Shown: piece after piece, positions 1-64,000 of the stretch
Layout of the letters: each line of letters begins with the position of its first letter
How positions within the stretch are numbered: the first letter of the stretch is position 1
From: Limnochordales bacterium
GTDB taxonomy: Bacteria; Bacillota; Limnochordia; Limnochordales; DUMU01
Assembly (NCBI GenBank): GCA_014896315.1
Contig: JADBKP010000003.1
Span: forward strand, 184,134-248,133
DNA length: 64,000 bases
Reading direction: 5' to 3'
Program-made: the position numbers and the translations under genes
Notes under the pieces: model-generated
The model's input: the letters and a program-made list of their open reading frames with translations, nothing else
Told to the model about the DNA's origin: nothing
The model's database searches: none

Positions 1-72
1 GAAGGGGACGTCAATTTCCACGGTCTGCTGGCGTCGTTCCTGCTTCAGCGTGTCAATGCTAATGATCTTCAC
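1..72 (-). CDS. Truncated phage head gene, N-terminus only
   Basis: A reading frame opens at a GTG at position 72 and runs off the window edge, giving 24 residues that start VKIISIDTLKQERR. A purine-rich ribosome site (CCAGGGGGTGA on the minus strand) lies just upstream. It follows the DUF2190 cement gene directly. In siphophage head operons the major capsid gene often sits here, so a capsid protein is the best guess, but the fragment is too short to identify. Confidence 0.4.
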   Translation of the reverse strand, partial: MKIISIDTLKQERRQQTVEIDVPF

Positions 73-91
73 CTACTTCACCCCCTGGTCC

Positions 92-478
92 TCACGCCGG
101 ATGAACTTGAACTTGCGGTCCGAGCTTGAACCAGATGACGTTGTTGGCGTCCTTGGCCTCGGTCACTATGCCTACCAGACGGTTTTGCGGGTTCCCGCTG
201 GCATCCGGGTTCGCAGCAGTGGTCAAGACCTTGGCAGCAGCGTCGTAGAACACCTTGTCGCCCTTATTGAAGGCATCTGTCGTTTTGATCTGGCTAGTCT
301 CGTACTCCGCCTCCTCGATGTTCAACACCACCTGCGCCGTCTGTCCTACACCGGTGGTTACACTTTGAACCGCCATGCCGAAGAATCCGTCGAGCAAGTA
401 AAACTTGCCCTGTTCAATAACGGTGTTCTCCGGGACAGTTACCCGGACCGACCTCCCATCGCTTACTTTCCGACCCAT
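92..478 (-). CDS. DUF2190 family capsid cement/decoration protein
   Basis: A 128-residue protein rich in small and hydrophobic residues, reading as a compact beta-rich fold: it begins MGRKVSDGRSVRVTVPENT and has the internal stretch GDKVFYDAAAKVLTT. This pattern (an early 'G..v.v..p.n..i..G.fv..dg..G.a' and later 'Gd.vy.d...g..t') is typical of DUF2190 proteins, many of which decorate or stabilise phage capsids. The ATG at 478 is preferred over the in-frame GTG at 487 because GGGGAGGTG lies about 8 bases before it. It sits between the protease/scaffold gene and the next head gene, the usual place for a cement protein. The family call is from memory of the pattern, not a search. Confidence 0.75.
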   Translation of the reverse strand: MGRKVSDGRSVRVTVPENTVIEQGKFYLLDGFFGMAVQSVTTGVGQTAQVVLNIEEAEYETSQIKTTDAFNKGDKVFYDAAAKVLTTAANPDASGNPQNRLVGIVTEAKDANNVIWFKLGPQVQVHPA

Positions 479-496
479 CGAATCCACCTCCCCAAA

Positions 497-2023
497 TTAA
501 ATGGCCTGCCGCTTTACGCGCAGGCCGGTGGGCTGCTGGTTGTTGCTGCTGCCAATCACGGGTGGTTTGTCAATGTAGAACTTGCCAATGGCAGCTTTGA
601 CTGTCTCGTCCGCCAGAAGCTTGTCAATCTCGCCTGCCACTTGCTCCTTTGTCGCGCCCGTGGGTACTTGCAGGAGCTTCTTCACCAATGCCTGGGCCAT
701 TTCGCCGGCGACCTTCTGGGATACGACCTCATTTACCAAAGCCTCATGCTGCGCCTTGCGGGCATCAGCAACAACTTTGGCCGCGTCCTGGGCTACCTGC
801 ACCACATCCATTTCACCGGTAACCCCGAGGACCTGCTTGACCTTGCCCAGGGTCTCTGCATCCTTGGCAGCTTGCATGGCAACCTTGACGACGTCCGTCT
901 CGCCGGTCGCCTTCAGAGTTTCCCGAACCTTCTCAAGGATCTCCGCAGCCCCGTTGACCTGCTTGAGCCACCCGGGGTCGATCTCCCCAGCCACGTCCTG
1001 CGCGTTCCAGCCCAGCTCACTGAGGATCTGCGCCCGGGTCACATCCCCCGAGGCCAACATCGTTTTCAGCTGCGTAACCAACTCCCGCCAACTCATGGTC
1101 TTCACTCCCTCCACGATTTGATCCATCTCCCCTATCGCTACTACTGCCGTGGGCATCCCCGCCCGCCCCAGTGGCGTCCAATCGATGCTCAAAGGCTGGT
1201 AGTCCACGACGTTCGTCTCGCCAGCCACCTGCTCAAGTGTCGGGATCCCGAAGATGCTCACGGTCCGGACGACCTTGCCCCGAATCCACCGCTTGAGGTC
1301 TGCCGCAGACTTGTCAATAACGCCCCGGAAGTATGCCTTTCCGTCCTTCCACAGCGCCCCAACCCAGTGGGTAACGGGGGTGGGAAACTCATGGTCCACG
1401 TCCTCCGGCTTCTGGTGGCCCAAGAAGCCAGGTAGACCTTGGGTCATCACCTCGCCTACGATTCGCTGCAAGGCTTTGGGCGTGTAGTTCCAGCCCCGCT
1501 TGCTGCGCCCCGCAGGTATTTCGACCACGACCTCCATAGGGTCCGGGTCTCCCGCCTTCAACGCTTCCAGGTCCGCCCAAGGCGCGACCGGGACGTCTTC
1601 CACCCGCATCTCTCCGCTGACGGTGGCTTGGACCGCGGTCATCTCCCCTGTGAGACTGGCCGGGGCTGGCATCTCCAGCTGTCGATAGTGGCGCAGTAGG
1701 TGCTGGCGAGCTCTGGCCATCTGCTCTGGCGTCAGGTTAGGTTCCGCCCGGGCCCCTGCCAAAGCTGCTGCTGCCGCGATCAGCCCAGCCCGGTTCAGGA
1801 CCACCGTTCCATCCTCCCGAACCTCATGATGAGGACCCCAGCAATCCGCCTCGGTGAGGTTCTCGTCAACCGTGGCTTTAACTACTGCGTAAACCTCACG
1901 CACAGCCTCTGCAGCTCCAGCTTCACCGTCGGCAAGCCCCTGCTTGAGTCGCTGCCAGATTTTGCTCTTGTCCACATCGCCCCAGGCCCGGTTGCTGACG
2001 GTGTCGCTAATGCGAAACGCCAT
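497..2023 (-). CDS. Prohead protease-scaffold fusion-like protein
   Basis: A 508-residue protein whose position (after portal and MuF, before the cement protein) and layout suggest a head-maturation protease fused to a scaffold. Residues about 160-300 resemble prohead proteases of the Mu-I/ClpP-like type: VVVEIPAGRSKRGWNYTP, then a GFLGHQ..EDVDHEFPTPVTHWVGAL segment and a late V.IFGIP..E stretch. The C-terminal ~200 residues are alanine- and lysine-rich and helical, as expected of a scaffold. The motif [small]-G-E-[M/I/T] occurs nine times (for example SLTGEMTAV, QVAGETNVV, DVAGEIDPG, GVTGEMDVV, KVAGEMAQA), mostly at junctions between predicted helices. Catalytic residues cannot be assigned by eye. 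The ATG at 2023 has a strong AGAGGGGGGTGAG site. Confidence 0.65.
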   Translation of the reverse strand: MAFRISDTVSNRAWGDVDKSKIWQRLKQGLADGEAGAAEAVREVYAVVKATVDENLTEADCWGPHHEVREDGTVVLNRAGLIAAAAALAGARAEPNLTPEQMARARQHLLRHYRQLEMPAPASLTGEMTAVQATVSGEMRVEDVPVAPWADLEALKAGDPDPMEVVVEIPAGRSKRGWNYTPKALQRIVGEVMTQGLPGFLGHQKPEDVDHEFPTPVTHWVGALWKDGKAYFRGVIDKSAADLKRWIRGKVVRTVSIFGIPTLEQVAGETNVVDYQPLSIDWTPLGRAGMPTAVVAIGEMDQIVEGVKTMSWRELVTQLKTMLASGDVTRAQILSELGWNAQDVAGEIDPGWLKQVNGAAEILEKVRETLKATGETDVVKVAMQAAKDAETLGKVKQVLGVTGEMDVVQVAQDAAKVVADARKAQHEALVNEVVSQKVAGEMAQALVKKLLQVPTGATKEQVAGEIDKLLADETVKAAIGKFYIDKPPVIGSSNNQQPTGLRVKRQAI

Positions 2024-2050
2024 CTACTCACCCCCCTCTTCTTGGGCATA

Positions 2051-2081
2051 AGAAAACCGCCTCGGCTCGCGCCTCGGCGGT
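2051..2081 (-). terminator. Terminator-like hairpin before the protease/scaffold gene
   Basis: On the minus strand a 10-bp imperfect stem (CCGCC/GGCGG core, 4-base loop) is followed by TTTTCTT and then, about 20 bases on, by the ribosome site of the protease/scaffold gene. It has the form of an intercistronic intrinsic terminator or processing hairpin. A near copy lies at 2296-2326. Confidence 0.6.
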
Positions 2082-2131
2082 CAGTGGCCAACATGGTGAC
2101 CCAGGCATGCCTCGAGCGTTACCCTTGGAGC

Positions 2132-2272
2132 CTATGACTTCGGAGCGAACTTGCCTGTCTGCATGTCTCTGACCAAGATCTTTCCGGTCCGACTACTGAC
2201 CTCCACCTGCTTTTGGATAACCTGCATTGGGCCCGGCGGAGAAGTCGCCAGCTTCACAATCCCTTGCACCAC
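2132..2272 (-). CDS. Small phage protein of 46 residues, unknown function
   Basis: A GTG at 2272 opens a 46-codon frame ending in TAG at 2132, with a strong AAGGGGGTGAGA ribosome site placed correctly. The product begins VVQGIVKLATSPPGPM and contains QKQVEVSSRTGKILVRDM, a hydrophilic beta-like stretch. It is framed by two near-identical hairpins, so it looks like a separate translation unit between the 103-residue protein and the protease/scaffold gene. No family is recognised. The case rests on the ribosome site, context and amino-acid composition. Confidence 0.5.
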   Translation of the reverse strand: MVQGIVKLATSPPGPMQVIQKQVEVSSRTGKILVRDMQTGKFAPKS

Positions 2273-2295
2273 ATTCTCACCCCCTTATGGACATA

Positions 2296-2326
2296 AGAAA
2301 ACCGCCGAGGCCTAAGCCCAGGCGGC
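2296..2326 (-). terminator. Terminator-like hairpin before the 46-residue ORF
   Basis: On the minus strand, CCGCC and GGCGG arms enclose a short loop and are followed by TTTTCTTATG and then a GGGGGTGAG ribosome site. The hairpin, U-run and following spacer closely match the element at 2051-2081, so the two appear to be duplicates. Confidence 0.55.
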
Positions 2327-2359
2327 AGTGTCGGGCGAACGTAGTATCCTTTTGACGCC

Positions 2360-2671
2360 CTACTGGGGGCGCTCCTCCTCACCGACCCACCACCACCAGT
2401 GGGACCTGGGAGGATTGATCCGTTCTCTGTATCCAGTGTCAATGAACCGACGCACTGCAGCCCCGTACTTGCGCAGCCTGTTGTCTGCAGCCTCAAGTCG
2501 CTGGAGTTCCGACGCCGACAGTTGCTCCTTGTATTGCTCGATGAGATCCCTACCATCCAGCATGTTATCCCAGGCGCCATAGGGGTTACCGTCTGGCAAC
2601 CGCGCCACCATCCGCTCGTAGGTGGCAAGGATCGCTGCCGCGTCGGATATGATGGCCTCGGCCATCCTCAT
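2360..2671 (-). CDS. Small phage head-operon protein, unknown function
   Basis: A 103-residue protein whose start overlaps the end of the MuF gene by 4 bases (ATGA-type coupling). Residues about 40-90 form a charged helical region (LIEQYKEQLSASELQRLEAA); the tail is basic and tryptophan-rich (SHWWWWVGEEERPQ). No known motif is seen. The coupling to the MuF gene supports a real gene, perhaps a head accessory or connector protein, but the function is unknown. Overlapping frames on both strands look like shadows. Confidence 0.6.
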   Translation of the reverse strand: MRMAEAIISDAAAILATYERMVARLPDGNPYGAWDNMLDGRDLIEQYKEQLSASELQRLEAADNRLRKYGAAVRRFIDTGYRERINPPRSHWWWWVGEEERPQ

Positions 2672-4164
2672 CCCTCCAGAGGCTTGATCTCGACGAAATC
2701 GCTTTGGGCGCGAAAGTAACTCTGCCCTTTCGTGATTTTCCAGAAACCAACTCGTGCGTCTTTTGCGATATTATACACCAAGCCAACATTCCGAAGCACT
2801 TTCCCGGACCAGTGGATCCTGTCGATGTAGACTGCCAGTTCCTCCCCTGCCTGGCGGTGGACATAATAATACACCGCGGCGCGGGAATCTCCCAGCAACG
2901 CCTCCTGCAGGTCTTCGAACTCCTTCAGCTCCAGGGCCCTGCCGAGCTCTTTTACCCAGTCGCCCCGATGATCAGCATACTCAGCCTTGAGGGCTCTCGA
3001 ACTCTCCCAGCTAGACGCCCGTATCACTTCCAGGACCTGCTCGGGCTTGTATCTGGCCTTGATCTGGTCAGGGTCTATCCTCGCTCCTAAGCTGGCTGGG
3101 AAACGCAAAGAGATAGGCGTTACCTCTTTGCGTTGCCCCGCGTACACGGAGCGGTACCACCCCTCCAACCCGGGTTCAGTGGCAGGGTTAGCTTGCCAGC
3201 GTCGCAGGCGTTGGACAAACTCCTCAGGCGTCTCATGCACCGGCACAAGCACGCACAAGCAGTTCGGGTGGGCAGGGTACATCGGTTCGTTCCCCGGGGC
3301 ATACACTCCAGGTCCTAGCCCGAAGTCGTCCCGCTCAGCCAGGTCGTTGCACACGTCGGGCAGTGGGTGGGCACTGCTGAGTATCCAGCGCATCCCCTTG
3401 TAGCTCGGGCTTACCCGAGCAGCAGAGATAGCCCCTTCCCCGAACGCAGCGGTAACTTCCGTTCGGGCCAAGCGCAGCCCTTCGTAAGTCAGATTTGCCG
3501 GTATGCGCCCCTTCAAGCGCTTCATCATGTTGGGATATTGACGGGCAAGGGTCTGCGCGCCGTTGCTGACGTACCCCTCCAAGGCCCGGGCCAGATCCTT
3601 GGCATCCATACCCGTCGCCACGCCCGTTTGGATGATCTCTTTCATGGCGTCGCGAACCTGCTGACCTTGCTGCCAGATCCGGTCGGACAGGAACAGCCCG
3701 TTCTTGGTCCTGGCCCAGCACGCCTCCACGGCTTGCTGGTTCACCTGGGCAAATAACCGAACGACAGGACCAACCTCCCAGTTGGCCTGCTTCGCCAGAG
3801 AAACCATGATCGCTCGGGAGTAGCCCGTGCCAGCCTCCACCGCTTTCGTGATGTGGACTTTCAGCTTAGCGGTGTACTCGTCGTTAAAGGCTTTGGCAAC
3901 CTCCTCGAGCTCGGTCTGCAGGTGCCGCAACCGCGTGCGCAGTACTGCGTCTGATGGCCACCGGTTCCTGGCCCGCAGCAGCTCGCCAGCTCGACGGGCT
4001 GCTTCAAGGTACACCTTGCGGATTTCCGGGTCTTGGCGGAGGCGCAGGTCCACATATTGTTTACGGGCCTCCAAAGCCCAGCGCACGTACTCGCGGTCCC
4101 TGGCTGTGTGCCGGATCTGCTCCGCCAGGTTGCGGGCATACTCGTCCGCAAACGAGTAGGCCAT
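2668..4164 (-). CDS. MuF-like phage minor head protein with C-terminal extension
   Basis: A 498-residue protein. Residues about 200-330 hold the Mu gpF/SPP1 gp7 head-morphogenesis domain: LARTEVTAAFGEGAI, then the signature CNDLAERDDFG...MYPAHPNCLCVLVPV with the H-P-N-C cysteine motif. Such proteins sit on the portal and help in head assembly or DNA ejection. The portal gene lies 4 bases upstream, as expected. About 150 residues follow the MuF domain (from about position 350) and read like a small separate domain ending in DARVGFWKITKGQ. MuF proteins can carry C-terminal toxin domains, but the type here is not recognisable. The ATG start has AAAGGGG 8 bases upstream. Confidence 0.85.
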   Translation of the reverse strand: MAYSFADEYARNLAEQIRHTARDREYVRWALEARKQYVDLRLRQDPEIRKVYLEAARRAGELLRARNRWPSDAVLRTRLRHLQTELEEVAKAFNDEYTAKLKVHITKAVEAGTGYSRAIMVSLAKQANWEVGPVVRLFAQVNQQAVEACWARTKNGLFLSDRIWQQGQQVRDAMKEIIQTGVATGMDAKDLARALEGYVSNGAQTLARQYPNMMKRLKGRIPANLTYEGLRLARTEVTAAFGEGAISAARVSPSYKGMRWILSSAHPLPDVCNDLAERDDFGLGPGVYAPGNEPMYPAHPNCLCVLVPVHETPEEFVQRLRRWQANPATEPGLEGWYRSVYAGQRKEVTPISLRFPASLGARIDPDQIKARYKPEQVLEVIRASSWESSRALKAEYADHRGDWVKELGRALELKEFEDLQEALLGDSRAAVYYYVHRQAGEELAVYIDRIHWSGKVLRNVGLVYNIAKDARVGFWKITKGQSYFRAQSDFVEIKPLEG

Positions 4165-4167
4165 GGG

Positions 4168-5688
4168 CTATGCCCCTTTCTGCAATGCTTTTGCTTCGCT
4201 CTCGAGTAGCTGGCCTTCCTCCAATCTGGCCAGCAGCAGGCGCGTCCGCAGAATCCGCTCTCGCTCACCCGGCACTTCCGGATCGTCGCTGATGTAGTCG
4301 TTCATCGTCGTGATGTACTGGGCCAGGAACTGCGCAGCAGCATCCAAGCTGATGAACCCGCCCTGCAGCGCCGTGTTGAGGGCGTTGGTGATCCGCTCCA
4401 GGGTCTCCGCCACGTCCTTCGCGTCCCTCGGGTCGATCTCATCCCACTCGAGGGTGGTGGCATAGGTTGAAAACTGGCGCCCTTCTGCTTGGGCGGTCAT
4501 GGCCAACACGATCCGGGCCAGCCTCTGCCAGGCCTCGGTGAAGTACTCACGCTTGCGGGCAATACGCCGGACCAGGATCGGCATCTGCTCCTTGACACTG
4601 GAGAGGCTGGATGGGGTATGCACCCCGAAGACGAACTCCGGGATTTCGCTGGTGTCAACGATGCAGTAGAACAGGAGCTGCAGTAGGTCTTTGGCATCGC
4701 CAATAGCTGATCGTACCTCGATGAACCCTGCGTCTTCGCCATCCTGGAAGATCAGCAGCTCGTGGCCATCAAGGTTGATGGTTCCACCCTTACTGGCAAA
4801 CTCTGCCGGGTTGGTAATCCCAAAGTTGTTGGCAAGAAAGCCAGCCACGTCTTTGAGCTGGAGCTTCAGCCTTGGGGTGCTGTGCATCTTGGACCCCTGA
4901 ATGGCGTGCATCAGGACGTCATGATAGGCCTTAAGGAACGGTTCGATAGGCTCGATATCCGAACGCCCGAACTCCTGGGTCTCGTCTCCCTCGTTCTTGA
5001 AATGTACGATGGGCAGGAAGCCCCAGGGGTTGCGCTCTTCCCCAGGCTGTATATCAGGTGGGACATCTCCTTCCACCTGCACCAGTCGCCTCTCCGCACT
5101 AATGCGCTGGGTGATAATCGCCCGCCGGTACCTCCCGTCCAAGTCGGTCCACTCGTGTTCGCTGCGCAGCACGTACTCCCGAGGTGTCCGCGTCACCGGG
5201 TCACGAATGATCTGCGCCACCTGTTCGGGAGGAATCAGTGTGAGCACGATCCTGGCCTGGGCCTCCGGGTACAGCGCTTTATCCTCAGCCTCTTGCCGGG
5301 TCACCCAGACGAATGCATCCCCGTCCCGCAGCGCGTTCCGGTGAATCTGCTGCATGCGGGAAACGTTCGCGCCAAACACTTCGTCCAGCACAGCCTGGGC
5401 TTCCGGGTCCTCCGAACGAAACCGGGGCACACCCATGAAGGCGACAGTGGTGTTGATAACGGGCTTGGCGAACCCCGCCCCCAGCTTGTAGGCGTCGTCG
5501 GTGTTTTCGTACAGGGCCCGGGCCTTGGCGTAGTCCACCCGGCTACTGTCCAACCGGTAGGCCGCCGCAAAAAAGCCGCCCGTAATCCGATAACTCCCCG
5601 AGGAAAACAGCAGCGAGCGCAACTTAGAGATCTCGCCCGTCGCCCACCGCAGAAGTCTCGGCTTTGGTCTGGCTATCCGGGTCGCCAC
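4168..5688 (-). CDS. Phage portal protein (SPP1 gp6-like)
   Basis: A 506-residue portal protein, the dodecameric ring through which DNA enters the head. Supporting patterns are the N-terminal YRITGGFFAAAYRLDSSRVDY region, NAL.RDGDAFVWV, PWGFLPIVHFKNEG (a proline-rich segment common in this family), the long central helix PFLKAYHDVLMHAIQG, and the later PEFVFGVHTPSSLSSVKEQ with a crown-like helical tail. Length and position between terminase and MuF fit. The GTG at 5688 is chosen because GGAGGTGA sits 8 bases upstream; an in-frame GTG at 5697 is possible. The start lies inside the preceding HEXXH gene, a 65-base overlap. Confidence 0.85.
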   Translation of the reverse strand: MATRIARPKPRLLRWATGEISKLRSLLFSSGSYRITGGFFAAAYRLDSSRVDYAKARALYENTDDAYKLGAGFAKPVINTTVAFMGVPRFRSEDPEAQAVLDEVFGANVSRMQQIHRNALRDGDAFVWVTRQEAEDKALYPEAQARIVLTLIPPEQVAQIIRDPVTRTPREYVLRSEHEWTDLDGRYRRAIITQRISAERRLVQVEGDVPPDIQPGEERNPWGFLPIVHFKNEGDETQEFGRSDIEPIEPFLKAYHDVLMHAIQGSKMHSTPRLKLQLKDVAGFLANNFGITNPAEFASKGGTINLDGHELLIFQDGEDAGFIEVRSAIGDAKDLLQLLFYCIVDTSEIPEFVFGVHTPSSLSSVKEQMPILVRRIARKREYFTEAWQRLARIVLAMTAQAEGRQFSTYATTLEWDEIDPRDAKDVAETLERITNALNTALQGGFISLDAAAQFLAQYITTMNDYISDDPEVPGERERILRTRLLLARLEEGQLLESEAKALQKGA

Positions 5689-6013
5689 CCGTCTCACCTC
5701 CAGCCAACAACCCGTTGTCGATCAGCAGGGCAATCGTTCCCGTCCCCAGGACCTCGATAACCTGCTCCAGCTCCACCTTCTCGTCGGTCTTCCAAATCCC
5801 GGCGTTCGCTAGAATCCCATGCATGGCCTCATGGAACAAGGACGCCCATATGCGCTCCAGAGAAGGCATAGCCGAGAGCTTGATTTCGTGGGTCATGTGG
5901 TCTATTTCCCCAAACAACAATCGCCCCTGCTCATCCCGCAGAGGCGATTCCCGGAAGATCCGCACCGTATAGGTATATGGCCCGATCTTCAGACTCGTGG
6001 GAATCGGTCTCAT
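5624..6013 (-). CDS. Phage-encoded HEXXH (putative zinc peptidase-like) protein
   Basis: A 129-residue protein with LFHEAMHGILANAG at residues 59-72. HEAMH at 61-65 matches the HEXXH zinc-binding motif of gluzincin and SprT/ImmA-like peptidases. An upstream beta-hairpin stretch (YTYTVRIFRESPLRDEQG, then FGEIDHMTHEIKLS) is typical of small phage HEXXH proteins placed next to terminases. A downstream glutamate (KVELEQVIEVLG) could be the third ligand. The ATG at 6013 has AGGAGG six bases upstream. The gene lies between TerL and portal and overlaps the portal start. Its role is unknown; similar proteins are seen in siphophage packaging operons. Confidence 0.65.
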   Translation of the reverse strand: MRPIPTSLKIGPYTYTVRIFRESPLRDEQGRLLFGEIDHMTHEIKLSAMPSLERIWASLFHEAMHGILANAGIWKTDEKVELEQVIEVLGTGTIALLIDNGLLAGGETGGDPDSQTKAETSAVGDGRDL

Positions 6014-6029
6014 GAGTAGCCTCCTATCC

Positions 6030-7499
6030 CTAGCCATAGACCCTCGCCCGTCTCAGCACTTGCGCGGTTACAGGATCTTGCCTCGCCGCCACGGGTGCGA
6101 ACGCCATCGCAACCGCGTCGCCCCAGTCAGGCGAGTCAAGTCCTTTGCGTCGCATCTCCTCTTTGGACTGGAGCTTCATCTGACCACTGGACGTGTAATG
6201 AAACTTCCTCGACGTGAGCTGGGAGATCACCTTACGATTGGCAAACACTGGACCACCAATCTCCTGGGAGCGCAACTTGTCTGCCAGAAGTCCCCACCAT
6301 TCAGTGCCTGCGTCCGCATACTTGCGGTCGTCCAGGGGCTTAGCCCCGGCGTTCATTTCCATGATTTGAACGCCCGGGCGCAAACGCCCCTCTCGCTGCA
6401 GCTCCCGCAGGCGGTCCACGACTCCAGCTCCCATGCCCACTACGTCTACCTTGAGGACTTTCGCTTGTACCCGATCAGCAAACGCCAGAAGCCTGCCAAC
6501 CGTCTCCATCGTGTCCTGCTTCTGGTGAGACTCTGCCGCAAAAGCGCACGCGCCAGCTCGGGCAACGAATACCGTCTCGTCGCTCCCGTACCTGGCAATG
6601 TCCGCGCCAACCTCCACGTCCCCTTCGGGCTGGTAATCCTGGTTGGCTGCGATTTCCACCCAGGTAATCGCAATGAGCGTGTCTGTAAGCTGCGTCGGGA
6701 ACTGGCCCAGAATCCTTGACTGCCAGAGGAACGAGCCCTCGCCCCAATCCTGACGGGCGCTCTCCACATCCTCCGGCGTCACTAGACCGGGTATCACCAC
6801 ACCCCGCCCTTGCAAATTAGGCGTGTCAAAGGCGCTGATGTGGGTCGTCCACCACCCGGGTGAAGAAAAAGCCCGGAAGAACGTACCTTCGAGGCTGGTC
6901 GGATTCCCAATGGCGAGGAGCCTGGTATGCTGACCCCGCAAAATCGCCATGATTCCTTCCCAAATGGGTTCGCTGATCCCCGCCGCCTCATCGGCAATAA
7001 CGAGAAGGTGTGGTGCATGCAACCCCTGGAAAGCATCTGGGTCATAGTCCTTCGTGGCGAACCCAATCGCAAAGTGCTCCTCCGAGAACCGCCAGGTCTT
7101 CGTCAGCAGCTCCCCGCCGAGAGGGTGGCCCGCACGTTCCGCAGCTGCGGCAGCGGCATGGATCTCTTTCCATATGATGTGACGAACTTGTCTATCCGTT
7201 GGCGCTGTCGTTACCACCACGGACGGGCGGTAAACGTCCAGAAACCAGGCAGCAGCGCGGGCAGCAAGCCAGCTTTTCCCAGCAGCATTACAACTTGCTA
7301 CCGCCACTCTGCGATGTATCGCCAAGGCCCGCAGAATCTCCGCCTGCTTCCTCCAAGGCCTTTCCCCTGTCTTGTCCCGAATCCATAGGTCCGGGCAAGC
7401 TGCCCAGATCAATCGTTGACGCTCCTGAGGCGAGAGCTTCCTGAAGAGCTCGTAAGAATCCCTCGTTGGTGGCAAGGTCGAGAGCGATGCTACCGTCAT
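6030..7499 (-). CDS. terL: Phage terminase large subunit (TerL)
   Basis: A 489-residue ATPase-nuclease that pumps DNA into the prohead. The Walker A variant SCNAAGKS is at about 69-76, Walker B LLVIADEA at about 165-172, and the coupling segment IGNPTS follows. The C-terminal RNase H-like nuclease shows the first acidic motif VGADIARYGSDET and the second KVDVVGMGAGVVDRL, with a late DSPDWGDAVAMAF aspartate. The N-terminus is unusual in that its first ~70 codons overlap the 3' end of terS by 212 bases; the conserved-looking stretch LFRKLSPQERQRLIWAACPD and the normal distance to Walker A argue that this start is right. Confidence 0.9.
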   Translation of the reverse strand: MTVASLSTLPPTRDSYELFRKLSPQERQRLIWAACPDLWIRDKTGERPWRKQAEILRALAIHRRVAVASCNAAGKSWLAARAAAWFLDVYRPSVVVTTAPTDRQVRHIIWKEIHAAAAAAERAGHPLGGELLTKTWRFSEEHFAIGFATKDYDPDAFQGLHAPHLLVIADEAAGISEPIWEGIMAILRGQHTRLLAIGNPTSLEGTFFRAFSSPGWWTTHISAFDTPNLQGRGVVIPGLVTPEDVESARQDWGEGSFLWQSRILGQFPTQLTDTLIAITWVEIAANQDYQPEGDVEVGADIARYGSDETVFVARAGACAFAAESHQKQDTMETVGRLLAFADRVQAKVLKVDVVGMGAGVVDRLRELQREGRLRPGVQIMEMNAGAKPLDDRKYADAGTEWWGLLADKLRSQEIGGPVFANRKVISQLTSRKFHYTSSGQMKLQSKEEMRRKGLDSPDWGDAVAMAFAPVAARQDPVTAQVLRRARVYG

Positions 7500-7860
7500 G
7501 CTTGAGTTCCACCTGCCCAGAAACCTCCTGCTTCATGCTGACGTCCACCGCCCTCCTCCCCCACCGCTCGGGGTACCGGCGCTCAAGCCACCAGGCGTCC
7601 GCCTGCCAGTTGCCCTCCTTGGCAGCTTCTCTTATGCGTTTGATCCTTTCAGCTTCCGCAAACGCTTCCGCCCTTTTTAAGTCCTGAACAAACTGAAAGT
7701 AGATGCCTGACTTTGCACGCTCACCCTTTTCTCGCCACTTGGCAAACGTCCGGTAGGTGATCCCCGCGAGGGCGCAGGCCGTTTCGTAGTAGTTACCTGC
7801 AGCAACAGCATCGACGAGTATCTTGATTCTCTCAGGTGTTAACTTGGTCGGTCGTCCCAC
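7288..7860 (-). CDS. terS: Phage terminase small subunit (TerS)
   Basis: A 190-residue protein with an N-terminal helix-turn-helix (TPERIKILVDAVAAG..YETACALAGITYRTFAKW), followed by a helical stretch (FVQDLKRAEAFAEAERIKRI) and a WWLERRYPERWGRR motif. This is the layout of TerS proteins that recognise the packaging site. The start at 7860 lies inside the end of the ParB-methyltransferase gene (29-base overlap). The last ~70 codons overlap terL in another frame. That tail is low in complexity and rich in glycine and serine, so it may be tolerated rather than structured. Confidence 0.85.
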   Translation of the reverse strand: MGRPTKLTPERIKILVDAVAAGNYYETACALAGITYRTFAKWREKGERAKSGIYFQFVQDLKRAEAFAEAERIKRIREAAKEGNWQADAWWLERRYPERWGRRAVDVSMKQEVSGQVELKHDGSIALDLATNEGFLRALQEALASGASTIDLGSLPGPMDSGQDRGKALEEAGGDSAGLGDTSQSGGSKL

Positions 7861-9331
7861 CTAATCTCACCGCCTTCTGCCCCGTCAAGGCCTCCCAGCG
7901 CTGCATGGTGAGCTCGCAATAGATCGGGTCGATCTCGATCCCGTAGGCAACTCGTCCTAGCTTCTCGGCTGCCACCAGGGTCGCCCCCGCCCCCATGAAG
8001 GGGTCGCAGACGATCTCGCCCTCCCCGGTGAGCAAGCTCATGACAGCCTTGGGCAGCTCGACCGGGTACGCAGCCGGGTGAGCCTTGACCATGTGCGATG
8101 TCTTGCCATTCTTCTCCAGGCCAGTCGATTTAGTCCCCAGTGTCGGCAAGTCAACCGTCGCCTGGCTCTGCGCTATGTGCCAGATGTCATGGGCGTACTG
8201 CCGCGACGGTCTGTTCTTATCGCCCAGCTGCTCCTTACCGCGACGCAGCAGGACGAGCATCTGATGCCCCGGGATTAGCTCGTAACCCTCGACCCGTCCC
8301 TGGCCACCGCAGAACGGGCACTCCTGCTCGGGAAGCCTTTCGGGGTCTCCTGGAGCTTGGAAGAGATAGATCACTTCGTGCTTGTAGTTCGGTTTGTAAT
8401 GCCTCACCCGCTTGGCCTTAAGACTCGAAGGAAAGATCGGATAAGGCACTCCGGTTTTCTCCCAGACGATCTGGCGGTAAAACTCCAGCCCGCACCCCTC
8501 GAGGGTAACAACGTGGTAGTGCGGGTAGGACTCCGGCGACACCCCGACATTCCAGGCCACAAACCGGCCCTTGTTGAGATAGCGCACTATTAGCTCCCCG
8601 ACCGCGGCGATCATGCCCAGGTAATCGTCCTTGGCCTGCTTGTCATGGTAGGACGCATACTTGATCCCCACGTTGTATGGGGGCGAGGTGACGACCAGGT
8701 CCGCCCGATTATCACCGAACAAGCGCGCCCACACGTCCTGCCGCGCCGAATCACCGCACGCCAGGCGATGACGCCCGAGCTGCCAGACCTCACCGCGGGT
8801 AATCCGCGGGTTGACGATCTCTGCCAGGGCCTTAGCGGGATCGAAGTCCTCTTTGTCGTCATCCTCCACATGCACCTGGGTCATGAGGTCTTCGAGCTCT
8901 TCGTCGGTGAAGCCCGTTAACTCCATGTCGAAGGCCCCGGTGTCGAGTTCCTGGAGGAGGTCCTTGAGGGCGGTGTTATCCATCTCCGCTAGCTCAGCGA
9001 TCCGGTTGTCAGCGATGAGATCCGCCCACTCCTCCGCCTCCGAGGCATAGTCCTGATAATCGACCGGGACCTCTTCTACACCCAGCTTCTGCGCTGCCAG
9101 CAGGCGTCCGTGTCCGCGGACGATGAACCCGGAACGGGTGCTGATGGTGATCGGAGCCCTCCATCCCTGGGCCTGGATGATATGGGCCAACAATTCGATC
9201 TGTTTGTCGGGATGTCGGTTGGGGTTGCGCGGGTTCGGGACGCACTTCTCAATGGGCACGATGGCGTCGTGGGCGCAGTAGACTGGGATCCCGCTGGCCT
9301 TGACCAGGTCAACCGTCTTGGCCCTCGCCAT
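7832..9331 (-). CDS. ParB-domain DNA methyltransferase fusion 1
   Basis: A 499-residue protein. Residues about 20-110 are a ParB/Sulfiredoxin-like domain (PNPRNPNRHPDKQIELLAHII, then FIVRGHGRLLAAQKLG). Residues about 180-495 are an amino-DNA methyltransferase with the catalytic TSPPYN at 215-220 before the cofactor motif VCDPFMGAGATLVAAEKLGR, the order of the beta class (N4-cytosine or N6-adenine). A possible zinc ribbon half, CPFCGGQG, sits in an insert between them. Such ParB-MTase fusions are common in phages and often lack a partner nuclease, acting in self-protection from host restriction. It lies just upstream of terS and may be coupled to it. Target sequence unknown. Confidence 0.85.
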   Translation of the reverse strand: MARAKTVDLVKASGIPVYCAHDAIVPIEKCVPNPRNPNRHPDKQIELLAHIIQAQGWRAPITISTRSGFIVRGHGRLLAAQKLGVEEVPVDYQDYASEAEEWADLIADNRIAELAEMDNTALKDLLQELDTGAFDMELTGFTDEELEDLMTQVHVEDDDKEDFDPAKALAEIVNPRITRGEVWQLGRHRLACGDSARQDVWARLFGDNRADLVVTSPPYNVGIKYASYHDKQAKDDYLGMIAAVGELIVRYLNKGRFVAWNVGVSPESYPHYHVVTLEGCGLEFYRQIVWEKTGVPYPIFPSSLKAKRVRHYKPNYKHEVIYLFQAPGDPERLPEQECPFCGGQGRVEGYELIPGHQMLVLLRRGKEQLGDKNRPSRQYAHDIWHIAQSQATVDLPTLGTKSTGLEKNGKTSHMVKAHPAAYPVELPKAVMSLLTGEGEIVCDPFMGAGATLVAAEKLGRVAYGIEIDPIYCELTMQRWEALTGQKAVRLGGTTDQVNT

Positions 9332-9338
9332 GGGTCAT

Positions 9339-9536
9339 CTACTCCTCGAGAGGTTCGATGGTCACCTTGAACGCCTTGCCCCGGAGGAGAAGCAACCGCA
9401 GAACTGCTGCAGTCTCCGTCCCGGGAACCTCAAGCTTGATCTTGCTGGCATCACCCTCTGCCCCACCGATGCTGATGGCACTTTGGATCGGCGGCAGACT
9501 AGCGATGAACTCGATCCGTTGCTTCTCGTCCCTCAT
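9339..9536 (-). CDS. Small phage protein of 65 residues, unknown function
   Basis: The start ATG at 9536 overlaps the stop of the HNH gene (ATGA, 4 bases), with GGAGG 7 bases upstream. The product begins MRDEKQRIEFIASLPPI and has a central ISIGGAEGDASKIKLEVPG segment and a tail KAFKVTIEPLEE. No motif is recognised. Translational coupling on both sides (it stops just before the ParB-MTase start) supports a real gene. Confidence 0.6.
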   Translation of the reverse strand: MRDEKQRIEFIASLPPIQSAISIGGAEGDASKIKLEVPGTETAAVLRLLLLRGKAFKVTIEPLEE

Positions 9537-9838
9537 ATCCGTGCCTCCAATATGCGGGCTTTGCTCACCCATTCGTCCTGGGTAATCCCCTCACGTCGAC
9601 ACACGATCGCAACCAACTCGCTCCGGGGAACTCGCCCGTCATGGTACGCCCGGTGACAGCCGGGGCACAGGGCAATGAGATTCCACGCCTCGTCACAGCG
9701 CCTGCCCCCGCCCATGCCCCGAGCGATCACGTGGTGAACCTGAGTAGGTCCCCACCGCCCGCATCGCTCGCAGGCGTTCCGACGGGCAAGCTTCAATGCT
9801 TTCGGATTCACCACGACCCTGGGCCTTGAGACTCCCAT
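9533..9838 (-). CDS. HNH endonuclease, phage type
   Basis: A 101-residue protein with the HNH metal-finger signature: CERCGR, the catalytic VHHVIARGMGG, an asparagine in WNLIALC, then CPGCHRAYHDG. The four cysteines in two CxxC pairs bind structural zinc. Small HNH proteins near terminase genes often assist packaging-site cleavage, though here two methyltransferases lie between it and terL. The ATG at 9838 overlaps the preceding stop as TAATG, suggesting coupled translation; an upstream in-frame start at 9886 is less likely. Confidence 0.85.
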   Translation of the reverse strand: MGVSRPRVVVNPKALKLARRNACERCGRWGPTQVHHVIARGMGGGRRCDEAWNLIALCPGCHRAYHDGRVPRSELVAIVCRREGITQDEWVSKARILEARI

Positions 9839-10251
9839 TACGCGACTTGGCCGCCCTCTCGGGCGGCCCGCAGCTTCCGTTCCCATTCCAGGAACTCCTC
9901 TGGCGATGCTTTTTCTAGCACCACCCTGGTCTCACACCTGGGAGGATCGGGCTTCCAATCCCCGCCCATGTACTCCTCTACGGTTAACTCTGAAAACTCA
10001 GGGGCATGCCCCCTCAGCAAATACACGGGTATACCCACGTTCAGGAAATGGTTGTAGCCAAGTACCTCTGCAAATGTTACCCGGTCATACGGTTGCTTGT
10101 AGTCCAATATGGCAACGATGCCCGGGACAACCTTGCTGACCAGGGCGAGGTCAACATCCATGGCGTAGAGGTCAGTTGCCAACTGTTTGTGCCAGAACTT
10201 GAACTCATCCCGTGAAGTTGAACCTTTCAGGCGGCGGAGGTAGTTACCCAT
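9838..10251 (-). CDS. Putative PD-(D/E)XK nuclease-like phage protein
   Basis: A 137-residue protein with MDVDLALVSKVVPGIVAILDYKQ near residues 27-50. An acidic residue in a strand followed by D-x-K in the next strand resembles the PD-(D/E)XK core, and a helix TFAEVLGYNHF with a glutamate follows. The C-terminal third is charged. The ATG at 10251 has a GGAGGGAGCGGGG site and lies inside the end of the upstream ParB-MTase gene (25-base overlap). The nuclease idea is inference from a short motif only; it could instead be a small accessory protein. Confidence 0.5.
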   Translation of the reverse strand: MGNYLRRLKGSTSRDEFKFWHKQLATDLYAMDVDLALVSKVVPGIVAILDYKQPYDRVTFAEVLGYNHFLNVGIPVYLLRGHAPEFSELTVEEYMGGDWKPDPPRCETRVVLEKASPEEFLEWERKLRAAREGGQVA

Positions 10252-11588
10252 CCCCGCTCCCTCCTCGCCCGTTCGACGTACTCTGGGTTGATGTCCACCC
10301 CGATGGACTCGTAGCCCATCTTCTGAGCCACCGCACAAGTTGTCATGCTGCCCCCAAAGGGATCGAGCACGACAATGCCTGGCCTTCCGACCGCCTCGAG
10401 ACAGCGCCTCGGGAGCTCCTCGGGGAACGGTGCAGGATGCCAGGTACCCGGGATCGGTCCCGGGAACGACCAGACCGTTGGCATGCCAATGGGCCTGTCG
10501 GGCAACACCGGCTGCCCTTTGGTCAGCCAGTAAATTCGCTCATCGTGAGGCCAGAACAGCTTCGGACTGTGATTGTGGGTGCTGCCCCGGTCCCAAATGA
10601 TCTCCTGCCTCAACGTCCACGGATTCTCGGGGCTGCGCAGCCAGTCCAGGGGATGGATGATCGTCCCTCCCCGCTGGCGAACCTTATGGTTGTAGAACAG
10701 CGACGCTCCGGGCTTTGCCACCCGGTACAGCTCCTTCAAAACCTGCAATTGCCAAGCCTGATACTCCGCTTCAGGCATGGCATCCTCATATCCGACCCCG
10801 CTGGTGCGAGGAATCCGCCCGTCACCGCCCATGGGCCAATACTCGCTGCCCAGGTTGTAGGGCGGAGAGGTGATGATTACATCGACAAACTCGTCGGGCA
10901 GGAAATCGAGGTTTTCAGCCCGTCCCACATAGAGGCGGGGCACAGGACCGTTGCTGACGGGCTTTGGCCTTGGCTCTTCCTCTGCCAGTGTACGTTTCAC
11001 CAGCTTGTAAGCAGCATTGATGGTAATCTTGTTAGCATTCAATGCAGCCACGGCCTTCTGCGCCGTCTCGTCGCCGCGTTTGGCTGCCTCCCACACTTTG
11101 AGTGCCTTGTCATACGTCCGTCCGCTCCCCAGACCGATGGCAGCAGCTACCTTGTCGCGGGTTTTACCGGTATCACCCGTGGAAATATTTCCACAGGTGT
11201 TTGCAGGACGCCCGGGAGCAGTACCTCCATGCTCTTGGATGCGTCGCCTCGCCCGCTCCGCCTCAATGGCCCTCAGCTCGTCGCCTTCAGCCATCCGCTG
11301 CTCGAATGTCTTTTCTCGCTGCCGGTTATAGGCGATGATAGCTTCGCGCTCGTCCAACTCATCGTCGTAGTGGACAACCTCTACTGGCACACTCTGCATC
11401 CCGAGAAGCTGGGCAACCCGCCACCGCCTATGCCCGCTGATGATTGTTCCATCCTCTTTGATGACCAGCGGTACCAAAATCCCCTTGGTCCGGATGCTGT
11501 CTATGAAATCCTGCGGAATCTGCTCATTACCATAGATCTCTGCGTTCTTCGGATGCGGCTTCAGAGTATCAGTTCTGCGCTCCAACAC
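10227..11588 (-). CDS. ParB-domain DNA methyltransferase fusion 2
   Basis: A 453-residue protein from GTG 11588, chosen because GAGGGAGGGG sits 8 bases upstream; the frame stays open further upstream across the terminator. The N-terminal ParB-like domain shows HPKNAEIYGNEQIPQDFIDS and IISGHRRWRVAQLLG. A middle helical segment resembles ParB DNA-binding (RDKVAAAIGLGSGRTYDKA). The methyltransferase part has TSPPYN at about 240-245 and the later VVLDPFGGSMTTCAVAQKMG, a beta-class order. It is clearly different in sequence from fusion 1, so the phage carries two modification activities. Its role is probably protection of phage DNA. Specificity cannot be read. Confidence 0.85.
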   Translation of the reverse strand: MLERRTDTLKPHPKNAEIYGNEQIPQDFIDSIRTKGILVPLVIKEDGTIISGHRRWRVAQLLGMQSVPVEVVHYDDELDEREAIIAYNRQREKTFEQRMAEGDELRAIEAERARRRIQEHGGTAPGRPANTCGNISTGDTGKTRDKVAAAIGLGSGRTYDKALKVWEAAKRGDETAQKAVAALNANKITINAAYKLVKRTLAEEEPRPKPVSNGPVPRLYVGRAENLDFLPDEFVDVIITSPPYNLGSEYWPMGGDGRIPRTSGVGYEDAMPEAEYQAWQLQVLKELYRVAKPGASLFYNHKVRQRGGTIIHPLDWLRSPENPWTLRQEIIWDRGSTHNHSPKLFWPHDERIYWLTKGQPVLPDRPIGMPTVWSFPGPIPGTWHPAPFPEELPRRCLEAVGRPGIVVLDPFGGSMTTCAVAQKMGYESIGVDINPEYVERARRERGWVTTSAA

Positions 11589-11630
11589 CTCGGAAACCCC
11601 TCCCTCGTGGTCTCCCTCGTGCAGGCACGA

Positions 11631-11668
11631 AAAAGGGGCTGCAGCCCACGAGGGCAAGCTGCAGCCCC
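11631..11668 (-). terminator. Intrinsic terminator after the tRNA-like gene
   Basis: On the minus strand, an 11-bp perfect stem (GGGGCTGCAGC paired with GCTGCAGCCCC) closes a 12-base loop and is followed by TTTTT. It lies between the tRNA-like gene and ParB-MTase fusion 2, so it probably ends the DUF1599-tRNA transcript. Confidence 0.8.
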
Positions 11669-11704
11669 ATAACCCCCGCTGGCCAAGCGGAGGAATTCAG
11701 TCTT

Positions 11705-11776
11705 TGGTCGCGGGCGCGGGAGTCGAACCCGCCGTGCCAGAGGTATGAGCCCTAGCTGAGCACCGGCCCGCCCGCC
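11705..11776 (-). tRNA. Degenerate tRNA-like gene, anticodon CAT
   Basis: On the minus strand 72 bases fold like a tRNA. The T arm (GCGGG TTCGACT CCCGC) is perfect, a genomic CCA end is present, the anticodon loop CTCATAC gives CAT, and the acceptor stem GGCGGGC pairs with GCCCGCG except for a G-G first pair. The D arm is short and hard to pair, which explains the length below 76. It could be a phage tRNA-Met or tRNA-Ile2-like molecule, or a decayed one. A strong terminator follows. Confidence 0.6.
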
Positions 11777-11782
11777 TAAAAC

Positions 11783-12085
11783 TCAACCTTCATCCCCAGC
11801 CAAAGGCAGCTCGAACGTCCCATCCCGGAGCATCAGGGCGATGATGGCATACCCTGCGAGATCTCGCCATGAATCCCGGATGCTCTCGTTAGCTGGCTGC
11901 TCACCCGGGCGGTCCCAAAGCAGGTGCTTCAACCGCGCTAACTTGTCGTTAGCCCGGACCAGGACGCCCTTCTCGCCAAAGGCCAGGATGTTGCCATGCC
12001 CGTAATCATGCTGCTTGGCGATGATCAGGCTCCGCAACTCTGCCAGCACGTCGTCGAGCCCGTCCTCAAATGTCCCCCGGTCCAT
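11783..12085 (-). CDS. DUF1599 (Nmad1, nucleotide-modification-associated) protein
   Basis: A 100-residue protein with the DUF1599 pattern: IIAKQHDYGHGNILAFGEKGVLVRANDKLARLKHLLW, then ESIRDSWRDLAGYAIIALML. The HDYG and DKLARL pieces are the conserved core of this phage and bacterial family, which has been linked by gene neighbourhood to modified nucleotides. The molecular role is not settled. ATG 12085 has GGAGGC upstream. It lies at the start of the transcript that includes the CAT tRNA. Confidence 0.75.
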   Translation of the reverse strand: MDRGTFEDGLDDVLAELRSLIIAKQHDYGHGNILAFGEKGVLVRANDKLARLKHLLWDRPGEQPANESIRDSWRDLAGYAIIALMLRDGTFELPLAGDEG

Positions 12086-12131
12086 AAACGCCTCCAGACT
12101 TCCGTTGCTTTACGAAACGTCGAAGGGCGCG

Positions 12132-12161
12132 AAAAAGGGCTGGGATTTCAGGTCCCAGCCC
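12132..12161 (-). terminator. Nested hairpin terminator upstream of DUF1599
   Basis: On the minus strand a 9-bp perfect stem (GGGCTGGGA with TCCCAGCCC) is followed by TTTTT. A second, outer 9-bp pairing (GAAGGGCGC at 12122-12130 with GCGCCCTTC at 12164-12172) encloses it. This would stop transcripts arriving from the defence cassette. Confidence 0.75.
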
Positions 12162-12249
12162 CAGCGCCCTTCCACGTAACTGGGGGTAACCGGCTGATGG
12201 TCGGTGGCTAATCAGCCGTCAATAGCAGAATAGCACGTCTACCCCGGAA

Positions 12250-12330
12250 AAGTGTCTCAGGATTGTCTCCAGATAGTCTCCAAAAAGTCTCCAAATAGTC
12301 TCAGAAAAATCTCAGAAAAATCTCAGGCTC
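12250..12330. repeat. Seven 11-bp direct repeats (iteron-like array)
   Basis: The pentamer GTCTC (ATCTC in the last two units) begins at 12254, 12265, 12276, 12287, 12298, 12309 and 12320, an exact 11-bp period. The units follow roughly GTCTCMAAAWA, with the adenine tract growing towards the right. One helical turn per unit would put all copies on one DNA face. The surrounding 12086-12430 has no convincing gene; besides this array it holds the terminators at 12132-12161 and 12382-12407 and a small inverted repeat near 12193-12219. Confidence 0.85.
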
Positions 12331-12381
12331 GTCAGGCTAGCATTCCGCCACTGCCGCCTACCAAATGGGGGGATGGGTGCG

Positions 12382-12407
12382 AAAAAGCCCGGGGCGTTCC
12401 CCCGGGC
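12382..12407 (-). terminator. Intrinsic terminator after the 50-residue ORF
   Basis: On the minus strand GCCCGGGG and CCCCGGGC pair around a 5-base loop and are followed by TTTTT. It lies 24 bases past the small ORF that follows the restriction-modification gene, so it marks the end of the defence-cassette transcript. Confidence 0.85.
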
Positions 12408-12430
12408 AGTAGGACTGGAGCTGGTCTCCA

Positions 12431-12583
12431 TCAAAAGTTCCGGGCCACCCACTCCTCCCACTTCTGCCGGATCTTTTCTGGCGGGTCCTTTATCAACGCC
12501 GCGAAAGCATCGCTCAGAGACCCGTTGTACTTCCAGACGGCAAGGACCGTTCCCTTCCCAATAGTCCATTCAACCCACCCCAC
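12431..12583 (-). CDS. Small protein of 50 residues after the RM gene
   Basis: A GTG at 12583 opens a 50-codon frame one base past the stop of the restriction-modification gene. The product reads VGWVEWTIGKGTVLAVWKY with a later DAFAALIKDPPEKIRQKWEE and a tail WVARNF, a plausible small folded protein of a strand pair plus a helix. It ends in TGA at 12431 just before a terminator. No family is known to me. Its tight link to the RM gene suggests co-translation and possibly a control or accessory role, but that is inference. Confidence 0.5.
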   Translation of the reverse strand: MGWVEWTIGKGTVLAVWKYNGSLSDAFAALIKDPPEKIRQKWEEWVARNF

Positions 12584-12584
12584 A

Positions 12585-15500
12585 TTACAGCAGCTGTTCT
12601 TGTGTGCCCCCGCGAATTCGGCTCAGCGTAGGCGGATTACGCATCTCATCTGGGACCGGGGGCAGTTCCTCCGACTCGAAGCATGGGCCGGTTACGATAG
12701 CCTCCAGCAGTTTTTCCTGTTCAGGATAACTTGCGACAGTCTCCTCGAGCACCCAAAGTAATTCGAGTAGTTCGGTGGTGCATTGACCTGTCCAGCGTTC
12801 GGGGCGGATGAGATCTAGTGGCGACGATTTCTTCCCAGCCCCATGTTTCATGCGGTAGCTGAGCCATGACTGTACGACGACGAGCCCCGAGACCTCGAAC
12901 CGGTACACCTCTGATGAGACGGGCCGGAACTCCCCCTCGCCAACATGGAGCGTTCGCGTCTCCTCATCGTAGTAAAATGACTCAGGATACCTGTCGGGAT
13001 CTCCTGGAACAGCCTTGACGCATTTTGCCTCCCCGGGCGGGATATACCCGAGTGGTTTTCCTGGAGGTACTAGCCGCTCACCATAGGTGTGCAACCACAG
13101 AAGATGTGCTCCTACTTTGCGTACCTTCTCAAACAACTCGGCGTTCTTTGTGAAGGGCACGCGCAATTCGCAGGTCTCTAGTTCTTTCGCGTAGCGCACC
13201 GTGAAGGCAGGTTGGGCTAATACGCCGTAGACATAGGCTAAGAAGTCTTCGGGCGTAACGTCACGTCCATATGCCTTGCCAAGCAACTCGAGTAGACCTG
13301 GAATAATGTTTGCCTCCGAAGCATCAGAAGATCGATAAAGAGGAATCGTGTCCTTGGCGCCAAAAGAACCCTTAAAATGATGAAGGTCTGGAATCGCGGC
13401 ACACGCGGTCAGCGCTGGCCCAGCACCAAGTGGTTCGTGGAGAAGGGTGGTGATATATATCTGCCGTTCACTGTGTACGCGCCAGAGATGAGGACGTAGG
13501 CGGTCCCCCAGTCGGTTATCTGCCAAAACCCACTGGCGGTCAAAAGACCGATATGCATATCGTTCTATCCTCGGTGCAGGAGTATTCTTGGGAAGGTCTA
13601 CCAAGGGCTTCTCTCGCTTATCACCGGTTATCGAGGGATATCCGACGGTTATCTTTCGGTCTGGGGTCTCCCTGAATGCCTCGGCCATATCTTTCGCGTT
13701 CAATAACGCGGTCCAGCGAATGCGGAGTGTTTCTGGATCGTGGCATATAGGCCATGTCCGCTTCCACTGTACGCCGGAGTGCTGCCATGGCATGAGGTCC
13801 GTAAGTAAGGGCCATCTGAAGTATTCTCCCTTCCCTACAGGTCGGAAGGGATCGTGCCAACCATTAGGACAGTCCTGCCACTTTACAGAACCAAAACCGG
13901 CAATGGTATCAAGTGTGGCAAGCTTAGCATCTCGACTACCTTCAATGCGAGCGTAATGGACCTTGGCAGGCTGATTTTCATTCGTTGGGCCTGAACGCAT
14001 AGCAATAGCGATGGCGACTGGAGTCCGAATGCTCGGAAAAATGTTATCGTCCTTGCGAGGCCCACGTTTCTCTCCGCCAAGATCCAGAACCCAGATTTCA
14101 TCGCACTGCCTACGCAGGTATTCTCGCATCCCGCAAAACGCGTCACCATCGAGATAACTAGATGCACTAATGAAACTGATAACACCTGGACCGCCAGAAT
14201 CCATCTGCTCCAAAACCTTCCATAATGCCCAGCGCCAAAAATAGACATAGAGGTTATATAGATTCTTAACATCGCGACCATGACCAGCTGCAATCGCGGG
14301 GTCGAGGAAATCTCTCAAGATCGGTCTTTTGCCACTGTCAGGATCGTTAGGATCGCCCCACCGGACCCACCCACCCGTGCGTGCGCGATTGTCCGTCCGT
14401 GCTGCCTCATGGCGGTCATAAGGCGGATTGCCCAAGCAGACGATTACAGGAACGTCGCTCTTGACCTTCAAGGCCCTAGCGTGCTCGTCAGCAATGGGCC
14501 TGAGGAAGAGAGGTACCTGCGGGGGCTTAGCGTGAGGGCTTTCCAGTGTGTCGGTCAGGTAGACTCGCGTACCACCCGAAGGTAACTGCGCACCATGATC
14601 TAGCAATGCACGACTCACGCGCAGTTGGGCCACCGCATAGGGGCCAACTAACAGCTCAAAGCCATAGAGATTGTTTGCCAGCACGGATGCCTGGCCCGGC
14701 ACCGCACCGATGCCTTGTTCGTTCTTGACGCGCCCAAGGGCATGCTCAATCACGCCCAAAAGGTAGGTACCTGTTCCGCAGGCCGGGTCGAGCGTGACAA
14801 CGCCCGGCTCAGCAAAACCGAGCGGCTTGCCGAAACGGTTCACAAGAAGGTCATCAATCAGACGAACCTGCGCGTGAACAACCTGTACTGGGGTGTAGTA
14901 CACACCTGCGTCCTTGCGTAGCTTGGGATCGTAGGCACCAAGAAAGTCTTCATAAAAGTAGAGCCATGGGTCACCATTACCGACGAGAGAATATGGCGGA
15001 ACCTCTCCAATGACGCGCAGTAACAGATTGAGCGAAGCAGAGATCTCATCTCGCACACCAATGTCAGTCAAAACTTGGAGGGCACGGGAAAGCAGATTGT
15101 GCTCTGGAGTCAAAGACCTTACAGCTTCTTCTAGGGTAAGCGGATCAGCTCCTTCACTTCTGGCCAGCAACAGTGCAAAGGTAACAGTCTGAGCATAGGC
15201 ATCGGCAAACTGCGCATCAGTGGCGTCGGGGAAAAGCAATTGTCGCCAGTCTTTGGCAAGTTGGACAAGCGAGGAGTTCTGACGTTTTAGTGCATCAATC
15301 ACATCATCCCGCAACATTCGGCAGATAGGCGCCAACAAGCGGGCAAAGTCCTTGAGGTTGATCTGTCCGCTTCGGTTAACAGGTATAATCGGGCGCCACG
15401 ACAGGAAGTCCCGCAAAAGTCTTTCGAGAGCGTCGACGTCCTGAGAGCTAAGAACCACCTTCCCTCTGGCAGCGAAATCTCCGGAAAGCCGAACGATCCT

Positions 15501-15896
15501 TTCAAGCTTACCATTGCGGCACAATACCCACTCCGAGCCATCCGTATAGAGCAAGTTTGGTATAACTGAAAAGCGCTTCCACTGTTGACGGTTATGCCCA
15601 GTGAAATACCTAACATTCGCGCCCGATCCAGGGGCTTTCAACTCGACGTACCCGACGAGAAGGCTGTCCACATGGACTGCATAATCGGGACGCCCCAGTC
15701 GCTCAGGCAGAGGCGTTTCGCCGATGCAACTAACGTCCAAATAGAAGATGCGGCCAACAGTAACCATGAAGCTCTCGAATGGACCACGCAGCTGGTCTTC
15801 GGGCTCACCCGGCGTTAAGAGGAGACGGGCCATTTTAGCAGCCACAACCTCGGCGAAATGTACCACAGCGTCGTAAAAGGTAACACTTTCGGACAT
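12585..15896 (-). CDS. Single-chain restriction-modification enzyme (type IIG/IIL or ISP-like, no helicase)
   Basis: A 1103-residue protein. The N-terminal ~180 residues carry a PD-(D/E)XK-type nuclease site, GRPDYAVHVDSLLVGYVELK, with PD at 70-71 and ELK at 85-87. A helical connector follows to about 330 (GVYYTPVQVV). The N6-adenine methyltransferase core shows the SAM motif LDPACGTGTY near 369-378 and catalytic NPPY at 490-493. The last ~500 residues are a target-recognition-like region. This is the gamma-class order of type IIG/IIL and ISP enzymes, but no helicase motifs are seen, so a type ISP enzyme is unlikely. It would methylate and cut DNA in one chain. It is the last large gene of the defence cassette. 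Confidence 0.85.
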   Translation of the reverse strand: MSESVTFYDAVVHFAEVVAAKMARLLLTPGEPEDQLRGPFESFMVTVGRIFYLDVSCIGETPLPERLGRPDYAVHVDSLLVGYVELKAPGSGANVRYFTGHNRQQWKRFSVIPNLLYTDGSEWVLCRNGKLERIVRLSGDFAARGKVVLSSQDVDALERLLRDFLSWRPIIPVNRSGQINLKDFARLLAPICRMLRDDVIDALKRQNSSLVQLAKDWRQLLFPDATDAQFADAYAQTVTFALLLARSEGADPLTLEEAVRSLTPEHNLLSRALQVLTDIGVRDEISASLNLLLRVIGEVPPYSLVGNGDPWLYFYEDFLGAYDPKLRKDAGVYYTPVQVVHAQVRLIDDLLVNRFGKPLGFAEPGVVTLDPACGTGTYLLGVIEHALGRVKNEQGIGAVPGQASVLANNLYGFELLVGPYAVAQLRVSRALLDHGAQLPSGGTRVYLTDTLESPHAKPPQVPLFLRPIADEHARALKVKSDVPVIVCLGNPPYDRHEAARTDNRARTGGWVRWGDPNDPDSGKRPILRDFLDPAIAAGHGRDVKNLYNLYVYFWRWALWKVLEQMDSGGPGVISFISASSYLDGDAFCGMREYLRRQCDEIWVLDLGGEKRGPRKDDNIFPSIRTPVAIAIAMRSGPTNENQPAKVHYARIEGSRDAKLATLDTIAGFGSVKWQDCPNGWHDPFRPVGKGEYFRWPLLTDLMPWQHSGVQWKRTWPICHDPETLRIRWTALLNAKDMAEAFRETPDRKITVGYPSITGDKREKPLVDLPKNTPAPRIERYAYRSFDRQWVLADNRLGDRLRPHLWRVHSERQIYITTLLHEPLGAGPALTACAAIPDLHHFKGSFGAKDTIPLYRSSDASEANIIPGLLELLGKAYGRDVTPEDFLAYVYGVLAQPAFTVRYAKELETCELRVPFTKNAELFEKVRKVGAHLLWLHTYGERLVPPGKPLGYIPPGEAKCVKAVPGDPDRYPESFYYDEETRTLHVGEGEFRPVSSEVYRFEVSGLVVVQSWLSYRMKHGAGKKSSPLDLIRPERWTGQCTTELLELLWVLEETVASYPEQEKLLEAIVTGPCFESEELPPVPDEMRNPPTLSRIRGGTQEQLL

Positions 15897-15983
15897 ACAC
15901 TGATCCTCTCCATACCTTAATCTGTCGCGATGAATTACTCAAATAAGCACGAATGTGAAAGAACTCCGTAATGATTCAGCAGT

Positions 15984-16457
15984 CTACTTCCACTCCGCCT
16001 GAGCCAGAGCACGCCAGACCAGCAGTGCTCCGTTGTTCTGGCGTTCTGTAGGATGGTCTTTCAGATAAGCAACTACAACATCCTTAACCTGCCCTATTGT
16101 TACGTTGGCAGGCAAATAGGATTCCACCGCACCTTTCAAAAGCAGACGGTCTTCTTCCCTTATGTTGTCCTTTGCTATTACCGCCACCAACTTGCCAACT
16201 ACTTGAACAGGGTGATTTCCGTTGCGTATCATCTGAAGCGCCTCTTCGACAACAGTGTAGTATGCATCCCATACTCCTACCACGTATGCAAGTTGGTCAC
16301 TGGGGTCCAAGTAATAGAGCATGTTTCCGTTAATCACGCCCTGCTGAACGCTTGCCGTGGGCTGATAGGAATCTGTGACCTTACCTACAGTTACACCTGC
16401 ACCGAAAACCAGCAGTCCCGCTGCTAAGGCAATACTTGTCCACTGCCTCTTGTTCAT
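15984..16457 (-). CDS. Secreted Rap1a/Tai-like domain protein
   Basis: A 157-residue protein from ATG 16457 (MNKRQWTSIALAAGLLVFG): a basic start plus a hydrophobic segment as in a signal peptide or membrane anchor. The mature part has NGNMLYYLDPSDQLAYVVGVWDAYY and ends with VTIGQVKDVVVAYLKDHPTERQNNGALLVWRAL. The closing pattern 'v..gQ...vv..yL..hP..r...a..lv..AL' is what I recall of Rap1a/Tai immunity proteins, which protect Gram-negative bacteria from type VI amidase effectors. Finding it in a defence cassette of a probable Gram-positive prophage is odd. No cysteine pair is seen. Function here unknown. Confidence 0.6.
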   Translation of the reverse strand: MNKRQWTSIALAAGLLVFGAGVTVGKVTDSYQPTASVQQGVINGNMLYYLDPSDQLAYVVGVWDAYYTVVEEALQMIRNGNHPVQVVGKLVAVIAKDNIREEDRLLLKGAVESYLPANVTIGQVKDVVVAYLKDHPTERQNNGALLVWRALAQAEWK

Positions 16458-16641
16458 TGATCTGCCCTCCCCGCGCGCCTGATATTGCCATGGTTCTGCC
16501 CACACTGCCACCATCCTGCAATCCTCGCAGAAAAACTAGAGTTCTCGCCGGTGCGAGCTTTCATCGAGCCCCAAGAAGACTGGCACCGCTACCCTCACAA
16601 GCCAGAACAGAAGCGCTGGGAGAACCTGCCTCAGGGTCGCT

Positions 16642-17784
16642 TTAAAAGCACTCGTTTCTCTCGCTTCGGACTCCCTGGAGGCCGACTAGCCCCAGAAACT
16701 CCTCGCGGCGGAAACGCCGCCAAGCGTCGGTACGCCTCGCACGGGAAAGCAGCCACCGCTCTCGGAAGATCCAGAAGAGATGCTCGGTGGGCCAGTCGTA
16801 CTCCTCGAGACGGTCTGCCTCCCCGCGCAAGAATGCAAGAGCATTATCCCCTAGTGGCGCGGCATAGACTTCGCGTTTGAGTTCGTGCCTCAAGACGTCC
16901 TCTGGTAGCCCGAGCAATTCCAGTGCCCGCCGCACGAGGCGGAACTTCCAGTTTGGTCCGCATCCATAGCGGTGCTTTTTGAGAAGTGGGTCCTCTGCCT
17001 CCTCGAGGAGGGCGTGCAAGCCCTCCCAAAGGCCGTTGTAGCTTAGATGGTGGTGACCCCAACCGGCCGTCTCCCCGAGGCGGAAGTAGTAGGTGCGCCC
17101 GCGCGCCTTGAGGCGGTTGTACAGGCTCGAACGTCCTAGGGCAGAAGTGACGGTGATGAGTGCGAGAACACCGTCATGTGGTCTCCCCTTAATCACGCTC
17201 TCTTGACCCCTGTAGCGTCTCCGGAACTCAGCACGGACCTCATTGCTCAAGGCCAACAGAGCGACAAGCTTCCCGCCGAGGAGAAAAGAGTACGGGGGGA
17301 CCGCGCCGAGGACATAAGCATTCATAACGGAGCGCAAGCGCTCCTCCTTTTGCCTCACCTCCCAGCCGATCCATCTGTCGCGACAGGCAAGGTTAAAGAC
17401 CGGGTCGCAGAGACCGAGGATCCCGATTAGCTTCTCGTTGTGCTGGTCGAGTACAAGGAAGCGGAGTCTCCGCCCATAGCCGGAGCTCACCGGCACGCTC
17501 CACGAGAGCGAGGCGAAGCGGAAGAGCATCGAGTCCCTCTCGGTGGCCACTGGAATGACAACGGGGGACATCCGCTCTGGCTCAACCTCGAAGCCGGAGG
17601 CTATGTGTTCAAGGAGCCGTTCCGAGTGCCTCTCAAGGAAGGTCCTGTTCTTCTCGAGCACGTACTGCCGGGCAGGCAGGAATAGTCTCCGGCGGCCCTC
17701 CTTATCCCCGGATGCCGCGCCTGCAGCGAAGTGGCGGTAGAAATCCCAGACCCGTGCCGCAAGTTCCTGAGTCGTCAAACGCAC
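16642..17784 (-). CDS. druA: DruA-like (DUF4338) defence protein
   Basis: A 380-residue protein with the DUF4338 hallmarks in order: FLVLDQHNEKLIGILGLCDP, FNLACRDRWIGW, VMNAYVLGAVPPYSFLLGGKL, LITVTSALGRSSLYNRL, and a late GWGHHHLS. DUF4338 defines DruA of type I Druantia anti-phage systems, whose biochemical activity is not established. Here DruE, the large helicase of every Druantia type, is absent; instead HerA and NurA genes lie upstream on the same strand (47-base gap). The start is GTG 17784 or TTG 17778, after AAGGGGG. The family call is firm; its job beside HerA-NurA is inference. Confidence 0.85.
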   Translation of the reverse strand: MRLTTQELAARVWDFYRHFAAGAASGDKEGRRRLFLPARQYVLEKNRTFLERHSERLLEHIASGFEVEPERMSPVVIPVATERDSMLFRFASLSWSVPVSSGYGRRLRFLVLDQHNEKLIGILGLCDPVFNLACRDRWIGWEVRQKEERLRSVMNAYVLGAVPPYSFLLGGKLVALLALSNEVRAEFRRRYRGQESVIKGRPHDGVLALITVTSALGRSSLYNRLKARGRTYYFRLGETAGWGHHHLSYNGLWEGLHALLEEAEDPLLKKHRYGCGPNWKFRLVRRALELLGLPEDVLRHELKREVYAAPLGDNALAFLRGEADRLEEYDWPTEHLFWIFRERWLLSRARRTDAWRRFRREEFLGLVGLQGVRSERNECF

Positions 17785-17831
17785 ACCCCCTTTCTTTTCT
17801 CCGGACCACCGTTATTTCTCTGGGAAGGCTC

Positions 17832-19613
17832 TCAGCGGAGCAAATTGATGCTGTTTCCTCCGAGGAGCTCACTAGGCCGAGTGAAAGCATCGAAGAAGAG
17901 CGGCGCGCCTGAAAAGGCGAGGGGAGAGACCGGCCCGACGACCATGAAGGAGAAGGTCTTGCTCTCTTCCCCGAATGCCGACTGAGGGTCTTTGAATGAC
18001 TGGTAAAGCCTGATGTAATTCCTCTCCCCTCCAACCAACTCCCGCAATGCCTCGAGCTCGACACCACTGCCGAGGCCGAACCCGAAAAACATCACCCTAA
18101 GCTGCCCAAGGACGTCCCTGTCCAGGCTGGAGAGAGTCTGGCTTATGAACAGCCAGCCGAGGCCGTACTTGCGAGTCGTGCGGACGGCGTCGACCAGTAC
18201 CCTCTTGATCTGTGCTTTCCGCTCGTTCTCCACGCGCTCACGGGGAGCGAAACGGTGGGCCTCGTCGATGACCACAAGGGCGTTGAGGTTCCCCCCCTCC
18301 CTGTAGGCGCGCTCACCGGAATCGACAACGGCCTGCAGGAAACGCTCCACGAGGAGGGGCTTCACCTTGTCGTTCCATAGAGACTCCTCTATCTCCGGCG
18401 GGTGTGCCGAAAGGTCAACGACCACGAGCGGCCTCGCGCCTTGCCCAACGGTGAGGGCCTTCCAGACCACGTATGCGACAGAGTAAGCCCGTTCACGCTC
18501 GTGGAACAGGCTGCCCGCCTGCCTCCATTTCCTCCGTACGGCCGCGCCCAGCGCCGAGTCGGGCTCCTCGAGGACCCGTCTTACGTTTTCTCTTACCCTT
18601 TCCGCACCTGACCGCTGGGCGTAGAGCCTCTCGGCTCCCTGATCGCGGAGGAAGACCAGGGCTTTTTCAAGCACCTCTTCACCTTGCACATTCTTCAATA
18701 AGATGTTTTGGTTCTCGAAGAAGTCCTGAAGGTACTCAGCAGCATTGCCCTGGTACTCCCCCCACTTGATCCCGAGGTCGCTGAAGAAGCCGAGTTGGAC
18801 GAGGATCTCCCTCCAGAGCTCCCACCGGTCCAGCACGAGATTGTCAATGTCAAACACCTCGACCGGACGCCCGAGCGCTCCGAAGACCCTCCTCGAAAAG
18901 ATTTGGTCCATCGAGGACGGGCTCTCCGCCGACCTCGCATCCTTCCCAAACTCGCCCATGGGGTCGAGAACGAACAGCCCCATGCGGGGGTGGCGCGCAT
19001 AGGCGACGAGCATCATCTTCGCGAGGCTCGACTTGCCTGAGCCGGTCTTGCCGAAGATGCCGATGGAATAGGCCTCGCCCGCTCCCCCGGCCCCGGGGCC
19101 GAAGTGCTTGAACCACATGGGCAGCCGCAGCCGGGAGCCGTAGACATAGCCGAGGTAGAAGACCTCGGGCAGGCAGGGGGCGAGGATCTCCCTCAAAAGC
19201 TCTTCCGTGGCGCAGTAGATGAGCGTCCCCGTAGGCGGCACGGTACCCAGCATGGATTGCGTCAGTGTGCCCCCTGTGGAAGCGAAGACTGCCCCCACGT
19301 CCATGGTCGCGGTGTGCGTGTCCTGCCGCCCTTGGACGGTACTCCACCTCTCCCGCTCCCGCACTATGCTGCGCGAGATGGACTGCTCGAGGATCGGGTT
19401 CCTGAGGACGACCTCCGTGATCTGACCCAGGGCGTAGTGATCGAGCCCGTCCTGGGTGTAGTGGAACACCCCCAGTTCCCCCACCAGCTTTTTCCCGACT
19501 GCCGAGCCAAATAGGTCTATCGTCAGTTGGCTGGTGGAGGATGGTGACCCTATCGCTCCCAACCGCTCGCTCAGGCTCAGAAGCTCGGAAAGGCCAGGTT
19601 TCTTCCCCGTCAC
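17832..19613 (-). CDS. herA: HerA-like DNA translocase ATPase
   Basis: A 593-residue FtsK/HerA-superfamily ATPase. The N-terminal ~110 residues read like a HAS-barrel (GELGVFHYTQ... LGQITEVVLRNP). Walker A IGIFGKTGSGKSS is at about 185-197, followed by VLDPMGEFG. Walker B is NALVVIDEAHRFAPRERVENE, then a Q sensor (WLFISQTLSSLD) and a conserved FGFGLGSG stretch. HerA hexamers translocate DNA and pair with the nuclease NurA for end resection in archaea; bacterial HerA proteins often serve in anti-phage systems. The gene starts 4 bases after nurA ends, with GGAGGAGG upstream, so the two are surely co-translated. Confidence 0.9.
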   Translation of the reverse strand: MTGKKPGLSELLSLSERLGAIGSPSSTSQLTIDLFGSAVGKKLVGELGVFHYTQDGLDHYALGQITEVVLRNPILEQSISRSIVRERERWSTVQGRQDTHTATMDVGAVFASTGGTLTQSMLGTVPPTGTLIYCATEELLREILAPCLPEVFYLGYVYGSRLRLPMWFKHFGPGAGGAGEAYSIGIFGKTGSGKSSLAKMMLVAYARHPRMGLFVLDPMGEFGKDARSAESPSSMDQIFSRRVFGALGRPVEVFDIDNLVLDRWELWREILVQLGFFSDLGIKWGEYQGNAAEYLQDFFENQNILLKNVQGEEVLEKALVFLRDQGAERLYAQRSGAERVRENVRRVLEEPDSALGAAVRRKWRQAGSLFHERERAYSVAYVVWKALTVGQGARPLVVVDLSAHPPEIEESLWNDKVKPLLVERFLQAVVDSGERAYREGGNLNALVVIDEAHRFAPRERVENERKAQIKRVLVDAVRTTRKYGLGWLFISQTLSSLDRDVLGQLRVMFFGFGLGSGVELEALRELVGGERNYIRLYQSFKDPQSAFGEESKTFSFMVVGPVSPLAFSGAPLFFDAFTRPSELLGGNSINLLR

Positions 19614-19617
19614 TTCT

Positions 19618-20928
19618 TCACTCCTCCTCCGTTCTGTAACCGTGCAAAACGAGAGAGACGTCGCTGACCTCGCCGGGGTAGCTCCGGAGCACCTCGTGAG
19701 TCAATACCCCACGCAGAGCCGGGAGGGCCACCCCTAGGCTCTTAGCCATCCTGTCCGCGTAGTAGAGGGGCTCGGGCTCAAGGAGGCCCGGCACCGAACT
19801 CTGCCAGCGGAGCGCCTGCAGAGCCATCGAGAGCCGGTAATCGCTCTCTGCTACTGCCCTCGGAACCTCGACCCTCAAGGCTGGATTGCCCGGAGTAGAT
19901 CTGACATACACGACCCGAATCCCGTCCCTCAGCATTTCCTCGAGGTCTTCCTTCAGCCCCCTCGCCTCCGCGTCGAGGTGCTTTTCGCTCAGGTAGTACC
20001 CCGACCAGTCCGGGTCGGAAGGCTGTTCGAGCGGGACGGGGCCCAGAAACTCGCCCGGCCGCAAAAGAAGAGAAACCAGGGCACGGTCGCTCAGTTCAGG
20101 GTCTAGCTGCAGGCGGCTCCCGACCTCCCTCTTCGACGTGTACTTCGGGACACTCAGCCAAATTTTATCCGTGCGCTGGGCGGCGACGACCCGGTGGTAG
20201 TGCCGCACGGCCGAGTTCGCCACCTCGAGGAGCTTGTCGAAGAGCTTCTCCTTCCCGCCGCCGAAGTGCTGGCCCTGCTCGCTTCGCGAGAGAGCCTGGT
20301 GGAGGGCGGAGATCGGCGTGACGAAGGACCCGTCCATGAGCACGACGTCGTGGGGGGCTCCCGCCGCCTGTTCCAGCTCAAAGGCGACCATCAGCGCGCG
20401 GGCGTAAAGCCGATTTTCTCCGCGGTGTGGCTCGACTCCGAGAAAGTGTGAGAAGTGAGGCTCGGGCCAGTAGCGCCGTTCATCAGGTGGCGTCAGCCCC
20501 TCCACAGCAACCCCGACCGCGACAACAAGGTCGTGGCCCACAAGAGCCTCCACTCCGAAGGCGCCGTCGACCCCGCATACCGTCGGAAGAGGGGCCGGCG
20601 GTAGCTCGTCCACCCTCCGCAGGAGTCCTTCCTCCTGCAGGCGCTCGCGCGCCTCCGCGCGGAGGGAGTCAACCTTCCCAAGTAGCTCTGCTACTTTCTC
20701 CCCTAGCTCCTCGCTCCCGGCGACCAGCTTCTCGACCAGCGCCTGCGGAAGCTCGCCAAAATCCTCTGCCAAACTATGGGCTTCAAGCAATCGCTCGACA
20801 CCTCCGCCGATCCCGCCTGGCGCCCTCTTGCCAGAGGCCGCGCGCCGGCGGGCCGCCAAAACTCGCACGGGCCTAAGTGTCTCCTTAGCAGAAGCGGGCC
20901 GTTTTGTGTCCTTGTTCTGCTCAGCCAA
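19618..20928 (-). CDS. nurA: NurA-domain nuclease, HerA partner
   Basis: A 436-residue protein from TTG 20928 (AGGG upstream; a GTG at 20979 would add 17 residues and overlap the small upstream ORF). After a lysine/alanine-rich leader and a coiled-coil-like stretch (VEKLVAGSEELGEKVAELLGK), the NurA nuclease core appears: TVCGVDGAFGVEALVGHD with the first metal-binding aspartate near 121, then VVLMDGSFVTP near 199, and the C-terminal YYADRMAKSLG. NurA cuts single- and double-stranded DNA 5' to 3' with Mn in archaea and needs HerA. The adjacency to herA makes the assignment strong. It is longer than typical archaeal NurA (about 330-400). Confidence 0.8.
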   Translation of the reverse strand: MAEQNKDTKRPASAKETLRPVRVLAARRRAASGKRAPGGIGGGVERLLEAHSLAEDFGELPQALVEKLVAGSEELGEKVAELLGKVDSLRAEARERLQEEGLLRRVDELPPAPLPTVCGVDGAFGVEALVGHDLVVAVGVAVEGLTPPDERRYWPEPHFSHFLGVEPHRGENRLYARALMVAFELEQAAGAPHDVVLMDGSFVTPISALHQALSRSEQGQHFGGGKEKLFDKLLEVANSAVRHYHRVVAAQRTDKIWLSVPKYTSKREVGSRLQLDPELSDRALVSLLLRPGEFLGPVPLEQPSDPDWSGYYLSEKHLDAEARGLKEDLEEMLRDGIRVVYVRSTPGNPALRVEVPRAVAESDYRLSMALQALRWQSSVPGLLEPEPLYYADRMAKSLGVALPALRGVLTHEVLRSYPGEVSDVSLVLHGYRTEEE

Positions 20929-20941
20929 TGACCATACCCTG

Positions 20942-21184
20942 TTAGCCTTGACGTCCCAGTGCCCTGAGAACGACCGCACCGGCTATTCCGAGAACCATCA
21001 CGATCTCTCTGCCATCCCTCCAGGCAAACGCCGGTTCAAGTCTCACCTTCCCCCCACCATCATCAACAAGCGTGATCAGGATCGCTGTCTCGCCTCCCTG
21101 TGCATGTTGGTTCTCCCTGCTCAGCCAAGTCCCTGCCAATTGCAATTGATTGATGAGTTCACACCAACCCCATCCGGATAGCAA
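20942..21184 (-). CDS. Possible small phage protein, unknown
   Basis: An 80-codon frame that overlaps the end of the RinA-like gene by 26 bases and stops just before nurA. It has a hydrophilic N-terminal half and a short hydrophobic segment near the end (EIVMVLGIAGAVVLRALG) that could be a membrane helix. No clear ribosome site supports the ATG at 21184; a TTG further in is possible. It marks the junction between phage genes and the defence cassette. Confidence 0.35.
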   Translation of the reverse strand: MLSGWGWCELINQLQLAGTWLSRENQHAQGGETAILITLVDDGGGKVRLEPAFAWRDGREIVMVLGIAGAVVLRALGRQG

Positions 21185-21596
21185 ACAGCCTAACGATGTG
21201 CGCCCGCCTCCGGTAGAACTCGGACCTGCTCATTACCAACTCCCTGGCCACCGTCTCCACGTCCCAGTCAGGGTGGTCCCAGTACCGTATCCGTACCAGG
21301 TTCTGATCGTCAGCAGGCAGCGTCCGCATGACGCTCTCAATGGCATCGACGATTCGCTTACGCTTCAAGTATGTCATGTGGTGCAATGCCAACAGGGTGG
21401 CCTTCCGCTGGGTGGGGTCGGGCAGCCTCCCCCCATCGACGGGTATCTCGGGGTGCCAGGAAGCCAACAAAATCTCCTGGCGGTCGCGCTCGTAGTCTGC
21501 GACCGCCTGCTTGGAGATGGGGTATTCATACAGCTCCCGTTCCACCAACCGGAAGACCCAAGTCGGGACCTCCGCCCTCACTGCGCCTGCCTGCAT
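21159..21596 (-). CDS. RinA/ArpU-like phage transcription activator
   Basis: A 145-residue protein from ATG 21596 (GGAGG seven bases upstream, inside the end of rusA). The N-terminal part reads FRLVERELYEYPISKQAVADYERDRQEILL, typical of phage RinA/ArpU regulators. The C-terminal part resembles sigma-70 region 4: IVDAIESVMRTLPADDQNLVRIRYWDH followed by a helix-turn-helix DVETVARELVMSRSEFYRRR. Such proteins switch on the packaging and structural genes late in infection. Its place as the last early gene before the late region fits, except that the defence cassette has been inserted between it and its likely targets. Confidence 0.75.
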   Translation of the reverse strand: MQAGAVRAEVPTWVFRLVERELYEYPISKQAVADYERDRQEILLASWHPEIPVDGGRLPDPTQRKATLLALHHMTYLKRKRIVDAIESVMRTLPADDQNLVRIRYWDHPDWDVETVARELVMSRSEFYRRRAHIVRLFAIRMGLV

Positions 21597-21979
21597 TCCG
21601 TCGCCTCCGCGATTTCGACCTCGACTTCGACCCGCGGGTACTGGCGGTCCACCTGCCAGTCCATCACCCGGGGTAAAACCCACCGGTCGTCCTCGAACAG
21701 TTGACCTTTCAGCCCATCCAGCAAAATCTTCCAAATGTTGTCCGTATCCCTGCGCCGGTTGTCTGGCCAAAAGACCCATATCTTGACGACCACTTTCTTT
21801 CCGCTAGGAACACACCGCCACCCGTGGCGAAGCTTGGCTGCTCTGGCAGCCCAGGCTATCGCCTCTTTCCAGCGCTCCGCCTCGCGGGATGGTTTCCGGT
21901 GCACCCTCCCCTTGCGGTCCAGGAAGCGAATGTACATGTGGTTAACCGAAGGTGGCGTCCCCGGGATCACAAACCGCAT
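21578..21979 (-). CDS. rusA: RusA-like Holliday junction resolvase
   Basis: A 133-residue protein with the RusA pattern: VIPGTPPSVNHMY at the start, the catalytic aspartate region FWPDNRRRDTDNIWKILLDGLKG and then LFEDDRWVLP. RusA-type enzymes are homodimeric nucleases that resolve four-way junctions, here for phage replication and recombination intermediates before packaging. The start codon overlaps the preceding stop (TGATG). It ends 19 bases inside the RinA-like gene. Confidence 0.9.
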   Translation of the reverse strand: MRFVIPGTPPSVNHMYIRFLDRKGRVHRKPSREAERWKEAIAWAARAAKLRHGWRCVPSGKKVVVKIWVFWPDNRRRDTDNIWKILLDGLKGQLFEDDRWVLPRVMDWQVDRQYPRVEVEVEIAEATECRQAQ

Positions 21980-22161
21980 CAGGCTGCCCTCCCCGCGCGA
22001 AGCAACTGGAGGACCCTGGCCTCCTCCTGCTCAAGCGCAGAGATCCACGAGATCAGCGTGTCGATGACCTTGGGGTCGGTGGCCTCGTTGAACACGCTTT
22101 GGAGTGCATGTCTTTGCTCCCGGATCTGGTTCAAGTACTGCACGAGATCTCGGTCCTCCAC
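21979..22161 (-). CDS. Small helical phage protein, unknown
   Basis: A 60-residue protein from GTG 22161, chosen because GGAGGTG lies 7 bases upstream. It is almost wholly helical and charged (LVQYLNQIREQRHALQSVF, then VIDTLISWISALEQEEARVLQLL), suggesting a small coiled coil. The stop overlaps the rusA start, so it is translationally coupled. No family recognised. Confidence 0.6.
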   Translation of the reverse strand: MEDRDLVQYLNQIREQRHALQSVFNEATDPKVIDTLISWISALEQEEARVLQLLRAGRAA

Positions 22162-22234
22162 GCTCGTACACCTCCATGCCCGCCTGCTTCCGGTCACACC
22201 GAGCACAGGACGAAACGATCTTGCCATCCTTCAT
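22031..22234 (-). CDS. Possible overlapping small zinc-finger-like ORF
   Basis: A 67-codon frame whose ATG overlaps the stop of the upstream gene (ATGA). Its first 25 residues, MKDGKIVSSCARCDRKQAG and MEVYER, look like a genuine protein with a CxxC pair. From about residue 26 it overlaps the 60-residue gene in another frame and looks like shadow sequence. It could be a real short gene, or the two frames could be joined by a sequencing error or frameshift. Confidence 0.35.
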   Translation of the reverse strand: MKDGKIVSSCARCDRKQAGMEVYERGGPRSRAVLEPDPGAKTCTPKRVQRGHRPQGHRHADLVDLCA

Positions 22235-22551
22235 GGGCCGCTCGGCGATGGATTGGCCGGAATCTGGTAAACGTTCCCGAGGGCCTCAATCAACCGTTTC
22301 AGTTCGCGCTGGGCGTCCTCCAGACGGTCAAAAGTGCCGACTAAGCTGTACATGCGGTCATCCCTCTGGTAAGTGACGCCGGGCAGGTTGGGAATGATAT
22401 GGGGATGGTAGGCTCGTATCTCCCAACCCACTGCTGTCTTCCCCGGAAGGCCCTCAACGTACTCGTTGTGTGTTTCTATTTCGAACATGATTACGAAGTC
22501 GGTGTTAATAACTCTTTGCCCGTTCCTAGACACTACCCATGCTATTGCCAT
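22231..22551 (-). CDS. Hypothetical phage early protein
   Basis: A 106-residue protein with a good GGGAGAG ribosome site. It begins MAIAWVVSRNGQRVINTDF and has a beta-rich middle (AVGWEIRAYHPHIIPNL) and a helical tail (RLEDAQRELKRLIEALGNV). No domain is recognised. It lies between ssb and rusA in the replication block. Confidence 0.6.
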   Translation of the reverse strand: MAIAWVVSRNGQRVINTDFVIMFEIETHNEYVEGLPGKTAVGWEIRAYHPHIIPNLPGVTYQRDDRMYSLVGTFDRLEDAQRELKRLIEALGNVYQIPANPSPSGP

Positions 22552-22683
22552 CTCTCCCTGCGCTAAGGTTGGGCCCCGGCCGGACCCAGACGCCGTGCCA
22601 CTACCCGACCGGGGCTATTTGGTTGTATGGATCACCGGCAAGAGCCGCGAGATCGCCGCGTTAAGCGACCCGCACCCTTCACC

Positions 22684-23049
22684 TCAGAAAGGCTCGAAAC
22701 TCTCCTCCGAGGCCTCGCCGCTACCGGTCTCGTCAGTCTTCTTCCGGTTCAGAAAACGGACGTGGCTGGCCACGACCGAGAACGTCTTGCGCTTCTGCCC
22801 GTCCTTGCCCACGTAAGTCCCAGTCTCGATCCTCCCCTCGACCGCCACGAGACTGCCCTGCGCCAGGTAGTTGGCACAGTTCTCAGCGAGCTTGTTCCAG
22901 GCTGTAACCGGGATGAAGTCTGCCTTGTGCTCCCCCGAGCTCCCGGGTCGGTCGACCGCCACAGTCAAGTTGGTCACGGGCGTACCTGACTGGGTATACC
23001 GCAGCTCCGGATCCCTTGTGAGCCTGCCAACCAGCACGACGACGTTCAT
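22684..23049 (-). CDS. ssb: Single-stranded DNA-binding protein
   Basis: A 121-residue SSB with the OB fold: MNVVVLVGRLTRDPELRYTQSGTPVTNLTVAVD, then FIPVTAWNKLAENCANYLAQGSLVAVEGRI and FSVVASHVRFLN. The tail SGEASEESFEPF is acidic and ends in a P-F tip, the interaction peptide of bacterial SSBs. It is shorter than host SSBs (about 150-170), as is common in phages. It lies in the replication block downstream of the DnaC-like loader. Confidence 0.95.
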   Translation of the reverse strand: MNVVVLVGRLTRDPELRYTQSGTPVTNLTVAVDRPGSSGEHKADFIPVTAWNKLAENCANYLAQGSLVAVEGRIETGTYVGKDGQKRKTFSVVASHVRFLNRKKTDETGSGEASEESFEPF

Positions 23050-23063
23050 GCCTTACCCCTCCC

Positions 23064-23417
23064 TCACGCTGCGGAATTACCCAGGACCGTTGGGGTGACC
23101 AGGCTGGTCACATGGTCAACTGGCAGTACAGCGGGCTCACGAATCCGCCCGATGGCCCAAGCCACCAACCCCGCTGCGCTAGGGTTCATACGCGGTTCTC
23201 CTGGTACGTCCCGAAACTCGATCCCGAATGGCAACCGTCGCCAAACACCGTTCCGACGCTCCGCATGCACCAACACCCGCCCATTGTGGGCCACTGCTAC
23301 CAATTCGGCCTCAGCCACGCTGTCCGTCCACTCGAAATCCGACGACCCCAACCATTCGAGGGGAATCCGGGTAGAGATTCCGGGACGTCGACGCAAAAGG
23401 CCCCAAACCGTGTCCAT
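23064..23417 (-). CDS. Hypothetical phage replication-block protein
   Basis: A 117-residue protein whose start overlaps the stop of the DnaC-like gene (TGATG), with AGGAGG 8 bases upstream. It reads MDTVWGLLRRRPGISTRIP, then SDFEWTDSVAEAELVAVAHN, a mix of strands and short helices, and a tail that is loop-rich. No family is recognised. A GTG three bases earlier is an alternative start. Confidence 0.55.
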   Translation of the reverse strand: MDTVWGLLRRRPGISTRIPLEWLGSSDFEWTDSVAEAELVAVAHNGRVLVHAERRNGVWRRLPFGIEFRDVPGEPRMNPSAAGLVAWAIGRIREPAVLPVDHVTSLVTPTVLGNSAA

Positions 23418-24031
23418 CACGACATCCTCCTGTCCGGACCAGTGAGACGAACTATGCTCGCCATCTCGAACAATCGGGAGTAGACCCGACCACCGTACCG
23501 GGCTTTGATCTCATCCAGTCCCAGGTTGGTGGTGACAATTAGTGGCAAGCAGTCGTCATAGCGTCGCACTATGACCGCCTCCAACTGCTCCACCAGGAAG
23601 TCCGAGTCCCGTTCAGCCCCCAAGTCGTCCAGGATAAGCACCCGGTTGGAGTCGATCAGTGCGTCGCGCTCTCTGCGACTTGGCGAGTCCGTCCTGGCTA
23701 TCTCGTCCCGCAGGCGCTGTGCCAGCTGGTGTACTTCCCGCCAGATAGGCCAGTGATGCCGTCCGAGCCTAGCAGCCAGTTCCCGCCCTATCGCTGCTGC
23801 CATGAACGTCTTTCCCGTACCCGCGTCCCCGTAGAGGACCAGCCCGTTCTTCTGCCTGTTGCCCAGAGGGCTTTCAGGCGTAAATTGCTCCAAGTACGCC
23901 TCAGCCAGCTTGCGTCGCTCTGGAGGCAGCATGTCGAGGTTTGCATGCCGGTACCGTTCCGGAAGGTTACGCTCCGCCCAATCAAGCGGTCTATTCAGCA
24001 GCTTTTCGAGCTCGGATTCCCAATCAATCAT
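23417..24031 (-). CDS. DnaC/IstB-like helicase loader ATPase
   Basis: A 204-residue AAA+ ATPase. Walker A is LVLYGDAGTGKTF (68-76), Walker B RVLILDDLGAE, sensor 1 LIVTTNLGLDEI, and a late arginine-rich YGGRVYSRLFEMASIV holds the arginine finger. The family loads the replicative helicase; phages encode their own to capture the host DnaB. It follows the DnaD-like initiator gene by 12 bases, a standard phage replication pair. Confidence 0.9.
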   Translation of the reverse strand: MIDWESELEKLLNRPLDWAERNLPERYRHANLDMLPPERRKLAEAYLEQFTPESPLGNRQKNGLVLYGDAGTGKTFMAAAIGRELAARLGRHHWPIWREVHQLAQRLRDEIARTDSPSRRERDALIDSNRVLILDDLGAERDSDFLVEQLEAVIVRRYDDCLPLIVTTNLGLDEIKARYGGRVYSRLFEMASIVRLTGPDRRMS

Positions 24032-24043
24032 GTCAACTACCCC

Positions 24044-25156
24044 CTAGATCGTGATGACGTGTTTGGCGATGGCCTCCGCTTCCTGAGCAGCCCGCTCGGG
24101 GCTCTCTCGTATCTGCTGCCACGCTCGAGTCCCTGAGACCCGCTCCAGTTCTTCCAACCGTGGCCCATTCAGCCACTCCCGCCAGGGCTCGTCCCTGCCC
24201 AGAAATGTTGCCGGATGCTTGATGTACTCCAGCGCCCTTCGGGCAACACGACAGTTGAGCGCATAGTTCCGTGCTGCCTGAATCAGCTCTTCGGGTGAGG
24301 GACGCGGGGCATCACGAGATCTCCCTCGGAGTACTTGCTGCCAAGCGCGAAACGCCCGACGCTTCTCGATGTGCCGAGGATACTCAGCCCAGAAGCGCTC
24401 GAAATCAGGCGGATACTCAAGGCATGTCACCTTCGGGTCCGTAGGCTCGACTGGTTTACTCGGGGGCTGCTCGTCAGGCGATTTAAGCCCCTCCCTCTCC
24501 CCGCACCCTTCTTCCTCCCGCGACTCTCTTTTGGAACCGGAACCTAAACAGGAACCAGAAAGAGAAATAGAACTGCATTTCACTGATGTGTCACTATCTT
24601 GTCGTTGTACTGTCATTGACACGCCATTGTCGGTACCTTGCTTTGAGGATCGAGCGTCAGTGCTCTGCACCTGCTCCTCATTGCCCTGAGATAGAGAAGC
24701 CTCCGCGATGACGAAACCACGACGCGTATCCCTCTTGACAGGAACCGGGCACTTAGAGGGGTCAATAACGAACCGCCCGTCCCGCCGTTGCGAACCAGGT
24801 TCCCATCTGATCCATTCGGGTAACGGGTACTCTGGCTCCGACGGGTAGTCGAGCGTCTGGTGGACATGGAAGTTCCTCAACCACAGATAAGCCCTCCCAT
24901 CCACCTCGTAGCGGACCAACTTCCCCGCTGCGATCAACCGGTCAGCATACTCCCGCAACATGGCAGGCTGGATGCTGTCGAAGCCCGCAAAAAGCATGAT
25001 CTTCCACTGGAGCTCGTCGTCGGGCAGGCACCCCGAGTCGTCCGCGATGTGCCACATGCCCTGATAGAGCATGAGGCCTACCGGGTCACCCACAACCCGA
25101 ATGAGGTCTGTGGACAGCCATAGGTCCGCCTTGACCAGCCTGTTGTGTAGTCGCAC
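24044..25156 (-). CDS. DnaD-like phage replication initiation protein
   Basis: A 370-residue protein from GTG 25156 (GGGGGAG upstream). The N-terminal ~110 residues resemble the winged-helix domain of phage initiators: DPVGLMLYQGMWHIADDSG, DELQWKIMLFAG, and YLWLRNFHVHQTLDYPS. A long polar linker (about 130-235, rich in serine, glutamate and glutamine) follows. The C-terminal part FERFWAEYPRHIEKRRAFRAW...ALEYIKHPATFLGRDEPW is a conserved module of phage replication proteins. It probably binds the phage origin and recruits the DnaC-like loader encoded next. Confidence 0.8.
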   Translation of the reverse strand: MRLHNRLVKADLWLSTDLIRVVGDPVGLMLYQGMWHIADDSGCLPDDELQWKIMLFAGFDSIQPAMLREYADRLIAAGKLVRYEVDGRAYLWLRNFHVHQTLDYPSEPEYPLPEWIRWEPGSQRRDGRFVIDPSKCPVPVKRDTRRGFVIAEASLSQGNEEQVQSTDARSSKQGTDNGVSMTVQRQDSDTSVKCSSISLSGSCLGSGSKRESREEEGCGEREGLKSPDEQPPSKPVEPTDPKVTCLEYPPDFERFWAEYPRHIEKRRAFRAWQQVLRGRSRDAPRPSPEELIQAARNYALNCRVARRALEYIKHPATFLGRDEPWREWLNGPRLEELERVSGTRAWQQIRESPERAAQEAEAIAKHVITI

Positions 25157-25201
25157 GGCAACTCCCCCGCATAAACCCCCGTCTTAATGGGTCTGGCGGA
25201 A

Positions 25202-25232
25202 GGCTTCCCCGGGGTTGTCCCCCGGGGAAGCC
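25202..25232. other. Strong inverted repeat between recombination and replication genes
   Basis: GGCTTCCCCGGGG pairs perfectly with the 13-base arm at 25220-25232 around a 5-base loop. No U-run follows on either strand, so it is more likely an mRNA-processing or stability hairpin, or a weak terminator, than a classic terminator. It lies between the annealing protein and the initiator gene. Confidence 0.7.
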
Positions 25233-25240
25233 AGGATCGG

Positions 25241-26056
25241 TTACTGACCGCCCGCGAACAACTCGCCCTGATACTCCGCCTCGACTGCTTCCCCGTCGAG
25301 AGTTGTCGTCTGTTGCTCCACCTGTCGGGACTCGACCAGGTCCTGCAGAGCCTCCTTCCAGCGGTCAAACTCGACACGGGAGTGGGACCACCCGCGCATG
25401 GTCACTCTCCCTGTCGCTTGCTGGAAGGCATCCCGAATCTGGTCCTGAGTCAGCCCCTGGCTCTTGGCCCAGGCCAACACCTCGTCTACTTCAGCCTTCG
25501 TGACTTTGGGCTGGGGTATGGGGGTGGTATCATGGATCTCGCCAGTATCTGGGTCCACCTGAGCCCTTACTGCCTCCGGAATGCTTTCCACCTCGGTCTC
25601 GTCCATCCACCCGAGGCCAGCCAGGGAAAGCGTGAGACGTCGCTTCGCCTTCGTCTCTGCCTTCATAATTGCGTTGGCAAGGGCTTCACCTTTAAGGCCT
25701 CCAATGTAGACTGCTCCGGTCGCTATATCTTCCCGGCCTTTCATGTCGCGTCCATATGCGGTGATAATGCAAAGATCATGTTCGATCTGCCTGTCCAGCT
25801 TGACGATAGAAATACCTCTGGACACCCGAAGCTGTTCCGCTGCATCCTTACGGGCATACAGCACGAGCTTTCCATTCAACCAAATGTAGTCAAACGGACG
25901 GGTTAAGGGATTAAGACCGAGTGACTCGCAGACCCTCCGGTAATACAACACCCGTTCCGCAGGGGTCAGCTTGGACAGGTCACCCTCCATTACGACCTTC
26001 TCCAGTATCGCCATCTTGCTGTCCAGCTCATTTCGCTTCTCCAACGCCACCGACAT
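25241..26056 (-). CDS. RecT/Sak-like single-strand annealing protein (phage)
   Basis: A 271-residue protein. Residues about 20-160 carry LTPAERVLYYRRVCESLGLNP, then TRPFDYIWLNGKLVLYARKDAAEQL, a VYIGGLKGEALANAIMKAETKAKRR stretch and SLAGLGWMDETEVES. This combination resembles a RecT-superfamily annealing protein of phages. The C-terminal ~100 residues look like an accessory helical domain (VDEVLAWAKSQGLTQDQIRDAF). It overlaps the stop of the Cas4-like nuclease gene (TGATG), so the two probably form an exonuclease-annealase pair like Exo-Bet. Family is inferred from the pattern and partner. Confidence 0.65.
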   Translation of the reverse strand: MSVALEKRNELDSKMAILEKVVMEGDLSKLTPAERVLYYRRVCESLGLNPLTRPFDYIWLNGKLVLYARKDAAEQLRVSRGISIVKLDRQIEHDLCIITAYGRDMKGREDIATGAVYIGGLKGEALANAIMKAETKAKRRLTLSLAGLGWMDETEVESIPEAVRAQVDPDTGEIHDTTPIPQPKVTKAEVDEVLAWAKSQGLTQDQIRDAFQQATGRVTMRGWSHSRVEFDRWKEALQDLVESRQVEQQTTTLDGEAVEAEYQGELFAGGQ

Positions 26057-27099
26057 CACCGCTTACCCCCCTTGAGAGTCCATCTGGTATAGCCACCCGT
26101 CTGCTTGGCAAACGGGAGGAGTGCCTGCTTCATCTCGCTGGTGAAGACCCCAGCCTTCTCCGCACTGTCGAGGTCCCAGGTCAGGCGACCCGGGACCTTC
26201 GTCCGCTTAACCGTTGTTCCGTCGGGCGCAATCGTCTCATCCACGCCCAGGCGGTCGTAAACCGCGTCCAACGCCTCCTGCAGCTCCGTAACCTTAGCCC
26301 GGAGGGGCTCCGTGGCTTGTTTGTGGCTCTTCTCGAGCTCATCGAGCTTGGACTTGACCTCCCGGTACTGGGCGATCAGTTGCAGAGCTTCCTCATCGGG
26401 TTTTCCGGAGTACAACGGATCAAACGGATCGGTCTCCGAATGGCAGTGCTGCCAGAAGGGGCAGCGCTTGACCCCTTGTGGTGTGTGGGTCACGCATGGT
26501 TCCTGGTCCGGGAAATATGTCACTGGTGGCAGCTGGCCGAGGTTTGCCATCCGTGTCAGCTGCTCGAGCTCTTTCTCAATGGCTTCGCCCTGGGTTGGGT
26601 CGTACTGAACTGGAAACACCCTCATCCGGAGAGTGTCCATGTCGACATAGACCAGCTCAGCATGGTCCGCCCTGCGCTGCCCCTTATGGTCACGGAAGAA
26701 ATGCAGGTAGGCCTGTACTTGAGCGATGTGTTCATCTCGGGGAATGGCGTTATCGAACGACCACCGCCCGACGGATTTGACCTCGACGATCAGGGCCTTT
26801 CCCGGAAACCACAGGTCGATATGGCCCGTCCCATACGGTGTGTGGACCTTCATCTGAGCGCGGGTGTGGCGTGGATAAGTCCGTCGGTACTGCTGCACCA
26901 CCCAGGCCTCCGCAATGTGCCCGCGCTCGAAGTACCGGGCGTCCTCTTCGGTCGGTGGCTGCTCCTCATAGCCCAGGACACGCATTACACGCATCCGGGG
27001 GCACTTACCCACCTCGCTCAACCTGAACTCGGCCCGGTCAAACTTGGGTTGCAGTACAGCACGAAGACGGTTCTGAATCAGTTCCTCCGTGACGCTCAT
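26056..27099 (-). CDS. Cas4-like Fe-S PD-(D/E)XK exonuclease (phage)
   Basis: A 347-residue protein from ATG 27099 (GGAGGAGG 8 bases upstream). A first cysteine in LSEVGKCPRMRVMRVLG is followed by FERGHIAEAWVVQQ, the nuclease core GTGHIDLWFPGKALIVEVKS (D and ExK), QVQAYLHFF (Q motif) and CPFWQHC. The four-cysteine layout (one early, a group late) is that of Cas4/AddB-type nucleases with a 4Fe-4S cluster. The C-terminal ~110 residues form a coiled coil (VKSKLDELEKSHKQATEPL) and a small basic domain. It would resect DNA ends for the annealing protein encoded next. Confidence 0.75.
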   Translation of the reverse strand: MSVTEELIQNRLRAVLQPKFDRAEFRLSEVGKCPRMRVMRVLGYEEQPPTEEDARYFERGHIAEAWVVQQYRRTYPRHTRAQMKVHTPYGTGHIDLWFPGKALIVEVKSVGRWSFDNAIPRDEHIAQVQAYLHFFRDHKGQRRADHAELVYVDMDTLRMRVFPVQYDPTQGEAIEKELEQLTRMANLGQLPPVTYFPDQEPCVTHTPQGVKRCPFWQHCHSETDPFDPLYSGKPDEEALQLIAQYREVKSKLDELEKSHKQATEPLRAKVTELQEALDAVYDRLGVDETIAPDGTTVKRTKVPGRLTWDLDSAEKAGVFTSEMKQALLPFAKQTGGYTRWTLKGGKR

Positions 27100-27132
27100 G
27101 GTATAGCCTCCTCCGCTTTGTGGTGGTAAACT

Positions 27133-27201
27133 GGAGGCAGAGAAGCTTACCTCCGCGGGCCAGGAGACCGCCTTCCCCTGGCCCGCACCGTTTCTGCCTC
27201 C
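27133..27201. other. Long hairpin between DUF6011 and Cas4-like genes
   Basis: Outer arms GGAGGCAGA (27133-27141) and TCTGCCTCC (27193-27201) and inner arms GCGGGCCAGG (27155-27164) and CCTGGCCCGC (27177-27186) pair perfectly, giving a two-tier stem. It fills the 110-base gap between two collinear genes. It could block readthrough or protect mRNA ends. Confidence 0.65.
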
Positions 27202-27209
27202 TGCACCCT

Positions 27210-27500
27210 TCACACCGCCTTGGCAACTGGTTGCTCGAGTTCAAGACTGGCCTGCTCTTGACGTAGCAGTGCCATCTCCTCCAGGCTCTTGCCCCAGCAG
27301 ACCGGGCCCATACCCCTTTGAACAGAGCTGGGATCGGTCAACTTGCGCCCGCACCGGATGCACTTGCCCACAGACTGCTGTTGGACCGGTTCCGCCTGCT
27401 CCTGTTGGTTCTGCCCGTTCTGCTCCGAGAGCTGTTCTGGCCCCCTGAGGAACCTCCTGAACTCGATAACCTTTCCCGAAAAGCTTTTGACACCAACCAT
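27210..27500 (-). CDS. DUF6011-like zinc-ribbon phage protein
   Basis: A 96-residue protein with a glutamine-rich linker and then VGKCIRCGRKLTDPSSVQRGMGPVCWGK. The pattern C-x2-CGr.Lt.p.S...G.GP.C is the DUF6011 signature: a small zinc-binding module common in phages. Its start overlaps the stop of the excisionase-like gene (TGATG). Function is unknown; it may bind DNA or a host protein. Confidence 0.75.
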   Translation of the reverse strand: MVGVKSFSGKVIEFRRFLRGPEQLSEQNGQNQQEQAEPVQQQSVGKCIRCGRKLTDPSSVQRGMGPVCWGKSLEEMALLRQEQASLELEQPVAKAV

Positions 27501-27712
27501 CAGACTGCTACCCCCTTCTTGTGCGTGACGATGATCTTGTCTAGGTCCTGTTTGTCGACGCGCAGCGTTCTACCGATACGGACTGCGGGAATTTCCCCGC
27601 GGAGGATTGCGTTCTTGACGAACGACTCCGAGACGCCCAGGTAGATGGCTACCTCCCGGATCCTGAGAAGGCGTTGTTTGATTGGCTCGTCGCCATCCCG
27701 TGCGATGTTCAT
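27500..27712 (-). CDS. Excisionase-family HTH protein
   Basis: A 70-residue protein with a MerR-like winged helix of the excisionase/DNA-binding family: RLLRIREVAIYLGVSESFVKNAILRGEIPAVRIGRTLRVDKQDL. Such proteins act as Xis or as transcription regulators. ATGA overlap with the upstream gene supports coupled translation. No integrase is seen nearby, so the excision role is uncertain. Confidence 0.75.
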   Translation of the reverse strand: MNIARDGDEPIKQRLLRIREVAIYLGVSESFVKNAILRGEIPAVRIGRTLRVDKQDLDKIIVTHKKGVAV

Positions 27713-28251
27713 GCAGCCTTCCTCCAGGACACGTCGTGCTGTAACAGCAGCATCTCGTCATGCTTACGGTAGAGCTGCACAACGTCGATACCTGCCCAGT
27801 CGCAGACTGCGGAGATCAGCGTCTGATCCCAACGGTGGTCTGCGATCAGGGCCAGCAGTTGCTTCTTGATGACCTCCACGTCGTCGGGCGTCAGGCTGTC
27901 GCACAACCGGGTGACGAACCCTCGCAGCAAGTCCCGAGCTTGCGAGGCCTCTTTGGCTGCTACGACGCTGCGCAGGTAGGCAACCGCAGGATGGATATCT
28001 CTCCCGACTCCGTCAGGCCAGGGAGAAGTGAACAGCCCTTCCGTGGCTTCATACGTCACTACCTGCCACAGCTTGGCGCTCTTGACGACATGGGCGATCT
28101 CGCGCATTAGCGGAGTGATCGCGGGGCGCTTGCCACGCAGGATCTTGCTGACCTCACTGTGATGAATGGGGATGGCATCTGCGACCTGCTTACCCCGCAA
28201 GCCTTTCTGCCTCATCCCGTCCTCCAGTGCGCTGCACACTCCCAGGGACAC
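27709..28251 (-). CDS. HTH phage early regulator-like protein
   Basis: A 180-residue protein from GTG 28251, chosen because AGGGGGTGA lies 5 bases upstream. Residues about 13-50 form an HTH (DGMRQKGLRGKQVADAIPI, then HHSEVSKILRGKRPAITP) like XRE-family regulators. The rest is helical (DLLRGFVTRLCDSLTPDDVEVI, LISAVCDWAGIDVVQLYRKHDEM) and not recognised. It is the second gene of the early minus-strand operon after the Cro-like gene, with a 62-base overlap. It may regulate early genes or copy control. Confidence 0.6.
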   Translation of the reverse strand: MSLGVCSALEDGMRQKGLRGKQVADAIPIHHSEVSKILRGKRPAITPLMREIAHVVKSAKLWQVVTYEATEGLFTSPWPDGVGRDIHPAVAYLRSVVAAKEASQARDLLRGFVTRLCDSLTPDDVEVIKKQLLALIADHRWDQTLISAVCDWAGIDVVQLYRKHDEMLLLQHDVSWRKAA

Positions 28252-28522
28252 TGGTTTCACCCCCTTTCTCTGCCACTTCTTGGACCTCGCGGTTGGCCCG
28301 GTGGTGAGCCATAGTGGCACTCGCGATGGCTTCCATGGGGAGACCGAGGACTGACGACAACCTGGAGGCGACACCGAGACTTGGAGTTCTTTTCCCTGCC
28401 TCGATTGCCTGAATCAACTGGCGGGACACTCCCACGAGTTCCGCGAGTTGAAGCTGCGTTAGCCCTCGCTCCCGTCTGGCCTGTCTCAAGGTCACCTGCA
28501 CCTTTGGACCACCTGCCATCAT
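28190..28522 (-). CDS. XRE-family Cro-like repressor
   Basis: A protein of about 110 residues starting at ATG 28522 or 28519. The HTH reads TLRQARRERGLTQLQLAELVGVSRQLIQAIEAGKRTPS, a textbook XRE domain, followed by LGVASRLSSVLGLPMEAI. It is the first early gene, divergent from the CI-like repressor gene, as in lambda-type immunity regions. The start codon lies right beside one of three inverted-repeat operators. Confidence 0.8.
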   Translation of the reverse strand: MMAGGPKVQVTLRQARRERGLTQLQLAELVGVSRQLIQAIEAGKRTPSLGVASRLSSVLGLPMEAIASATMAHHRANREVQEVAEKGGETSVPGSVQRTGGRDEAERLAG

Positions 28523-28524
28523 CA

Positions 28525-28615
28525 GTGGCCTGTCGGCCACATCACGTAGCATTTGCAACTGTATGGTATGCCACCCCTCGTGGCATGTCAATACCCTGTA
28601 GCCACGTTTTGTGGC
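28525..28615. promoter_or_regulatory. Divergent control region with three inverted-repeat operators
   Basis: Three related palindromes lie between the Cro-like and CI-like genes: GTGGCC-N4-GGCCAC (28525-28540), TGCCAC-N5-GTGGCA (28569-28585) and GCCAC-N5-GTGGC (28601-28615). The last two share the half-site GCCAC; the first has the half-sites in inverted order. Centres are about 44 and 31 bases apart. This is the layout of an operator set read by CI and Cro, with divergent promoters overlapping it. Confidence 0.7.
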
Positions 28616-28648
28616 CTGGCTTTTAAGCCAATCGGAGGGAGCTATAGA

Positions 28649-29287
28649 ATGTTGTCGGGGGCGCTACTCACAGTGGCACAAAAGAAAGAGACTCCTCACT
28701 GGGCAACTCGAATACGGGAGATGCGTCTGGCACGTGGTCTAAGCCAGAAAGCCCTCAGTGAACTGCTTGGAGTGAGTCGCCAAGCGGTTCAGGCTTGGGA
28801 GTCAGGGCGAAATCAACCTGACCTTGAGGCAATCCAACAGCTTTGCTCGGTCTTTGGTTGCACTCCCGAAGACCTGATTGGTCGTCCGCAGATCTCTCCC
28901 CCCACCGGTCTCGCAGCCCGTCTGAAGGAACGTCGTGAGGCTGCAGGCTGGAGCAAGGGTGAAGTAGCCACTTACTTCCACCTTCCCCCCACAATCCTTG
29001 ACCGGTGGGAGTCAGGCGAGGTCGTACCCGGCGACGACATGCTCATGCGCCTTGCAGCTTTCTACCGCACCACGAAGGACTACCTGACCGGCAAGATCGA
29101 CGACCCCTCGCCTCTGCCACCTGCGGACGTCTCGGGACCCAACGTGGTCGTGGCGGACTTCAAGGGTACCGATCCCCTCCCGCCCGACCTCCCCATCGAG
29201 GCTGAAGAGGAGTTCCGCATCCTGATGGACTATCTGCGGATGAAGTACGGGCGGAGGAAGGAGGCAGAGAAAAAAGAGCAGACCTAG
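28649..29287 (+). CDS. CI-like phage repressor with two HTH domains
   Basis: A 212-residue protein from ATG 28649 (GGAGGGAG upstream). The first XRE HTH is ATRIREMRLARGLSQKALSELLGVSRQAVQAWESGRNQPD. A second, related HTH follows: AARLKERREAAGWSKGEVATYFHLPPTILDRWESGEVVPG. The acidic C-terminal part (IEAEEEFRILMDYLRMKYG) has no peptidase motif, so it is not LexA-like. Instead the next gene is an ImmA-type peptidase, so induction probably works by repressor cleavage, as known for ICEBs1-like and phage phi105-like elements. Two tandem HTHs in one chain could bind the unequally spaced operators. Confidence 0.8.
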   Translation: MLSGALLTVAQKKETPHWATRIREMRLARGLSQKALSELLGVSRQAVQAWESGRNQPDLEAIQQLCSVFGCTPEDLIGRPQISPPTGLAARLKERREAAGWSKGEVATYFHLPPTILDRWESGEVVPGDDMLMRLAAFYRTTKDYLTGKIDDPSPLPPADVSGPNVVVADFKGTDPLPPDLPIEAEEEFRILMDYLRMKYGRRKEAEKKEQT

Positions 29288-29384
29288 TGCCCAATGGCTG
29301 GTGCCGCCACAATACCTGGCGCTTGACCGCGAACACGTGTTCGCCATATACGAGGAGGTAGATCGACACACGGAGGTACCGTGA

Positions 29385-29702
29385 GTGGTTCCGGCACAAG
29401 CATTGTGGGAGCTGATCGAGGCCGAGGGCATTCAGATTGAGTGGTGGCCATTCGAGTCCAGAGTGGGGATGTACGTTCGGATTCCGGAACTAGACAAGCC
29501 TGTTATCGTCCTAAGCACTGGACTCGAAACAGAAGAGCAGAGCCTTTGGGCTGTCTTGGCCCACGAACTCGGGCACCATTTCACGACTGTGGGAGATGTG
29601 GTCGTCGCCCTGGACTTCAATGGCCAGGTGATGAACACCAAGGCAGAACGACTCGCCAACGAATGGGCAGTCCGGTTCCTCCAGGGAATCCGGAGTGCCT
29701 GA
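29385..29702 (+). CDS. ImmA/IrrE-like metallopeptidase, short form
   Basis: A 105-residue protein from GTG 29385 (GGAGG upstream). It has IEWWPFESRVGMYVRIP and PVIVLSTGLETEEQSLWAVLAHELGHHFTTVGD, with HELGH as the HEXXH zinc site, and ends LANEWAVRFLQGIRSA. ImmA proteins cut the cognate repressor after DNA damage and are usually 130-200 residues; this one lacks the usual C-terminal helical part. Remnants of such a C-terminus and a second copy of its last ~17 codons lie at 33.5-33.75 kb, beyond the IS66 element. Confidence 0.8.
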   Translation: MVPAQALWELIEAEGIQIEWWPFESRVGMYVRIPELDKPVIVLSTGLETEEQSLWAVLAHELGHHFTTVGDVVVALDFNGQVMNTKAERLANEWAVRFLQGIRSA

Positions 29703-29834
29703 GCACGATTGGATATCTGGTGCAGTACGTTCGCCGGAGGGCAGTCGAACCAGGTTGGTGCATATCGTTGTGTTGCGGTTGAGGCGAAGCCCCGGTAACT
29801 GGTAGTCGGAGTAAAGCAACGGAGGAGGACCGCC

Positions 29835-30941
29835 ATGGATTTCATTGATGAAGTTCGCCAGTTTTCTAGCAGGGTTCAAAACCTGTTGGTTCACATCAAG
29901 AGCGAAGAAGCCACGAAACACTCCCTCGTTTTGCCCTTCTTGCAGCTCCTTGGTTACAACGTGTTTGACCCTGCTGAAGTTGTACCCGAATTTACCGCCG
30001 ATATTGGTACTAAGAAGGGCGAGAAGGTTGATTATGCCATTGTGATTGGTGGCAAGCCCGCCATTTTGGTAGAGGCCAAACCCGTTACAGACGACTTGAC
30101 CGGACATGATTCGCAGTTATTCCGGTATTTCACTGCCACTGAAGCTAAGTTCGCGATAATGACAAACGGTATCATATACAAATTCTACTCGGATCTTCAG
30201 GAACCAAACAAGATGGACGAGGAGCCATTCTTGGAGTTCAACCTGCTTGATCCGAATGAAGCCATAGTGGCTGAGGTCAAGCGTTTTCACAAAGAGAACT
30301 TCAATGCTGATGACCTTTTCTCTACAGCATCAAACCTTAAGTATACGACCAAGATCAAGGCATTGATGGACAGCCAGTTCAAGGATCCGTCCGAAAGCTT
30401 TCTTCGTTTCGTTCTCAAGGAAGTTTACCATGGAAAGATAACTCACAACGTCCTCGAACGATTTGGCCCAATTGTCAAGAAAGCTCTGAACCAGTATATC
30501 GGTGAGCTCATCAGTGAGAAGCTAAAGTCAGCCATAAAGACAACGATGGAGGCAGAGAAGGAATCTCCTCCTGCAGCCCAGGAGGTTGCCACAGCTAGCG
30601 AAACTAGCGAGGCGGAAGAAGGCAGTTCAAGGGTGCAGACCACCACAGCCGAGCTCGAAGGCTTCTTCCTGGTTAAGGCCATCGTCCGGGAGGTCATCGC
30701 GCCAGAAAGGGTGACGTTCAAGGATACAGCGTCGTATTTTGCGATACTGGTCGATGGGAACGTCCGCAAGTGGATCTGTAGGCTGTACTTCAACCGAGCC
30801 CAGAAGTACGTTTCCATCCAATCGAAGGATAAAACCGCGTCGCCTCTTATACCCATCGAGAAAATTGACGACTTGTTCAATTACCGGGATCAGCTGGTAG
30901 CCATAGCAGCGGCGCTGGCAGATACAGGACAAGGTGAATAG
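29835..30941 (+). CDS. Stand-alone type I restriction HsdR-N-like protein
   Basis: A 368-residue protein. Residues about 20-150 match the HsdR_N/COG4748 nuclease domain: EEATKHSLVLPFLQLLGYNVFDP, then EKVDYAIVIGGKPAILVEAKP (D...E-x-K, the PD-(D/E)XK site) and FAIMTNGIIYKFYSDL. A helical middle and a serine/glutamate linker lead to a C-terminal domain about 270-360 (SYFAILVDGNVRKWICRLYF, KYVSIQSKD) of a fold often attached to this family. No helicase or methylase partner is near, so it is a solitary protein as often found beside prophage immunity regions; a defence role is likely but not shown. The IS66 element inserted 14 bases past its stop. Lower GC than its neighbours suggests a separate origin. 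Confidence 0.8.
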   Translation: MDFIDEVRQFSSRVQNLLVHIKSEEATKHSLVLPFLQLLGYNVFDPAEVVPEFTADIGTKKGEKVDYAIVIGGKPAILVEAKPVTDDLTGHDSQLFRYFTATEAKFAIMTNGIIYKFYSDLQEPNKMDEEPFLEFNLLDPNEAIVAEVKRFHKENFNADDLFSTASNLKYTTKIKALMDSQFKDPSESFLRFVLKEVYHGKITHNVLERFGPIVKKALNQYIGELISEKLKSAIKTTMEAEKESPPAAQEVATASETSEAEEGSSRVQTTTAELEGFFLVKAIVREVIAPERVTFKDTASYFAILVDGNVRKWICRLYFNRAQKYVSIQSKDKTASPLIPIEKIDDLFNYRDQLVAIAAALADTGQGE

Positions 30942-31042
30942 CGGTGTCTTGGTTCGTAAGCGTCAAACCGTAACCACCTGGCCCGGCGGCCTGCCCTTGG
31001 CGATAATCTCCTCCAGAGTTATGCAGGGGAGGTTGTCGTCGG

Positions 31043-31363
31043 ATGACCAATACCGAACAACGAGAAGAGTGGCAGGCACGGGTTACAGCCTTTTTGGCCA
31101 GCGGGCAGACTGTGGCGGCGTGGTGTAGAGCCCAAGGAATCAAACCCCATCAGATGTACTATTGGATCAGACGGCTGGCACCCGTACCAGCACGTACAAA
31201 GAAAGCGTCACAATGGCTGCCGGTGGTGGTAGACGACCGGGAGCTCCCCCATACCGGCAACGGGTTGCTTGTGCGAGTGGGCTCAGCCGTTATTGAGGTG
31301 CAATCGGGGTTCGATCCGGAATTGCTAACAGCCGTTGTGCGGGTGCTGACGGCATTATGCTGA
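31043..31363 (+). CDS. tnpA: IS66 accessory protein TnpA
   Basis: A 106-residue protein with an N-terminal HTH-like part: REEWQARVTAFLASGQTVAAWCRAQGIKPHQMYYWIRR. This is the standard TnpA/transposase-like accessory protein of IS66 elements. Its end overlaps the tnpB start by 7 bases, suggesting coupled translation. Confidence 0.9.
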   Translation: MTNTEQREEWQARVTAFLASGQTVAAWCRAQGIKPHQMYYWIRRLAPVPARTKKASQWLPVVVDDRELPHTGNGLLVRVGSAVIEVQSGFDPELLTAVVRVLTALC

Positions 31364-31713
31364 CCGATATCGGCCCGGACCGGGTCTATCTGGCGTGCGG
31401 CAGCACGGACCTGCGCAAGTCGATCGACGGCTTGGCAGCGTTAGTGCGTGAGGCATTTGCGCTGGACCCATTCTCCTCTTGCCTGTTTGTTTTCTGCAAT
31501 CGCCGCCGGGACAAGCTCAAGATTCTCCAGTGGGACCACAACGGATTTTGGCTGCATTACCGGCGGCTAGAGCGGGGTCACTTTCAATGGCCGGCAAAGC
31601 CCAGTGCTACTCCGCTGGCTATCACTCGTCGCCAGTTGCGCTGGTTACTCGACGGTCTCCCCCTTGAACAGCGGGAGGCTCATCCAGAGGTAACCGCCCG
31701 GACGATCATTTGA
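31357..31713 (+). CDS. tnpB: IS66 accessory protein TnpB (ORF2)
   Basis: A 118-residue protein with the IS66 Orf2 signature: [23 protein letters not shown], then [34 protein letters not shown]. Needed for IS66 transposition together with TnpA and TnpC, although its biochemical role is unclear. Confidence 0.95.
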
Positions 31714-31777
31714 GATCGAGGCGAAAAAACTTGCTAAGCAAGAGGAGATCGACGTAACAACGGCGAATGAGACTATC

Positions 31778-33382
31778 ATGACACTTTCTTCCGACGCAAC
31801 CACTGAAGATCTTCGCCACCGATGCGCTGCTTTGGAACAGCAGAACGCTGCATTGTTGCAACAGATTGCTGAGCTGACGGCAAAGCTGCATTGGTTTGAG
31901 GAGCAATTTCGTTTAGCGAGGCACCGCCAGTTTGGTGCTTCCAGTGAACGTACCCCGACAGAACAGCAACCATTGATCTTCAACGAAGCCGAGGTCGAAG
32001 CAGCCAGCCCAGCTCCGCCGGAACCGACGCTGGAGACGGTCAACTCTTATCGCCGTCGCAAGGCCCGCGGCCATCGTGAAGCCATGCTTCAAGACCTTCC
32101 GGTGGAGACCATTGAGTACCGTCTCCCTGAGGCGGAGCAGATCTGCCCGGCTTGCGGTGGCCCATTGCACGAGATGAGTACGGAAGTTAGGCAGGAACTT
32201 CAGATCATCCCGGCTCAGGCGAAAGTGATCGAGCATGTTCGCCACATCTATGGCTGCCGGCACTGTGAGCGAGAGGAGGTCACTGCTTCCATCGTCCCTG
32301 CGCCGATGCCTGCACCTGTAATTCCGGGAAGTCTGGCTTCTGCCTCGACCGTCGCCTACGTAATGACCCAGAAGTTCGTGGAGGGTTTGCCTCTCTACCG
32401 CCAGGAGCAGCAGTTTGAACGGCTCGGGATCGCTCTCTCCCGTCAAACCCTGGCCAACTGGATGCTCATCGCTGCTGACCGGTGGTTGAGCCCGCTCTAC
32501 GAGCGGATGCACGAACACCTGCTCCGACAAGAGATCCTCCATGCGGATGAGACCACCGTACAGGTGCTCCACGAACCAGGACGAGCGGCACAGACTCAGT
32601 CATATTTTTGGCTGTATCGCACGGGACGAGATGGACCACCCATCGTTCTCTTCGAGTATCAGCAGACTCGTGCGGGGGAGCACGCCCGCAAATTCCTGTC
32701 GGGCTTTTCGGGTTACCTGCATGTGGACGGTTATTCCGGCTACGACGGGCTGCCCAACGTTACCCTGGTGGGTTGTTGGGCGCATGCACGGCGCAAGTTC
32801 GACGAAGCTCTCAAAGCGCTTCCTCCATCTGCCCGCGCCGGCAAACGAGTGGCGGCGCAAGAAGGGTTGGAATTCTGTAACCGCCTGTTTGCGCTCGAGC
32901 GAGAGTTGGCCGATGTCACGCCGGCAGAGCGCCAGGCCGCCCGTCTGGAACGCAGCCGGCCGGTGCTAGAGGAGTTTCATACTTGGCTTGAGCGCCAGGC
33001 GGCCTGTGCTCTACCGAAAAGCGCCTTTGGGCAGGCGGTCCAGTACTGTCTCAACCAATGGAGCAAACTGACGGCGTTCCTCCAGGACGGCCGGTTGGAA
33101 CTGGACAACAACCGTAGCGAACGGTCGATCAAGGCGTTCGTCATCGGGCGCAAGAACTGGCTGTTCGCCAACACTCCTCGCGGTGCACGTTCGAGCGCCA
33201 TCATCTACAGCATCGTGGAGACGGCCAAGGAGAACGGGCTCAATCCCTTCGCCTACCTAACGTATCTGCTCGACCGGCTTCTGAACGTGGACATTGGGAA
33301 CCCGGCGGCCCTGGACGACCTGCTGCCGTGGTCTGCCAACCTGCCGGCCACCTGCCGGGTGCCTGCATCGCCTACCGCCTGA
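31778..33382 (+). CDS. tnpC: IS66 transposase TnpC
   Basis: A 534-residue DDE transposase. The N-terminal leucine-zipper-like coiled coil ([22 protein letters not shown]) is followed by a zinc finger (CPACGGPL ... CRHCERE), an HTH region and the catalytic core with [11 protein letters not shown] (first D), [12 protein letters not shown] (second D) and [19 protein letters not shown] (the E region). Length fits the family (about 510-540). All three catalytic positions look intact. Confidence 0.95.
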
Positions 33383-33482
33383 TCCCTTCGCCTGTTGTCT
33401 TCATAGGCTCTATGGGCCCCCGCTCACATGGCGGGGGCTTTTCGCCGTCAACGTGGTCACGATTTGACGCTTACCTTGGTTC

Positions 33483-33752
33483 CACCTACGGGTTTCACCT
33501 GCCAGGGACGAATAACCTCTACGAGATCCAGGCAAACCACGGAGCTGCAGAGGCCCTCATGCCCGCCTGGGCAGTAAAGGAGGTGGGGACAAGCCTGGGG
33601 TATGACGTAGCGCGACTGGCCCGGAAGTTCGGAGTGAGTCGGAAGGCCATGGAGATCAGGTTGGAGGAGTTAGGGATTCGGTCAGCGTCGTGAGGGAAAG
33701 GCATGCAAACGAGTGGGCAGCCCGGTTCCTCAAGGGGGCCCGGACTGCCTGA
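33483..33752 (+). pseudogene. Remnants of ImmA/IrrE-type genes right of the IS66 element
   Basis: Right of the IS66 target duplication, a frame reads NNLYEIQANHGAAEALMPAW and then LARKFGVSRKAMEIRLEELG before a stop at 33693. This is the C-terminal half of an ImmA/IrrE peptidase (E..AN..A..LMP, a helix, then FgVS..am..RL..LG) without its HEXXH part. Next, 33697-33752 reads RHANEWAARFLKGARTA and a stop, which parallels the end of the intact short immA (RLANEWAVRFLQGIRSA) in both DNA and protein. These are remnants of one or two decayed or recombined immA genes. Confidence 0.6.
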
Positions 33753-33797
33753 GTACTTAGCAGATGCCAAGAGGTATCCAGAGGGTCGGCAATCGGG

Positions 33798-34265
33798 TCA
33801 GCCGCCGCGGCGTCCCCTTGCTCCACTTATCTTGATCGTATCGAGGAACTGCCAAGCGGATACGGCTTGCACCGTCTTGCCCGAAGAGTTAAGGATGGGC
33901 CCAGGAATGGACGTCAAGTGATGGTCCCCGGTCACGATGAAGTCCGCGTCCCCGTCGATAGCGCAGTCGACGAACTTATTGTCGCCCGGGTCCACTGTGC
34001 ACATATTGTGCTGTTTGGGGCATACGAAATCAGCCCCTTTGAGTAGTTGCACCATTGCCTCTGCTACCCGAACAATAGACCGGCCAGCGACTCGCCCCTG
34101 AATCCCGAAGCGAATAACTATCAGAATGTACTCGGTCAGGATGTCCTTGGAAAGAAGAACCTGGTAGGTACTTCCCGATTGCCTAAGGACATCCTGGCAA
34201 TGGCGATCGCCGTTGAATACCGCGTCAATCAGGACGCACGTGTCCAAAACGGCGCGCAAGCTCAC
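33798..34265 (-). CDS. PIN-domain toxin (VapC-like ribonuclease)
   Basis: A 155-residue protein from GTG 34265 (AAGGAGG just upstream). It shows the PIN layout: VLDTCVLIDAVFNGD (first D), EYILIVIRFG (E), DNKFVDCAIDGDADFIVTGD with the later aspartates. PIN proteins cut RNA. This variant is of the 'putative toxin, PIN family' type rather than classic VapC. The upstream gene overlaps it by 41 bases and is its likely antitoxin. Confidence 0.85.
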   Translation of the reverse strand: MSLRAVLDTCVLIDAVFNGDRHCQDVLRQSGSTYQVLLSKDILTEYILIVIRFGIQGRVAGRSIVRVAEAMVQLLKGADFVCPKQHNMCTVDPGDNKFVDCAIDGDADFIVTGDHHLTSIPGPILNSSGKTVQAVSAWQFLDTIKISGARGRRGG

Positions 34266-34446
34266 GGACCTCCTTGAGCAGGGCGCGAGAGCCCTCTTTG
34301 GAGATCAGCCCGCGCCGCGCCACTTCCTCACCCCACCGAAAAACATCGTCCCACGTAGCGTTGTCCGGGTCGACATCCGGTACTGACTGGGCAGAGGTTG
34401 CAGACTCCACCTCGTTCACAAGCTGCTTAATCAGCTGCGCAGGCAT
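34225..34446 (-). CDS. Putative antitoxin of the PIN toxin
   Basis: A 73-residue acidic protein from ATG 34446 (AAGGAGGGG upstream). It begins MPAQLIKQLVNEVES and contains WDDVFRWGEEVARRGLISKEG. It overlaps the PIN gene by 41 bases, the typical order of antitoxin first. No DNA-binding motif is obvious. Assignment is by position and size. Confidence 0.6.
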   Translation of the reverse strand: MPAQLIKQLVNEVESATSAQSVPDVDPDNATWDDVFRWGEEVARRGLISKEGSRALLKEVRELARRFGHVRPD

Positions 34447-34775
34447 AGCCTCGCCCCTCCTTGCGTCGCCTGACTTCGACATCTGTGCGCAGACTCCTTC
34501 TTGGCAACCGCGATGACGTATCCGTTTTTCCAAGATACGCCCTCGGGGTTACGATTATACATCTTCCACCGCCAGTTGGTAGCGAACGGACGAACGCCAG
34601 CATTCCCGTTCGTGCATACCGGTATACCAAGAAGGAACGACCTTCTAGCCTGGCGAACGACTTTCCCAGTGGGTCAAGCAGAATGGCAAGTGGTCGTAAT
34701 GCCAAGACGGGGTAACCGAGAGGGGTCGATCAGGAAACATTCTGATGGTCGGATGAGACCTGCCCAGGCTGCGGG

Positions 34776-35072
34776 CCAGCGAATAAGAGAGAGCGCGGGA
34801 TTATGGCATTCACGCGTCTCCTTTTTCTGCTGGCCCGCGCCATGCCCCTGGTGATCATGACGGATCGGACGTGGGGAGCCATATGGCAAGTGCGCCAAGG
34901 GAGTTCTACTGTCAAAGGGCAGTTTTCTCTTAAGGGCTACCTTGTCTTGGTGTAAATACCATATGAGCCCCGCGAAGAGTGTCGTTAGCTGCTGGCAGGC
35001 ATACCTGCTCCCCTGCCGGTACTTGCCCCTTCGGGACGCTCCTGATATACCTGGGTGGGGACAGCGGGAGAG
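34776..35072 (+). repeat. Unknown repeat family, copy A
   Basis: The left part (34773-34839) is an imperfect long palindrome whose ends are GCGGGCCAGC and GCTGGCCCGC. The right part (34955-35072) ends in a core reading ACTTGCCCCTTCGGGACGC, then TGATATACCTGGGTGGG and CAGCGGGAGAG. Both parts recur in copy B; only the core recurs in copy C. No ORF here is convincing. The stretch 34447-34775 holds the TA promoter region and nothing else I can support. Confidence 0.6.
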
Positions 35073-35202
35073 TTTGGTCACTTTGACTGGAATTCTGACT
35101 GGAATTGAGGAAGCTCTCCTGACTGGAATATGACCGTCGGTTGCGGGAGAACCCCAGCTAAAGGCCGATTTTCCGCGCTGGGCATAGGGGTGGGATCCTA
35201 CC

Positions 35203-35269
35203 CGTTTACGCCTGGAGAGCGTGTGGCGGTCTACACCGCCCGTGGGTTCAAATCCCACCCCTTCCGCCA
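35203..35269 (+). tRNA. tRNA-Ser(GGA) 3' fragment, likely attachment-site remnant
   Basis: The sequence holds the anticodon arm (ACGC CTGGAGA GCGT, anticodon GGA), a long variable arm (GTGGCGGTCTACACCGCC), a perfect T arm (GTGGG TTCAAAT CCCAC), the 3' acceptor strand CCCTTCC and GCCA. The 5' acceptor strand and D arm that should precede it are missing: no GGAAGGG is found and the bases 35180-35202 do not fit. A 3' tRNA fragment of this kind is what phage integration into a tRNA gene leaves at one prophage end. Confidence 0.65.
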
Positions 35270-35286
35270 TTTTTGTGCACGGTACC

Positions 35287-35464
35287 GGCCAGCCAACAAG
35301 AGCGAACGCGGGGTCATGGCGTTCGCGTGTCTCCTCTTGCTTATGGCCGCACTACCGACAAACCCCGCAAAGAGTATCATCAGCTGCTGACAGACATGCC
35401 TGCCCCCGCCGCTACTTGTCCCTCACAGTGCTCCTGGTATATCTGGGTGGGAACAGCGGGAGAG
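35287..35464 (+). repeat. Unknown repeat family, copy B
   Basis: It matches copy A at both ends (roughly four in five bases by eye) but lacks the ~110 bases in the middle. The left palindrome contains GAACGC...GCGTTC perfectly paired, while copy A has mismatches there. The right core reads TATCTGGGTGGGAACAGCGG and GAGAG. It starts 17 bases after the tRNA-Ser fragment and ends about 90 bases before the dehydrogenase pseudogene. Confidence 0.6.
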
Positions 35465-35552
35465 GCTGGTAAGGCCGGATGAGGACAAGAAGGGCAGGAC
35501 CGTCTGCCGGAGACTCTGTTGGTTGAGAGCTAAACGGAAAGGGGTACGGTCT

Positions 35553-36470
35553 ATGCGGGCGGCAGTCATCGAGCAGCCGGGTGTGGTGGCCATCCGTGAC
35601 GTTCCCGACCCGGTGGCCGAACGTGGGCTCGGGCCAGATGAGGTCGAGATCGAGGTGAAGGCGGCCGGCCTGTGTGGCACCGACTGGCATATCTTTCGTG
35701 GCGAACACGGAGGCGTCTACCCGATCATTCCCGGCCACGAGTTTGCCGGCGTGGTTTTGCGACCGGCTCCAACGTCGACCCCGAACGCCTCGCTCCTGGT
35801 ACTCCTGTCACCGCCAACCCCAACCTCTCCTGCGGCCAGTGCCGCTTCTGTCGTACCGGCCGCCCCAATCACTATCGCCACCCTCGCCGGCGGAGCAACC
35901 TCCATTGTGGCGGCCGACCTGCGGCCCGAGCGCCTGCGGCTTGCTCGCGAACTTGGCGCCACCCACACCGTTCTGCTACCCAAGGCTGATGACAGCCGCG
36001 CGGCCAAGCCTGAAGCGAACCGCAACACTGCGCCTGACGCAAACGGTGGTCCCGGCGAAAGCAGCGAAAACGCTGGTAAACTTACTGGCGACGAGCTGGA
36101 TGAGATCATGCGGGCGCTTGCGCCCGACGGGTTTGAACTGGTCATCGACGCCAGCGGTTCACCGTCAGCAGTAGAGATGGCGCTTACCCGCAATTGGGTA
36201 ACCCCCGGTGGGGTACTCCTCGTCTTTGGGGTAGCACCACCCCGGGCCCGGATAAACCTCTCACCCTACCTGGTCTACCGGCGAGATATCACGATCGTGG
36301 GATCTTTCGCTGTCAACGCCACGTTCCAGGCGGCGCTGGAGCTTGCGGCTTCCGGCCGCCTCGACCTCGAGCGGTTAGTCTCGGATCGCGAGCCCCTCGA
36401 TGCCTTTCCTGACCTACTCCGCCGCTACGGCCGGGGTGAGGTACTGCTAAAAGCTCAAATACTCTTCTGA
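35553..36470 (+). pseudogene. Decayed zinc-dependent alcohol/sorbitol dehydrogenase
   Basis: The N-terminus from ATG 35553 is a normal medium-chain dehydrogenase: AGLCGTDWHIFRGEHGG and IIPGHEFAGVV. At about 35755, near a T-run, the frame shifts: the next +1 frame carries the true continuation GSNVDPERLAPGTPVTANPN and the structural zinc site CGQCRFCRTGRPNHY. After about 35875 the first frame resumes at TSIVAADLRPERLRLARELG, so the segment with the GxGxxG cofactor loop is lost. The rest (FELVIDASGSPSAVEMALT, VTPGGVLLVFGV) is intact apart from a polar insert (KADDSRAAKPEANRNTAPD). The frame stays open by chance. A sequencing error could explain the shift but not the missing segment. Confidence 0.75.
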
Positions 36471-36585
36471 AACGGCCTCTTAGGGTTAGACCCTCAGGTC
36501 TCAAGGAGTTAGGAAACAAGTTACAGCCAACTGCCCTACTGCATCCTGAATCCAGGTAAGGACGCACCACCGCCCAACGCCGTTT

Positions 36586-36647
36586 GCCGGTGGTACTTGC
36601 CCCTGCAGGACGCTCCTGATATACCTGGGTGGAGACACCGGAAGAGG
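36586..36647 (+). repeat. Unknown repeat family, copy C (core only)
   Basis: Only the right-hand core of the family is present: ACTTGCCCCTGCAGGACGC, then TGATATACCTGGGTGGAGAC and ACCGGAAGAGG. It lies about 75 bases before the yggS start. Together with copies A and B it makes three occurrences within 1.9 kb, two of them upstream of coding sequence. Confidence 0.55.
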
Positions 36648-36721
36648 ATGGACAGATTCCCCGCCTTGGACGTAAAGGCGGGATCCCAAACGATGGCCAT
36701 CACCTACGCACACAGGAGGCA

Positions 36722-37546
36722 ATGGCACGCATGACGGCGGGTGGCAAAACCGTCGACTTTTACCGTCCTCCGGCGACACTCCAGTTTCCCCCAGGCGATT
36801 GGGAGCTCAGCCTGGATGAGGTTCGCCGGCGCATGGCCGACCGCCTTGCCCATGTGGAGGAGGCGATCCGCGCCGCGGCTGACACCGTCGGCAGGCGGCG
36901 GGAGGAGATTCAGATCATACTGGCGACCAAAACCGTTGGCCCGGAACGGCTGCGGCTGGCGGCAGAGCTTGGTCTTCTCCGTTTCGGCGAAAACCGAGCC
37001 CAGGAGTTACGGGTGAAAAGTGCTGCCCTCGCCGATCTCCCCATCGAATGGCACTTCATCGGGTATCTGCAGCGGAACAAGATCAAGGATGTTTGCCCGC
37101 GTGTCGCCCTGCTCCATTCCCTGGATCGCCTGGAACTGGCGACCGCCCTGGAAGCCTGGCTTGCCGGGCATTCCACCAGCCTGCCACCGGACCGCCTGCC
37201 GTTACCGGTCCTAATCGAAGTGAACATTTCCGGTGAACCGAACAAGCACGGAGTTCCCCCAACCCAGGCCGTCGAGCTTGCCCGGCAGATAGCTTCCCTG
37301 CCACACCTGGCCCTACAGGGGCTTATGACCGTAGCCAGCGCGGAAGGCTCAGCACCATTGGTCAGGGCTCAGTTTGCCCGCCTCCGCCAGCTGGCCGAAG
37401 AGATTCAGGATCTGCGCCTGCCCGGCGTAGAGATGCGCCATCTTTCCATGGGCATGTCCCACGACTTTCCTCTGGCCATCGTGGAAGGCGCCACGCTGAT
37501 CCGGCTCGGGACGGCGATTCTCGGGCCACGTCCACCGGCGGGGTAA
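36722..37546 (+). CDS. yggS: YggS/PLPBP family pyridoxal-phosphate homeostasis protein
   Basis: A protein of about 274 residues; ATG 36722 or 36731 after AGGAGG. It has the YggS pattern: RREEIQIILATKTVGPERLRLAAELG (K for PLP), RFGENRAQEL, IEWHFIGYLQRNKIKD, LHSLDRLELA, VLIEVNISGEPNKHG, LQGLMTVAS and MRHLSMGMSHDFPLAIVEGATLIRLGTAIL. These are single-domain TIM-barrel proteins that bind PLP and control its free pool. The N-terminus has about 35 extra residues before the conserved region compared with E. coli YggS. Confidence 0.9.
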   Translation: MARMTAGGKTVDFYRPPATLQFPPGDWELSLDEVRRRMADRLAHVEEAIRAAADTVGRRREEIQIILATKTVGPERLRLAAELGLLRFGENRAQELRVKSAALADLPIEWHFIGYLQRNKIKDVCPRVALLHSLDRLELATALEAWLAGHSTSLPPDRLPLPVLIEVNISGEPNKHGVPPTQAVELARQIASLPHLALQGLMTVASAEGSAPLVRAQFARLRQLAEEIQDLRLPGVEMRHLSMGMSHDFPLAIVEGATLIRLGTAILGPRPPAG

Positions 37547-37633
37547 AGTAAAGAGCGCAGGATCGTGTAGTAAACGGTATAAAGTAAAGGCAAGGGCAGG
37601 CGTGTACTGCCCGGGAAGGGGGTGAGCTTTCCC

Positions 37634-37948
37634 ATGGCAAAGCTGCCGACCAAGGAGGAGGTCATGGAGGCACTCAAGGAGGTCCTCGATCCCGAGCTGC
37701 GACTCAGCATTGTCGACCTCGGTCTGGTCTATGATGTCGACATCACGGAGGCCGGGGACGTTACCGTAACTATGACGCTGACCACACCCGGTTGCCCGCT
37801 CAACGAGTACCTGCCGGCGCAGGTAGACGAGGCCGTCAGCCGGCTTGAGGGCGTACGGCACGTGGACGTGAACCTCGTATGGGACCCGCCCTGGAATCCA
37901 GACATGATGAGTGATGAGGCCAAACTGGCTCTGGGGTGGTTTAGATAG
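37634..37948 (+). CDS. MIP18/DUF59 family Fe-S assembly protein (SufT/PaaD-like)
   Basis: A 104-residue protein from ATG 37634 (AAGGGGGTGA 8 bases upstream). It has VMEALKEVLDPELRLSIVDLGLVYDVDI, then TMTLTTPGCPLNEYLPAQV with the conserved cysteine, and VNLVWDPPWNPDMMS. This is the DUF59 fold used in metal-sulfur cluster maturation. A terminator follows at 37987-38011, so it ends its transcript. Confidence 0.9.
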   Translation: MAKLPTKEEVMEALKEVLDPELRLSIVDLGLVYDVDITEAGDVTVTMTLTTPGCPLNEYLPAQVDEAVSRLEGVRHVDVNLVWDPPWNPDMMSDEAKLALGWFR

Positions 37949-37986
37949 GACGGGCGCTCCTGGCCTGACGTTCCGTCACTTCTTGC

Positions 37987-38011
37987 GCCCTGCCGGAAGG
38001 CAGGGCGTTTT
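37987..38011 (+). terminator. Intrinsic terminator after the MIP18-family gene
   Basis: GCCCTGCC and GGCAGGGC pair around GGAA and are followed by GTTTT. It separates the Fe-S protein gene from the bacteriohemerythrin gene. Confidence 0.85.
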
Positions 38012-38135
38012 CATGAGGAAAATGGTAGAATGGCGCCGGCACCGGTTGCTTGAATTGACCGACTCGGTTTACCGGTACGCCACCGAAAAGCAGCAAACGG
38101 GGAACGGGGCGTCAACGAGAGGAGGGCTAGGAAGC

Positions 38136-38546
38136 GTGCCGCTGGTAACCTGGGATGAGACTTACAGTGTCCACGTGGATACTCTCGATCGCCAACACCA
38201 GAAGCTTTTCGACCTCATTAACGAGCTGCATTCCGCCATGGCTTCGGGAAGAGGACGAGAAGTGGTCGGAGAGGTGCTCGCAGGCCTGGTGGAATACACG
38301 CGAGTCCATTTCACCACCGAAGGTAACTACATGTTAAAGTACGGTTATCCGGGCTACAATGACCATAAGGTTCAACACGATTACTTTATCAGCAAGCTTG
38401 ACAACTTTCGCCAGGATTTCACCCAAGGTAAGCTTAACGTCTCGATCAAACTCCTGATCTTCCTCAGCGACTGGTTGGTTAGCCATATCAAGGGCTCGGA
38501 CAAGGCCTATTCTCGTTATTTCCAGGAGAAGGGACTCCATGTATGA
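38136..38546 (+). CDS. Bacteriohemerythrin
   Basis: A 136-residue protein from GTG 38136 (AGGAGG upstream; the frame is open further back but across a terminator). It begins VPLVTWDETYSVHVDTLDRQHQKLFDLINELH, then HFTTEGNYMLKYGYPGYNDHKVQHDYF and SDWLVSHIKGSDKAY. The pattern of histidines with an aspartate and a glutamate forms a di-iron oxygen-binding site. Such proteins store or sense oxygen, useful in an anaerobe or microaerophile. It overlaps the next gene by 4 bases. Confidence 0.95.
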   Translation: MPLVTWDETYSVHVDTLDRQHQKLFDLINELHSAMASGRGREVVGEVLAGLVEYTRVHFTTEGNYMLKYGYPGYNDHKVQHDYFISKLDNFRQDFTQGKLNVSIKLLIFLSDWLVSHIKGSDKAYSRYFQEKGLHV

Positions 38547-40021
38547 ATTTGTCGCCAGAGAGAAAGCCGGAAATGCGGCCGGCAGTGCCAGCAGCAACGC
38601 CGTCAGGGGTACGCTCCACGCCCCGGCAATCAGCCGAATCAGCCGACCCAACGGAACAACTGCGCTTTGAGGTCTTCAGCCGGATTGATACTCTCGCCCC
38701 GGAGATAGTGGCCACTCGCCGTTCGTTCCACCGCTACCCGGAAGTCGGTTGGACGGAGTTCTGTACTGCGGCCCGGGTCGCCACGGCTTTGGAGAGCTGG
38801 GGATGGCAGGTTCGGGCCGGTCCGGCGGTCACCGCCGCCTGGGCCAGAATGGGAGTACCCGGGCCGGCCGAACTGGAAGCAGCCTGGCAGCGGGCGCGGG
38901 AACTGGTTTTGACACCTGGAATTGCCGGCGACTGGGGCCCGCAGGAACGGCTGCTGCGCTGGCTTGAGATAATGCGGGGAGGTTTTACCGGGATCGTGGC
39001 CGACCTGCCGCTGGGCAGTAGAGGTGAGCAGCAACCGCTGGTAGCTTTCCGCTTTGATCTCGACGCGCTTCCCCTTCCCGAGTCGACCGACCCATCTCAC
39101 CCTCCGGCACTCAACGGCTACGTTTCCACACGCCCCGGGGTGATGCACGCGTGCGGTCATGATGGCCATATCGCCATGGGACTGGCTCTCGGCCGCTTGG
39201 CCCCCCTGCTTGCCCCCCATCTTCGCGGCCGCCTGCGCCTCATCTTCCAGCCGGCTGAGGAAGGCTGTCGGGGTGCCCGGGCGATGCTGGCCGCGGGAGC
39301 GTGCGACGGCGTGACCGCGCTGATCTGCGTTCACCTGGGGCTGGGGCTACCCACCGGCACGGTGGCCGGGGGAGCGGTTGATTTCCTGGCCTGCTCCCAG
39401 TACGAAGCCGTATTCCAGGGCAAGAGTGCCCATGCGGGAATCGCCCCCCAGGAAGGGCGCAGCGCTCTACTGGCGGCGGCTCAGGCAGCCCTGGCCCTGG
39501 CAACCCTGCCCCAGGACAGCCGGGCCATCACCAGGGTTAACGTTGGCCGGCTTATCTCCGGAACGGCGGCCAACATCGTCCCGGCCCACGCACAGCTCCT
39601 TTTCGAAACCCGTTCCTCCCGAACCGAGGTCAACGCCGAGCTGGGTGAGCGGGCCGAGGCCATCATCCAGGGCACGGCAACCGCTTTCGCTTGCTCAGCC
39701 TACCTGACACGGATTGGCGAGGGAGCGGCCGAAAACAGCAACCCCGAACTCGCCCACCTGGTCGCCGAGGCGGCCGCCACCATCCCGCAGGTGCGGCAGG
39801 TTATATTGCACCATCCCTTCGGCGCGAGCGAGGACGCGACGCTGCTGATGGAGGCCACTCACCGGCAAGGAGGGAAGGCGACCTACATCTTGCTGGGGGC
39901 AGACACCGCCTCGGCCCATCACAGTTCAACGTTCGAATTTGATGAAACAGCCTTGCCCATCGGGGTCAAACTGCTGGCCTCCACGCTGATTACGCTGGCT
40001 GCTCCAGCATCAGCAGGGTGA
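38543..40021 (+). CDS. M20 family amidohydrolase (AbgA-like)
   Basis: A 492-residue metallohydrolase. Conserved parts: TRRSFHRYPEVGWTEF, VAFRFDLDALPLPE, the metal-binding HACGHDGHIAMG, LIFQPAEEGCRGARAML, ICVHLGLG, the dimer-domain site GKSAHAGIAPQEG and HHPFGASEDATLLM. The extra segment around 110-150 and overall length are like AbgA (aminobenzoyl-glutamate hydrolase subunit A). Probable substrates are N-acyl or N-aminoacyl compounds. It overlaps the hemerythrin gene by 4 bases, and an enolase-superfamily gene follows, so a peptide or acyl-amino-acid route is possible. Confidence 0.85.
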   Translation: MNLSPERKPEMRPAVPAATPSGVRSTPRQSAESADPTEQLRFEVFSRIDTLAPEIVATRRSFHRYPEVGWTEFCTAARVATALESWGWQVRAGPAVTAAWARMGVPGPAELEAAWQRARELVLTPGIAGDWGPQERLLRWLEIMRGGFTGIVADLPLGSRGEQQPLVAFRFDLDALPLPESTDPSHPPALNGYVSTRPGVMHACGHDGHIAMGLALGRLAPLLAPHLRGRLRLIFQPAEEGCRGARAMLAAGACDGVTALICVHLGLGLPTGTVAGGAVDFLACSQYEAVFQGKSAHAGIAPQEGRSALLAAAQAALALATLPQDSRAITRVNVGRLISGTAANIVPAHAQLLFETRSSRTEVNAELGERAEAIIQGTATAFACSAYLTRIGEGAAENSNPELAHLVAEAAATIPQVRQVILHHPFGASEDATLLMEATHRQGGKATYILLGADTASAHHSSTFEFDETALPIGVKLLASTLITLAAPASAG

Positions 40022-40086
40022 ACTGCTGTCAACGGCGAACTGGCAGGACAATGCAGCAGAAACCAGAGGAAGGTAGGATTGACGGA

Positions 40087-41190
40087 ATGCGGATCACGAG
40101 TATCAAAGCGTATCCGGTCAACATTCCCTACAAGAAGCCCTTCGTGATCACCGGCGGGGCGAGCGCCGTCGGCGATCACGTGCTTGTGCGGCTGGAAACG
40201 GATACAGACGTGGTCGGGTACGGTGAAGCCGCGCCTATGACCTCATACTCAGACGAGACCCAGAACGACATTCTGAACGCCATCAACAAGTACCTCGCAC
40301 CGGCCGTGATCGGCTGCGACCCCTTCGACCTGGAGGAGATCCACAGCCGAATGGCGCGGGCTCTCCCGGGCCACCATTTCAGCCGGGCCGCTATCGACCT
40401 GGCCCTGTACGATGTACAGGGAAAAGCCCTTGGCCTGCCGGCATATAAGCTGATGGGCGGATGCGTGCGGGACCGCATCCCGATGGCCTGGGTGGTCGGC
40501 ATGGGGACGATCGACGAGATGGTGGCCGAGGCCGTTGAACACGTGCGCCGGTACGGGTTCAAGACGGTGAAACTCAAGATCGGCCGCGATCCCAGGAAAG
40601 ACCTGGAGGTGGTCCGGCTGGTACGCCAGGCGCTCGGCCCCGACGTCAAAATCCGGGTTGACGCCAACCAGGGCTATGATGTAGCCACCGCCATCCGGAC
40701 CTTGCGCAAGATGGAAGAGTACGACCTGGAGCTGATCGAGCAACCCGTTCCCCGGCATAACCTTCTCGGGATGGCGGAGGTGGCGGCCGCCCTCGACACC
40801 CCGATCGAAGCGGACGAGTCCATGTTTGACCAGTTTGAGGCGATGACCCTCATCCGTCTCAAGGCCTGTGACATCATCAACATCAAGATCATGAAACCGG
40901 GTGGTCTCTACCCCTCAAAGAAGGTCGCTGCCCTCTGCGAAGCAGCCGGGATTAGCTGCCTTGTCGGTTCAATGGTTGAGTTCGGTCTGGGAACCGCCGC
41001 CGGACTCCATTTCGCTGCCTCCACTCCTGCCGTTGAGCACGCCTGTGAACCGGTGGGCGGCTTCCTCTATGCCGGCGATGTCGTGCAGGAGGATTTCAGC
41101 CTGAGTGCCGTGGTGGACGGCTGCCTCCCCGTGCCGCAAAAGCCGGGGCTGGGCGTCACTCTGAAACCGGAGTACCAGACAATCTGGTGA
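40087..41190 (+). CDS. Enolase-superfamily enzyme (dipeptide epimerase/MLE-like)
   Basis: A 367-residue protein from ATG 40087. It has the muconate-lactonizing subgroup pattern: VGYGEAAPM, ALYDVQGKALGLPAY, the first acid/base KTVKLKIGRDP (K-x-K), metal ligands RVDANQGYD, LELIEQPVP and PIEADESMF, and the second lysine INIKIMKPGG. The two lysines either side of the barrel suit racemases, cycloisomerases and dipeptide epimerases. The upstream M20 hydrolase would fit dipeptide or N-acyl-amino-acid use. Substrate not readable. Confidence 0.85.
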   Translation: MRITSIKAYPVNIPYKKPFVITGGASAVGDHVLVRLETDTDVVGYGEAAPMTSYSDETQNDILNAINKYLAPAVIGCDPFDLEEIHSRMARALPGHHFSRAAIDLALYDVQGKALGLPAYKLMGGCVRDRIPMAWVVGMGTIDEMVAEAVEHVRRYGFKTVKLKIGRDPRKDLEVVRLVRQALGPDVKIRVDANQGYDVATAIRTLRKMEEYDLELIEQPVPRHNLLGMAEVAAALDTPIEADESMFDQFEAMTLIRLKACDIINIKIMKPGGLYPSKKVAALCEAAGISCLVGSMVEFGLGTAAGLHFAASTPAVEHACEPVGGFLYAGDVVQEDFSLSAVVDGCLPVPQKPGLGVTLKPEYQTIW

Positions 41191-41205
41191 GGCCTGAATG
41201 AGGAG

Positions 41206-41231
41206 CGGGTGGGTCGTTTGCGACCCACCCG
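41206..41231. terminator. Bidirectional terminator between convergent genes
   Basis: An 11-bp perfect inverted repeat (CGGGTGGGTCG and its complement) around TTTG lies between the enolase-superfamily gene (+) and the RRM gene (-). It may serve both strands, although no long U-run follows directly. Confidence 0.65.
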
Positions 41232-41268
41232 TCACAAGTTGCAGCGCTTTTTCTACATTTCTACGGCG

Positions 41269-41553
41269 TTAAAACCGGCGCTCGCGCGGCCCTCTGCCCG
41301 CCGGTTGCGGACGAGGCTGAGCCTCTTTCACATTGAGCGGACGCCCGTCCAACTCCTGCCCGTTAACCTCACTGATCACGCGCTCCGCATCTTCATCAGG
41401 AACTTCAACGAAGCCAAAGCCCCGGGAACGACCGGTCTCCCGGTCCGAGATGATGCGGGCCGACAGTACCTGGGTGTAATTGGAGAAAAACTCGGTCAGC
41501 GTCTGCTCCGTTGTCCGCCAGGCAAGGTTACCAACATACAGAGTCTTGGCCAT
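41269..41553 (-). CDS. RRM-domain RNA-binding protein
   Basis: A 94-residue protein with one RNA-recognition motif: TLYVGNLAWRTTEQTLTEFF (RNP2 LYVGNL), then SDRETGRSRGFGFVEV (RNP1 RGFGFV) and a basic Pro/Arg tail. Such small RRM proteins in bacteria are thought to be RNA chaperones, often cold-responsive. The start ATG 41553 has GGAGACG upstream. The region 41554-41835 to the MFS gene holds divergent promoters only. Confidence 0.95.
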   Translation of the reverse strand: MAKTLYVGNLAWRTTEQTLTEFFSNYTQVLSARIISDRETGRSRGFGFVEVPDEDAERVISEVNGQELDGRPLNVKEAQPRPQPAGRGPRERRF

Positions 41554-41835
41554 GGATACGTCTCCTTCTGCTGGCGATGACCAGCACTGAGTCTCGGTCC
41601 GCGTCCCCAAGCCAAACCAAACTGGTGACACAGCGAAACCGGAGTCTGCCGGGGTACCCCATCGCCAGCCCATCGACGGAGACCTAGGGCCGATACCAGC
41701 GCCGATGACCCAATGGTGCCATAAGGGCGCGACCTCTTTTTGATTTTAGCATCGCACATCCGTCAACGCAAGTTACGAATCTGATAAAATGATACCTGCT
41801 GCTTCGAGCGTTCCCAGTAAAGGACGGCGAATTGG

Positions 41836-43137
41836 TTGCTCCGCTCCATTCGGCAATTGCCTTACTGGCAATGGAATCTCTATGTCATTTGGGGTGCAGT
41901 CTTTACTGCCCAGATTGCCTTCTCCATCGTCACCCCCTTTCTCCCTACCCTCGTCGTCGAGCTGGGCGTCAGAGAGAACGTCTCCGCCTGGGCCGGGCTG
42001 GTCTTTGCCGTTAACTTCATTACCTCCAGCCTGATCGCCCCCGTCTGGGGCTCTCTGTCCGACCGGTACGGCAAGAAACCGATGATGCTGCGGGCCGGGC
42101 TGGGAATCGGAATCACCTACTTTGGGATGGCATCCGCTACCTCTGTCTGGCAGTTGATCCTCTGGCGGGCCGTCAACGGCCTCGTCTCCGGTTTCATCCC
42201 GGCAGCCAACACCTTTATCGCCAGCAACACCCCCGAGGGCGAACTGGGCAAGGCCCTCGGCTTCCTTCAGGCAGGCGGGGCTGCCGGTCTGATCATAGGC
42301 CCGCTGCTTGGCGGGCTCATCGCCGGATGGGTGGGACCCCGCGGTTCTTTTCTGGTCAGCGGAGGGCTGCTGATCATGGCAGCCCTCTCCCCCTACATCT
42401 TCCGCCTGCAGGAGCGTGCACCGGTCCGCAAGGAACAACCCCGTCCCCTGCAGGATGTGAAGGAGTGCCTGCAAAACACAAGCCTCCGCCTGCTCTTTCT
42501 CGTGCAACTGATGGTGCAGTCCGGCCTGCTCTTCGTTCAACCGACGCTGCCGCTCTACATCAGGGAGATAACCACTTCCCGGGTAGAACTGGTAACCGGG
42601 ATCGTCTACTCCCTGGTAGGTATAGCAACTGTTTTGGGCAGTCCCTTCCTATCGCGCCGGGCCAGCCGAAACGGGCCGGCTCTGCTGACCGCCTGTCTCG
42701 CGCTGGCCGCCCTCTTCAATGTGGGCCAGGGGCTGTCACGCAGCCCCTGGCTTCTCGGAGTCTTCCGCTTTCTCTTCGGGCTTGCCAACGCCGGTATTTC
42801 GGTGAGCGCCAGCCTGATGATGGCGCTCAGCGTTCCCCCCGAGGCCCGCGGCCGCACTTTCGGCTTGCTGCAGAGCGTCAACTCCCTGGGGGGAGTACTC
42901 GGTCCGCTGATTGGCGGCTCACTGGGCGATGCCCTGGGACTGCGCTCCCCCTTCTTCGCCACCGCTGCCGTCCTGGCCTCTGCCAGCGCCCTGATCAGGC
43001 TGTACGGATCAGAGTTGCCGGCTGCGCCAGCGGTGGAGGCGACAGCAAAAGCTCCTTGTCCGCCGCCGGCTGGGGACGGCCCTTCGCTACCAGCTTGTCC
43101 CACGGGTACCGGCAGGGCTGGCCGCGCCACCGGTTGA
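41836..43137 (+). CDS. MFS family transporter
   Basis: A 433-residue protein with 12 likely membrane helices and the MFS motif A loop PVWGSLSDRYGKKPMML between helices 2 and 3. The later half shows RTFGLLQSVNSLGGVLGPLIGG, as in drug or sugar efflux carriers (MdtG/YfcJ-like). The TTG at 41836 with AAAGGA upstream is the best start. The last ~40 residues are a polar tail. Its 3' end overlaps the convergent lpdA gene by 51 bases. Substrate unknown. Confidence 0.85.
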   Translation: MLRSIRQLPYWQWNLYVIWGAVFTAQIAFSIVTPFLPTLVVELGVRENVSAWAGLVFAVNFITSSLIAPVWGSLSDRYGKKPMMLRAGLGIGITYFGMASATSVWQLILWRAVNGLVSGFIPAANTFIASNTPEGELGKALGFLQAGGAAGLIIGPLLGGLIAGWVGPRGSFLVSGGLLIMAALSPYIFRLQERAPVRKEQPRPLQDVKECLQNTSLRLLFLVQLMVQSGLLFVQPTLPLYIREITTSRVELVTGIVYSLVGIATVLGSPFLSRRASRNGPALLTACLALAALFNVGQGLSRSPWLLGVFRFLFGLANAGISVSASLMMALSVPPEARGRTFGLLQSVNSLGGVLGPLIGGSLGDALGLRSPFFATAAVLASASALIRLYGSELPAAPAVEATAKAPCPPPAGDGPSLPACPTGTGRAGRATG

Positions 43138-44607
43138 ACGGGCCGGGGCGACGTGTACCGGCATTCCCAGGAAGAGATGGGCGCTCTCCACCACCGCTTC
43201 CGACAGGGTCGGATGGGCGTGGATCGTCTCGGCCACCTGCTTAATGGTCAGACCGTTCTGCAGCGCCAGGGTATACTCGTGGACCAGCTCGGTAGCGTTG
43301 GGCCCGATAAGATGCGCTCCCAGAAGACGGGCCGCACCGGGATCCCCCGCCTCACCGATCAGCTTGATCATCCCTTCGGTCTCGCCCAGCACCTGCGCCT
43401 TGCCGACAGCAGCAAACGGCAGCTTCACCAGCTGATAGGGGGTGCCGTTCTTCTTCAGCTCCTCTTCTGTAGCCCCCACCCATGCAACCTCCGGGGCAGA
43501 GAAGACAGCCGCCGGCACGGGATGGTGGAATTGTGCCTTCCCTCCGAGGGCATTTTCGGCCGCTACCATTCCCTGCATGAAAGCGGCGTGGGCCAGCATC
43601 GTGCCGCCGGTAACGTCCCCCACCGCATAGACATGCGGTCGGCTGGTCTGCTGGCGGTCATTCACCCGAACCCGGCCGCTTTCGATCTCGACCCCCGCTT
43701 CCTCCAGGCCGGCCAGATTGGGCCGCCGCCCTACTGCCACCAGTATCGTCTCCGCCTGCACCTCTTCAGCCTTGCCGTTCCGTTCAAAACGCAGGGTGAA
43801 GTTACCGGCGCTGCCGGTCACTTCGGTAAGGCTCGCTCCCGTCTCTACCCGGATGCCCCGCCGTTTGAAGCTGAGAGCCAGGCGTTTGCTGATCTCTTCG
43901 TCGGCCACCGGCAGAAGTGTCGGCATCATTTCGATAATGGTTACCTCCGATCCGAAGGAACGGTAGATCGAAGCAAACTCCACGCCGATCACGCCGCCGC
44001 CAACGATGGCCAGCCGGGCCGGTGGCCTGTCCAGGGCCAGGGCCTCGTCGCTGCCAATCACCCCTGCAGCATCGAGCCCGGGCACCGGAATACGCGCCGG
44101 TACGGATCCGAGCGCCAGGATGACGTTGCTCGCCACCAGCCGGCGTCTCGCCTCACCTGATTCCCCTGCTGCTTCCCCGGCTGCAGCAGCACTTGAACGG
44201 ACTTCGACGACTGGCCTTTGATCAGCCCCGCTACCAGCAGGAAGCAGTCGGCCCTCGCCGTTGATGATCTCTATGCCATGACCGCGGACGAGACGGGTTA
44301 GCCCTTCGACGAGAGTCCTGACCACCTCCGCCCTCCGTGCCTGTACCTTCTCCCAGGAAAAGCTTATCGGGCCATTGATCACGACCCCGAACTCAGCGGC
44401 GCGACGTGTCGTCTCGAGCACTTCGGCACTGCGGACCAGCACTTTTGTGGGTATGCAGCCGGCATTAAGGCACGTCCCGCCGAGATTCGCTTTCTCTATC
44501 AGCGCCACTTTGGCCCCCAATTCGGCCGCATGAATAGCAGCCACGTACCCGCTGGGACCGCCACCGATTACAATCAGGTCGAATTCTCCCGCTTGCAGTT
44601 GTACCAT
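43087..44607 (-). CDS. lpdA: Dihydrolipoyl dehydrogenase
   Basis: A 506-residue FAD/NAD(P) disulfide oxidoreductase. FAD-binding LIVIGGGPSGYVAAIHAAELG, redox pair GGTCLNAGCIPTK, NAD-binding LAIVGGGVIGVEFASIYRSFG, VGRRPNL, YAVGDVTGG and the catalytic HAHPTLSEAV near the end. An unusual alanine/glycine/glutamate insert (SSAAAAGEAAGESGEARRR) sits at about 138-156. No dehydrogenase-complex partner is adjacent. GGAGGTGATG lies before the ATG. The stop end overlaps the convergent MFS gene. Confidence 0.95.
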   Translation of the reverse strand: MVQLQAGEFDLIVIGGGPSGYVAAIHAAELGAKVALIEKANLGGTCLNAGCIPTKVLVRSAEVLETTRRAAEFGVVINGPISFSWEKVQARRAEVVRTLVEGLTRLVRGHGIEIINGEGRLLPAGSGADQRPVVEVRSSAAAAGEAAGESGEARRRLVASNVILALGSVPARIPVPGLDAAGVIGSDEALALDRPPARLAIVGGGVIGVEFASIYRSFGSEVTIIEMMPTLLPVADEEISKRLALSFKRRGIRVETGASLTEVTGSAGNFTLRFERNGKAEEVQAETILVAVGRRPNLAGLEEAGVEIESGRVRVNDRQQTSRPHVYAVGDVTGGTMLAHAAFMQGMVAAENALGGKAQFHHPVPAAVFSAPEVAWVGATEEELKKNGTPYQLVKLPFAAVGKAQVLGETEGMIKLIGEAGDPGAARLLGAHLIGPNATELVHEYTLALQNGLTIKQVAETIHAHPTLSEAVVESAHLFLGMPVHVAPARSTGGAASPAGTRGTSW

Positions 44608-44656
44608 TGTATAGCATCACCTCCAGAGACACTGCCAGTATACCATGGAGGTGACA

Positions 44657-44874
44657 GCTCACTGCTTGTCAGCACTTGCCCGTCCCGAACCGGCGGGCGA
44701 ATCCTCGGCTGTCCGGCCGACGGCTGTGCGTACCACGGCGTCGCACCCACGGCGCGCGACGTCGACGCGTACATCGCTGCCCTGGGCGACTCCGGCCTGT
44801 CGCCGGCGGTTGAAGGGATGCACTCCGCGGCTGGTGACGCGGGGCTCCAGACAAATAGCTACGCCAAGCCCTGA
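44657..44874 (+). other. Coding-like stretch without a start, lpdA-ilvD interval
   Basis: The 355-base gap between lpdA and ilvD contains an open frame of ~72 codons with coding-like GC-rich third positions: [40 protein letters not shown], ending AKP and TGA at 44874. No in-frame ATG/GTG/TTG follows the GGAGGTGA at 44646-44653. It could be a gene remnant (the [10 protein letters not shown] piece resembles a metal-binding loop) or a chance frame. The rest of the gap (44875-44962) holds only the ilvD ribosome site and presumably its promoter. Confidence 0.25.
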
Positions 44875-44962
44875 CCGGCCGTCCGATCATGCACCCGATC
44901 CTACGGAGGGGACCGCACCTTGCGCAGCGAAATGTCTTCTAACTCTTAAGGGGGTATCCGTC

Positions 44963-46666
44963 GTGCAGGAAACGCAGGCTGCCCGGGGGCAGCGGAGCAA
45001 CATGATCAAGATGGGGGTTGACCGGGCGCCCCACCGGAGTCTCTTGCGGGCGGCTGGGGTGCGCGACAGCGATTTCGGTAAACCCTTCATCGCTATCGCC
45101 AACTCATACTGTGACATCGTGCCCGGCCACGTTCACCTGCAGGAGTTCGGACGGCTGATCAAAGAGGCGGTCCGGCAAGCAGGCGGCGTGCCGTTCGAGT
45201 TTAACACCATCGCCGTCGACGACGGGATCGCCATGGGTCACATCGGTATGCACTACTCCCTCCCCAGCCGGGAGCTGATCGCGGATTCGATCGAGACGAT
45301 GGTGAACGCCCACTGGTTCGACGGACTGATCTGCATTCCCAACTGCGACAAGATCGTGCCCGGGATGATCATGGGGGCGTTGCGGGTCAACATCCCGACT
45401 ATCTTCATCAGCGGGGGCCCGATGCCCGCCGGGCGGGACCCGCAGACGGGCGAGGCGCTCGACCTCATCTCGGTATTTGAGGGCGTGGGAGCTCTCAAAG
45501 CGGGCAGGATCGATGCCGAACGCCTCGCGGAGCTGGAACGGCTTGCCTGCCCCAGTTGCGGCTCGTGCTCGGGTATGTTCACCGCTAACTCCATCAACTG
45601 CATGCTGGAGGCGCTGGGTCTCGCGCTCCCCGGCAACGGCACGATCCTGGCCAACACCCCGCAAAGGGCCGAACTGGCGAAAAAGGCGGCGGCACAGATC
45701 ATGAAGCTGGTTGAGGCCGGCTTGCGGCCGCGGGATATAGTCACGCGGGAGAGCCTCGACGACGCCTTCGCCCTGGACATGGCCATGGGGGGTTCAACCA
45801 ACACTGTACTGCACGGTTTGGCCATCGCTTACGAGGCCGGATTCGAGTACCCGCTCGCGCGGCTGAATGAACTCTCCGCCAAGGTGCCGCACCTGTGCAA
45901 GGTTAGCCCCGCCTCCCGGTGGCACATCGAGGACGTGCACCGGGCGGGTGGGATCAGCGCCATCCTGAAAGAACTGAGCAAGATCCCCGGCCTGCTCCAC
46001 CTGGACCGGCCCACGGTCACGCTCAGCACGCTGCGGCAAAACATCGAGGCGGCTGAAATTCGGGATACCGAAGTGATCCGGCCGCTCTCCCGCCCCTACA
46101 GCACCACAGGGGGCCTGGCAGTCTTCTTCGGCAACCTCGCTCCAGAAGGGGCTTTGCTCAAGACCGGAGCCGTCGATCCAGACGTGACCTTCCATCGCGG
46201 CCCGGCGGTCATCTTTGAATCGCAGGAAGAGGCGGACGCGGGAATCAAGGCGGGCAAGGTGAAGCCCGGCGATGTGGTGGTCATTCGCTATGAAGGCCCC
46301 AAAGGAGGACCGGGTATGCCCGAGATGCTCTCCCCCACTTCCGCCATCGTCGGCATGGGCCTCGGCAAGAGTGTCGCCCTCATCACCGATGGGCGCTTCA
46401 GCGGTGGCACACGGGGGATCTGCCTGGGCCACATCTCGCCGGAAGCGGCCGAAGGTGGCCCCATCGCCCTCATCGAACCGGGGGACATCATTACCATCGA
46501 TATTCCGAACCGCCGGCTGGAGCTCGAAGTATCGGACGAGGAATTGGCCCGGCGCCGCAGCCGGTGGCAGCCACCGGCGCCCAAGGTCAAAAACGGCTGG
46601 CTGGCCCGGTATGCGTACTTCGTTACATCGGCAAGCCACGGAGCTGTACTCCGTTCACCCAGCTAA
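44963..46666 (+). CDS. ilvD: Dihydroxy-acid dehydratase
   Basis: A 567-residue protein from GTG 44963 (AAGGGGGT upstream; the frame stays open ~300 bases further upstream, but with no family similarity). IlvD hallmarks: [31 protein letters not shown], the Fe-S cysteine in [42 protein letters not shown], the late [14 protein letters not shown] and [13 protein letters not shown]. It makes 2-keto acids for valine, leucine and isoleucine. No other ilv genes are near. A terminator follows. Confidence 0.95.
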
Positions 46667-46684
46667 ACTGCGGCTGCTTCCCGT

Positions 46685-46728
46685 ACGGCCGTCTGCGCAA
46701 ATTGCGAAGACGGCCGTTCGGGTTTCTT
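46685..46728 (+). terminator. Intrinsic terminator after ilvD
   Basis: ACGGCCGTCT (46685-46694) pairs with AGACGGCCGT (46708-46717) around a loop that can itself pair (GCGCAAATTGC), followed by TCGGGTTTCTT. Confidence 0.85.
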
Positions 46729-46840
46729 GAGTGGGAGATGCCCGGACGCCCATCTTTACGATCATGCCAGGAGCGGGTATTTTATGAGAGACCATGCAAC
46801 TTGTAAATAGGCTAACAGAAAGGAGTCTATCTTCATTAGC

Positions 46841-48241
46841 ATGACGAAAGCACTTGCTTATATTGCCGTGGTAGGAATCTTCGCGCTGATAGCAGCCTTC
46901 AGCGGCTTTACCACGGACCAGCTAGTCGCCATCGCAGTCTTCATCGGTTTCATCGCCGGCACTCTCTTCTACTGGCCTTTCCGGCTGGCTTTTGCCTTTG
47001 CCGGAATTGCGATACTCCTCGGAGCTAACTTGCTTGACATTCCGCACCTGATCGAATTTGCCAGTCTCGACGTTATCCTCTTCCTGATTGGAATGATGAC
47101 GCTTATCGGGTATCTCGAGGAGCGTCACTTCTTTGAATGGGTGCTCGATAGGCTCTTACCCTTCATTGGCGGGACGGCCCGCAAGCTCATGGGCTCTATC
47201 ATGTTCCTTGCCTTCCTTTCCGCCGCTCTGGTAGATGAAGTTACCTCCATCCTCTTCATGTCGGCCATCGTCTTGCGCGTCGCCCGTCATTACAAAGTGA
47301 ATCCCATCCCGTTCATCATCATGACAGTCTTCGCCACCAACATCGGCAGCAGTGCCACGGTCGTCGGCAATCCCATCGGCGTCCTGATTGCGCTCAGGGC
47401 CGGCCTGACCTTCCCCGACTTCCTGCGCTGGGCCACCCCCATCGCTGTGGCAGCACTCGTCCTGACCATCGTCCTCTCTTTCATATACTTCCGCCGCCCG
47501 CTCGAGGAGATGGAGAAGAAGATGCGCGAGGCCCGGCAGAATCTCAAAGTGAAGGAGGCCGAAGCGCTGGCGCAGGCAACCGGGAGCGAAACAGGCAGCA
47601 TGCTCTTTCCCGCGCTCCTTTTCCTTGGCACGGTTGCCGGGTTGATCCTGCATAAGCAGATCGAACATGCTCTCGGGCTCGGCACCAACACCATGCTGGT
47701 GGGTGTGGCGTTGCTGGCCGGTGCGCTGGTCCTCTTCATCGAGCGTGAACGCGCCCGCGAGCTGGTGGAGAAGCGGGTTGACTGGTGGACGCTCGCCTTC
47801 TTCATGCTTCTGTTTGCTTCCGCCGGCACGCTGCGCTTCAAGGGAGTCACCGATGTGATAGCCCGCGGGATGATCCACGTCACCGGGGGCGAGACGACAC
47901 CTCTGTTGCTCGTGATCACCTGGAGCATCGGGGCCCTTACGGCCTTTATGGACAACGTGCTGGCGGTAGCCAGCTTTATCCCCATCGTCAGTGACCTGGC
48001 CAAGGAGGGAATACAGACCGCCCCGCTCTGGTGGGGTATGCTTTTTGGTGGAACGATTCTGGGTAACCTGACCCTGATCGGTAGTACCGCCAACATCGTG
48101 GCGATCGGTCTTCTGGAACGGCAGGAGAAACGCCAGGTCTCCTTCATGGAGTGGTTCTGGCCCGGACTGGTAACGGCAGTGCCATCCCTGGCCCTGGCTA
48201 CCCTGCTCATCTGGTTGCAGCTACCGCTCTTGACGAAGTAG
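46841..48241 (+). CDS. ArsB/NhaD-type ion transporter permease
   Basis: A 466-residue membrane protein of 11-12 helices. It resembles the arsenite permease/Na+:H+ antiporter (IT) superfamily: DVILFLIGMMTLIGYLEE near 75-92, ALVDEVTSILFMSAIVLRVA, the repeat signature TNIGSSATVVGNPIGVLIA, then in the second half ALTAFMDNVLAVASFIPI and GNLTLIGSTANIVAIG. The two NP/ST-containing re-entrant motifs fit the inverted-repeat fold. Ion not readable; arsenite is unlikely without arsR/arsA nearby. Confidence 0.85.
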   Translation: MTKALAYIAVVGIFALIAAFSGFTTDQLVAIAVFIGFIAGTLFYWPFRLAFAFAGIAILLGANLLDIPHLIEFASLDVILFLIGMMTLIGYLEERHFFEWVLDRLLPFIGGTARKLMGSIMFLAFLSAALVDEVTSILFMSAIVLRVARHYKVNPIPFIIMTVFATNIGSSATVVGNPIGVLIALRAGLTFPDFLRWATPIAVAALVLTIVLSFIYFRRPLEEMEKKMREARQNLKVKEAEALAQATGSETGSMLFPALLFLGTVAGLILHKQIEHALGLGTNTMLVGVALLAGALVLFIERERARELVEKRVDWWTLAFFMLLFASAGTLRFKGVTDVIARGMIHVTGGETTPLLLVITWSIGALTAFMDNVLAVASFIPIVSDLAKEGIQTAPLWWGMLFGGTILGNLTLIGSTANIVAIGLLERQEKRQVSFMEWFWPGLVTAVPSLALATLLIWLQLPLLTK

Positions 48242-48279
48242 GATCACCGTGGTAAACTGCGCACAAATCAGACCAGTTC

Positions 48280-48570
48280 CTGCCGATGAAGGGGACCAGT
48301 AGCCGGTGCGGAATGCTCAAGAGAGCCGGCGGATGCTGCGAGCCGGTGCTTCCCCCGAGCGAATCCCCCCCGGAGGTGCCGCCGAAGCCTGAGATCGCAG
48401 ACAAGGGGCTCAGGATAAGGCGTGCCGGACCAACCGTTAACGGAAATGAGTGGCTCATCCGCTCGAGCCGTGACGTGGCACGGTTCGTATCTGGTTTTAC
48501 GGCGCGGGTGGGCAATCTGGGTGGCACCGCGGTGATTCGCCCCAGCCTGACTAGGCTGGGGTTTCTTTTT
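48280..48570 (+). promoter_or_regulatory. T-box riboswitch leader, probably sensing tRNA-Ser(GGA)
   Basis: Stem I shows the AGTA box (48299-48302), AGAGAGCCGG and the distal GATGCTGCGAGCCGG. A GAATCC (48361-48366) sits where the specifier is expected, so the codon is probably TCC (serine). The antiterminator T-box CTGGGTGGCACCGCGG lies at 48517-48532. The intrinsic terminator (CCCCAGCC, loop, GGCTGGGG, then TTTCTTTTT) spans 48539-48570. Low charged tRNA-Ser would let transcription read into the aminotransferase gene. The specifier reading is tentative; the T-box and terminator are clear. Confidence 0.85.
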
Positions 48571-48649
48571 CCGCCGGCAGCCCGAGTACTCGTTTCCTTC
48601 TCTCACCAGGAAAGCACGGCAGGACTGGGGGCTTGGGAGGTACACCGAG

Positions 48650-49837
48650 ATGACCGATGCTGAGTTCCTTGTGCCGCCGGAAGACGAATTACTGCTCATC
48701 CCCGGCCCCACGCCGGTGCCGCGTGCGCTGCGGCTGGCGGCGGCAAGGCCGTTGATCAACCACCGCGGCCCGAAGTTTACCAGCATGTACCGGCAGATCG
48801 AGGCCGGGCTTCGTCCGCTCTTTGGCACCGAAAACGGCACAATCCTGATCTTCCCCGCCTCCGGTACGGGCGTGATGGAGTCTGCCATCGTCAACCTCTT
48901 CTCCCCCGGCGACCGGGTTGTGGTGGGGGTAATGGGCGAGTTCGGCCACCGGTTTGCCGAGATCGCTCGCGCCTTCGGGCTGCAGGTCGAAGAGCTTGCG
49001 GTCCCATGGGGTACGGCCATCACTCCGGAGCTGTTGCGGAGCTACCTGGCCAGCCACGATCCAGCGAGCATTGCCGGCGTCATTCTCACCCAGAACGAGA
49101 CTTCCACCGGAGTGACGCTCGACCTGGCCACTCTCGGACCGCAAGTGAAGGAGTTTGGCCTGCTGCTGGTCGTCGACGCCGTCAGCGCTTTCGGTGGGAT
49201 CCCCATGCAGATGGATGCCTGGGGCGTAGATGTGGTGGTCACCGCCTCGCAAAAGGCGCTGATGTGCCCGCCCGGATTAGGCCTGGTTGCCGTCTCCCAG
49301 TCCGCGTGGGCGGCTGTGGAGAAAGCAAAGCTTCCCCGGTATTACTGGGACTTTCGGGCGGCCCGTAAGTTTGGTGAACGGGGTGAGACTCCCTACACTC
49401 CTGCTGTCAGCCTCTGGTTTGCCCTGAAGGAGGCTCTTGCCCTGATCAACGCGACCGGGCTCGATGCCACGTATGCCAGCCACCGGCGGCGGGCAGCGAT
49501 GGTGCGAGCCGGCCTGCGAGCCCTGGGGCTGGAACTGCTGGTAAAAGACGAGCGCATCGCCTCCCCCACCGTCACGGCAGTGCTGGTGCCTGCGGGAGTG
49601 GATGGAAGCAAGGTTCTCGCCCGGTTGCGGGACGAGAAGAAGGTAGTGGCCGCCGGCGGGCAGGGTCAGTTGAAAGGCAAGATCTGGCGGTTTGCCCACA
49701 TGGGTGCGATTGACGAAGCCTCCCTGCTCAGAGCCCTGAATGCCCTGGAAGAGATTCTGCGGGAGGAGGGCTACACTACCGTCCCCACCGGAACGGCGGC
49801 CAAAGCCGCGCAAGAGGCAGCGGCTACGGCCGACTGA
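48650..49837 (+). CDS. Class V aminotransferase (serine-glyoxylate/SerC-like)
   Basis: A 395-residue PLP enzyme: ELLLIPGPTPVPRALRLA, INHRGPKF, FPASGTGVMESAIVNLFSPGD, LTQNETSTGVTLDL, VVDAVSAFGGIPMQMDAWGVDVVVTASQKALMCPPGL (the PLP lysine in SQKAL), and a small C-terminal domain. It belongs to the alanine/serine-glyoxylate aminotransferase group. In many Clostridia a protein of this type acts as phosphoserine aminotransferase. The serine-type T-box in front of it supports a role in serine synthesis, an inference from regulation. No serA is adjacent. Confidence 0.85.
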   Translation: MTDAEFLVPPEDELLLIPGPTPVPRALRLAAARPLINHRGPKFTSMYRQIEAGLRPLFGTENGTILIFPASGTGVMESAIVNLFSPGDRVVVGVMGEFGHRFAEIARAFGLQVEELAVPWGTAITPELLRSYLASHDPASIAGVILTQNETSTGVTLDLATLGPQVKEFGLLLVVDAVSAFGGIPMQMDAWGVDVVVTASQKALMCPPGLGLVAVSQSAWAAVEKAKLPRYYWDFRAARKFGERGETPYTPAVSLWFALKEALALINATGLDATYASHRRRAAMVRAGLRALGLELLVKDERIASPTVTAVLVPAGVDGSKVLARLRDEKKVVAAGGQGQLKGKIWRFAHMGAIDEASLLRALNALEEILREEGYTTVPTGTAAKAAQEAAATAD

Positions 49838-49868
49838 GCCAGCCCCGGAACTCACCTGGGAACAGGCC

Positions 49869-49909
49869 GGGCCGGCAGTCTTCCCAGCTGGCAGAGCGAC
49901 TGCCGGCCC
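49869..49909. terminator. Inverted repeat between convergent genes
   Basis: GGGCCGGCAGTC (49869-49880) and GACTGCCGGCCC (49898-49909) pair perfectly. It sits between the aminotransferase (+) and a secreted protein gene (-). No U-run follows, so it is a weak bidirectional terminator or mRNA 3' stabiliser. Confidence 0.6.
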
Positions 49910-49939
49910 GCTCAGCTCGATGATCTCAGTACTCTCTTC

Positions 49940-50686
49940 TTACTCGAAACTTACCTTCGTACCCGGAACCAGGTTAGCCAGGATCCAATAGCCGGCAGCA
50001 TCGTGGCCGGAAATGACAAGGCCATCGTCGGGAATGTCAAGCGCCGGGTCTTCCCTGAGCTGGCGGACATAGATAACCTCGCCGTTCTGCACCAGCGCCT
50101 CTGCGCCCCAGAAGTTGGTGTAGGTGTTATTGCCCCAGTCGGGGGTGTAGACAATCAGTTCGTTGGGGCCGCGGCCGGTGTTCCAGGCCGTGATCGGGTA
50201 GCTTTCGCCGTTTTCGGCCACCACCATGGTGGGTTGGGGATCAGGGGTTACCGAATCCCTTTCGATGATCCTGACCTCGTCACCAACCTTGACGGCGTCG
50301 AGGAAGACCGAGCCGCGGCCGATCCCTACGACCAGGTATCCGTCGGCCGGAATGGGCAGTTTCACCTGGCCCCCGGAAGGCACCTTTTCGGTGGCAATAA
50401 CTTTACCGCCCGAAACAGCAATAACTGTGGTGGGACTGCCAAGAACGGTGATCGGCTGTGTGAAGTCGGGGGTATAGACCATCATAAGATGGTAATATCC
50501 TTCAATACCTTGAACCTGCAACTGGTTGCGAGCCGTTATGATCAGACTCTTCCCGTCCGCCCGCACCAGCTGCTCAATACTTCCCGCCGCGTGGCTGGCC
50601 GGAACGGCTCCGACGGCTGCAAACGCAAGCATCAGAACCGATACCAACACCACCAGCATTGACCTGCGCAGCCCGGTCGTTTGCAC
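49940..50686 (-). CDS. Secreted protein with two copies of an unknown domain
   Basis: A 248-residue protein from GTG 50686 (GAGGAGGGG upstream). A signal peptide is clear (RRSMLVVLVSVLMLAFAAVG, cleavage near SHAA). The mature part has two similar halves: LMMVYTPDF...GGKVIATEKV...IPADGYLVVGIGRGS and LIVYTPDWG...NGEVIYVRQL...IPDDGLVISGHDAAG, each ending in a 'V..G..v.' strand. This half-domain resembles the N-terminal part of phosphodiester-glycosidase-type exopolysaccharide proteins, but no catalytic domain follows. Role unknown, probably at the cell surface. Confidence 0.65.
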   Translation of the reverse strand: MQTTGLRRSMLVVLVSVLMLAFAAVGAVPASHAAGSIEQLVRADGKSLIITARNQLQVQGIEGYYHLMMVYTPDFTQPITVLGSPTTVIAVSGGKVIATEKVPSGGQVKLPIPADGYLVVGIGRGSVFLDAVKVGDEVRIIERDSVTPDPQPTMVVAENGESYPITAWNTGRGPNELIVYTPDWGNNTYTNFWGAEALVQNGEVIYVRQLREDPALDIPDDGLVISGHDAAGYWILANLVPGTKVSFE

Positions 50687-50757
50687 GGATAACCCCTCCT
50701 CACCGGTCAGATCGCTTTATCTAATAGACAATTCCACGTTTAGTGAACGTTTCCTGC

Positions 50758-51438
50758 TCACGAGTTGCTCTGCCGCAGCAGCTCCTGCAGCATGACGAGA
50801 AAGGCACGGCGTCCTTCCTCCACTTCGTGAACGTGCATACGGCGCAGCATGTGGCTTACGGCCGACGGGCTCATGCCACTCATCTCGGCCACACGGGACA
50901 CCTGGGGTCCGTGTTCTTTGTATATCTGAAAAAGCTTCCGTTGGCGTCCTGTCCAGGATGAGGTAACTGCCTCCGTCAGGGCCCACAAAGCCGCCGCGGT
51001 CCGATCGAGATCGGGCCGGCCGCTCCCAACGCGAATTCCCACTGCTCCGTCTTCATCGTCCACGAGCGCCCAGGCCCTCTCGGCAGCAAGGGCCGGTCCT
51101 TCGCCAATACCCACTGCCAGGCTGATACCGACCTTATCCGGCCAGCCCCCGGTCAGTTCGGCAATGGCAGGGCCAAGGAACTCATCAACCAGCACCCGTG
51201 GAGAGAGCCCCACGTCCGGCTCGCAGACAAGGCCGCCAAACCGGCGCGGCTCCAGCAGCACCAGCGCCACACCTGGTTGCGACCCGCTGGTGGCCACGAC
51301 AGCTGCCAGCAACCGGTTAAGTCGGGCGACACGCGCCTTAAGACGCAACTCGCCCTGTTCACGCCAGGGAGTTGCGGCGCGGCCCACCAGCCTTCCGGCA
51401 AGGTAGACTGCTTTGCCCACCCTTTCCAATGCGGCCAA
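50758..51438 (-). CDS. HTH protein (SatD-like or sigma-4-like regulator)
   Basis: A 226-residue protein from TTG 51438. The C-terminal part reads TGRQRKLFQIYKEHGPQVSRVAEMSGMSPSAVSHMLRRMHVHE, a helix-turn-helix like sigma region 4 or SatD-type proteins. The N-terminal ~160 residues (ARVARLNRLLAAVVATSGS, GISLAVGIGEG.ALAAERAWALV) might be a signal-binding domain. It lies 3' of ispH with a 24-base gap, so it may be co-transcribed. Targets unknown. Confidence 0.5.
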   Translation of the reverse strand: MAALERVGKAVYLAGRLVGRAATPWREQGELRLKARVARLNRLLAAVVATSGSQPGVALVLLEPRRFGGLVCEPDVGLSPRVLVDEFLGPAIAELTGGWPDKVGISLAVGIGEGPALAAERAWALVDDEDGAVGIRVGSGRPDLDRTAAALWALTEAVTSSWTGRQRKLFQIYKEHGPQVSRVAEMSGMSPSAVSHMLRRMHVHEVEEGRRAFLVMLQELLRQSNS

Positions 51439-51462
51439 CCTTTCCTTTCTGGCAGGATCCGG

Positions 51463-52350
51463 CTAGGCTTCCCACCGCCGCAAGCGTTCGATCACGGCCC
51501 GGGTAATATGACTGGGAGTTGAGGAACCGGCGGTCACTGCTACCCGTGTGACCCCCTGCAGCCATTCAGGGCGGATATCGTTTTCGTCGTCGATGAGGTA
51601 GGCCGGCTTGCCGGCTATCTCCCGTACCACCTGCACCAGGCGATTTGAGTTGTTGCTGCGCCGATCGCCTACCACCAGTACCAAATCAACCTGACGGGCT
51701 GCCTCAACGGCCGCCTCCTGCCGCGTCTGGGTAGCCCGACAGATCTCGTTGTAGACCTCCGCATCGGGATAGCGCTGCCGGATGGCCGCGATAATGCGGA
51801 TCGTATCCCACTGGCTGAGCGTAGTCTGCGTCGTTACCGCCACCGGTCTGGTAGCCAGCCGCTGTTGAACTTCCTCCGGGAGCTGGTCGAGGTCTCCCTC
51901 TTGCTCCACCAGGTGAATATGCTCCGGCGCTTCGCCGATAACTCCCTCCGGTTCGGGGTGGTTTCGTTTTCCCACATAAAGTAACTCATAACCTTGTGCG
52001 ACCAACTTGCGCACGAGCTCGTGGGTTCTGGCCACGTCCGGACAGGTGGCGTCCACCACCCGCAGCCCGCGCCGGATAGCCGCCTCTCGCACTGCCGGCG
52101 AGATACCATGAGCTGTGAAGATGACCGTCCCACCCTCCACCTTTTCCAGAAGCTTCAGGCGGTCCGGTCCATCCAGAGTGATGACGCCCAGCCGGTCCAG
52201 TTCTTCCACTACATGCCGGTTGTGAACTATCTGCCCTAGAACCTGGATGGGACGGGGATACCCCGGATCCCGAGCCACCTCGCGGACAAGCTGGATGGCA
52301 TCTACCACCCCGTAGCAGTAGCCACGGGGAGTAACAGGAATCACTTCCAT
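51463..52350 (-). CDS. ispH: 4-hydroxy-3-methylbut-2-enyl diphosphate reductase
   Basis: A 295-residue protein with the three cluster cysteines C12 (PRGYCYGV), C103 (DATCPDVARTH) and C204 (NEICRATQTRQ), and the substrate motifs QIVHNRHVVEEL, FTAHGIS, GKRNHPEPEGV, TTQTTLSQWDT, and VVGDRRSNNSNRLV. It makes IPP/DMAPP in the last step of the MEP isoprenoid pathway. The sequence EVIPVTPRGYCYGV is typical of Bacillota IspH. It follows niaR by 8 bases. Confidence 0.95.
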   Translation of the reverse strand: MEVIPVTPRGYCYGVVDAIQLVREVARDPGYPRPIQVLGQIVHNRHVVEELDRLGVITLDGPDRLKLLEKVEGGTVIFTAHGISPAVREAAIRRGLRVVDATCPDVARTHELVRKLVAQGYELLYVGKRNHPEPEGVIGEAPEHIHLVEQEGDLDQLPEEVQQRLATRPVAVTTQTTLSQWDTIRIIAAIRQRYPDAEVYNEICRATQTRQEAAVEAARQVDLVLVVGDRRSNNSNRLVQVVREIAGKPAYLIDDENDIRPEWLQGVTRVAVTAGSSTPSHITRAVIERLRRWEA

Positions 52351-52358
52351 TGCCAGCC

Positions 52359-52946
52359 CTACCCTCTACTGCTGCTACTGCTCTCGTCGCCGCGCAAAAT
52401 ACCAAGACGCGCCAGTCCTTCCCGCGCCCGTATCACGGCCTGCGGGTCACGGCTCTCCACCGTATGCAGGTGAAAACCTCCCGTCAGAGACGACAAGAGG
52501 CGTGCGCCTTCGGCCTCCACTCTTTGCAGAAAGTCCTCGACCTCGGCGGGAGTGCCAAGTTGCAGTTCACCCCGGAGCTCACCGTAGAGGGGATGTTCAA
52601 CTATCACGTCCAGCACACGGCAGCCGGACTCCACCAGCAGCATCAACTCGGCCCGCGTCTGGTCGGGAGTATGGCAGACCGCCAGGACGTCCCGGACCAG
52701 CCCTGGCAGAGCCGCCGGCAGGAGCAGATAACCGCGAGGCGTAGCGACGACCGGAGTTCCCGCAGCCCGCAACACGGCCATGTCCTGGACTATGACCTGG
52801 CGGCTGACTCCCAGGCGGGAGGCCAGCTCCGCGCCGGTGAGCGGCTGGTCTGCCTGCTGCAACCAGCGGACCAGCTGTCGACGCCTCTCTTCCGCTCCGC
52901 TACCTGCACCCGGGTGGAAGCTCAAGCCCAATCCATCGACCCCCAA
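52359..52946 (-). CDS. niaR: NiaR-like niacin-responsive repressor (3H domain)
   Basis: A 195-residue protein with an N-terminal winged HTH (ERRRQLVRWLQQADQPLTGAELASRLGVSRQVIVQDMAVLR...VVATPRGYLL) and a C-terminal 3H domain with its three histidine sites: AVCHTPDQTRAEL, DVIVEHPLYGEL and GGFHLHTVES. NiaR binds nicotinic acid and represses NAD-synthesis or niacin-transport genes. No nad genes are in the window. TTG starts are likely; the exact one is uncertain. Confidence 0.85.
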   Translation of the reverse strand: MGVDGLGLSFHPGAGSGAEERRRQLVRWLQQADQPLTGAELASRLGVSRQVIVQDMAVLRAAGTPVVATPRGYLLLPAALPGLVRDVLAVCHTPDQTRAELMLLVESGCRVLDVIVEHPLYGELRGELQLGTPAEVEDFLQRVEAEGARLLSSLTGGFHLHTVESRDPQAVIRAREGLARLGILRGDESSSSSRG

Positions 52947-53034
52947 AAGAAAGGTTCGGCAGCGGCAACAGCTTTCCTGCGCCCCGTTGAACCGCCACCG
53001 ACCCCCTCACCCGGCCCTTTAAGCCGGCCGGCCC

Positions 53035-53910
53035 TCATGCAAACTCTGCCAGCAGACGTTCCTCATCGGCCTGGCTGAGCGGTGCGATGGTTCTGGTCGC
53101 CACCGGCCCCTCCTGCAACAGGGTGGCCAGGCTCTCCTCGTAGGCCAGCCGCCCCGTCTCCTCATAGAAAACGCCCGTAGGGATACGGTCTCCCCACTCG
53201 AACGCCTTCCGCCAGGCCCAATCGCGGTCGGCAGGATTGTATTCCGGCTCTTCGTCCAGGTGGTAGACCCGCTCCCGGTACCACTGGGCCGTATTGATCC
53301 GGTTGAAGATCACGCAGGGCTGGAGTACATCGACCAGGGCATAGCCGGGATGCATGATCGCCCGGGCAATCAGCCGGGCCAGATACTTGGGATCACCGGC
53401 GAAGCCACGGGCGACGAAGCCGGCACCCGCCGCAATCGCCATAGCCAGAGGGTTCACCGGATCCTCCGGCGAACCATGGGGCGTCGTCTTGGTCACAAAC
53501 CCCCTGGGGCTGGTGGGCGATGTCTGGCCCTTGGTCAAACCATAGACCATGTTGTTTTCGACTATGTGCGTGATATTGATGTTGCGGCGCATGGCGTGCA
53601 GCAAGTGGTTGCCGCCGATGCCGTAGCCATCGCCATCGCCGGTGACAACGATCACGTGCATCCTGGGATTGGCCAGCTTTGCCCCCTGCGCCACCGGCAA
53701 CGCCCGCCCGTGCAGGGTTGTCATCCCGTTAGCGTGGATATAATCAGGGAGCTTGCTGCCGCAGCCGATCCCGGAGACGAACAGGACTTCGTGCGGCCGA
53801 ATCTCCAGCTCTGCCAGGGCAAGCTTGACGGCGTTCAGAATGCCAAAGTCACCGCATCCCGGACACCAGGTGGGCTTCACTTCACTCTTGTACAGATTCA
53901 GATCAAGCAA
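53035..53910 (-). CDS. korB: 2-oxoacid:ferredoxin oxidoreductase beta subunit
   Basis: A 291-residue protein from TTG 53910 (AAGGAGG upstream; overlapping the korA stop by 8 bases; an ATG at 53949 is possible). It has VKPTWCPGCGDFGILNAVKLAL, SGIGCGSKLPDY, the thiamine-diphosphate site VVTGDGDGYGIGGNHLLHAMRRN, NITHIVENNMVYGLTKGQTSPTSP and VLQPCVIFN. These cysteines help bind a 4Fe-4S cluster. With KorA it oxidises 2-oxoglutarate or a similar 2-oxoacid to the acyl-CoA and reduces ferredoxin. Confidence 0.9.
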   Translation of the reverse strand: MLDLNLYKSEVKPTWCPGCGDFGILNAVKLALAELEIRPHEVLFVSGIGCGSKLPDYIHANGMTTLHGRALPVAQGAKLANPRMHVIVVTGDGDGYGIGGNHLLHAMRRNINITHIVENNMVYGLTKGQTSPTSPRGFVTKTTPHGSPEDPVNPLAMAIAAGAGFVARGFAGDPKYLARLIARAIMHPGYALVDVLQPCVIFNRINTAQWYRERVYHLDEEPEYNPADRDWAWRKAFEWGDRIPTGVFYEETGRLAYEESLATLLQEGPVATRTIAPLSQADEERLLAEFA

Positions 53911-55732
53911 CGCGATTTCCTCCTTCCACCCGTTCGCCCAAACCTCCATCCCGGGAGATCGCGGCCGGCATCAGGCCGAGCAACTTCTCCACGATGTAGG
54001 TGGCCGTCAGCGGCCGTCCGTCGTAGCGTAGCACCCTGTCCTCCAGGCTGATTCCGGTCTCCGCCCGCAGCAGCCGGCCAAACTGGCCGGTGATATTCCC
54101 CTCCACCAGGACCAGCCGACTACCGCTCTGGGCGAACCCTGCGAGCACAGCCTTCACCCTCTCCGGGGAGAGCGGCCACAAGTCGCAGAAATGTACCAGG
54201 TTGGCCGCCACCCCCCGGGCGTTTAACTGCTCCACCGCCTCCCGCACCGGACCGTAGCTCGAACCCCAGCAGACCAGCGTCATTGCAGGTTCCGCAGAGC
54301 CGTATACAAGGGGCTCCCGCATCTCGGTGCGGGCCGTATCAAGCTTTCGCATGCGTTTCTCATGCATCCGCACCCGGTTCTCCGCATCTTCATCTTCGAA
54401 GTTGCCGAACTCGGTATGCTCGTCGGAGTTAGCCAGGTACACGGCCTTTGGATGGCCGGGTAGAGCCCTCGGCGAGATACCCGAGGCGGTCAGCTTGTAG
54501 CGGGCATACCTATCCGTCATGCGATCCAGTTCTTCTTCACTGACCAGCTCACCCCGGTCAATCTCAACCTTGCTCACGGAAAGCTTTGACCGCTCCAAGG
54601 TCTTGACCGAATTGGCCAGGAAGGCGTCGGTCAGGATGATCACGGGCAGCTGGTACTTCTCCGCCAGATTGAAAGCCCGCGCGCCCATAAGGAAGGCTTC
54701 CTCAGCCGTACCCGGCGCCAGAACGATGCGCGGGAAATCCCCTTGTGACGCGTGCAGAGCAAAGAGCAGATCCCCCTGCTCGGTGCGGGTGGGCATGCCC
54801 GTGGACGGACCGGGACGCTGGGCCAGGGCAATCACCACCGGCACCTCCATCATCCCCGCCATTCCCAAAGCCTCCACCATCAGCGAGAATCCGCCGCCAG
54901 AGGTCGCGGTCATGGCCCGTGCCCCCATGTGTGCCGCACCGATCGCCATCAAAATGGCGGCCAGTTCGTCCTCGCACTGCTTGGTCACAATGCCGTACTG
55001 ATCAGCATGGTCGATCATCCATTCAAAGATGGACGAGGCCGGTGTCATGGGATAAGCGGAGATGAACCGACAGCCGCCCGCCAGCGCTCCCAGGGCGAGG
55101 GCCTGGTTGCCATTGATCAGCACATAGGGGCTTTTGCCCAGAGGCGTTGCAGCCTCGAGCTTCCAGGGAAAGATCGCGCCGTAGCGCCGGCTCGCCTCCT
55201 TGTAGGCGGTCTCCGCCACCTTCAGGTTGGCATCGGTGATCCTGTCGCCCTTCTTTTTGAAATTGTCCCGGATAACTGACTCCAGATACTCAAGACCGTA
55301 GCCCACGATCCCGGCCGCAGCCGCCAGCGCCGCCGTGTTACTCATGATTCTGCTGCCGCCTGTTTCTTCGGCGATTCGGTTCAGCGGGAGTGGTAGAGCC
55401 TCTGCCCCCCGGGAACGGATGGTATCGGCATCTACCGGCAGCGTTTCATCATAGATGACACCACCGCCCGGCAGCACTTCGCCCGCGTGCAGGTGAACAC
55501 TCTCCTCATCGAAGGCCAGCAGAAGGTGGATCCGCTCCGTGGGAGCGTAGAGGGGACGTCGGGAAGCCCGTACAACGTAGAAATTGTGCCCTCCCCGAAT
55601 TCGCGACATGTAATCCTGCGAACCAAAGACCGACAGGCCGCCGCGAGCCAGGGCCCGGGCAAAACCGGCGCCGCTCGACTCGACGCCCTGGCCTGCCTTC
55701 CCCCCGAGTTTCAGAACCAGTTCTTCGGTCAT
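53903..55732 (-). CDS. korA: 2-oxoacid:ferredoxin oxidoreductase fused gamma-alpha subunit
   Basis: A 609-residue protein from ATG 55732. Residues 1-~185 are the gamma domain (ELVLKLGGKAGQGVESSGAGFARAL, SQDYMSRIRGGHNFYVVRAS). The alpha part begins near 210 with LINGNQALALGALAGGCRF, SAYPMTPASSIFEWM, ALAQRPGPSTGMPTRTEQGDLLFALHASQGDFPRIVLAPG and LVCWGSSYGPVREAV. A linked gamma-alpha chain is the common bacterial form. Phased 11-bp repeats lie just upstream of it. Confidence 0.9.
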   Translation of the reverse strand: MTEELVLKLGGKAGQGVESSGAGFARALARGGLSVFGSQDYMSRIRGGHNFYVVRASRRPLYAPTERIHLLLAFDEESVHLHAGEVLPGGGVIYDETLPVDADTIRSRGAEALPLPLNRIAEETGGSRIMSNTAALAAAAGIVGYGLEYLESVIRDNFKKKGDRITDANLKVAETAYKEASRRYGAIFPWKLEAATPLGKSPYVLINGNQALALGALAGGCRFISAYPMTPASSIFEWMIDHADQYGIVTKQCEDELAAILMAIGAAHMGARAMTATSGGGFSLMVEALGMAGMMEVPVVIALAQRPGPSTGMPTRTEQGDLLFALHASQGDFPRIVLAPGTAEEAFLMGARAFNLAEKYQLPVIILTDAFLANSVKTLERSKLSVSKVEIDRGELVSEEELDRMTDRYARYKLTASGISPRALPGHPKAVYLANSDEHTEFGNFEDEDAENRVRMHEKRMRKLDTARTEMREPLVYGSAEPAMTLVCWGSSYGPVREAVEQLNARGVAANLVHFCDLWPLSPERVKAVLAGFAQSGSRLVLVEGNITGQFGRLLRAETGISLEDRVLRYDGRPLTATYIVEKLLGLMPAAISRDGGLGERVEGGNRVA

Positions 55733-55795
55733 CAATCCTGTCTCCTTCCCCCGGGTAGCCGGACGAGCGTGGGACGCCGGCCACGCATGGAAGAT

Positions 55796-55832
55796 GATAG
55801 TGAACCGATAGCGAACGGATAACGAACGGATA
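55796..55832. repeat. 11-bp tandem repeats upstream of korA
   Basis: Three and a third units of 11 bases: GATAGTGAACC, GATAGCGAACG, GATAACGAACG and GATA. They lie about 65-100 bases upstream of the korA start, so they may be a regulator site. On the minus strand the unit reads TATCCGTTCGT. The next ~130 bases to the Gfo/Idh gene hold an A+T-rich stretch that could contain a promoter. Confidence 0.75.
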
Positions 55833-55965
55833 CAACACGTTAACCGCCAGTTCAAGTGGTTTATATAGCTCATCCTTATTATACTATACGTTCCTTGCTA
55901 AAACAAAAGGCGGTGGCAAGAGAATGCCAACCGCCTCGTCGCTCAGCTTGCGACTGCCGCTCGCC

Positions 55966-56997
55966 TTATACGGAAACCGGCTGCAGGCGTACCGGCTCAT
56001 GCCGACGGCCCGCCTCGTACGCGGCAAAGGCCACTTCGGCCGCCCGCAACCCGTCCAGCCCGGTGGCCAGCTGAGTCGGCCCGCCCTCCCTGATTACCCG
56101 GGCAAACTCAGCAATCATGCGGTAATCCGCGCTTTCTCCGAAAAACTGCCAGGTTGGCCGCATCTGCTTGTCAGAGTAGAGGGTCATTACCTGGTCAAAG
56201 GCGTCGAGCCGGATCACTCCCGCGGTCCCCTGGATGCCCATGGTCACATCACCCCAGAAGGGGAAAGAACGGGGACGCGACCAGCTCGCGTCGAGCGTGG
56301 CAAAGATACCGCCCTCGATCTCCATAGTGAGGATGGCGCAGTCCTCGACGGGAATGTCATAGAGGCGACGGTCGTACTCCGCATAGACTTCGGTCACCTC
56401 CGCATCGAGGAACCACCGGATCAGGTCGGCCACATGCACCGTATGGTCGATCAGCGCACCGCCTCCCGCCTCCTGCGGGTCGGTGAACCAGCCGCCCGGC
56501 ATCGTACCGTGGTTGGTGCCGTTTATGGCCAGAACCCGGCCGATCCGCCCCGAGCGGATGATCTGCCTCGCCCGCTCCACAGAAGGAATGAAACGGCAGG
56601 GGAAGGCGGTGAAGAGCGGCACACCCGCTTCGCGAGCGGCGCGGACCATGCGTGCTCCTGCCTCCGCATTGATGGCCAGTGGCTTCTCACAGAGGGCCGC
56701 CTTGCCTTTCTCCACTGCCGCCAACACCAATTCCTCGTGCCGGCGATTGGTGGAGGCAATCACCACGCCGTCGACCAGGTCGAGCAGCTCACTGACGCTG
56801 GCAAAGTAACGGGTCCCGAAGTGTTGGGCGTACTGCTTGCCCTGTTCGGCATTCTCATGATAAATACCGACGAACTCGACCCCGGGCATGCGAGCCATGC
56901 AGTCAGCGTAGCTCCAGCCGTGGAGGTGAGCCATGCTCAGCATACCCAGGCGTACGGGACGATCCCCTATCCCGCTTGCGTTCTTGCTCGTGTTCAT
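55966..56997 (-). CDS. Gfo/Idh/MocA-family dehydrogenase 1
   Basis: A 343-residue NAD(P)-dependent sugar-type dehydrogenase. RLGMLSMAHLHGWSYADCMARMPG is a divergent nucleotide-binding start (the usual GxGxxG is not evident). EKP is in AALCEKPLAINAEAG and the C-terminal half has the AGGGALIDHTVHVADLIRWF substrate-domain stretch with the H near a D. Such enzymes oxidise or isomerise sugars and cyclitols. It overlaps the second copy by 4 bases and is co-translated. Confidence 0.85.
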   Translation of the reverse strand: MNTSKNASGIGDRPVRLGMLSMAHLHGWSYADCMARMPGVEFVGIYHENAEQGKQYAQHFGTRYFASVSELLDLVDGVVIASTNRRHEELVLAAVEKGKAALCEKPLAINAEAGARMVRAAREAGVPLFTAFPCRFIPSVERARQIIRSGRIGRVLAINGTNHGTMPGGWFTDPQEAGGGALIDHTVHVADLIRWFLDAEVTEVYAEYDRRLYDIPVEDCAILTMEIEGGIFATLDASWSRPRSFPFWGDVTMGIQGTAGVIRLDAFDQVMTLYSDKQMRPTWQFFGESADYRMIAEFARVIREGGPTQLATGLDGLRAAEVAFAAYEAGRRHEPVRLQPVSV

Positions 56998-57992
56998 CCC
57001 AACTCCCCCTCCACCCGGACCGGACGCCCGGTCTCAATCGATTCCAGCACCGCCAGGGCGATCTTGAGTGATTCGTAGCCTTCCTTGCCATCAACCGGGA
57101 CCGGCTCGCCCCGGTCGAGAGCGTCAATGAAGGCCCGGATCTCTTTCAGATAGGGGCTCTCGCCCGGCGACTCCGGCACAGCCACACCCGCCGTCCCGGG
57201 AGTGGGAGGAGTGATTGTCACCAGCGGCTGGACTTTGCGGCTGTCATAGGAGAGCATCCCCTGACTGCCGGCAATCTCAAAAGAGGTGGCAAACCCTCCG
57301 GCCTGGAGCCAGGTACCCTCCATGTGAGCAATGGCGCCGCTCTTCAACCGCACCGTGGCCAGCACGTACTCTTCCCGGTTAAAGTCGCGGCGGAAAGTGC
57401 TCTTGGCGAATACGCGCTCGACCGGCCCGAAGGTCCAGCGGAGCCAGTCAAAGTCGTGGATCATGAGGTCGAGAGCGAGGCCGCCACTCCAGGCGTAATT
57501 GGCATACCAGTCCTGCCAGGCTGTGGGGAAGCCGCCACCGCCGCGGGAAGTGCGAATGACGCCGATCTCACCCAGCTGGCCGGATCGTACTATCTCCCGC
57601 GCCTTAGCATATTCTGGGAAGAAGCGCACTACATGGCCTACTCCCAGTTTCACGCCGGCCTTCTCCACCGCGTCCAGGATGGCCCGGCCATCGGCAAGCG
57701 TTCTGGCCAGCGGCTTTTCACAGAAGATCTGCTTCTTTGCCGCTGCCGCCATCTCCACATAATAACGATGCAGATGGGTGGGCAGGCAGATGTCGATCAC
57801 ATCGATGTCAGGCCGGTTGATCAGATCCTCGGCCCGTGGCACGGCGGTACAACCCGTTGCGTCCGCCAACCGTTTTGCTTTTTCCAGGTCAATGTCAGCT
57901 ATCCCAACCAACCGCACGTTGGGAAGCCGTGCATAGGCGTGTGCGTGGGCCGAACCCATAGTGCCCGCACCCACGACCCCTACGTTGAGCAT
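56994..57992 (-). CDS. Gfo/Idh/MocA-family dehydrogenase 2
   Basis: A 332-residue protein with the classic cofactor loop VGVVGAGTMGSAHAHAYARLPN, the EKP motif in IFCEKPLARTLADGRA and the substrate-domain motif SGGLALDLMIHDFDWLRWTFG (D, H, D). It is closer to myo-inositol/sugar dehydrogenases than its neighbour. The ATGA overlap with the next gene suggests one operon. The pair may belong to a route together with the TIM-barrel isomerase at 59.8 kb and the kinase at 60.8 kb. Confidence 0.85.
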   Translation of the reverse strand: MLNVGVVGAGTMGSAHAHAYARLPNVRLVGIADIDLEKAKRLADATGCTAVPRAEDLINRPDIDVIDICLPTHLHRYYVEMAAAAKKQIFCEKPLARTLADGRAILDAVEKAGVKLGVGHVVRFFPEYAKAREIVRSGQLGEIGVIRTSRGGGGFPTAWQDWYANYAWSGGLALDLMIHDFDWLRWTFGPVERVFAKSTFRRDFNREEYVLATVRLKSGAIAHMEGTWLQAGGFATSFEIAGSQGMLSYDSRKVQPLVTITPPTPGTAGVAVPESPGESPYLKEIRAFIDALDRGEPVPVDGKEGYESLKIALAVLESIETGRPVRVEGELG

Positions 57993-58116
57993 GCAACCGT
58001 CCTCCTTAACTCGCAGGTTCGCCCGTCTACATTCAACATCTTTACCCGCTTTCCTCCTTGCTTAGCCGGCCGGTGGGCAACCCTTCCGGCCCGGCGGAAG
58101 GCCTCGCCGCCGGGTG

Positions 58117-59541
58117 TTACCCAGTAGCGTCGGCCCGTCGCCGGTTCAGCGTCCGCACCGGCGAAGCCTCCGCCGCCACTTCCTGCCTGGCCTCCTCCCC
58201 GCCGCTCCGCTTGCCGGGACCAGCTTTCGCTGCACCTGCCGGCGGCGCCTCCACCACCAGCGGTTCAACCAGCAATCTGACAATCCGTGCGCCTTTTACC
58301 TCCAGGACCTGGAAGCGATACTGCTCGTGGACGATCATATCACCACGCTTGGGCTTGCGACCCAACCGGTTGAAAACAAATCCGCCCACCGTCTCCACGT
58401 CAGGATCCTCAAGACGCGTATTGAGCAGCTCCGCCACATCTTCCAGGAGGAGCGAGCCGTCCAGTTCGTAAGCGTTAGCGCCCCGCGGCTGCACTTTGGG
58501 CGGCTCTTTGTCGAACTCGTCGTAGATCTCGCCAACTATCTCCTCGACAATGTCCTCCATAGTGATCAAGCCGGCTGTGCCGCCGTATTCGTCTAGCACG
58601 ATCGCCATATGCGTCCGCCGTCGCTGCATCTCTTTGAGCAGCCGGGTGACGGAGGTTCCTTCGGGAATCATCAGCACTTCATGGGTAATCCTGCGCCAGT
58701 CGGGTAAGTCAGAGAGGCGTCTTTCGCTACTAACACCCGGCTGCACACTGAGTCCGATGAGATCACGAACGTGAACAAGCCCGATGATATGGTCTCGATC
58801 ACCTTCGCAGAGAGGGTAGCGGGTGTGGCCGCTGCTCCTTATGGTCTGCATGATCTCGCCAAGCGTCTGGTCGGTGAATATGCAGACCATGTCCTGACGG
58901 GGAATCATCACCTCTTTGGCCACGCGCTCGGAGAGGTCAAACACATTTACCAGCAGGTCCCGTTCGACGGCGTCGAGCACACCCTGCTCGTGGCTGGATG
59001 AGACGAGATCCCGCAGCTCCTCTTCCGAGCGGGCAAGGTCTGCCTCGCTGGCCACGGTAAGCCCGAAAAGCCGCAGCACACGGGTGACCCCCTTATGAAA
59101 GAGCCAGAGGAATGGGAAGGTAAGGTAGTAGAGCGCAAGCAGCACGGGCGCCGTCCACAGTGCCCCTCTCTCCGCAGCGCGAATAGCCAGGGATTTGGGC
59201 ACCAGCTCGCCCGCGAGTACGTGCAGGAATGCCAGAAGGCCAAAGGCGAGCACCGCGACGATCCAGTGCCAGACGGCACCCGATCCGGTCTGCCAGGGTG
59301 CGAACAAGCTTCTGATCCACTCAGCGAGCGCAGGCAGACCGATCCAGCCGAGAGCCAGGGAAGCAACAGTTATCCCGAGTTGAATGGCGGGCAGGAAAAA
59401 CTGAAGGTTTTCCACAACTCGCTGAACTGCCCTGGCCCGGCCACTCCCGGTCTCGGCCAGGTCGTGTAGCCGGCTCCCTTTCATCTTGACCAGGGAGAAC
59501 TCGGCCACCACGAAGAAACCGTTGAGAATGACAAGCAACAC
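58117..59541 (-). CDS. CNNM/CorC-type membrane transporter (DUF21-CBS)
   Basis: A 474-residue protein from GTG 59541; an upstream in-frame non-standard start cannot be excluded. The DUF21 membrane domain has three or four helices (LLVILNGFFVVAEFSLVKMK, FFLPAIQLGITVASLALGWIG). CBS pair: VMIPRQDMVCIFTDQTLGEIM and PEGTSVTRLLKEMQRRRTHMAIVLDEYGGTAGLITMEDIVEEIVGEI. A CorC_HlyC domain ends with GFVFNRLGRKPKRGD. The family includes Mg2+/Co2+ exporters and was once called hemolysin C. The last ~40 residues are low-complexity. Confidence 0.85.
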   Translation of the reverse strand: MLLVILNGFFVVAEFSLVKMKGSRLHDLAETGSGRARAVQRVVENLQFFLPAIQLGITVASLALGWIGLPALAEWIRSLFAPWQTGSGAVWHWIVAVLAFGLLAFLHVLAGELVPKSLAIRAAERGALWTAPVLLALYYLTFPFLWLFHKGVTRVLRLFGLTVASEADLARSEEELRDLVSSSHEQGVLDAVERDLLVNVFDLSERVAKEVMIPRQDMVCIFTDQTLGEIMQTIRSSGHTRYPLCEGDRDHIIGLVHVRDLIGLSVQPGVSSERRLSDLPDWRRITHEVLMIPEGTSVTRLLKEMQRRRTHMAIVLDEYGGTAGLITMEDIVEEIVGEIYDEFDKEPPKVQPRGANAYELDGSLLLEDVAELLNTRLEDPDVETVGGFVFNRLGRKPKRGDMIVHEQYRFQVLEVKGARIVRLLVEPLVVEAPPAGAAKAGPGKRSGGEEARQEVAAEASPVRTLNRRRADATG

Positions 59542-59767
59542 GGCAATGAGCAGATTGCCTAAGTCGCCAAATGGGTCGTCGATAGCCCTTCACCTCTCAT
59601 TGTTGAAACCGGCAGCGGCAACGGGGGCTGCATCGCGGACCGGTCTCACAACCATCATTATTCTAACATTAGTACGGCTATACGGGGAGCAGACCTCGTG
59701 CCCAAGGCAGGCGGCCTGCTGCCCTGCCTGCCGCCCTACCGGCCGCCCTGCCCATTGAACTTCCTGA

Positions 59768-60688
59768 TCAGCCAGCCCCCTCAACCCATTCACCATCCGC
59801 CGTCTGGCGCAGACCCGCCCGCTGCAGGGCTTGGATCATGCCGGTAAGGCACCGGCGTGACGCCTCTCTGCCACTTATCTCAGCAGGCCGCCAGTGGGTC
59901 TCCAAAGAGAGTACTCCAACGTAGCCATCTCGCGCCAGGGCAGCAAACTGCCCGACATAGTCGATCTCGCCCTTGCCTACCTCGGTCCACTCGTAGGGCT
60001 CAGCGGGTTTGCCAGTCGCCCGGGCGTCTTTTACATGTACGTGGAGCACACGCTCCATCCCCGGACCTCGCTTTACGGCCTCATACCCGTCGGGATAAGG
60101 AGTTTCACCCAGGAAAAAGGCATTGCCGGGATCCCAGATCAACCCCAGCTCCTCTAAGCCGGGATACCGCCAAAGCTCCTCGACCTCCGCTCCCGTACCG
60201 ATGTAGCAGGCATGCTCATTTTCCAGGAGCAGCCGGCGTCCCGATCCCCGCACAATCGCCAGCAACCGTTGCAGGGCCGAGGCTATCTCCCGGTACAGAT
60301 CGGGCCCGGGAACCGGAGTCGTCCGCCAGAAAGAGAAAGTGCGAACAAACTGGGCGTCCCAGGCGTCAGCCAACTCCAGGCATTTCCGCAGCAACTCCAG
60401 GTGGGCTTCGGGCGGCAACTCCTCGGGTCCACCATGCAGATTGCCGACACGCTCGCGAGTCCCTCCGCGCAGGTGACACTTGTAGACCGGCCCGGCCACG
60501 CTCACGACCCGCATGCCCCGGCGGCGGATCAGCTTGCCCACATCCGCTACCTCGTCAGCATCCAGGTGAACGACGTTCTTCCCCCACACGCTGCGCAGCT
60601 CAAGATCACGGATATTGAACTCTTCCGCCAGGTCTAGTGCCTCTTGGAGATCCTGGCTGACTTCGTCAGTGATCAAGCCCAGGCGCAC
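59768..60688 (-). CDS. Sugar phosphate isomerase/epimerase (xylose isomerase-like TIM barrel)
   Basis: A 306-residue protein with a TIM-barrel pattern: LGLITDEVSQDLQEALDLAEEFNIRDLELRSVWG, VVSVAGPVYKC, RRLLLENEHACYIGTG with metal-binding E, LIWDPGNAFFLGETPYPDG, VLHVHVKDA and VLSLETHW. These acidic and histidine residues are those of the AP-endonuclease family 2/IolE-IolI type. It stands alone between the CorC-type gene and a divergent kinase gene. Likely substrate: a sugar or cyclitol. Confidence 0.85.
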   Translation of the reverse strand: MRLGLITDEVSQDLQEALDLAEEFNIRDLELRSVWGKNVVHLDADEVADVGKLIRRRGMRVVSVAGPVYKCHLRGGTRERVGNLHGGPEELPPEAHLELLRKCLELADAWDAQFVRTFSFWRTTPVPGPDLYREIASALQRLLAIVRGSGRRLLLENEHACYIGTGAEVEELWRYPGLEELGLIWDPGNAFFLGETPYPDGYEAVKRGPGMERVLHVHVKDARATGKPAEPYEWTEVGKGEIDYVGQFAALARDGYVGVLSLETHWRPAEISGREASRRCLTGMIQALQRAGLRQTADGEWVEGAG

Positions 60689-60842
60689 CTGCTTCTCCCC
60701 CCGTTTCCTTCTTCGCCGCCGCTACCGGTTATCCTACCTTCAAAACCAGCAGGATTTGTCCCCGTGACAGCGAAGCCCTTGCCGGGATTTCCTGTCGAAT
60801 TCTTGTCGATTTCGATTGCTTTCTGGACGAGGAGGAATCGCC

Positions 60843-62030
60843 GTGCCCCTAATGGATTCACGCATCGTGGCAGAAAGCGCTCGCCGTGCCCTGGCCACTT
60901 GTGAAAGGAAACCGGCCAACCTACCCGTCGTGGCCGGCCTGGACGGTTTTGTTGACGAGATTTGTGACGTCGTGGACAAGCGATCAGATCCGAACCATTA
61001 CACCCGGATCGAGACCATCGCCAGCTTCGCCCAGCGGATAGCGGGAGCAGCCGGGCTCTCGACCAACATCGAGATCGTGCCCCGCCAGGTCAAGCTCGGG
61101 GGCAACGGCCCGATCATGGCCAACGCCCTCGTTAACTACGGTTTCCCTCTAACCTACATCGGCAGCGTTGGCCTGCCCGACCCCCATCCGGTCTTTCATG
61201 AGTTGGCCCGTCGCTGCCGGGTGATCAGCATTGCCGACCCAGGACATACGGACGCTCTGGAGTTCAACGATGGCAAGCTGATGATGGGGAAGATCGAGCC
61301 TATCAAACAGGTCAATTGGGAGAACATTCTGGCGCGCATCCCCTTTGATGAACTGGTCCGCATAGTCGGGGAGGCACGTCTGGTGGCCCTGGTCGACTGG
61401 TCGATCCTCCCGTACGCGACCGAAGTCTGGAAGCACGTGGTCTCGGATCTCCTGCCTCACGTCAAGTTTGCTGAACCGCCCTATTTCTTCTTCGATCTGG
61501 CCGATCCGGAGAAGCGGACCGTTGATGAACTGCGGGAGGCCCTCGAAGTAATCCGGAGCTTCCGCCCCTACGGTAGGGTGATTGCCGGGTTTAACCGCAA
61601 GGAGGCCGACCAGGTAGCCTGGGCTCTGGGAGTCGCCCGGCGGGATGAGCCGAAGCTTCCGCTCCCTGAGCTGACCCAGCGCATCGGTGAGAAACTGGAC
61701 GTGTGGGCGACGGTAGTTCACCCGACCGAGGAAGCCGCCGGGTTGTTCGAGGGGACGCTCTATCACGTCGCCGGTCCGTATACACCCACACCACGTCTTA
61801 CCACCGGTGCGGGTGACAACTTCAACGCCGGTCTTTGCACCGGCGTGCTGCTGGGTCTGCCACCCGCCGAAGCTCTGCTGGTGGGAACGGCCACTTCCGG
61901 CTTCTACGTCCGCCAGATGCACAGCCCCAGCCTGGACAAACTTGTGACATTCCTGAAGGTCTGGGCCAACGAGGGAGTGGAGGCTCTGGATCGTTACGAA
62001 TCGTTTTCCGGCGGGACTGCCAATTTATAG
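60843..62030 (+). CDS. PfkB-family carbohydrate kinase
   Basis: A 395-residue protein from GTG 60843 (GAGGAGG seven bases upstream). The N-terminus has VVAGLDGFVDEICDVVD, then QVKLGGNGPIMANALVNYGF (glycine-rich substrate lid) and the catalytic RLTTGAGDNFNAGLCTGVLLG (GAGD, anion hole and base). It is longer than ribokinases (about 310). The family phosphorylates sugars with ATP. It is divergent from the isomerase gene, so the two may share control. Terminator at 62049-62092. Confidence 0.85.
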   Translation: MPLMDSRIVAESARRALATCERKPANLPVVAGLDGFVDEICDVVDKRSDPNHYTRIETIASFAQRIAGAAGLSTNIEIVPRQVKLGGNGPIMANALVNYGFPLTYIGSVGLPDPHPVFHELARRCRVISIADPGHTDALEFNDGKLMMGKIEPIKQVNWENILARIPFDELVRIVGEARLVALVDWSILPYATEVWKHVVSDLLPHVKFAEPPYFFFDLADPEKRTVDELREALEVIRSFRPYGRVIAGFNRKEADQVAWALGVARRDEPKLPLPELTQRIGEKLDVWATVVHPTEEAAGLFEGTLYHVAGPYTPTPRLTTGAGDNFNAGLCTGVLLGLPPAEALLVGTATSGFYVRQMHSPSLDKLVTFLKVWANEGVEALDRYESFSGGTANL

Positions 62031-62048
62031 ACTCGAGTCTGTCAAATT

Positions 62049-62092
62049 GCCGGGGGCGGGGAGCTGCTGAGTCCCGCCCCCGGCGCTTTTCC
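62049..62092 (+). terminator. Intrinsic terminator after the PfkB-type kinase
   Basis: GCCGGGGGCGGG and CCCGCCCCCGGC pair over 12 bases around a 12-base loop and are followed by GCTTTTCCC. Confidence 0.85.
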
Positions 62093-62138
62093 CGGACCGA
62101 GTCCTCCGGTACCTCCAGAGGCCCGGCCGGGTTGCCGG

Positions 62139-63038
62139 TCAATTCTCCGGCTGCTTCTGGTAAACCCTGATGTAGTCGATCTCCATCACCTGCGGGAAGG
62201 TGGTGGTCTCGTCCGGATACCCGGGCCACCGCCCTCCCACGGCTAAGTTGACGATAAAGAAGTAGTCATGATCGTAGACCCATTCCCGCTCGGCGTAGCT
62301 TGCTGGCATACGGTCCCGCCGCAACTCCTGGTATACGGTCTCGTCCACGAAAAACCTTATCACGCCTTCGCTCCATTCAATTCCAAACACGTGGAACTCC
62401 TCGGAGAACTTCCGCCCGCCAGGCAGGGTATAGGAGGCACTGATGCCGGGACCGCCTGAGAGTGGTCCGTGTACAGTACCGTGGATCGTGTCCGGCTTGT
62501 GGCCCACCAGCTCCATGATGTCGATCTCGCCGCAAGCGGGCCACCCCTTCTCACCGATATCCGCCCCCAGGAGCCAGATCGCCGGCCAGATTCCCCTCCC
62601 CTCCGGGAGTCTGGCCCTCACTTCGATGCGACCGTAGCGGACTGTCACCTTGCCCCTGGTATTGAGCCGGGCAGAGGTGTAATAGTAGGTGCCAAAGCGG
62701 TCGGTCCGCTGCTCTTTCTCCGCCTTTATCACAAGCTTGCCGTCCTGTATGTAAGCGTTGGTCGGATCGTCGGTGTAGTACTGCAGCTCTGCATTACCCC
62801 AACCGGGAATACCGGCGGCGTGCCCGTTGCCAATGTCAAAGTTCCAGACGGAACGGTCGATCTCGGGGCCATCAAACTCCTCGCTCCAGACCAGCTGCCA
62901 GCCACTCATCTCCGCTCTCTCCTTCCCCTCGCCCTCTGCTGCTCCCGAGCCCCCCGCTGCCAGTACACTGTCGGCTCCGCCTGAAGCGAGGGCAATCGCC
63001 AGGAGTGTCAACAGCAAACGCCACGTCCTGCCCATCAC
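62139..63038 (-). CDS. Secreted GH16 beta-1,3-glucanase (laminarinase-like)
   Basis: A 299-residue protein. A signal peptide is clear (RTWRLLLTLLAIALASGG, cleavage near LAAG). The catalytic core has WSEEFDGPEIDRSVWNFDIG, then the GH16 motif CGEIDIMELVGHKP (E-I-D-I-M-E, nucleophile and acid/base), followed by HVFGIEWSEGVIRFFVDE and FIVNLAVGGRWPG. No carbohydrate-binding module follows. Substrate probably laminarin or a mixed-linkage beta-glucan; GH16 includes others. Confidence 0.9.
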   Translation of the reverse strand: MMGRTWRLLLTLLAIALASGGADSVLAAGGSGAAEGEGKERAEMSGWQLVWSEEFDGPEIDRSVWNFDIGNGHAAGIPGWGNAELQYYTDDPTNAYIQDGKLVIKAEKEQRTDRFGTYYYTSARLNTRGKVTVRYGRIEVRARLPEGRGIWPAIWLLGADIGEKGWPACGEIDIMELVGHKPDTIHGTVHGPLSGGPGISASYTLPGGRKFSEEFHVFGIEWSEGVIRFFVDETVYQELRRDRMPASYAEREWVYDHDYFFIVNLAVGGRWPGYPDETTTFPQVMEIDYIRVYQKQPEN

Positions 63039-63087
63039 GTCTTCCCCCCGTCAGACACCAACAACCCCCCACCCGGCCGGGTCGTTT

Positions 63088-64000
63088 TCAACCCATCTTC
63101 AACCCGTACAGATCGCTGTACTTACCCTCGATGTACTCTAGATAAGGCTGGGGATCCAGGGGCCGTCCTGTAACCTTGCGCACCAGCTCCTGGGGCTCAA
63201 ACTTCGCACCGTGCACGTGAATCCGGCGGCGCAGCCACTCCTTCAGCATCATGAGCTCACCCCGGGCAATGGCCTGGGGGATCTCCGGCTCCTCCTGCAC
63301 CGCCTGGCGGTAGAACTGCACGGAAAGCACGTTCCCCAGCGTGTAGGTGGGGAAGTATCCGATCGACCCCATGGACCAGTGGATGTCCTGCAACACGCCC
63401 CGGGCCAGGTCCGGGGGCCGTATTCCCAGATAGCTTTCCATCTTGTCGTCCCAGGCCGCCGGCAATTCGCCAACCTCCAGCTGCCCGTTGAGCACCGCCC
63501 GCTCGAGCTCAAACCGGAGAAAGATGTGCAGGTTGTAAGTCACCTCGTCGGCTTCCGTGCGGATGAAGGAAGGTTTGACACGGTTGACCGCTCGGTAGAT
63601 CTGCTCAACGGTAACCCCGGCAAGCTGTGCCGGGAAGACCTCCCGGGCCACCGGCAGGAAAAACTGCCAGAACTCGCGGGAGCGGCCGACCACGTTCTCC
63701 CACAGGCGGGATTGCGACTCGTGAACTCCTAGAGAAGCCCCCTCCCCCAGGTGGGTGCGGGAGAGAGCACGAGGAATCCCCTGTTCATACAGGGCATGTC
63801 CGCCCTCATGAATGCTGGAAAAGAGCGCAGAAAGCGGGTCGTCCGGGATGATCCGGGTGGTTATACGTACATCGTCCGGGGAGAAGTGTATGGTAAAAGG
63901 ATGCGCCGACTTATCCTGCCGCCCGCGACTGAAGTCATAACCCATAGCCCGCAGCGCGCGCAGGGTGAGCTCCCATTGGCCTGCTTCGTCGTAGGGCTGA
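63088..64000 (-). CDS. Carboxypeptidase Taq (M32), 5'-truncated at the window edge
   Basis: The last 304 codons of an M32 metallocarboxypeptidase (family size about 500); the frame continues past base 64000 with QPYDEAGQWELTLRALRAMG. It holds SPDDVRITTRI, the metal site SSIHEGGHALYEQGI (HEXXH), GVHESQSRLWENVVGRS with the third ligand E, RTEADEVTYNLHIFLRFELE and GYFPTYTLGNVLSVQFYR. These enzymes cut C-terminal residues broadly and are common in thermophiles. The product is probably cytosolic. Confidence 0.95.
   Translation of the reverse strand, partial: QPYDEAGQWELTLRALRAMGYDFSRGRQDKSAHPFTIHFSPDDVRITTRIIPDDPLSALFSSIHEGGHALYEQGIPRALSRTHLGEGASLGVHESQSRLWENVVGRSREFWQFFLPVAREVFPAQLAGVTVEQIYRAVNRVKPSFIRTEADEVTYNLHIFLRFELERAVLNGQLEVGELPAAWDDKMESYLGIRPPDLARGVLQDIHWSMGSIGYFPTYTLGNVLSVQFYRQAVQEEPEIPQAIARGELMMLKEWLRRRIHVHGAKFEPQELVRKVTGRPLDPQPYLEYIEGKYSDLYGLKMG

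Follow-up and report, generated by a model that had tools for sequence, protein, structure and literature searches.

A recurring NurA–HerA–DruA gene triad is a candidate prophage-borne defence module sharing a component with Druantia

Introduction

What might DruA, a protein of type I Druantia (DruA-DruB-DruC-DruD-DruE), be doing in a prophage operon together with a NurA nuclease and a HerA translocase? The question is raised by three genes of a Limnochordales bacterium that lie in the window analysed here, a stretch of DNA of 64,000 nucleotides in all. A sequence-only reading had taken these genes for a candidate defence system and had known of no described system made up of exactly NurA, HerA and DruA. 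A search of openly accessible literature likewise turned up no paper on the triad, which is apparently a HerA–nuclease defence with a Druantia module that has so far gone undescribed. Nor did we find a paper explaining the job of DruA in Druantia itself. The reading that we consider fairly probable sees in the triad a self-contained defence module that moves horizontally and travels here as the cargo of a prophage, in which NurA-HerA would degrade invading double-stranded DNA (dsDNA) while DruA would license or target the attack.

Results

The operon and its prophage setting

The three genes are intact and share the minus strand, 4 nt separating NurA from HerA and 47 nt separating HerA from DruA, the layout first described for this locus. 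They encode a NurA-family nuclease with an RNase H-like fold (19618..20979; ORF of 453 aa opening with GTG; PF09376, E=7.5e-11), a HerA-family ATPase/DNA translocase of 593 aa with a central DUF87 domain (17832..19613; PF01935, E=1.6e-10) and a DruA (DUF4338) protein of 380 aa with a GNAT-like fold (16642..17784; PF14236, E=5.6e-88; PADLOC DruA/DruA1, E=1.6e-113), and the Pfam matches confirm the identities initially assigned to them. DruA, NurA and HerA of the triad type each occur once in the host genome. The earlier remark that DruE is missing here was likewise correct: gene calls, Pfam and PADLOC placed none in the neighbourhood of the triad, and the single MZB-domain helicase of the host genome is a 937-aa open frame on a different contig. 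There is no Rfam match between 10000 and 32000 that would indicate an RNA component, and promoters or terminators flanking the operon did not rise above chance level.

Phage genes on either side bear out the proposed prophage location. Downstream (2668..7860, minus strand) are genes for phage head morphogenesis, the portal and the large and small terminase subunits (phrog_1657, phrog_64, phrog_2 and phrog_4102), and upstream are those for a phage transcription regulator that forms the upstream flank of the cargo zone (21159..21779, minus strand; phrog_36, E=7e-13), a RusA-like Holliday junction resolvase (21578..21979, minus strand; phrog_34, E=4e-25), a replication initiator and a RecE/Cas4-like exonuclease. 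In the stretch from the regulator to the terminase, the triad is accompanied by a gene for a small protein with a C-terminal Rap1a-like domain (15984..16514, minus strand; PF18602, E=5.6e-9) and by a type IIG restriction-modification enzyme that constitutes a separate system (12585..15896, minus strand; PADLOC REase_MTase_IIG, E=0, 1180 bits). A related prophage from another family of the same class (L155) keeps the portal, terminase and regulator but holds other genes, and no triad, at the corresponding site, and the region therefore fits an accessory cargo slot of the prophage.

Several other features of the prophage deserve mention in their own right. The Rap1a-like protein, whose gene separates DruA from the type IIG enzyme, has an apparent N-terminal membrane segment and could be a superinfection-exclusion or immunity-like factor. 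Two genes that fuse a ParB-like domain to a DNA methyltransferase (7832-9331 and 10227-11657, both on the minus strand) separate the terminase from the cargo zone, with a tRNA-Met gene near them (11705-11776), and a transposase-like gene of 534 aa (31778-33382, plus strand; phrog_688) is found on the far side of the prophage early region.

NurA and HerA

The window NurA shares 29-40% identity with its relatives, the window copies of the triad proteins form long branches, and none of the PADLOC and NCBIfam NurA models recognises the protein. Sequence profiles gave no solved relative at E<0.1; the relationship is seen by fold only, in an AlphaFold (AF2) model (pLDDT 82.5) whose top PDB match is the NurA subunit in the HerA-NurA complex of Thermococcus kodakarensis (E=2.4e-14), with further matches to S. 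solfataricus NurA, P. furiosus NurA and the TdpAB nuclease. Across 26 sequences, D138, E160 and D216 are, along with other polar residues, invariant or nearly so, and the position of these three in the NurA domain suggests that they are catalytic; at residue 145 the window protein has an alanine where 24 of the 26 sequences carry an arginine. Since the first ~65 residues of the ORF are predicted to be disordered and are unique to the window copy, having no counterpart in relatives, the true start is probably not at 20928 or 20979 but at a TTG at 20790, which has GGAGG ~10 nt upstream and would give a product of ~390 aa.

Both the Walker A (GKTGSGKS) and the Walker B motif (VVIDEAH) of HerA are intact and are conserved in the HerA alignment (A1), and the protein has profile matches to DUF4297-HerA (8xau), TdpA (8wet) and TkoHerA (9x1l). 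Cultured phage records contain no close relative of this HerA, nor of its DruA. The locus combines the features of a HerA-NurA complex, namely the NurA fold match, the conserved acidic residues and the intact motor motifs, and by homology the effector of the triad would be a NurA-HerA dsDNA nuclease. Physical assembly of the putative pair is supported by tight co-evolution, the distances of NurA and HerA over 29 loci being correlated with r=0.93. In the study of the T. kodakarensis complex, HerA-NurA degraded both dsDNA strands irrespective of how the ends were structured, and a possible role against viruses was the one favoured (PMC12977600).

DruA

Foldseek comparison of the DruA model (AF2, pLDDT 89.6) with the PDB returned almost only GNAT acetyltransferases as top matches, although with E-values of 0.03 or worse; the GNAT assignment therefore also leans on the statement that DUF4338 is a GNAT domain (PMC10853773). 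By sequence, DruA has no solved relative in the PDB. Ten residues (R105, R135, Y165, K172, Y191, S219, Y222, R224, R304 and R348) are retained in the DruAs of triads, of helicase and FtsK-type loci and of orphan genes, and most of them are missing from a short form of DUF4338 linked to insertion sequences. As judged from the alignments, this residue set is the pattern of a working site and not just of a scaffold.

Two other identities for DruA were considered and rejected. Profile comparison gave no match to the Mom modifier of phage Mu, and the gene does not look like an insertion-sequence passenger, being present in a single copy and at full length with the conserved residue set, with no flanking inverted repeats. 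As a separate observation, comparison of the DruA model with BFVD revealed confident structural relatives in the giant viruses Faunusvirus, Yasminevirus and Dasosvirus.

Recurrence of the triad

The sequence-only reading had proposed a survey of whether DUF4338 sits beside HerA-NurA in this genome only; it does not. Genomes were searched with HerA as the sole query, so that the neighbours were not selected for directly, and of the 37 good loci obtained (L025-L061), 33 were informative after three ending at a contig edge and one decayed locus had been set aside. DruA is adjacent in 27 of these 33 intact loci (HerA identity 27-49%), in a sample that leans to the triad branch because most of the six seeds of the search were HerAs from triads. 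The gene order is DruA-NurA-HerA in 21 of the 27 and NurA-HerA-DruA, as in the window, in two, while DruA is convergent in the remaining four. Hosts include Archaeoglobi, Thermoplasmatota, Bathyarchaeota and Aenigmatarchaeota as well as more than ten bacterial phyla, and the triad is also present on three viral contigs, one of which has head and tail genes alongside. Plasmid-borne HerA relatives further out (L004-L009) are without DruA. Among 398 genomes sampled evenly from the host phylum, triad-type HerA occurs in six genomes and full-length DruA in 11, and DruA adjoins HerA in five of the six (Fisher P=3e-8), the genome of the window being itself one of the five positives; in another of them (G031) DruA is split in two frames. 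Recurring as a unit across bacteria and archaea, the triad is very probably genuine and not a chance cluster.

No fourth gene is common to the surveyed triad loci, whose neighbourhoods differ from one to the next. Defence genes found near them include type IIG and type I RM enzymes, Mokosh-like MkoA/C, TmtA and BREX BrxL, and in one case (L025) a TmtA-like gene lies between DruA and NurA. The other six of the 33 loci carry an intact NurA-HerA pair of the same family with no adjacent DruA, indicating that the pair has no strict need of DruA; a family search that does give matches in other genomes detected no DruA elsewhere in these six genomes, which are mostly MAGs and may be incomplete. Outside this set, two loci (L108, 5317-6474, minus strand; L114, 2864-3901, plus strand) pair a divergent NurA-like protein with a distant HerA and a DruA, and may represent an independent assembly of the same triad.

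DruA and its partners

DruA does not follow the tight co-evolution of the other two proteins: over the same 29 loci its distances correlate with those of HerA and NurA at r=0.28 and 0.33 only, which does not speak for a tight protein interface. Closely similar DruAs accompany distant NurA-HerA pairs, as in L030 and L053 (DruA 77% identical, HerA 44%, NurA 39%) or L073 and L032 (DruA 84%, HerA 41%, NurA 38%), and similar pairs accompany different DruAs, as in L073 and L053 (HerA 83%, NurA 77%, DruA 51%). On the DruA tree, the window protein falls within a triad clade of 25 rows (support 94/82), whose sister clade includes the Druantia I-like DruAs of N. watsonii and P. putida plasmids (L150, L151), with large DEAD/DEAH helicases at their loci, a DruA accompanied by a DruE-like helicase and a PD-(D/E)XK nuclease (L109), another that a Meiothermus plasmid carries alongside a DruE-like helicase (L149) and the two divergent NurA-HerA loci L108 and L114. 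Triads are mixed with orphans in a third clade. The triad label requires five changes on this tree, at least three of them forced by well-supported branches, L114 being a long branch.

Because the tree mixes triad, helicase and orphan contexts, and FtsK-type DruAs exist as well, DruA has, on this phylogenetic reading, switched motor-nuclease partners several times, the number being uncertain. The weak correlations, the closely similar DruAs beside distant NurA-HerA pairs and the presence of Druantia I DruA in the sister clade together describe what we read as a portable module, which has been put to use with a variety of motor-nuclease effectors. Two of the other contexts are of interest in themselves. 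At L109 (2-7417), DruA has as neighbours a DruE-like helicase of 1688 aa and a Cas4-like nuclease of the PD-(D/E)XK type, which makes a Druantia-like variant lacking the customary DruB-D, and at L121, L143 and L152 long DruA-region proteins are encoded with large FtsK-domain translocases and two more genes, one weakly like MAD7 (MADS), a set that is possibly another DruA-based system.

Discussion

The triad has DruA in common with Druantia type I, and the window DruA is 42-44% identical to the Druantia I-like DruAs of N. watsonii and P. putida plasmids, but the hallmark of Druantia of any type, the large DExD/H helicase DruE with its DUF1998/MZB region, is absent, as are DruB, DruC and DruD; the neighbours of DruA are instead HerA/NurA, the Rap1a-like gene and the type IIG enzyme. 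Where the motor of Druantia I is DruE, motor and nuclease of the triad would be HerA and NurA. The initial proposal, a system with HerA in place of the DruE motor, sums this up fairly but needs refining, since it is the NurA-HerA pair that takes the position of DruE and the other Druantia I proteins. The DruA tree shows several changes of effector partner, and the replacement could have run in either direction. At the P. putida locus, the gene that follows DruA encodes a CoiA N-terminal domain, so in Druantia I, too, DruA may be joined to both a motor and a nuclease.

Likeness to three HerA systems is equally partial. DUF4297-HerA, a proven HerA-nuclease antiphage complex (PMC11291478), and SIR2-HerA resemble the triad in that a HerA hexamer and its catalytic partner are encoded next door to each other, and the triad HerA matches 8xau by profile, but the triad has no DUF4297 or SIR2 match, its partner gene being NurA, with druA as a third gene. 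TdpABC, which is linked to phosphorothioates, has a HerA-like TdpA and a NurA-like TdpB that are matched by profile and fold, whereas its third gene is of the TdpC phosphorothioation type and that of the triad is DruA, flanked by Rap1a-like, type IIG and phage genes. The archaeal HerA-NurA end-processing complex comprises the same two enzyme families, and its Tko representative gave the best fold match, yet triad neighbourhoods are variable and without conserved repair genes, and DruA is attached.

We propose that NurA would dock on a HerA hexamer to give a motor-driven nuclease, through which double-stranded DNA would be threaded and both strands destroyed, in the way demonstrated for T. kodakarensis HerA-NurA, and that phage resistance might result from this activity of the window proteins. 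DruA would be the exchangeable third component that controls the timing of the attack or the choice of DNA, as a sensor, an adaptor or a licensing enzyme, probably with a GNAT-like pocket for catalysis or ligand binding; this module also serves DruE-based effectors in Druantia I. We infer this role for DruA from its portability, its conservation and its presence at most but not all loci. The six related NurA-HerA loci with no DruA detected there or elsewhere in the genome argue for a trigger, adaptor or targeting part and not an obligatory antidote. Far more tentatively, DruA could be a general portable targeting or licensing enzyme of prokaryotic immunity, with previously unknown chemistry on a GNAT-like fold, that can be combined with three or more unrelated DNA motor-nuclease machines (those of DruE-based Druantia I, of NurA-HerA and of the FtsK type), and the triad a distinct class of defence widespread in archaea and bacteria; we regard this as conceivable but doubtful.

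An abortive variant overlaps with our preferred explanation and differs from it in the selectivity of the DNA attack: DruA would sense infection and NurA-HerA would attack host and phage DNA alike, so that the cell dies. DUF4297-HerA acts in this manner, degrading host and phage DNA and aborting infection (PMC11291478), and DndF-fused DUF4338 GNAT domains have been proposed as back-up effectors (PMC10853773). No sequence feature tells this variant apart from selective degradation, but HerA-NurA is reported to be exonucleolytic (PMC12977600), which would make linear phage DNA better suited to it than a circular chromosome, and we consider the variant somewhat unlikely.

Self-marking has to be weighed against licensing as well. 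GNAT-fold Mom of phage Mu modifies DNA bases, and TdpC marks DNA against TdpAB, whose subunits are matched by NurA and HerA; with the active-site-like residue set of DruA, these precedents could speak for a restriction-modification-like logic in which DruA would place a chemical mark on the cell's own DNA, or on some other self molecule, and leave NurA-HerA to destroy DNA that is unmarked. If DruA were the sole protection, however, its loss would be expected to be lethal, and the six DruA-less loci run counter to this, as do the lack of profile similarity to Mom and the existence of DruAs with no obvious nuclease partner (L111). We therefore hold this logic to be improbable.

The archaeal link of NurA-HerA to Mre11-Rad50 repair, and the prophage recombination genes upstream of the triad (RusA and the RecE/Cas4-like exonuclease), could also be taken to mean that the pair serves phage recombination or DNA-end processing and that DruA is a hitchhiker inserted beside it. 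Such an origin is quite improbable given that the triad recurs in many non-phage contexts and beside defence systems, that DruA is retained in three different arrangements, that the window DruA is a single-copy protein of the full-length and not the short IS-linked type, with no flanking inverted repeats, and that the cargo is absent from the related prophage. Chance adjacency of three families that are each widespread alone is refuted by the HerA survey, with recurrence in archaea and bacteria and a Fisher P=3e-8 in the evenly drawn phylum sample, and is practically out of the question.

DruA is attached here to a simple, biochemically studied two-subunit nuclease in two domains of life, with cassette swaps provided by nature, and the triad offers a minimal three-gene system in which to study the role of DruA. 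NurA-HerA, long discussed as a repair pair, also gains a clear defence-like setting. Naming genes 'Druantia' from DUF4338 alone can mislabel separate systems. A further source of confusion may be the short DUF4338 proteins of 260-335 aa without most of the conserved residues, which can adjoin a DDE transposase (L120, 5112-7321) and occur in multiple copies in one genome (G371), so that some database entries called 'Druantia DruA' are probably insertion-sequence proteins.
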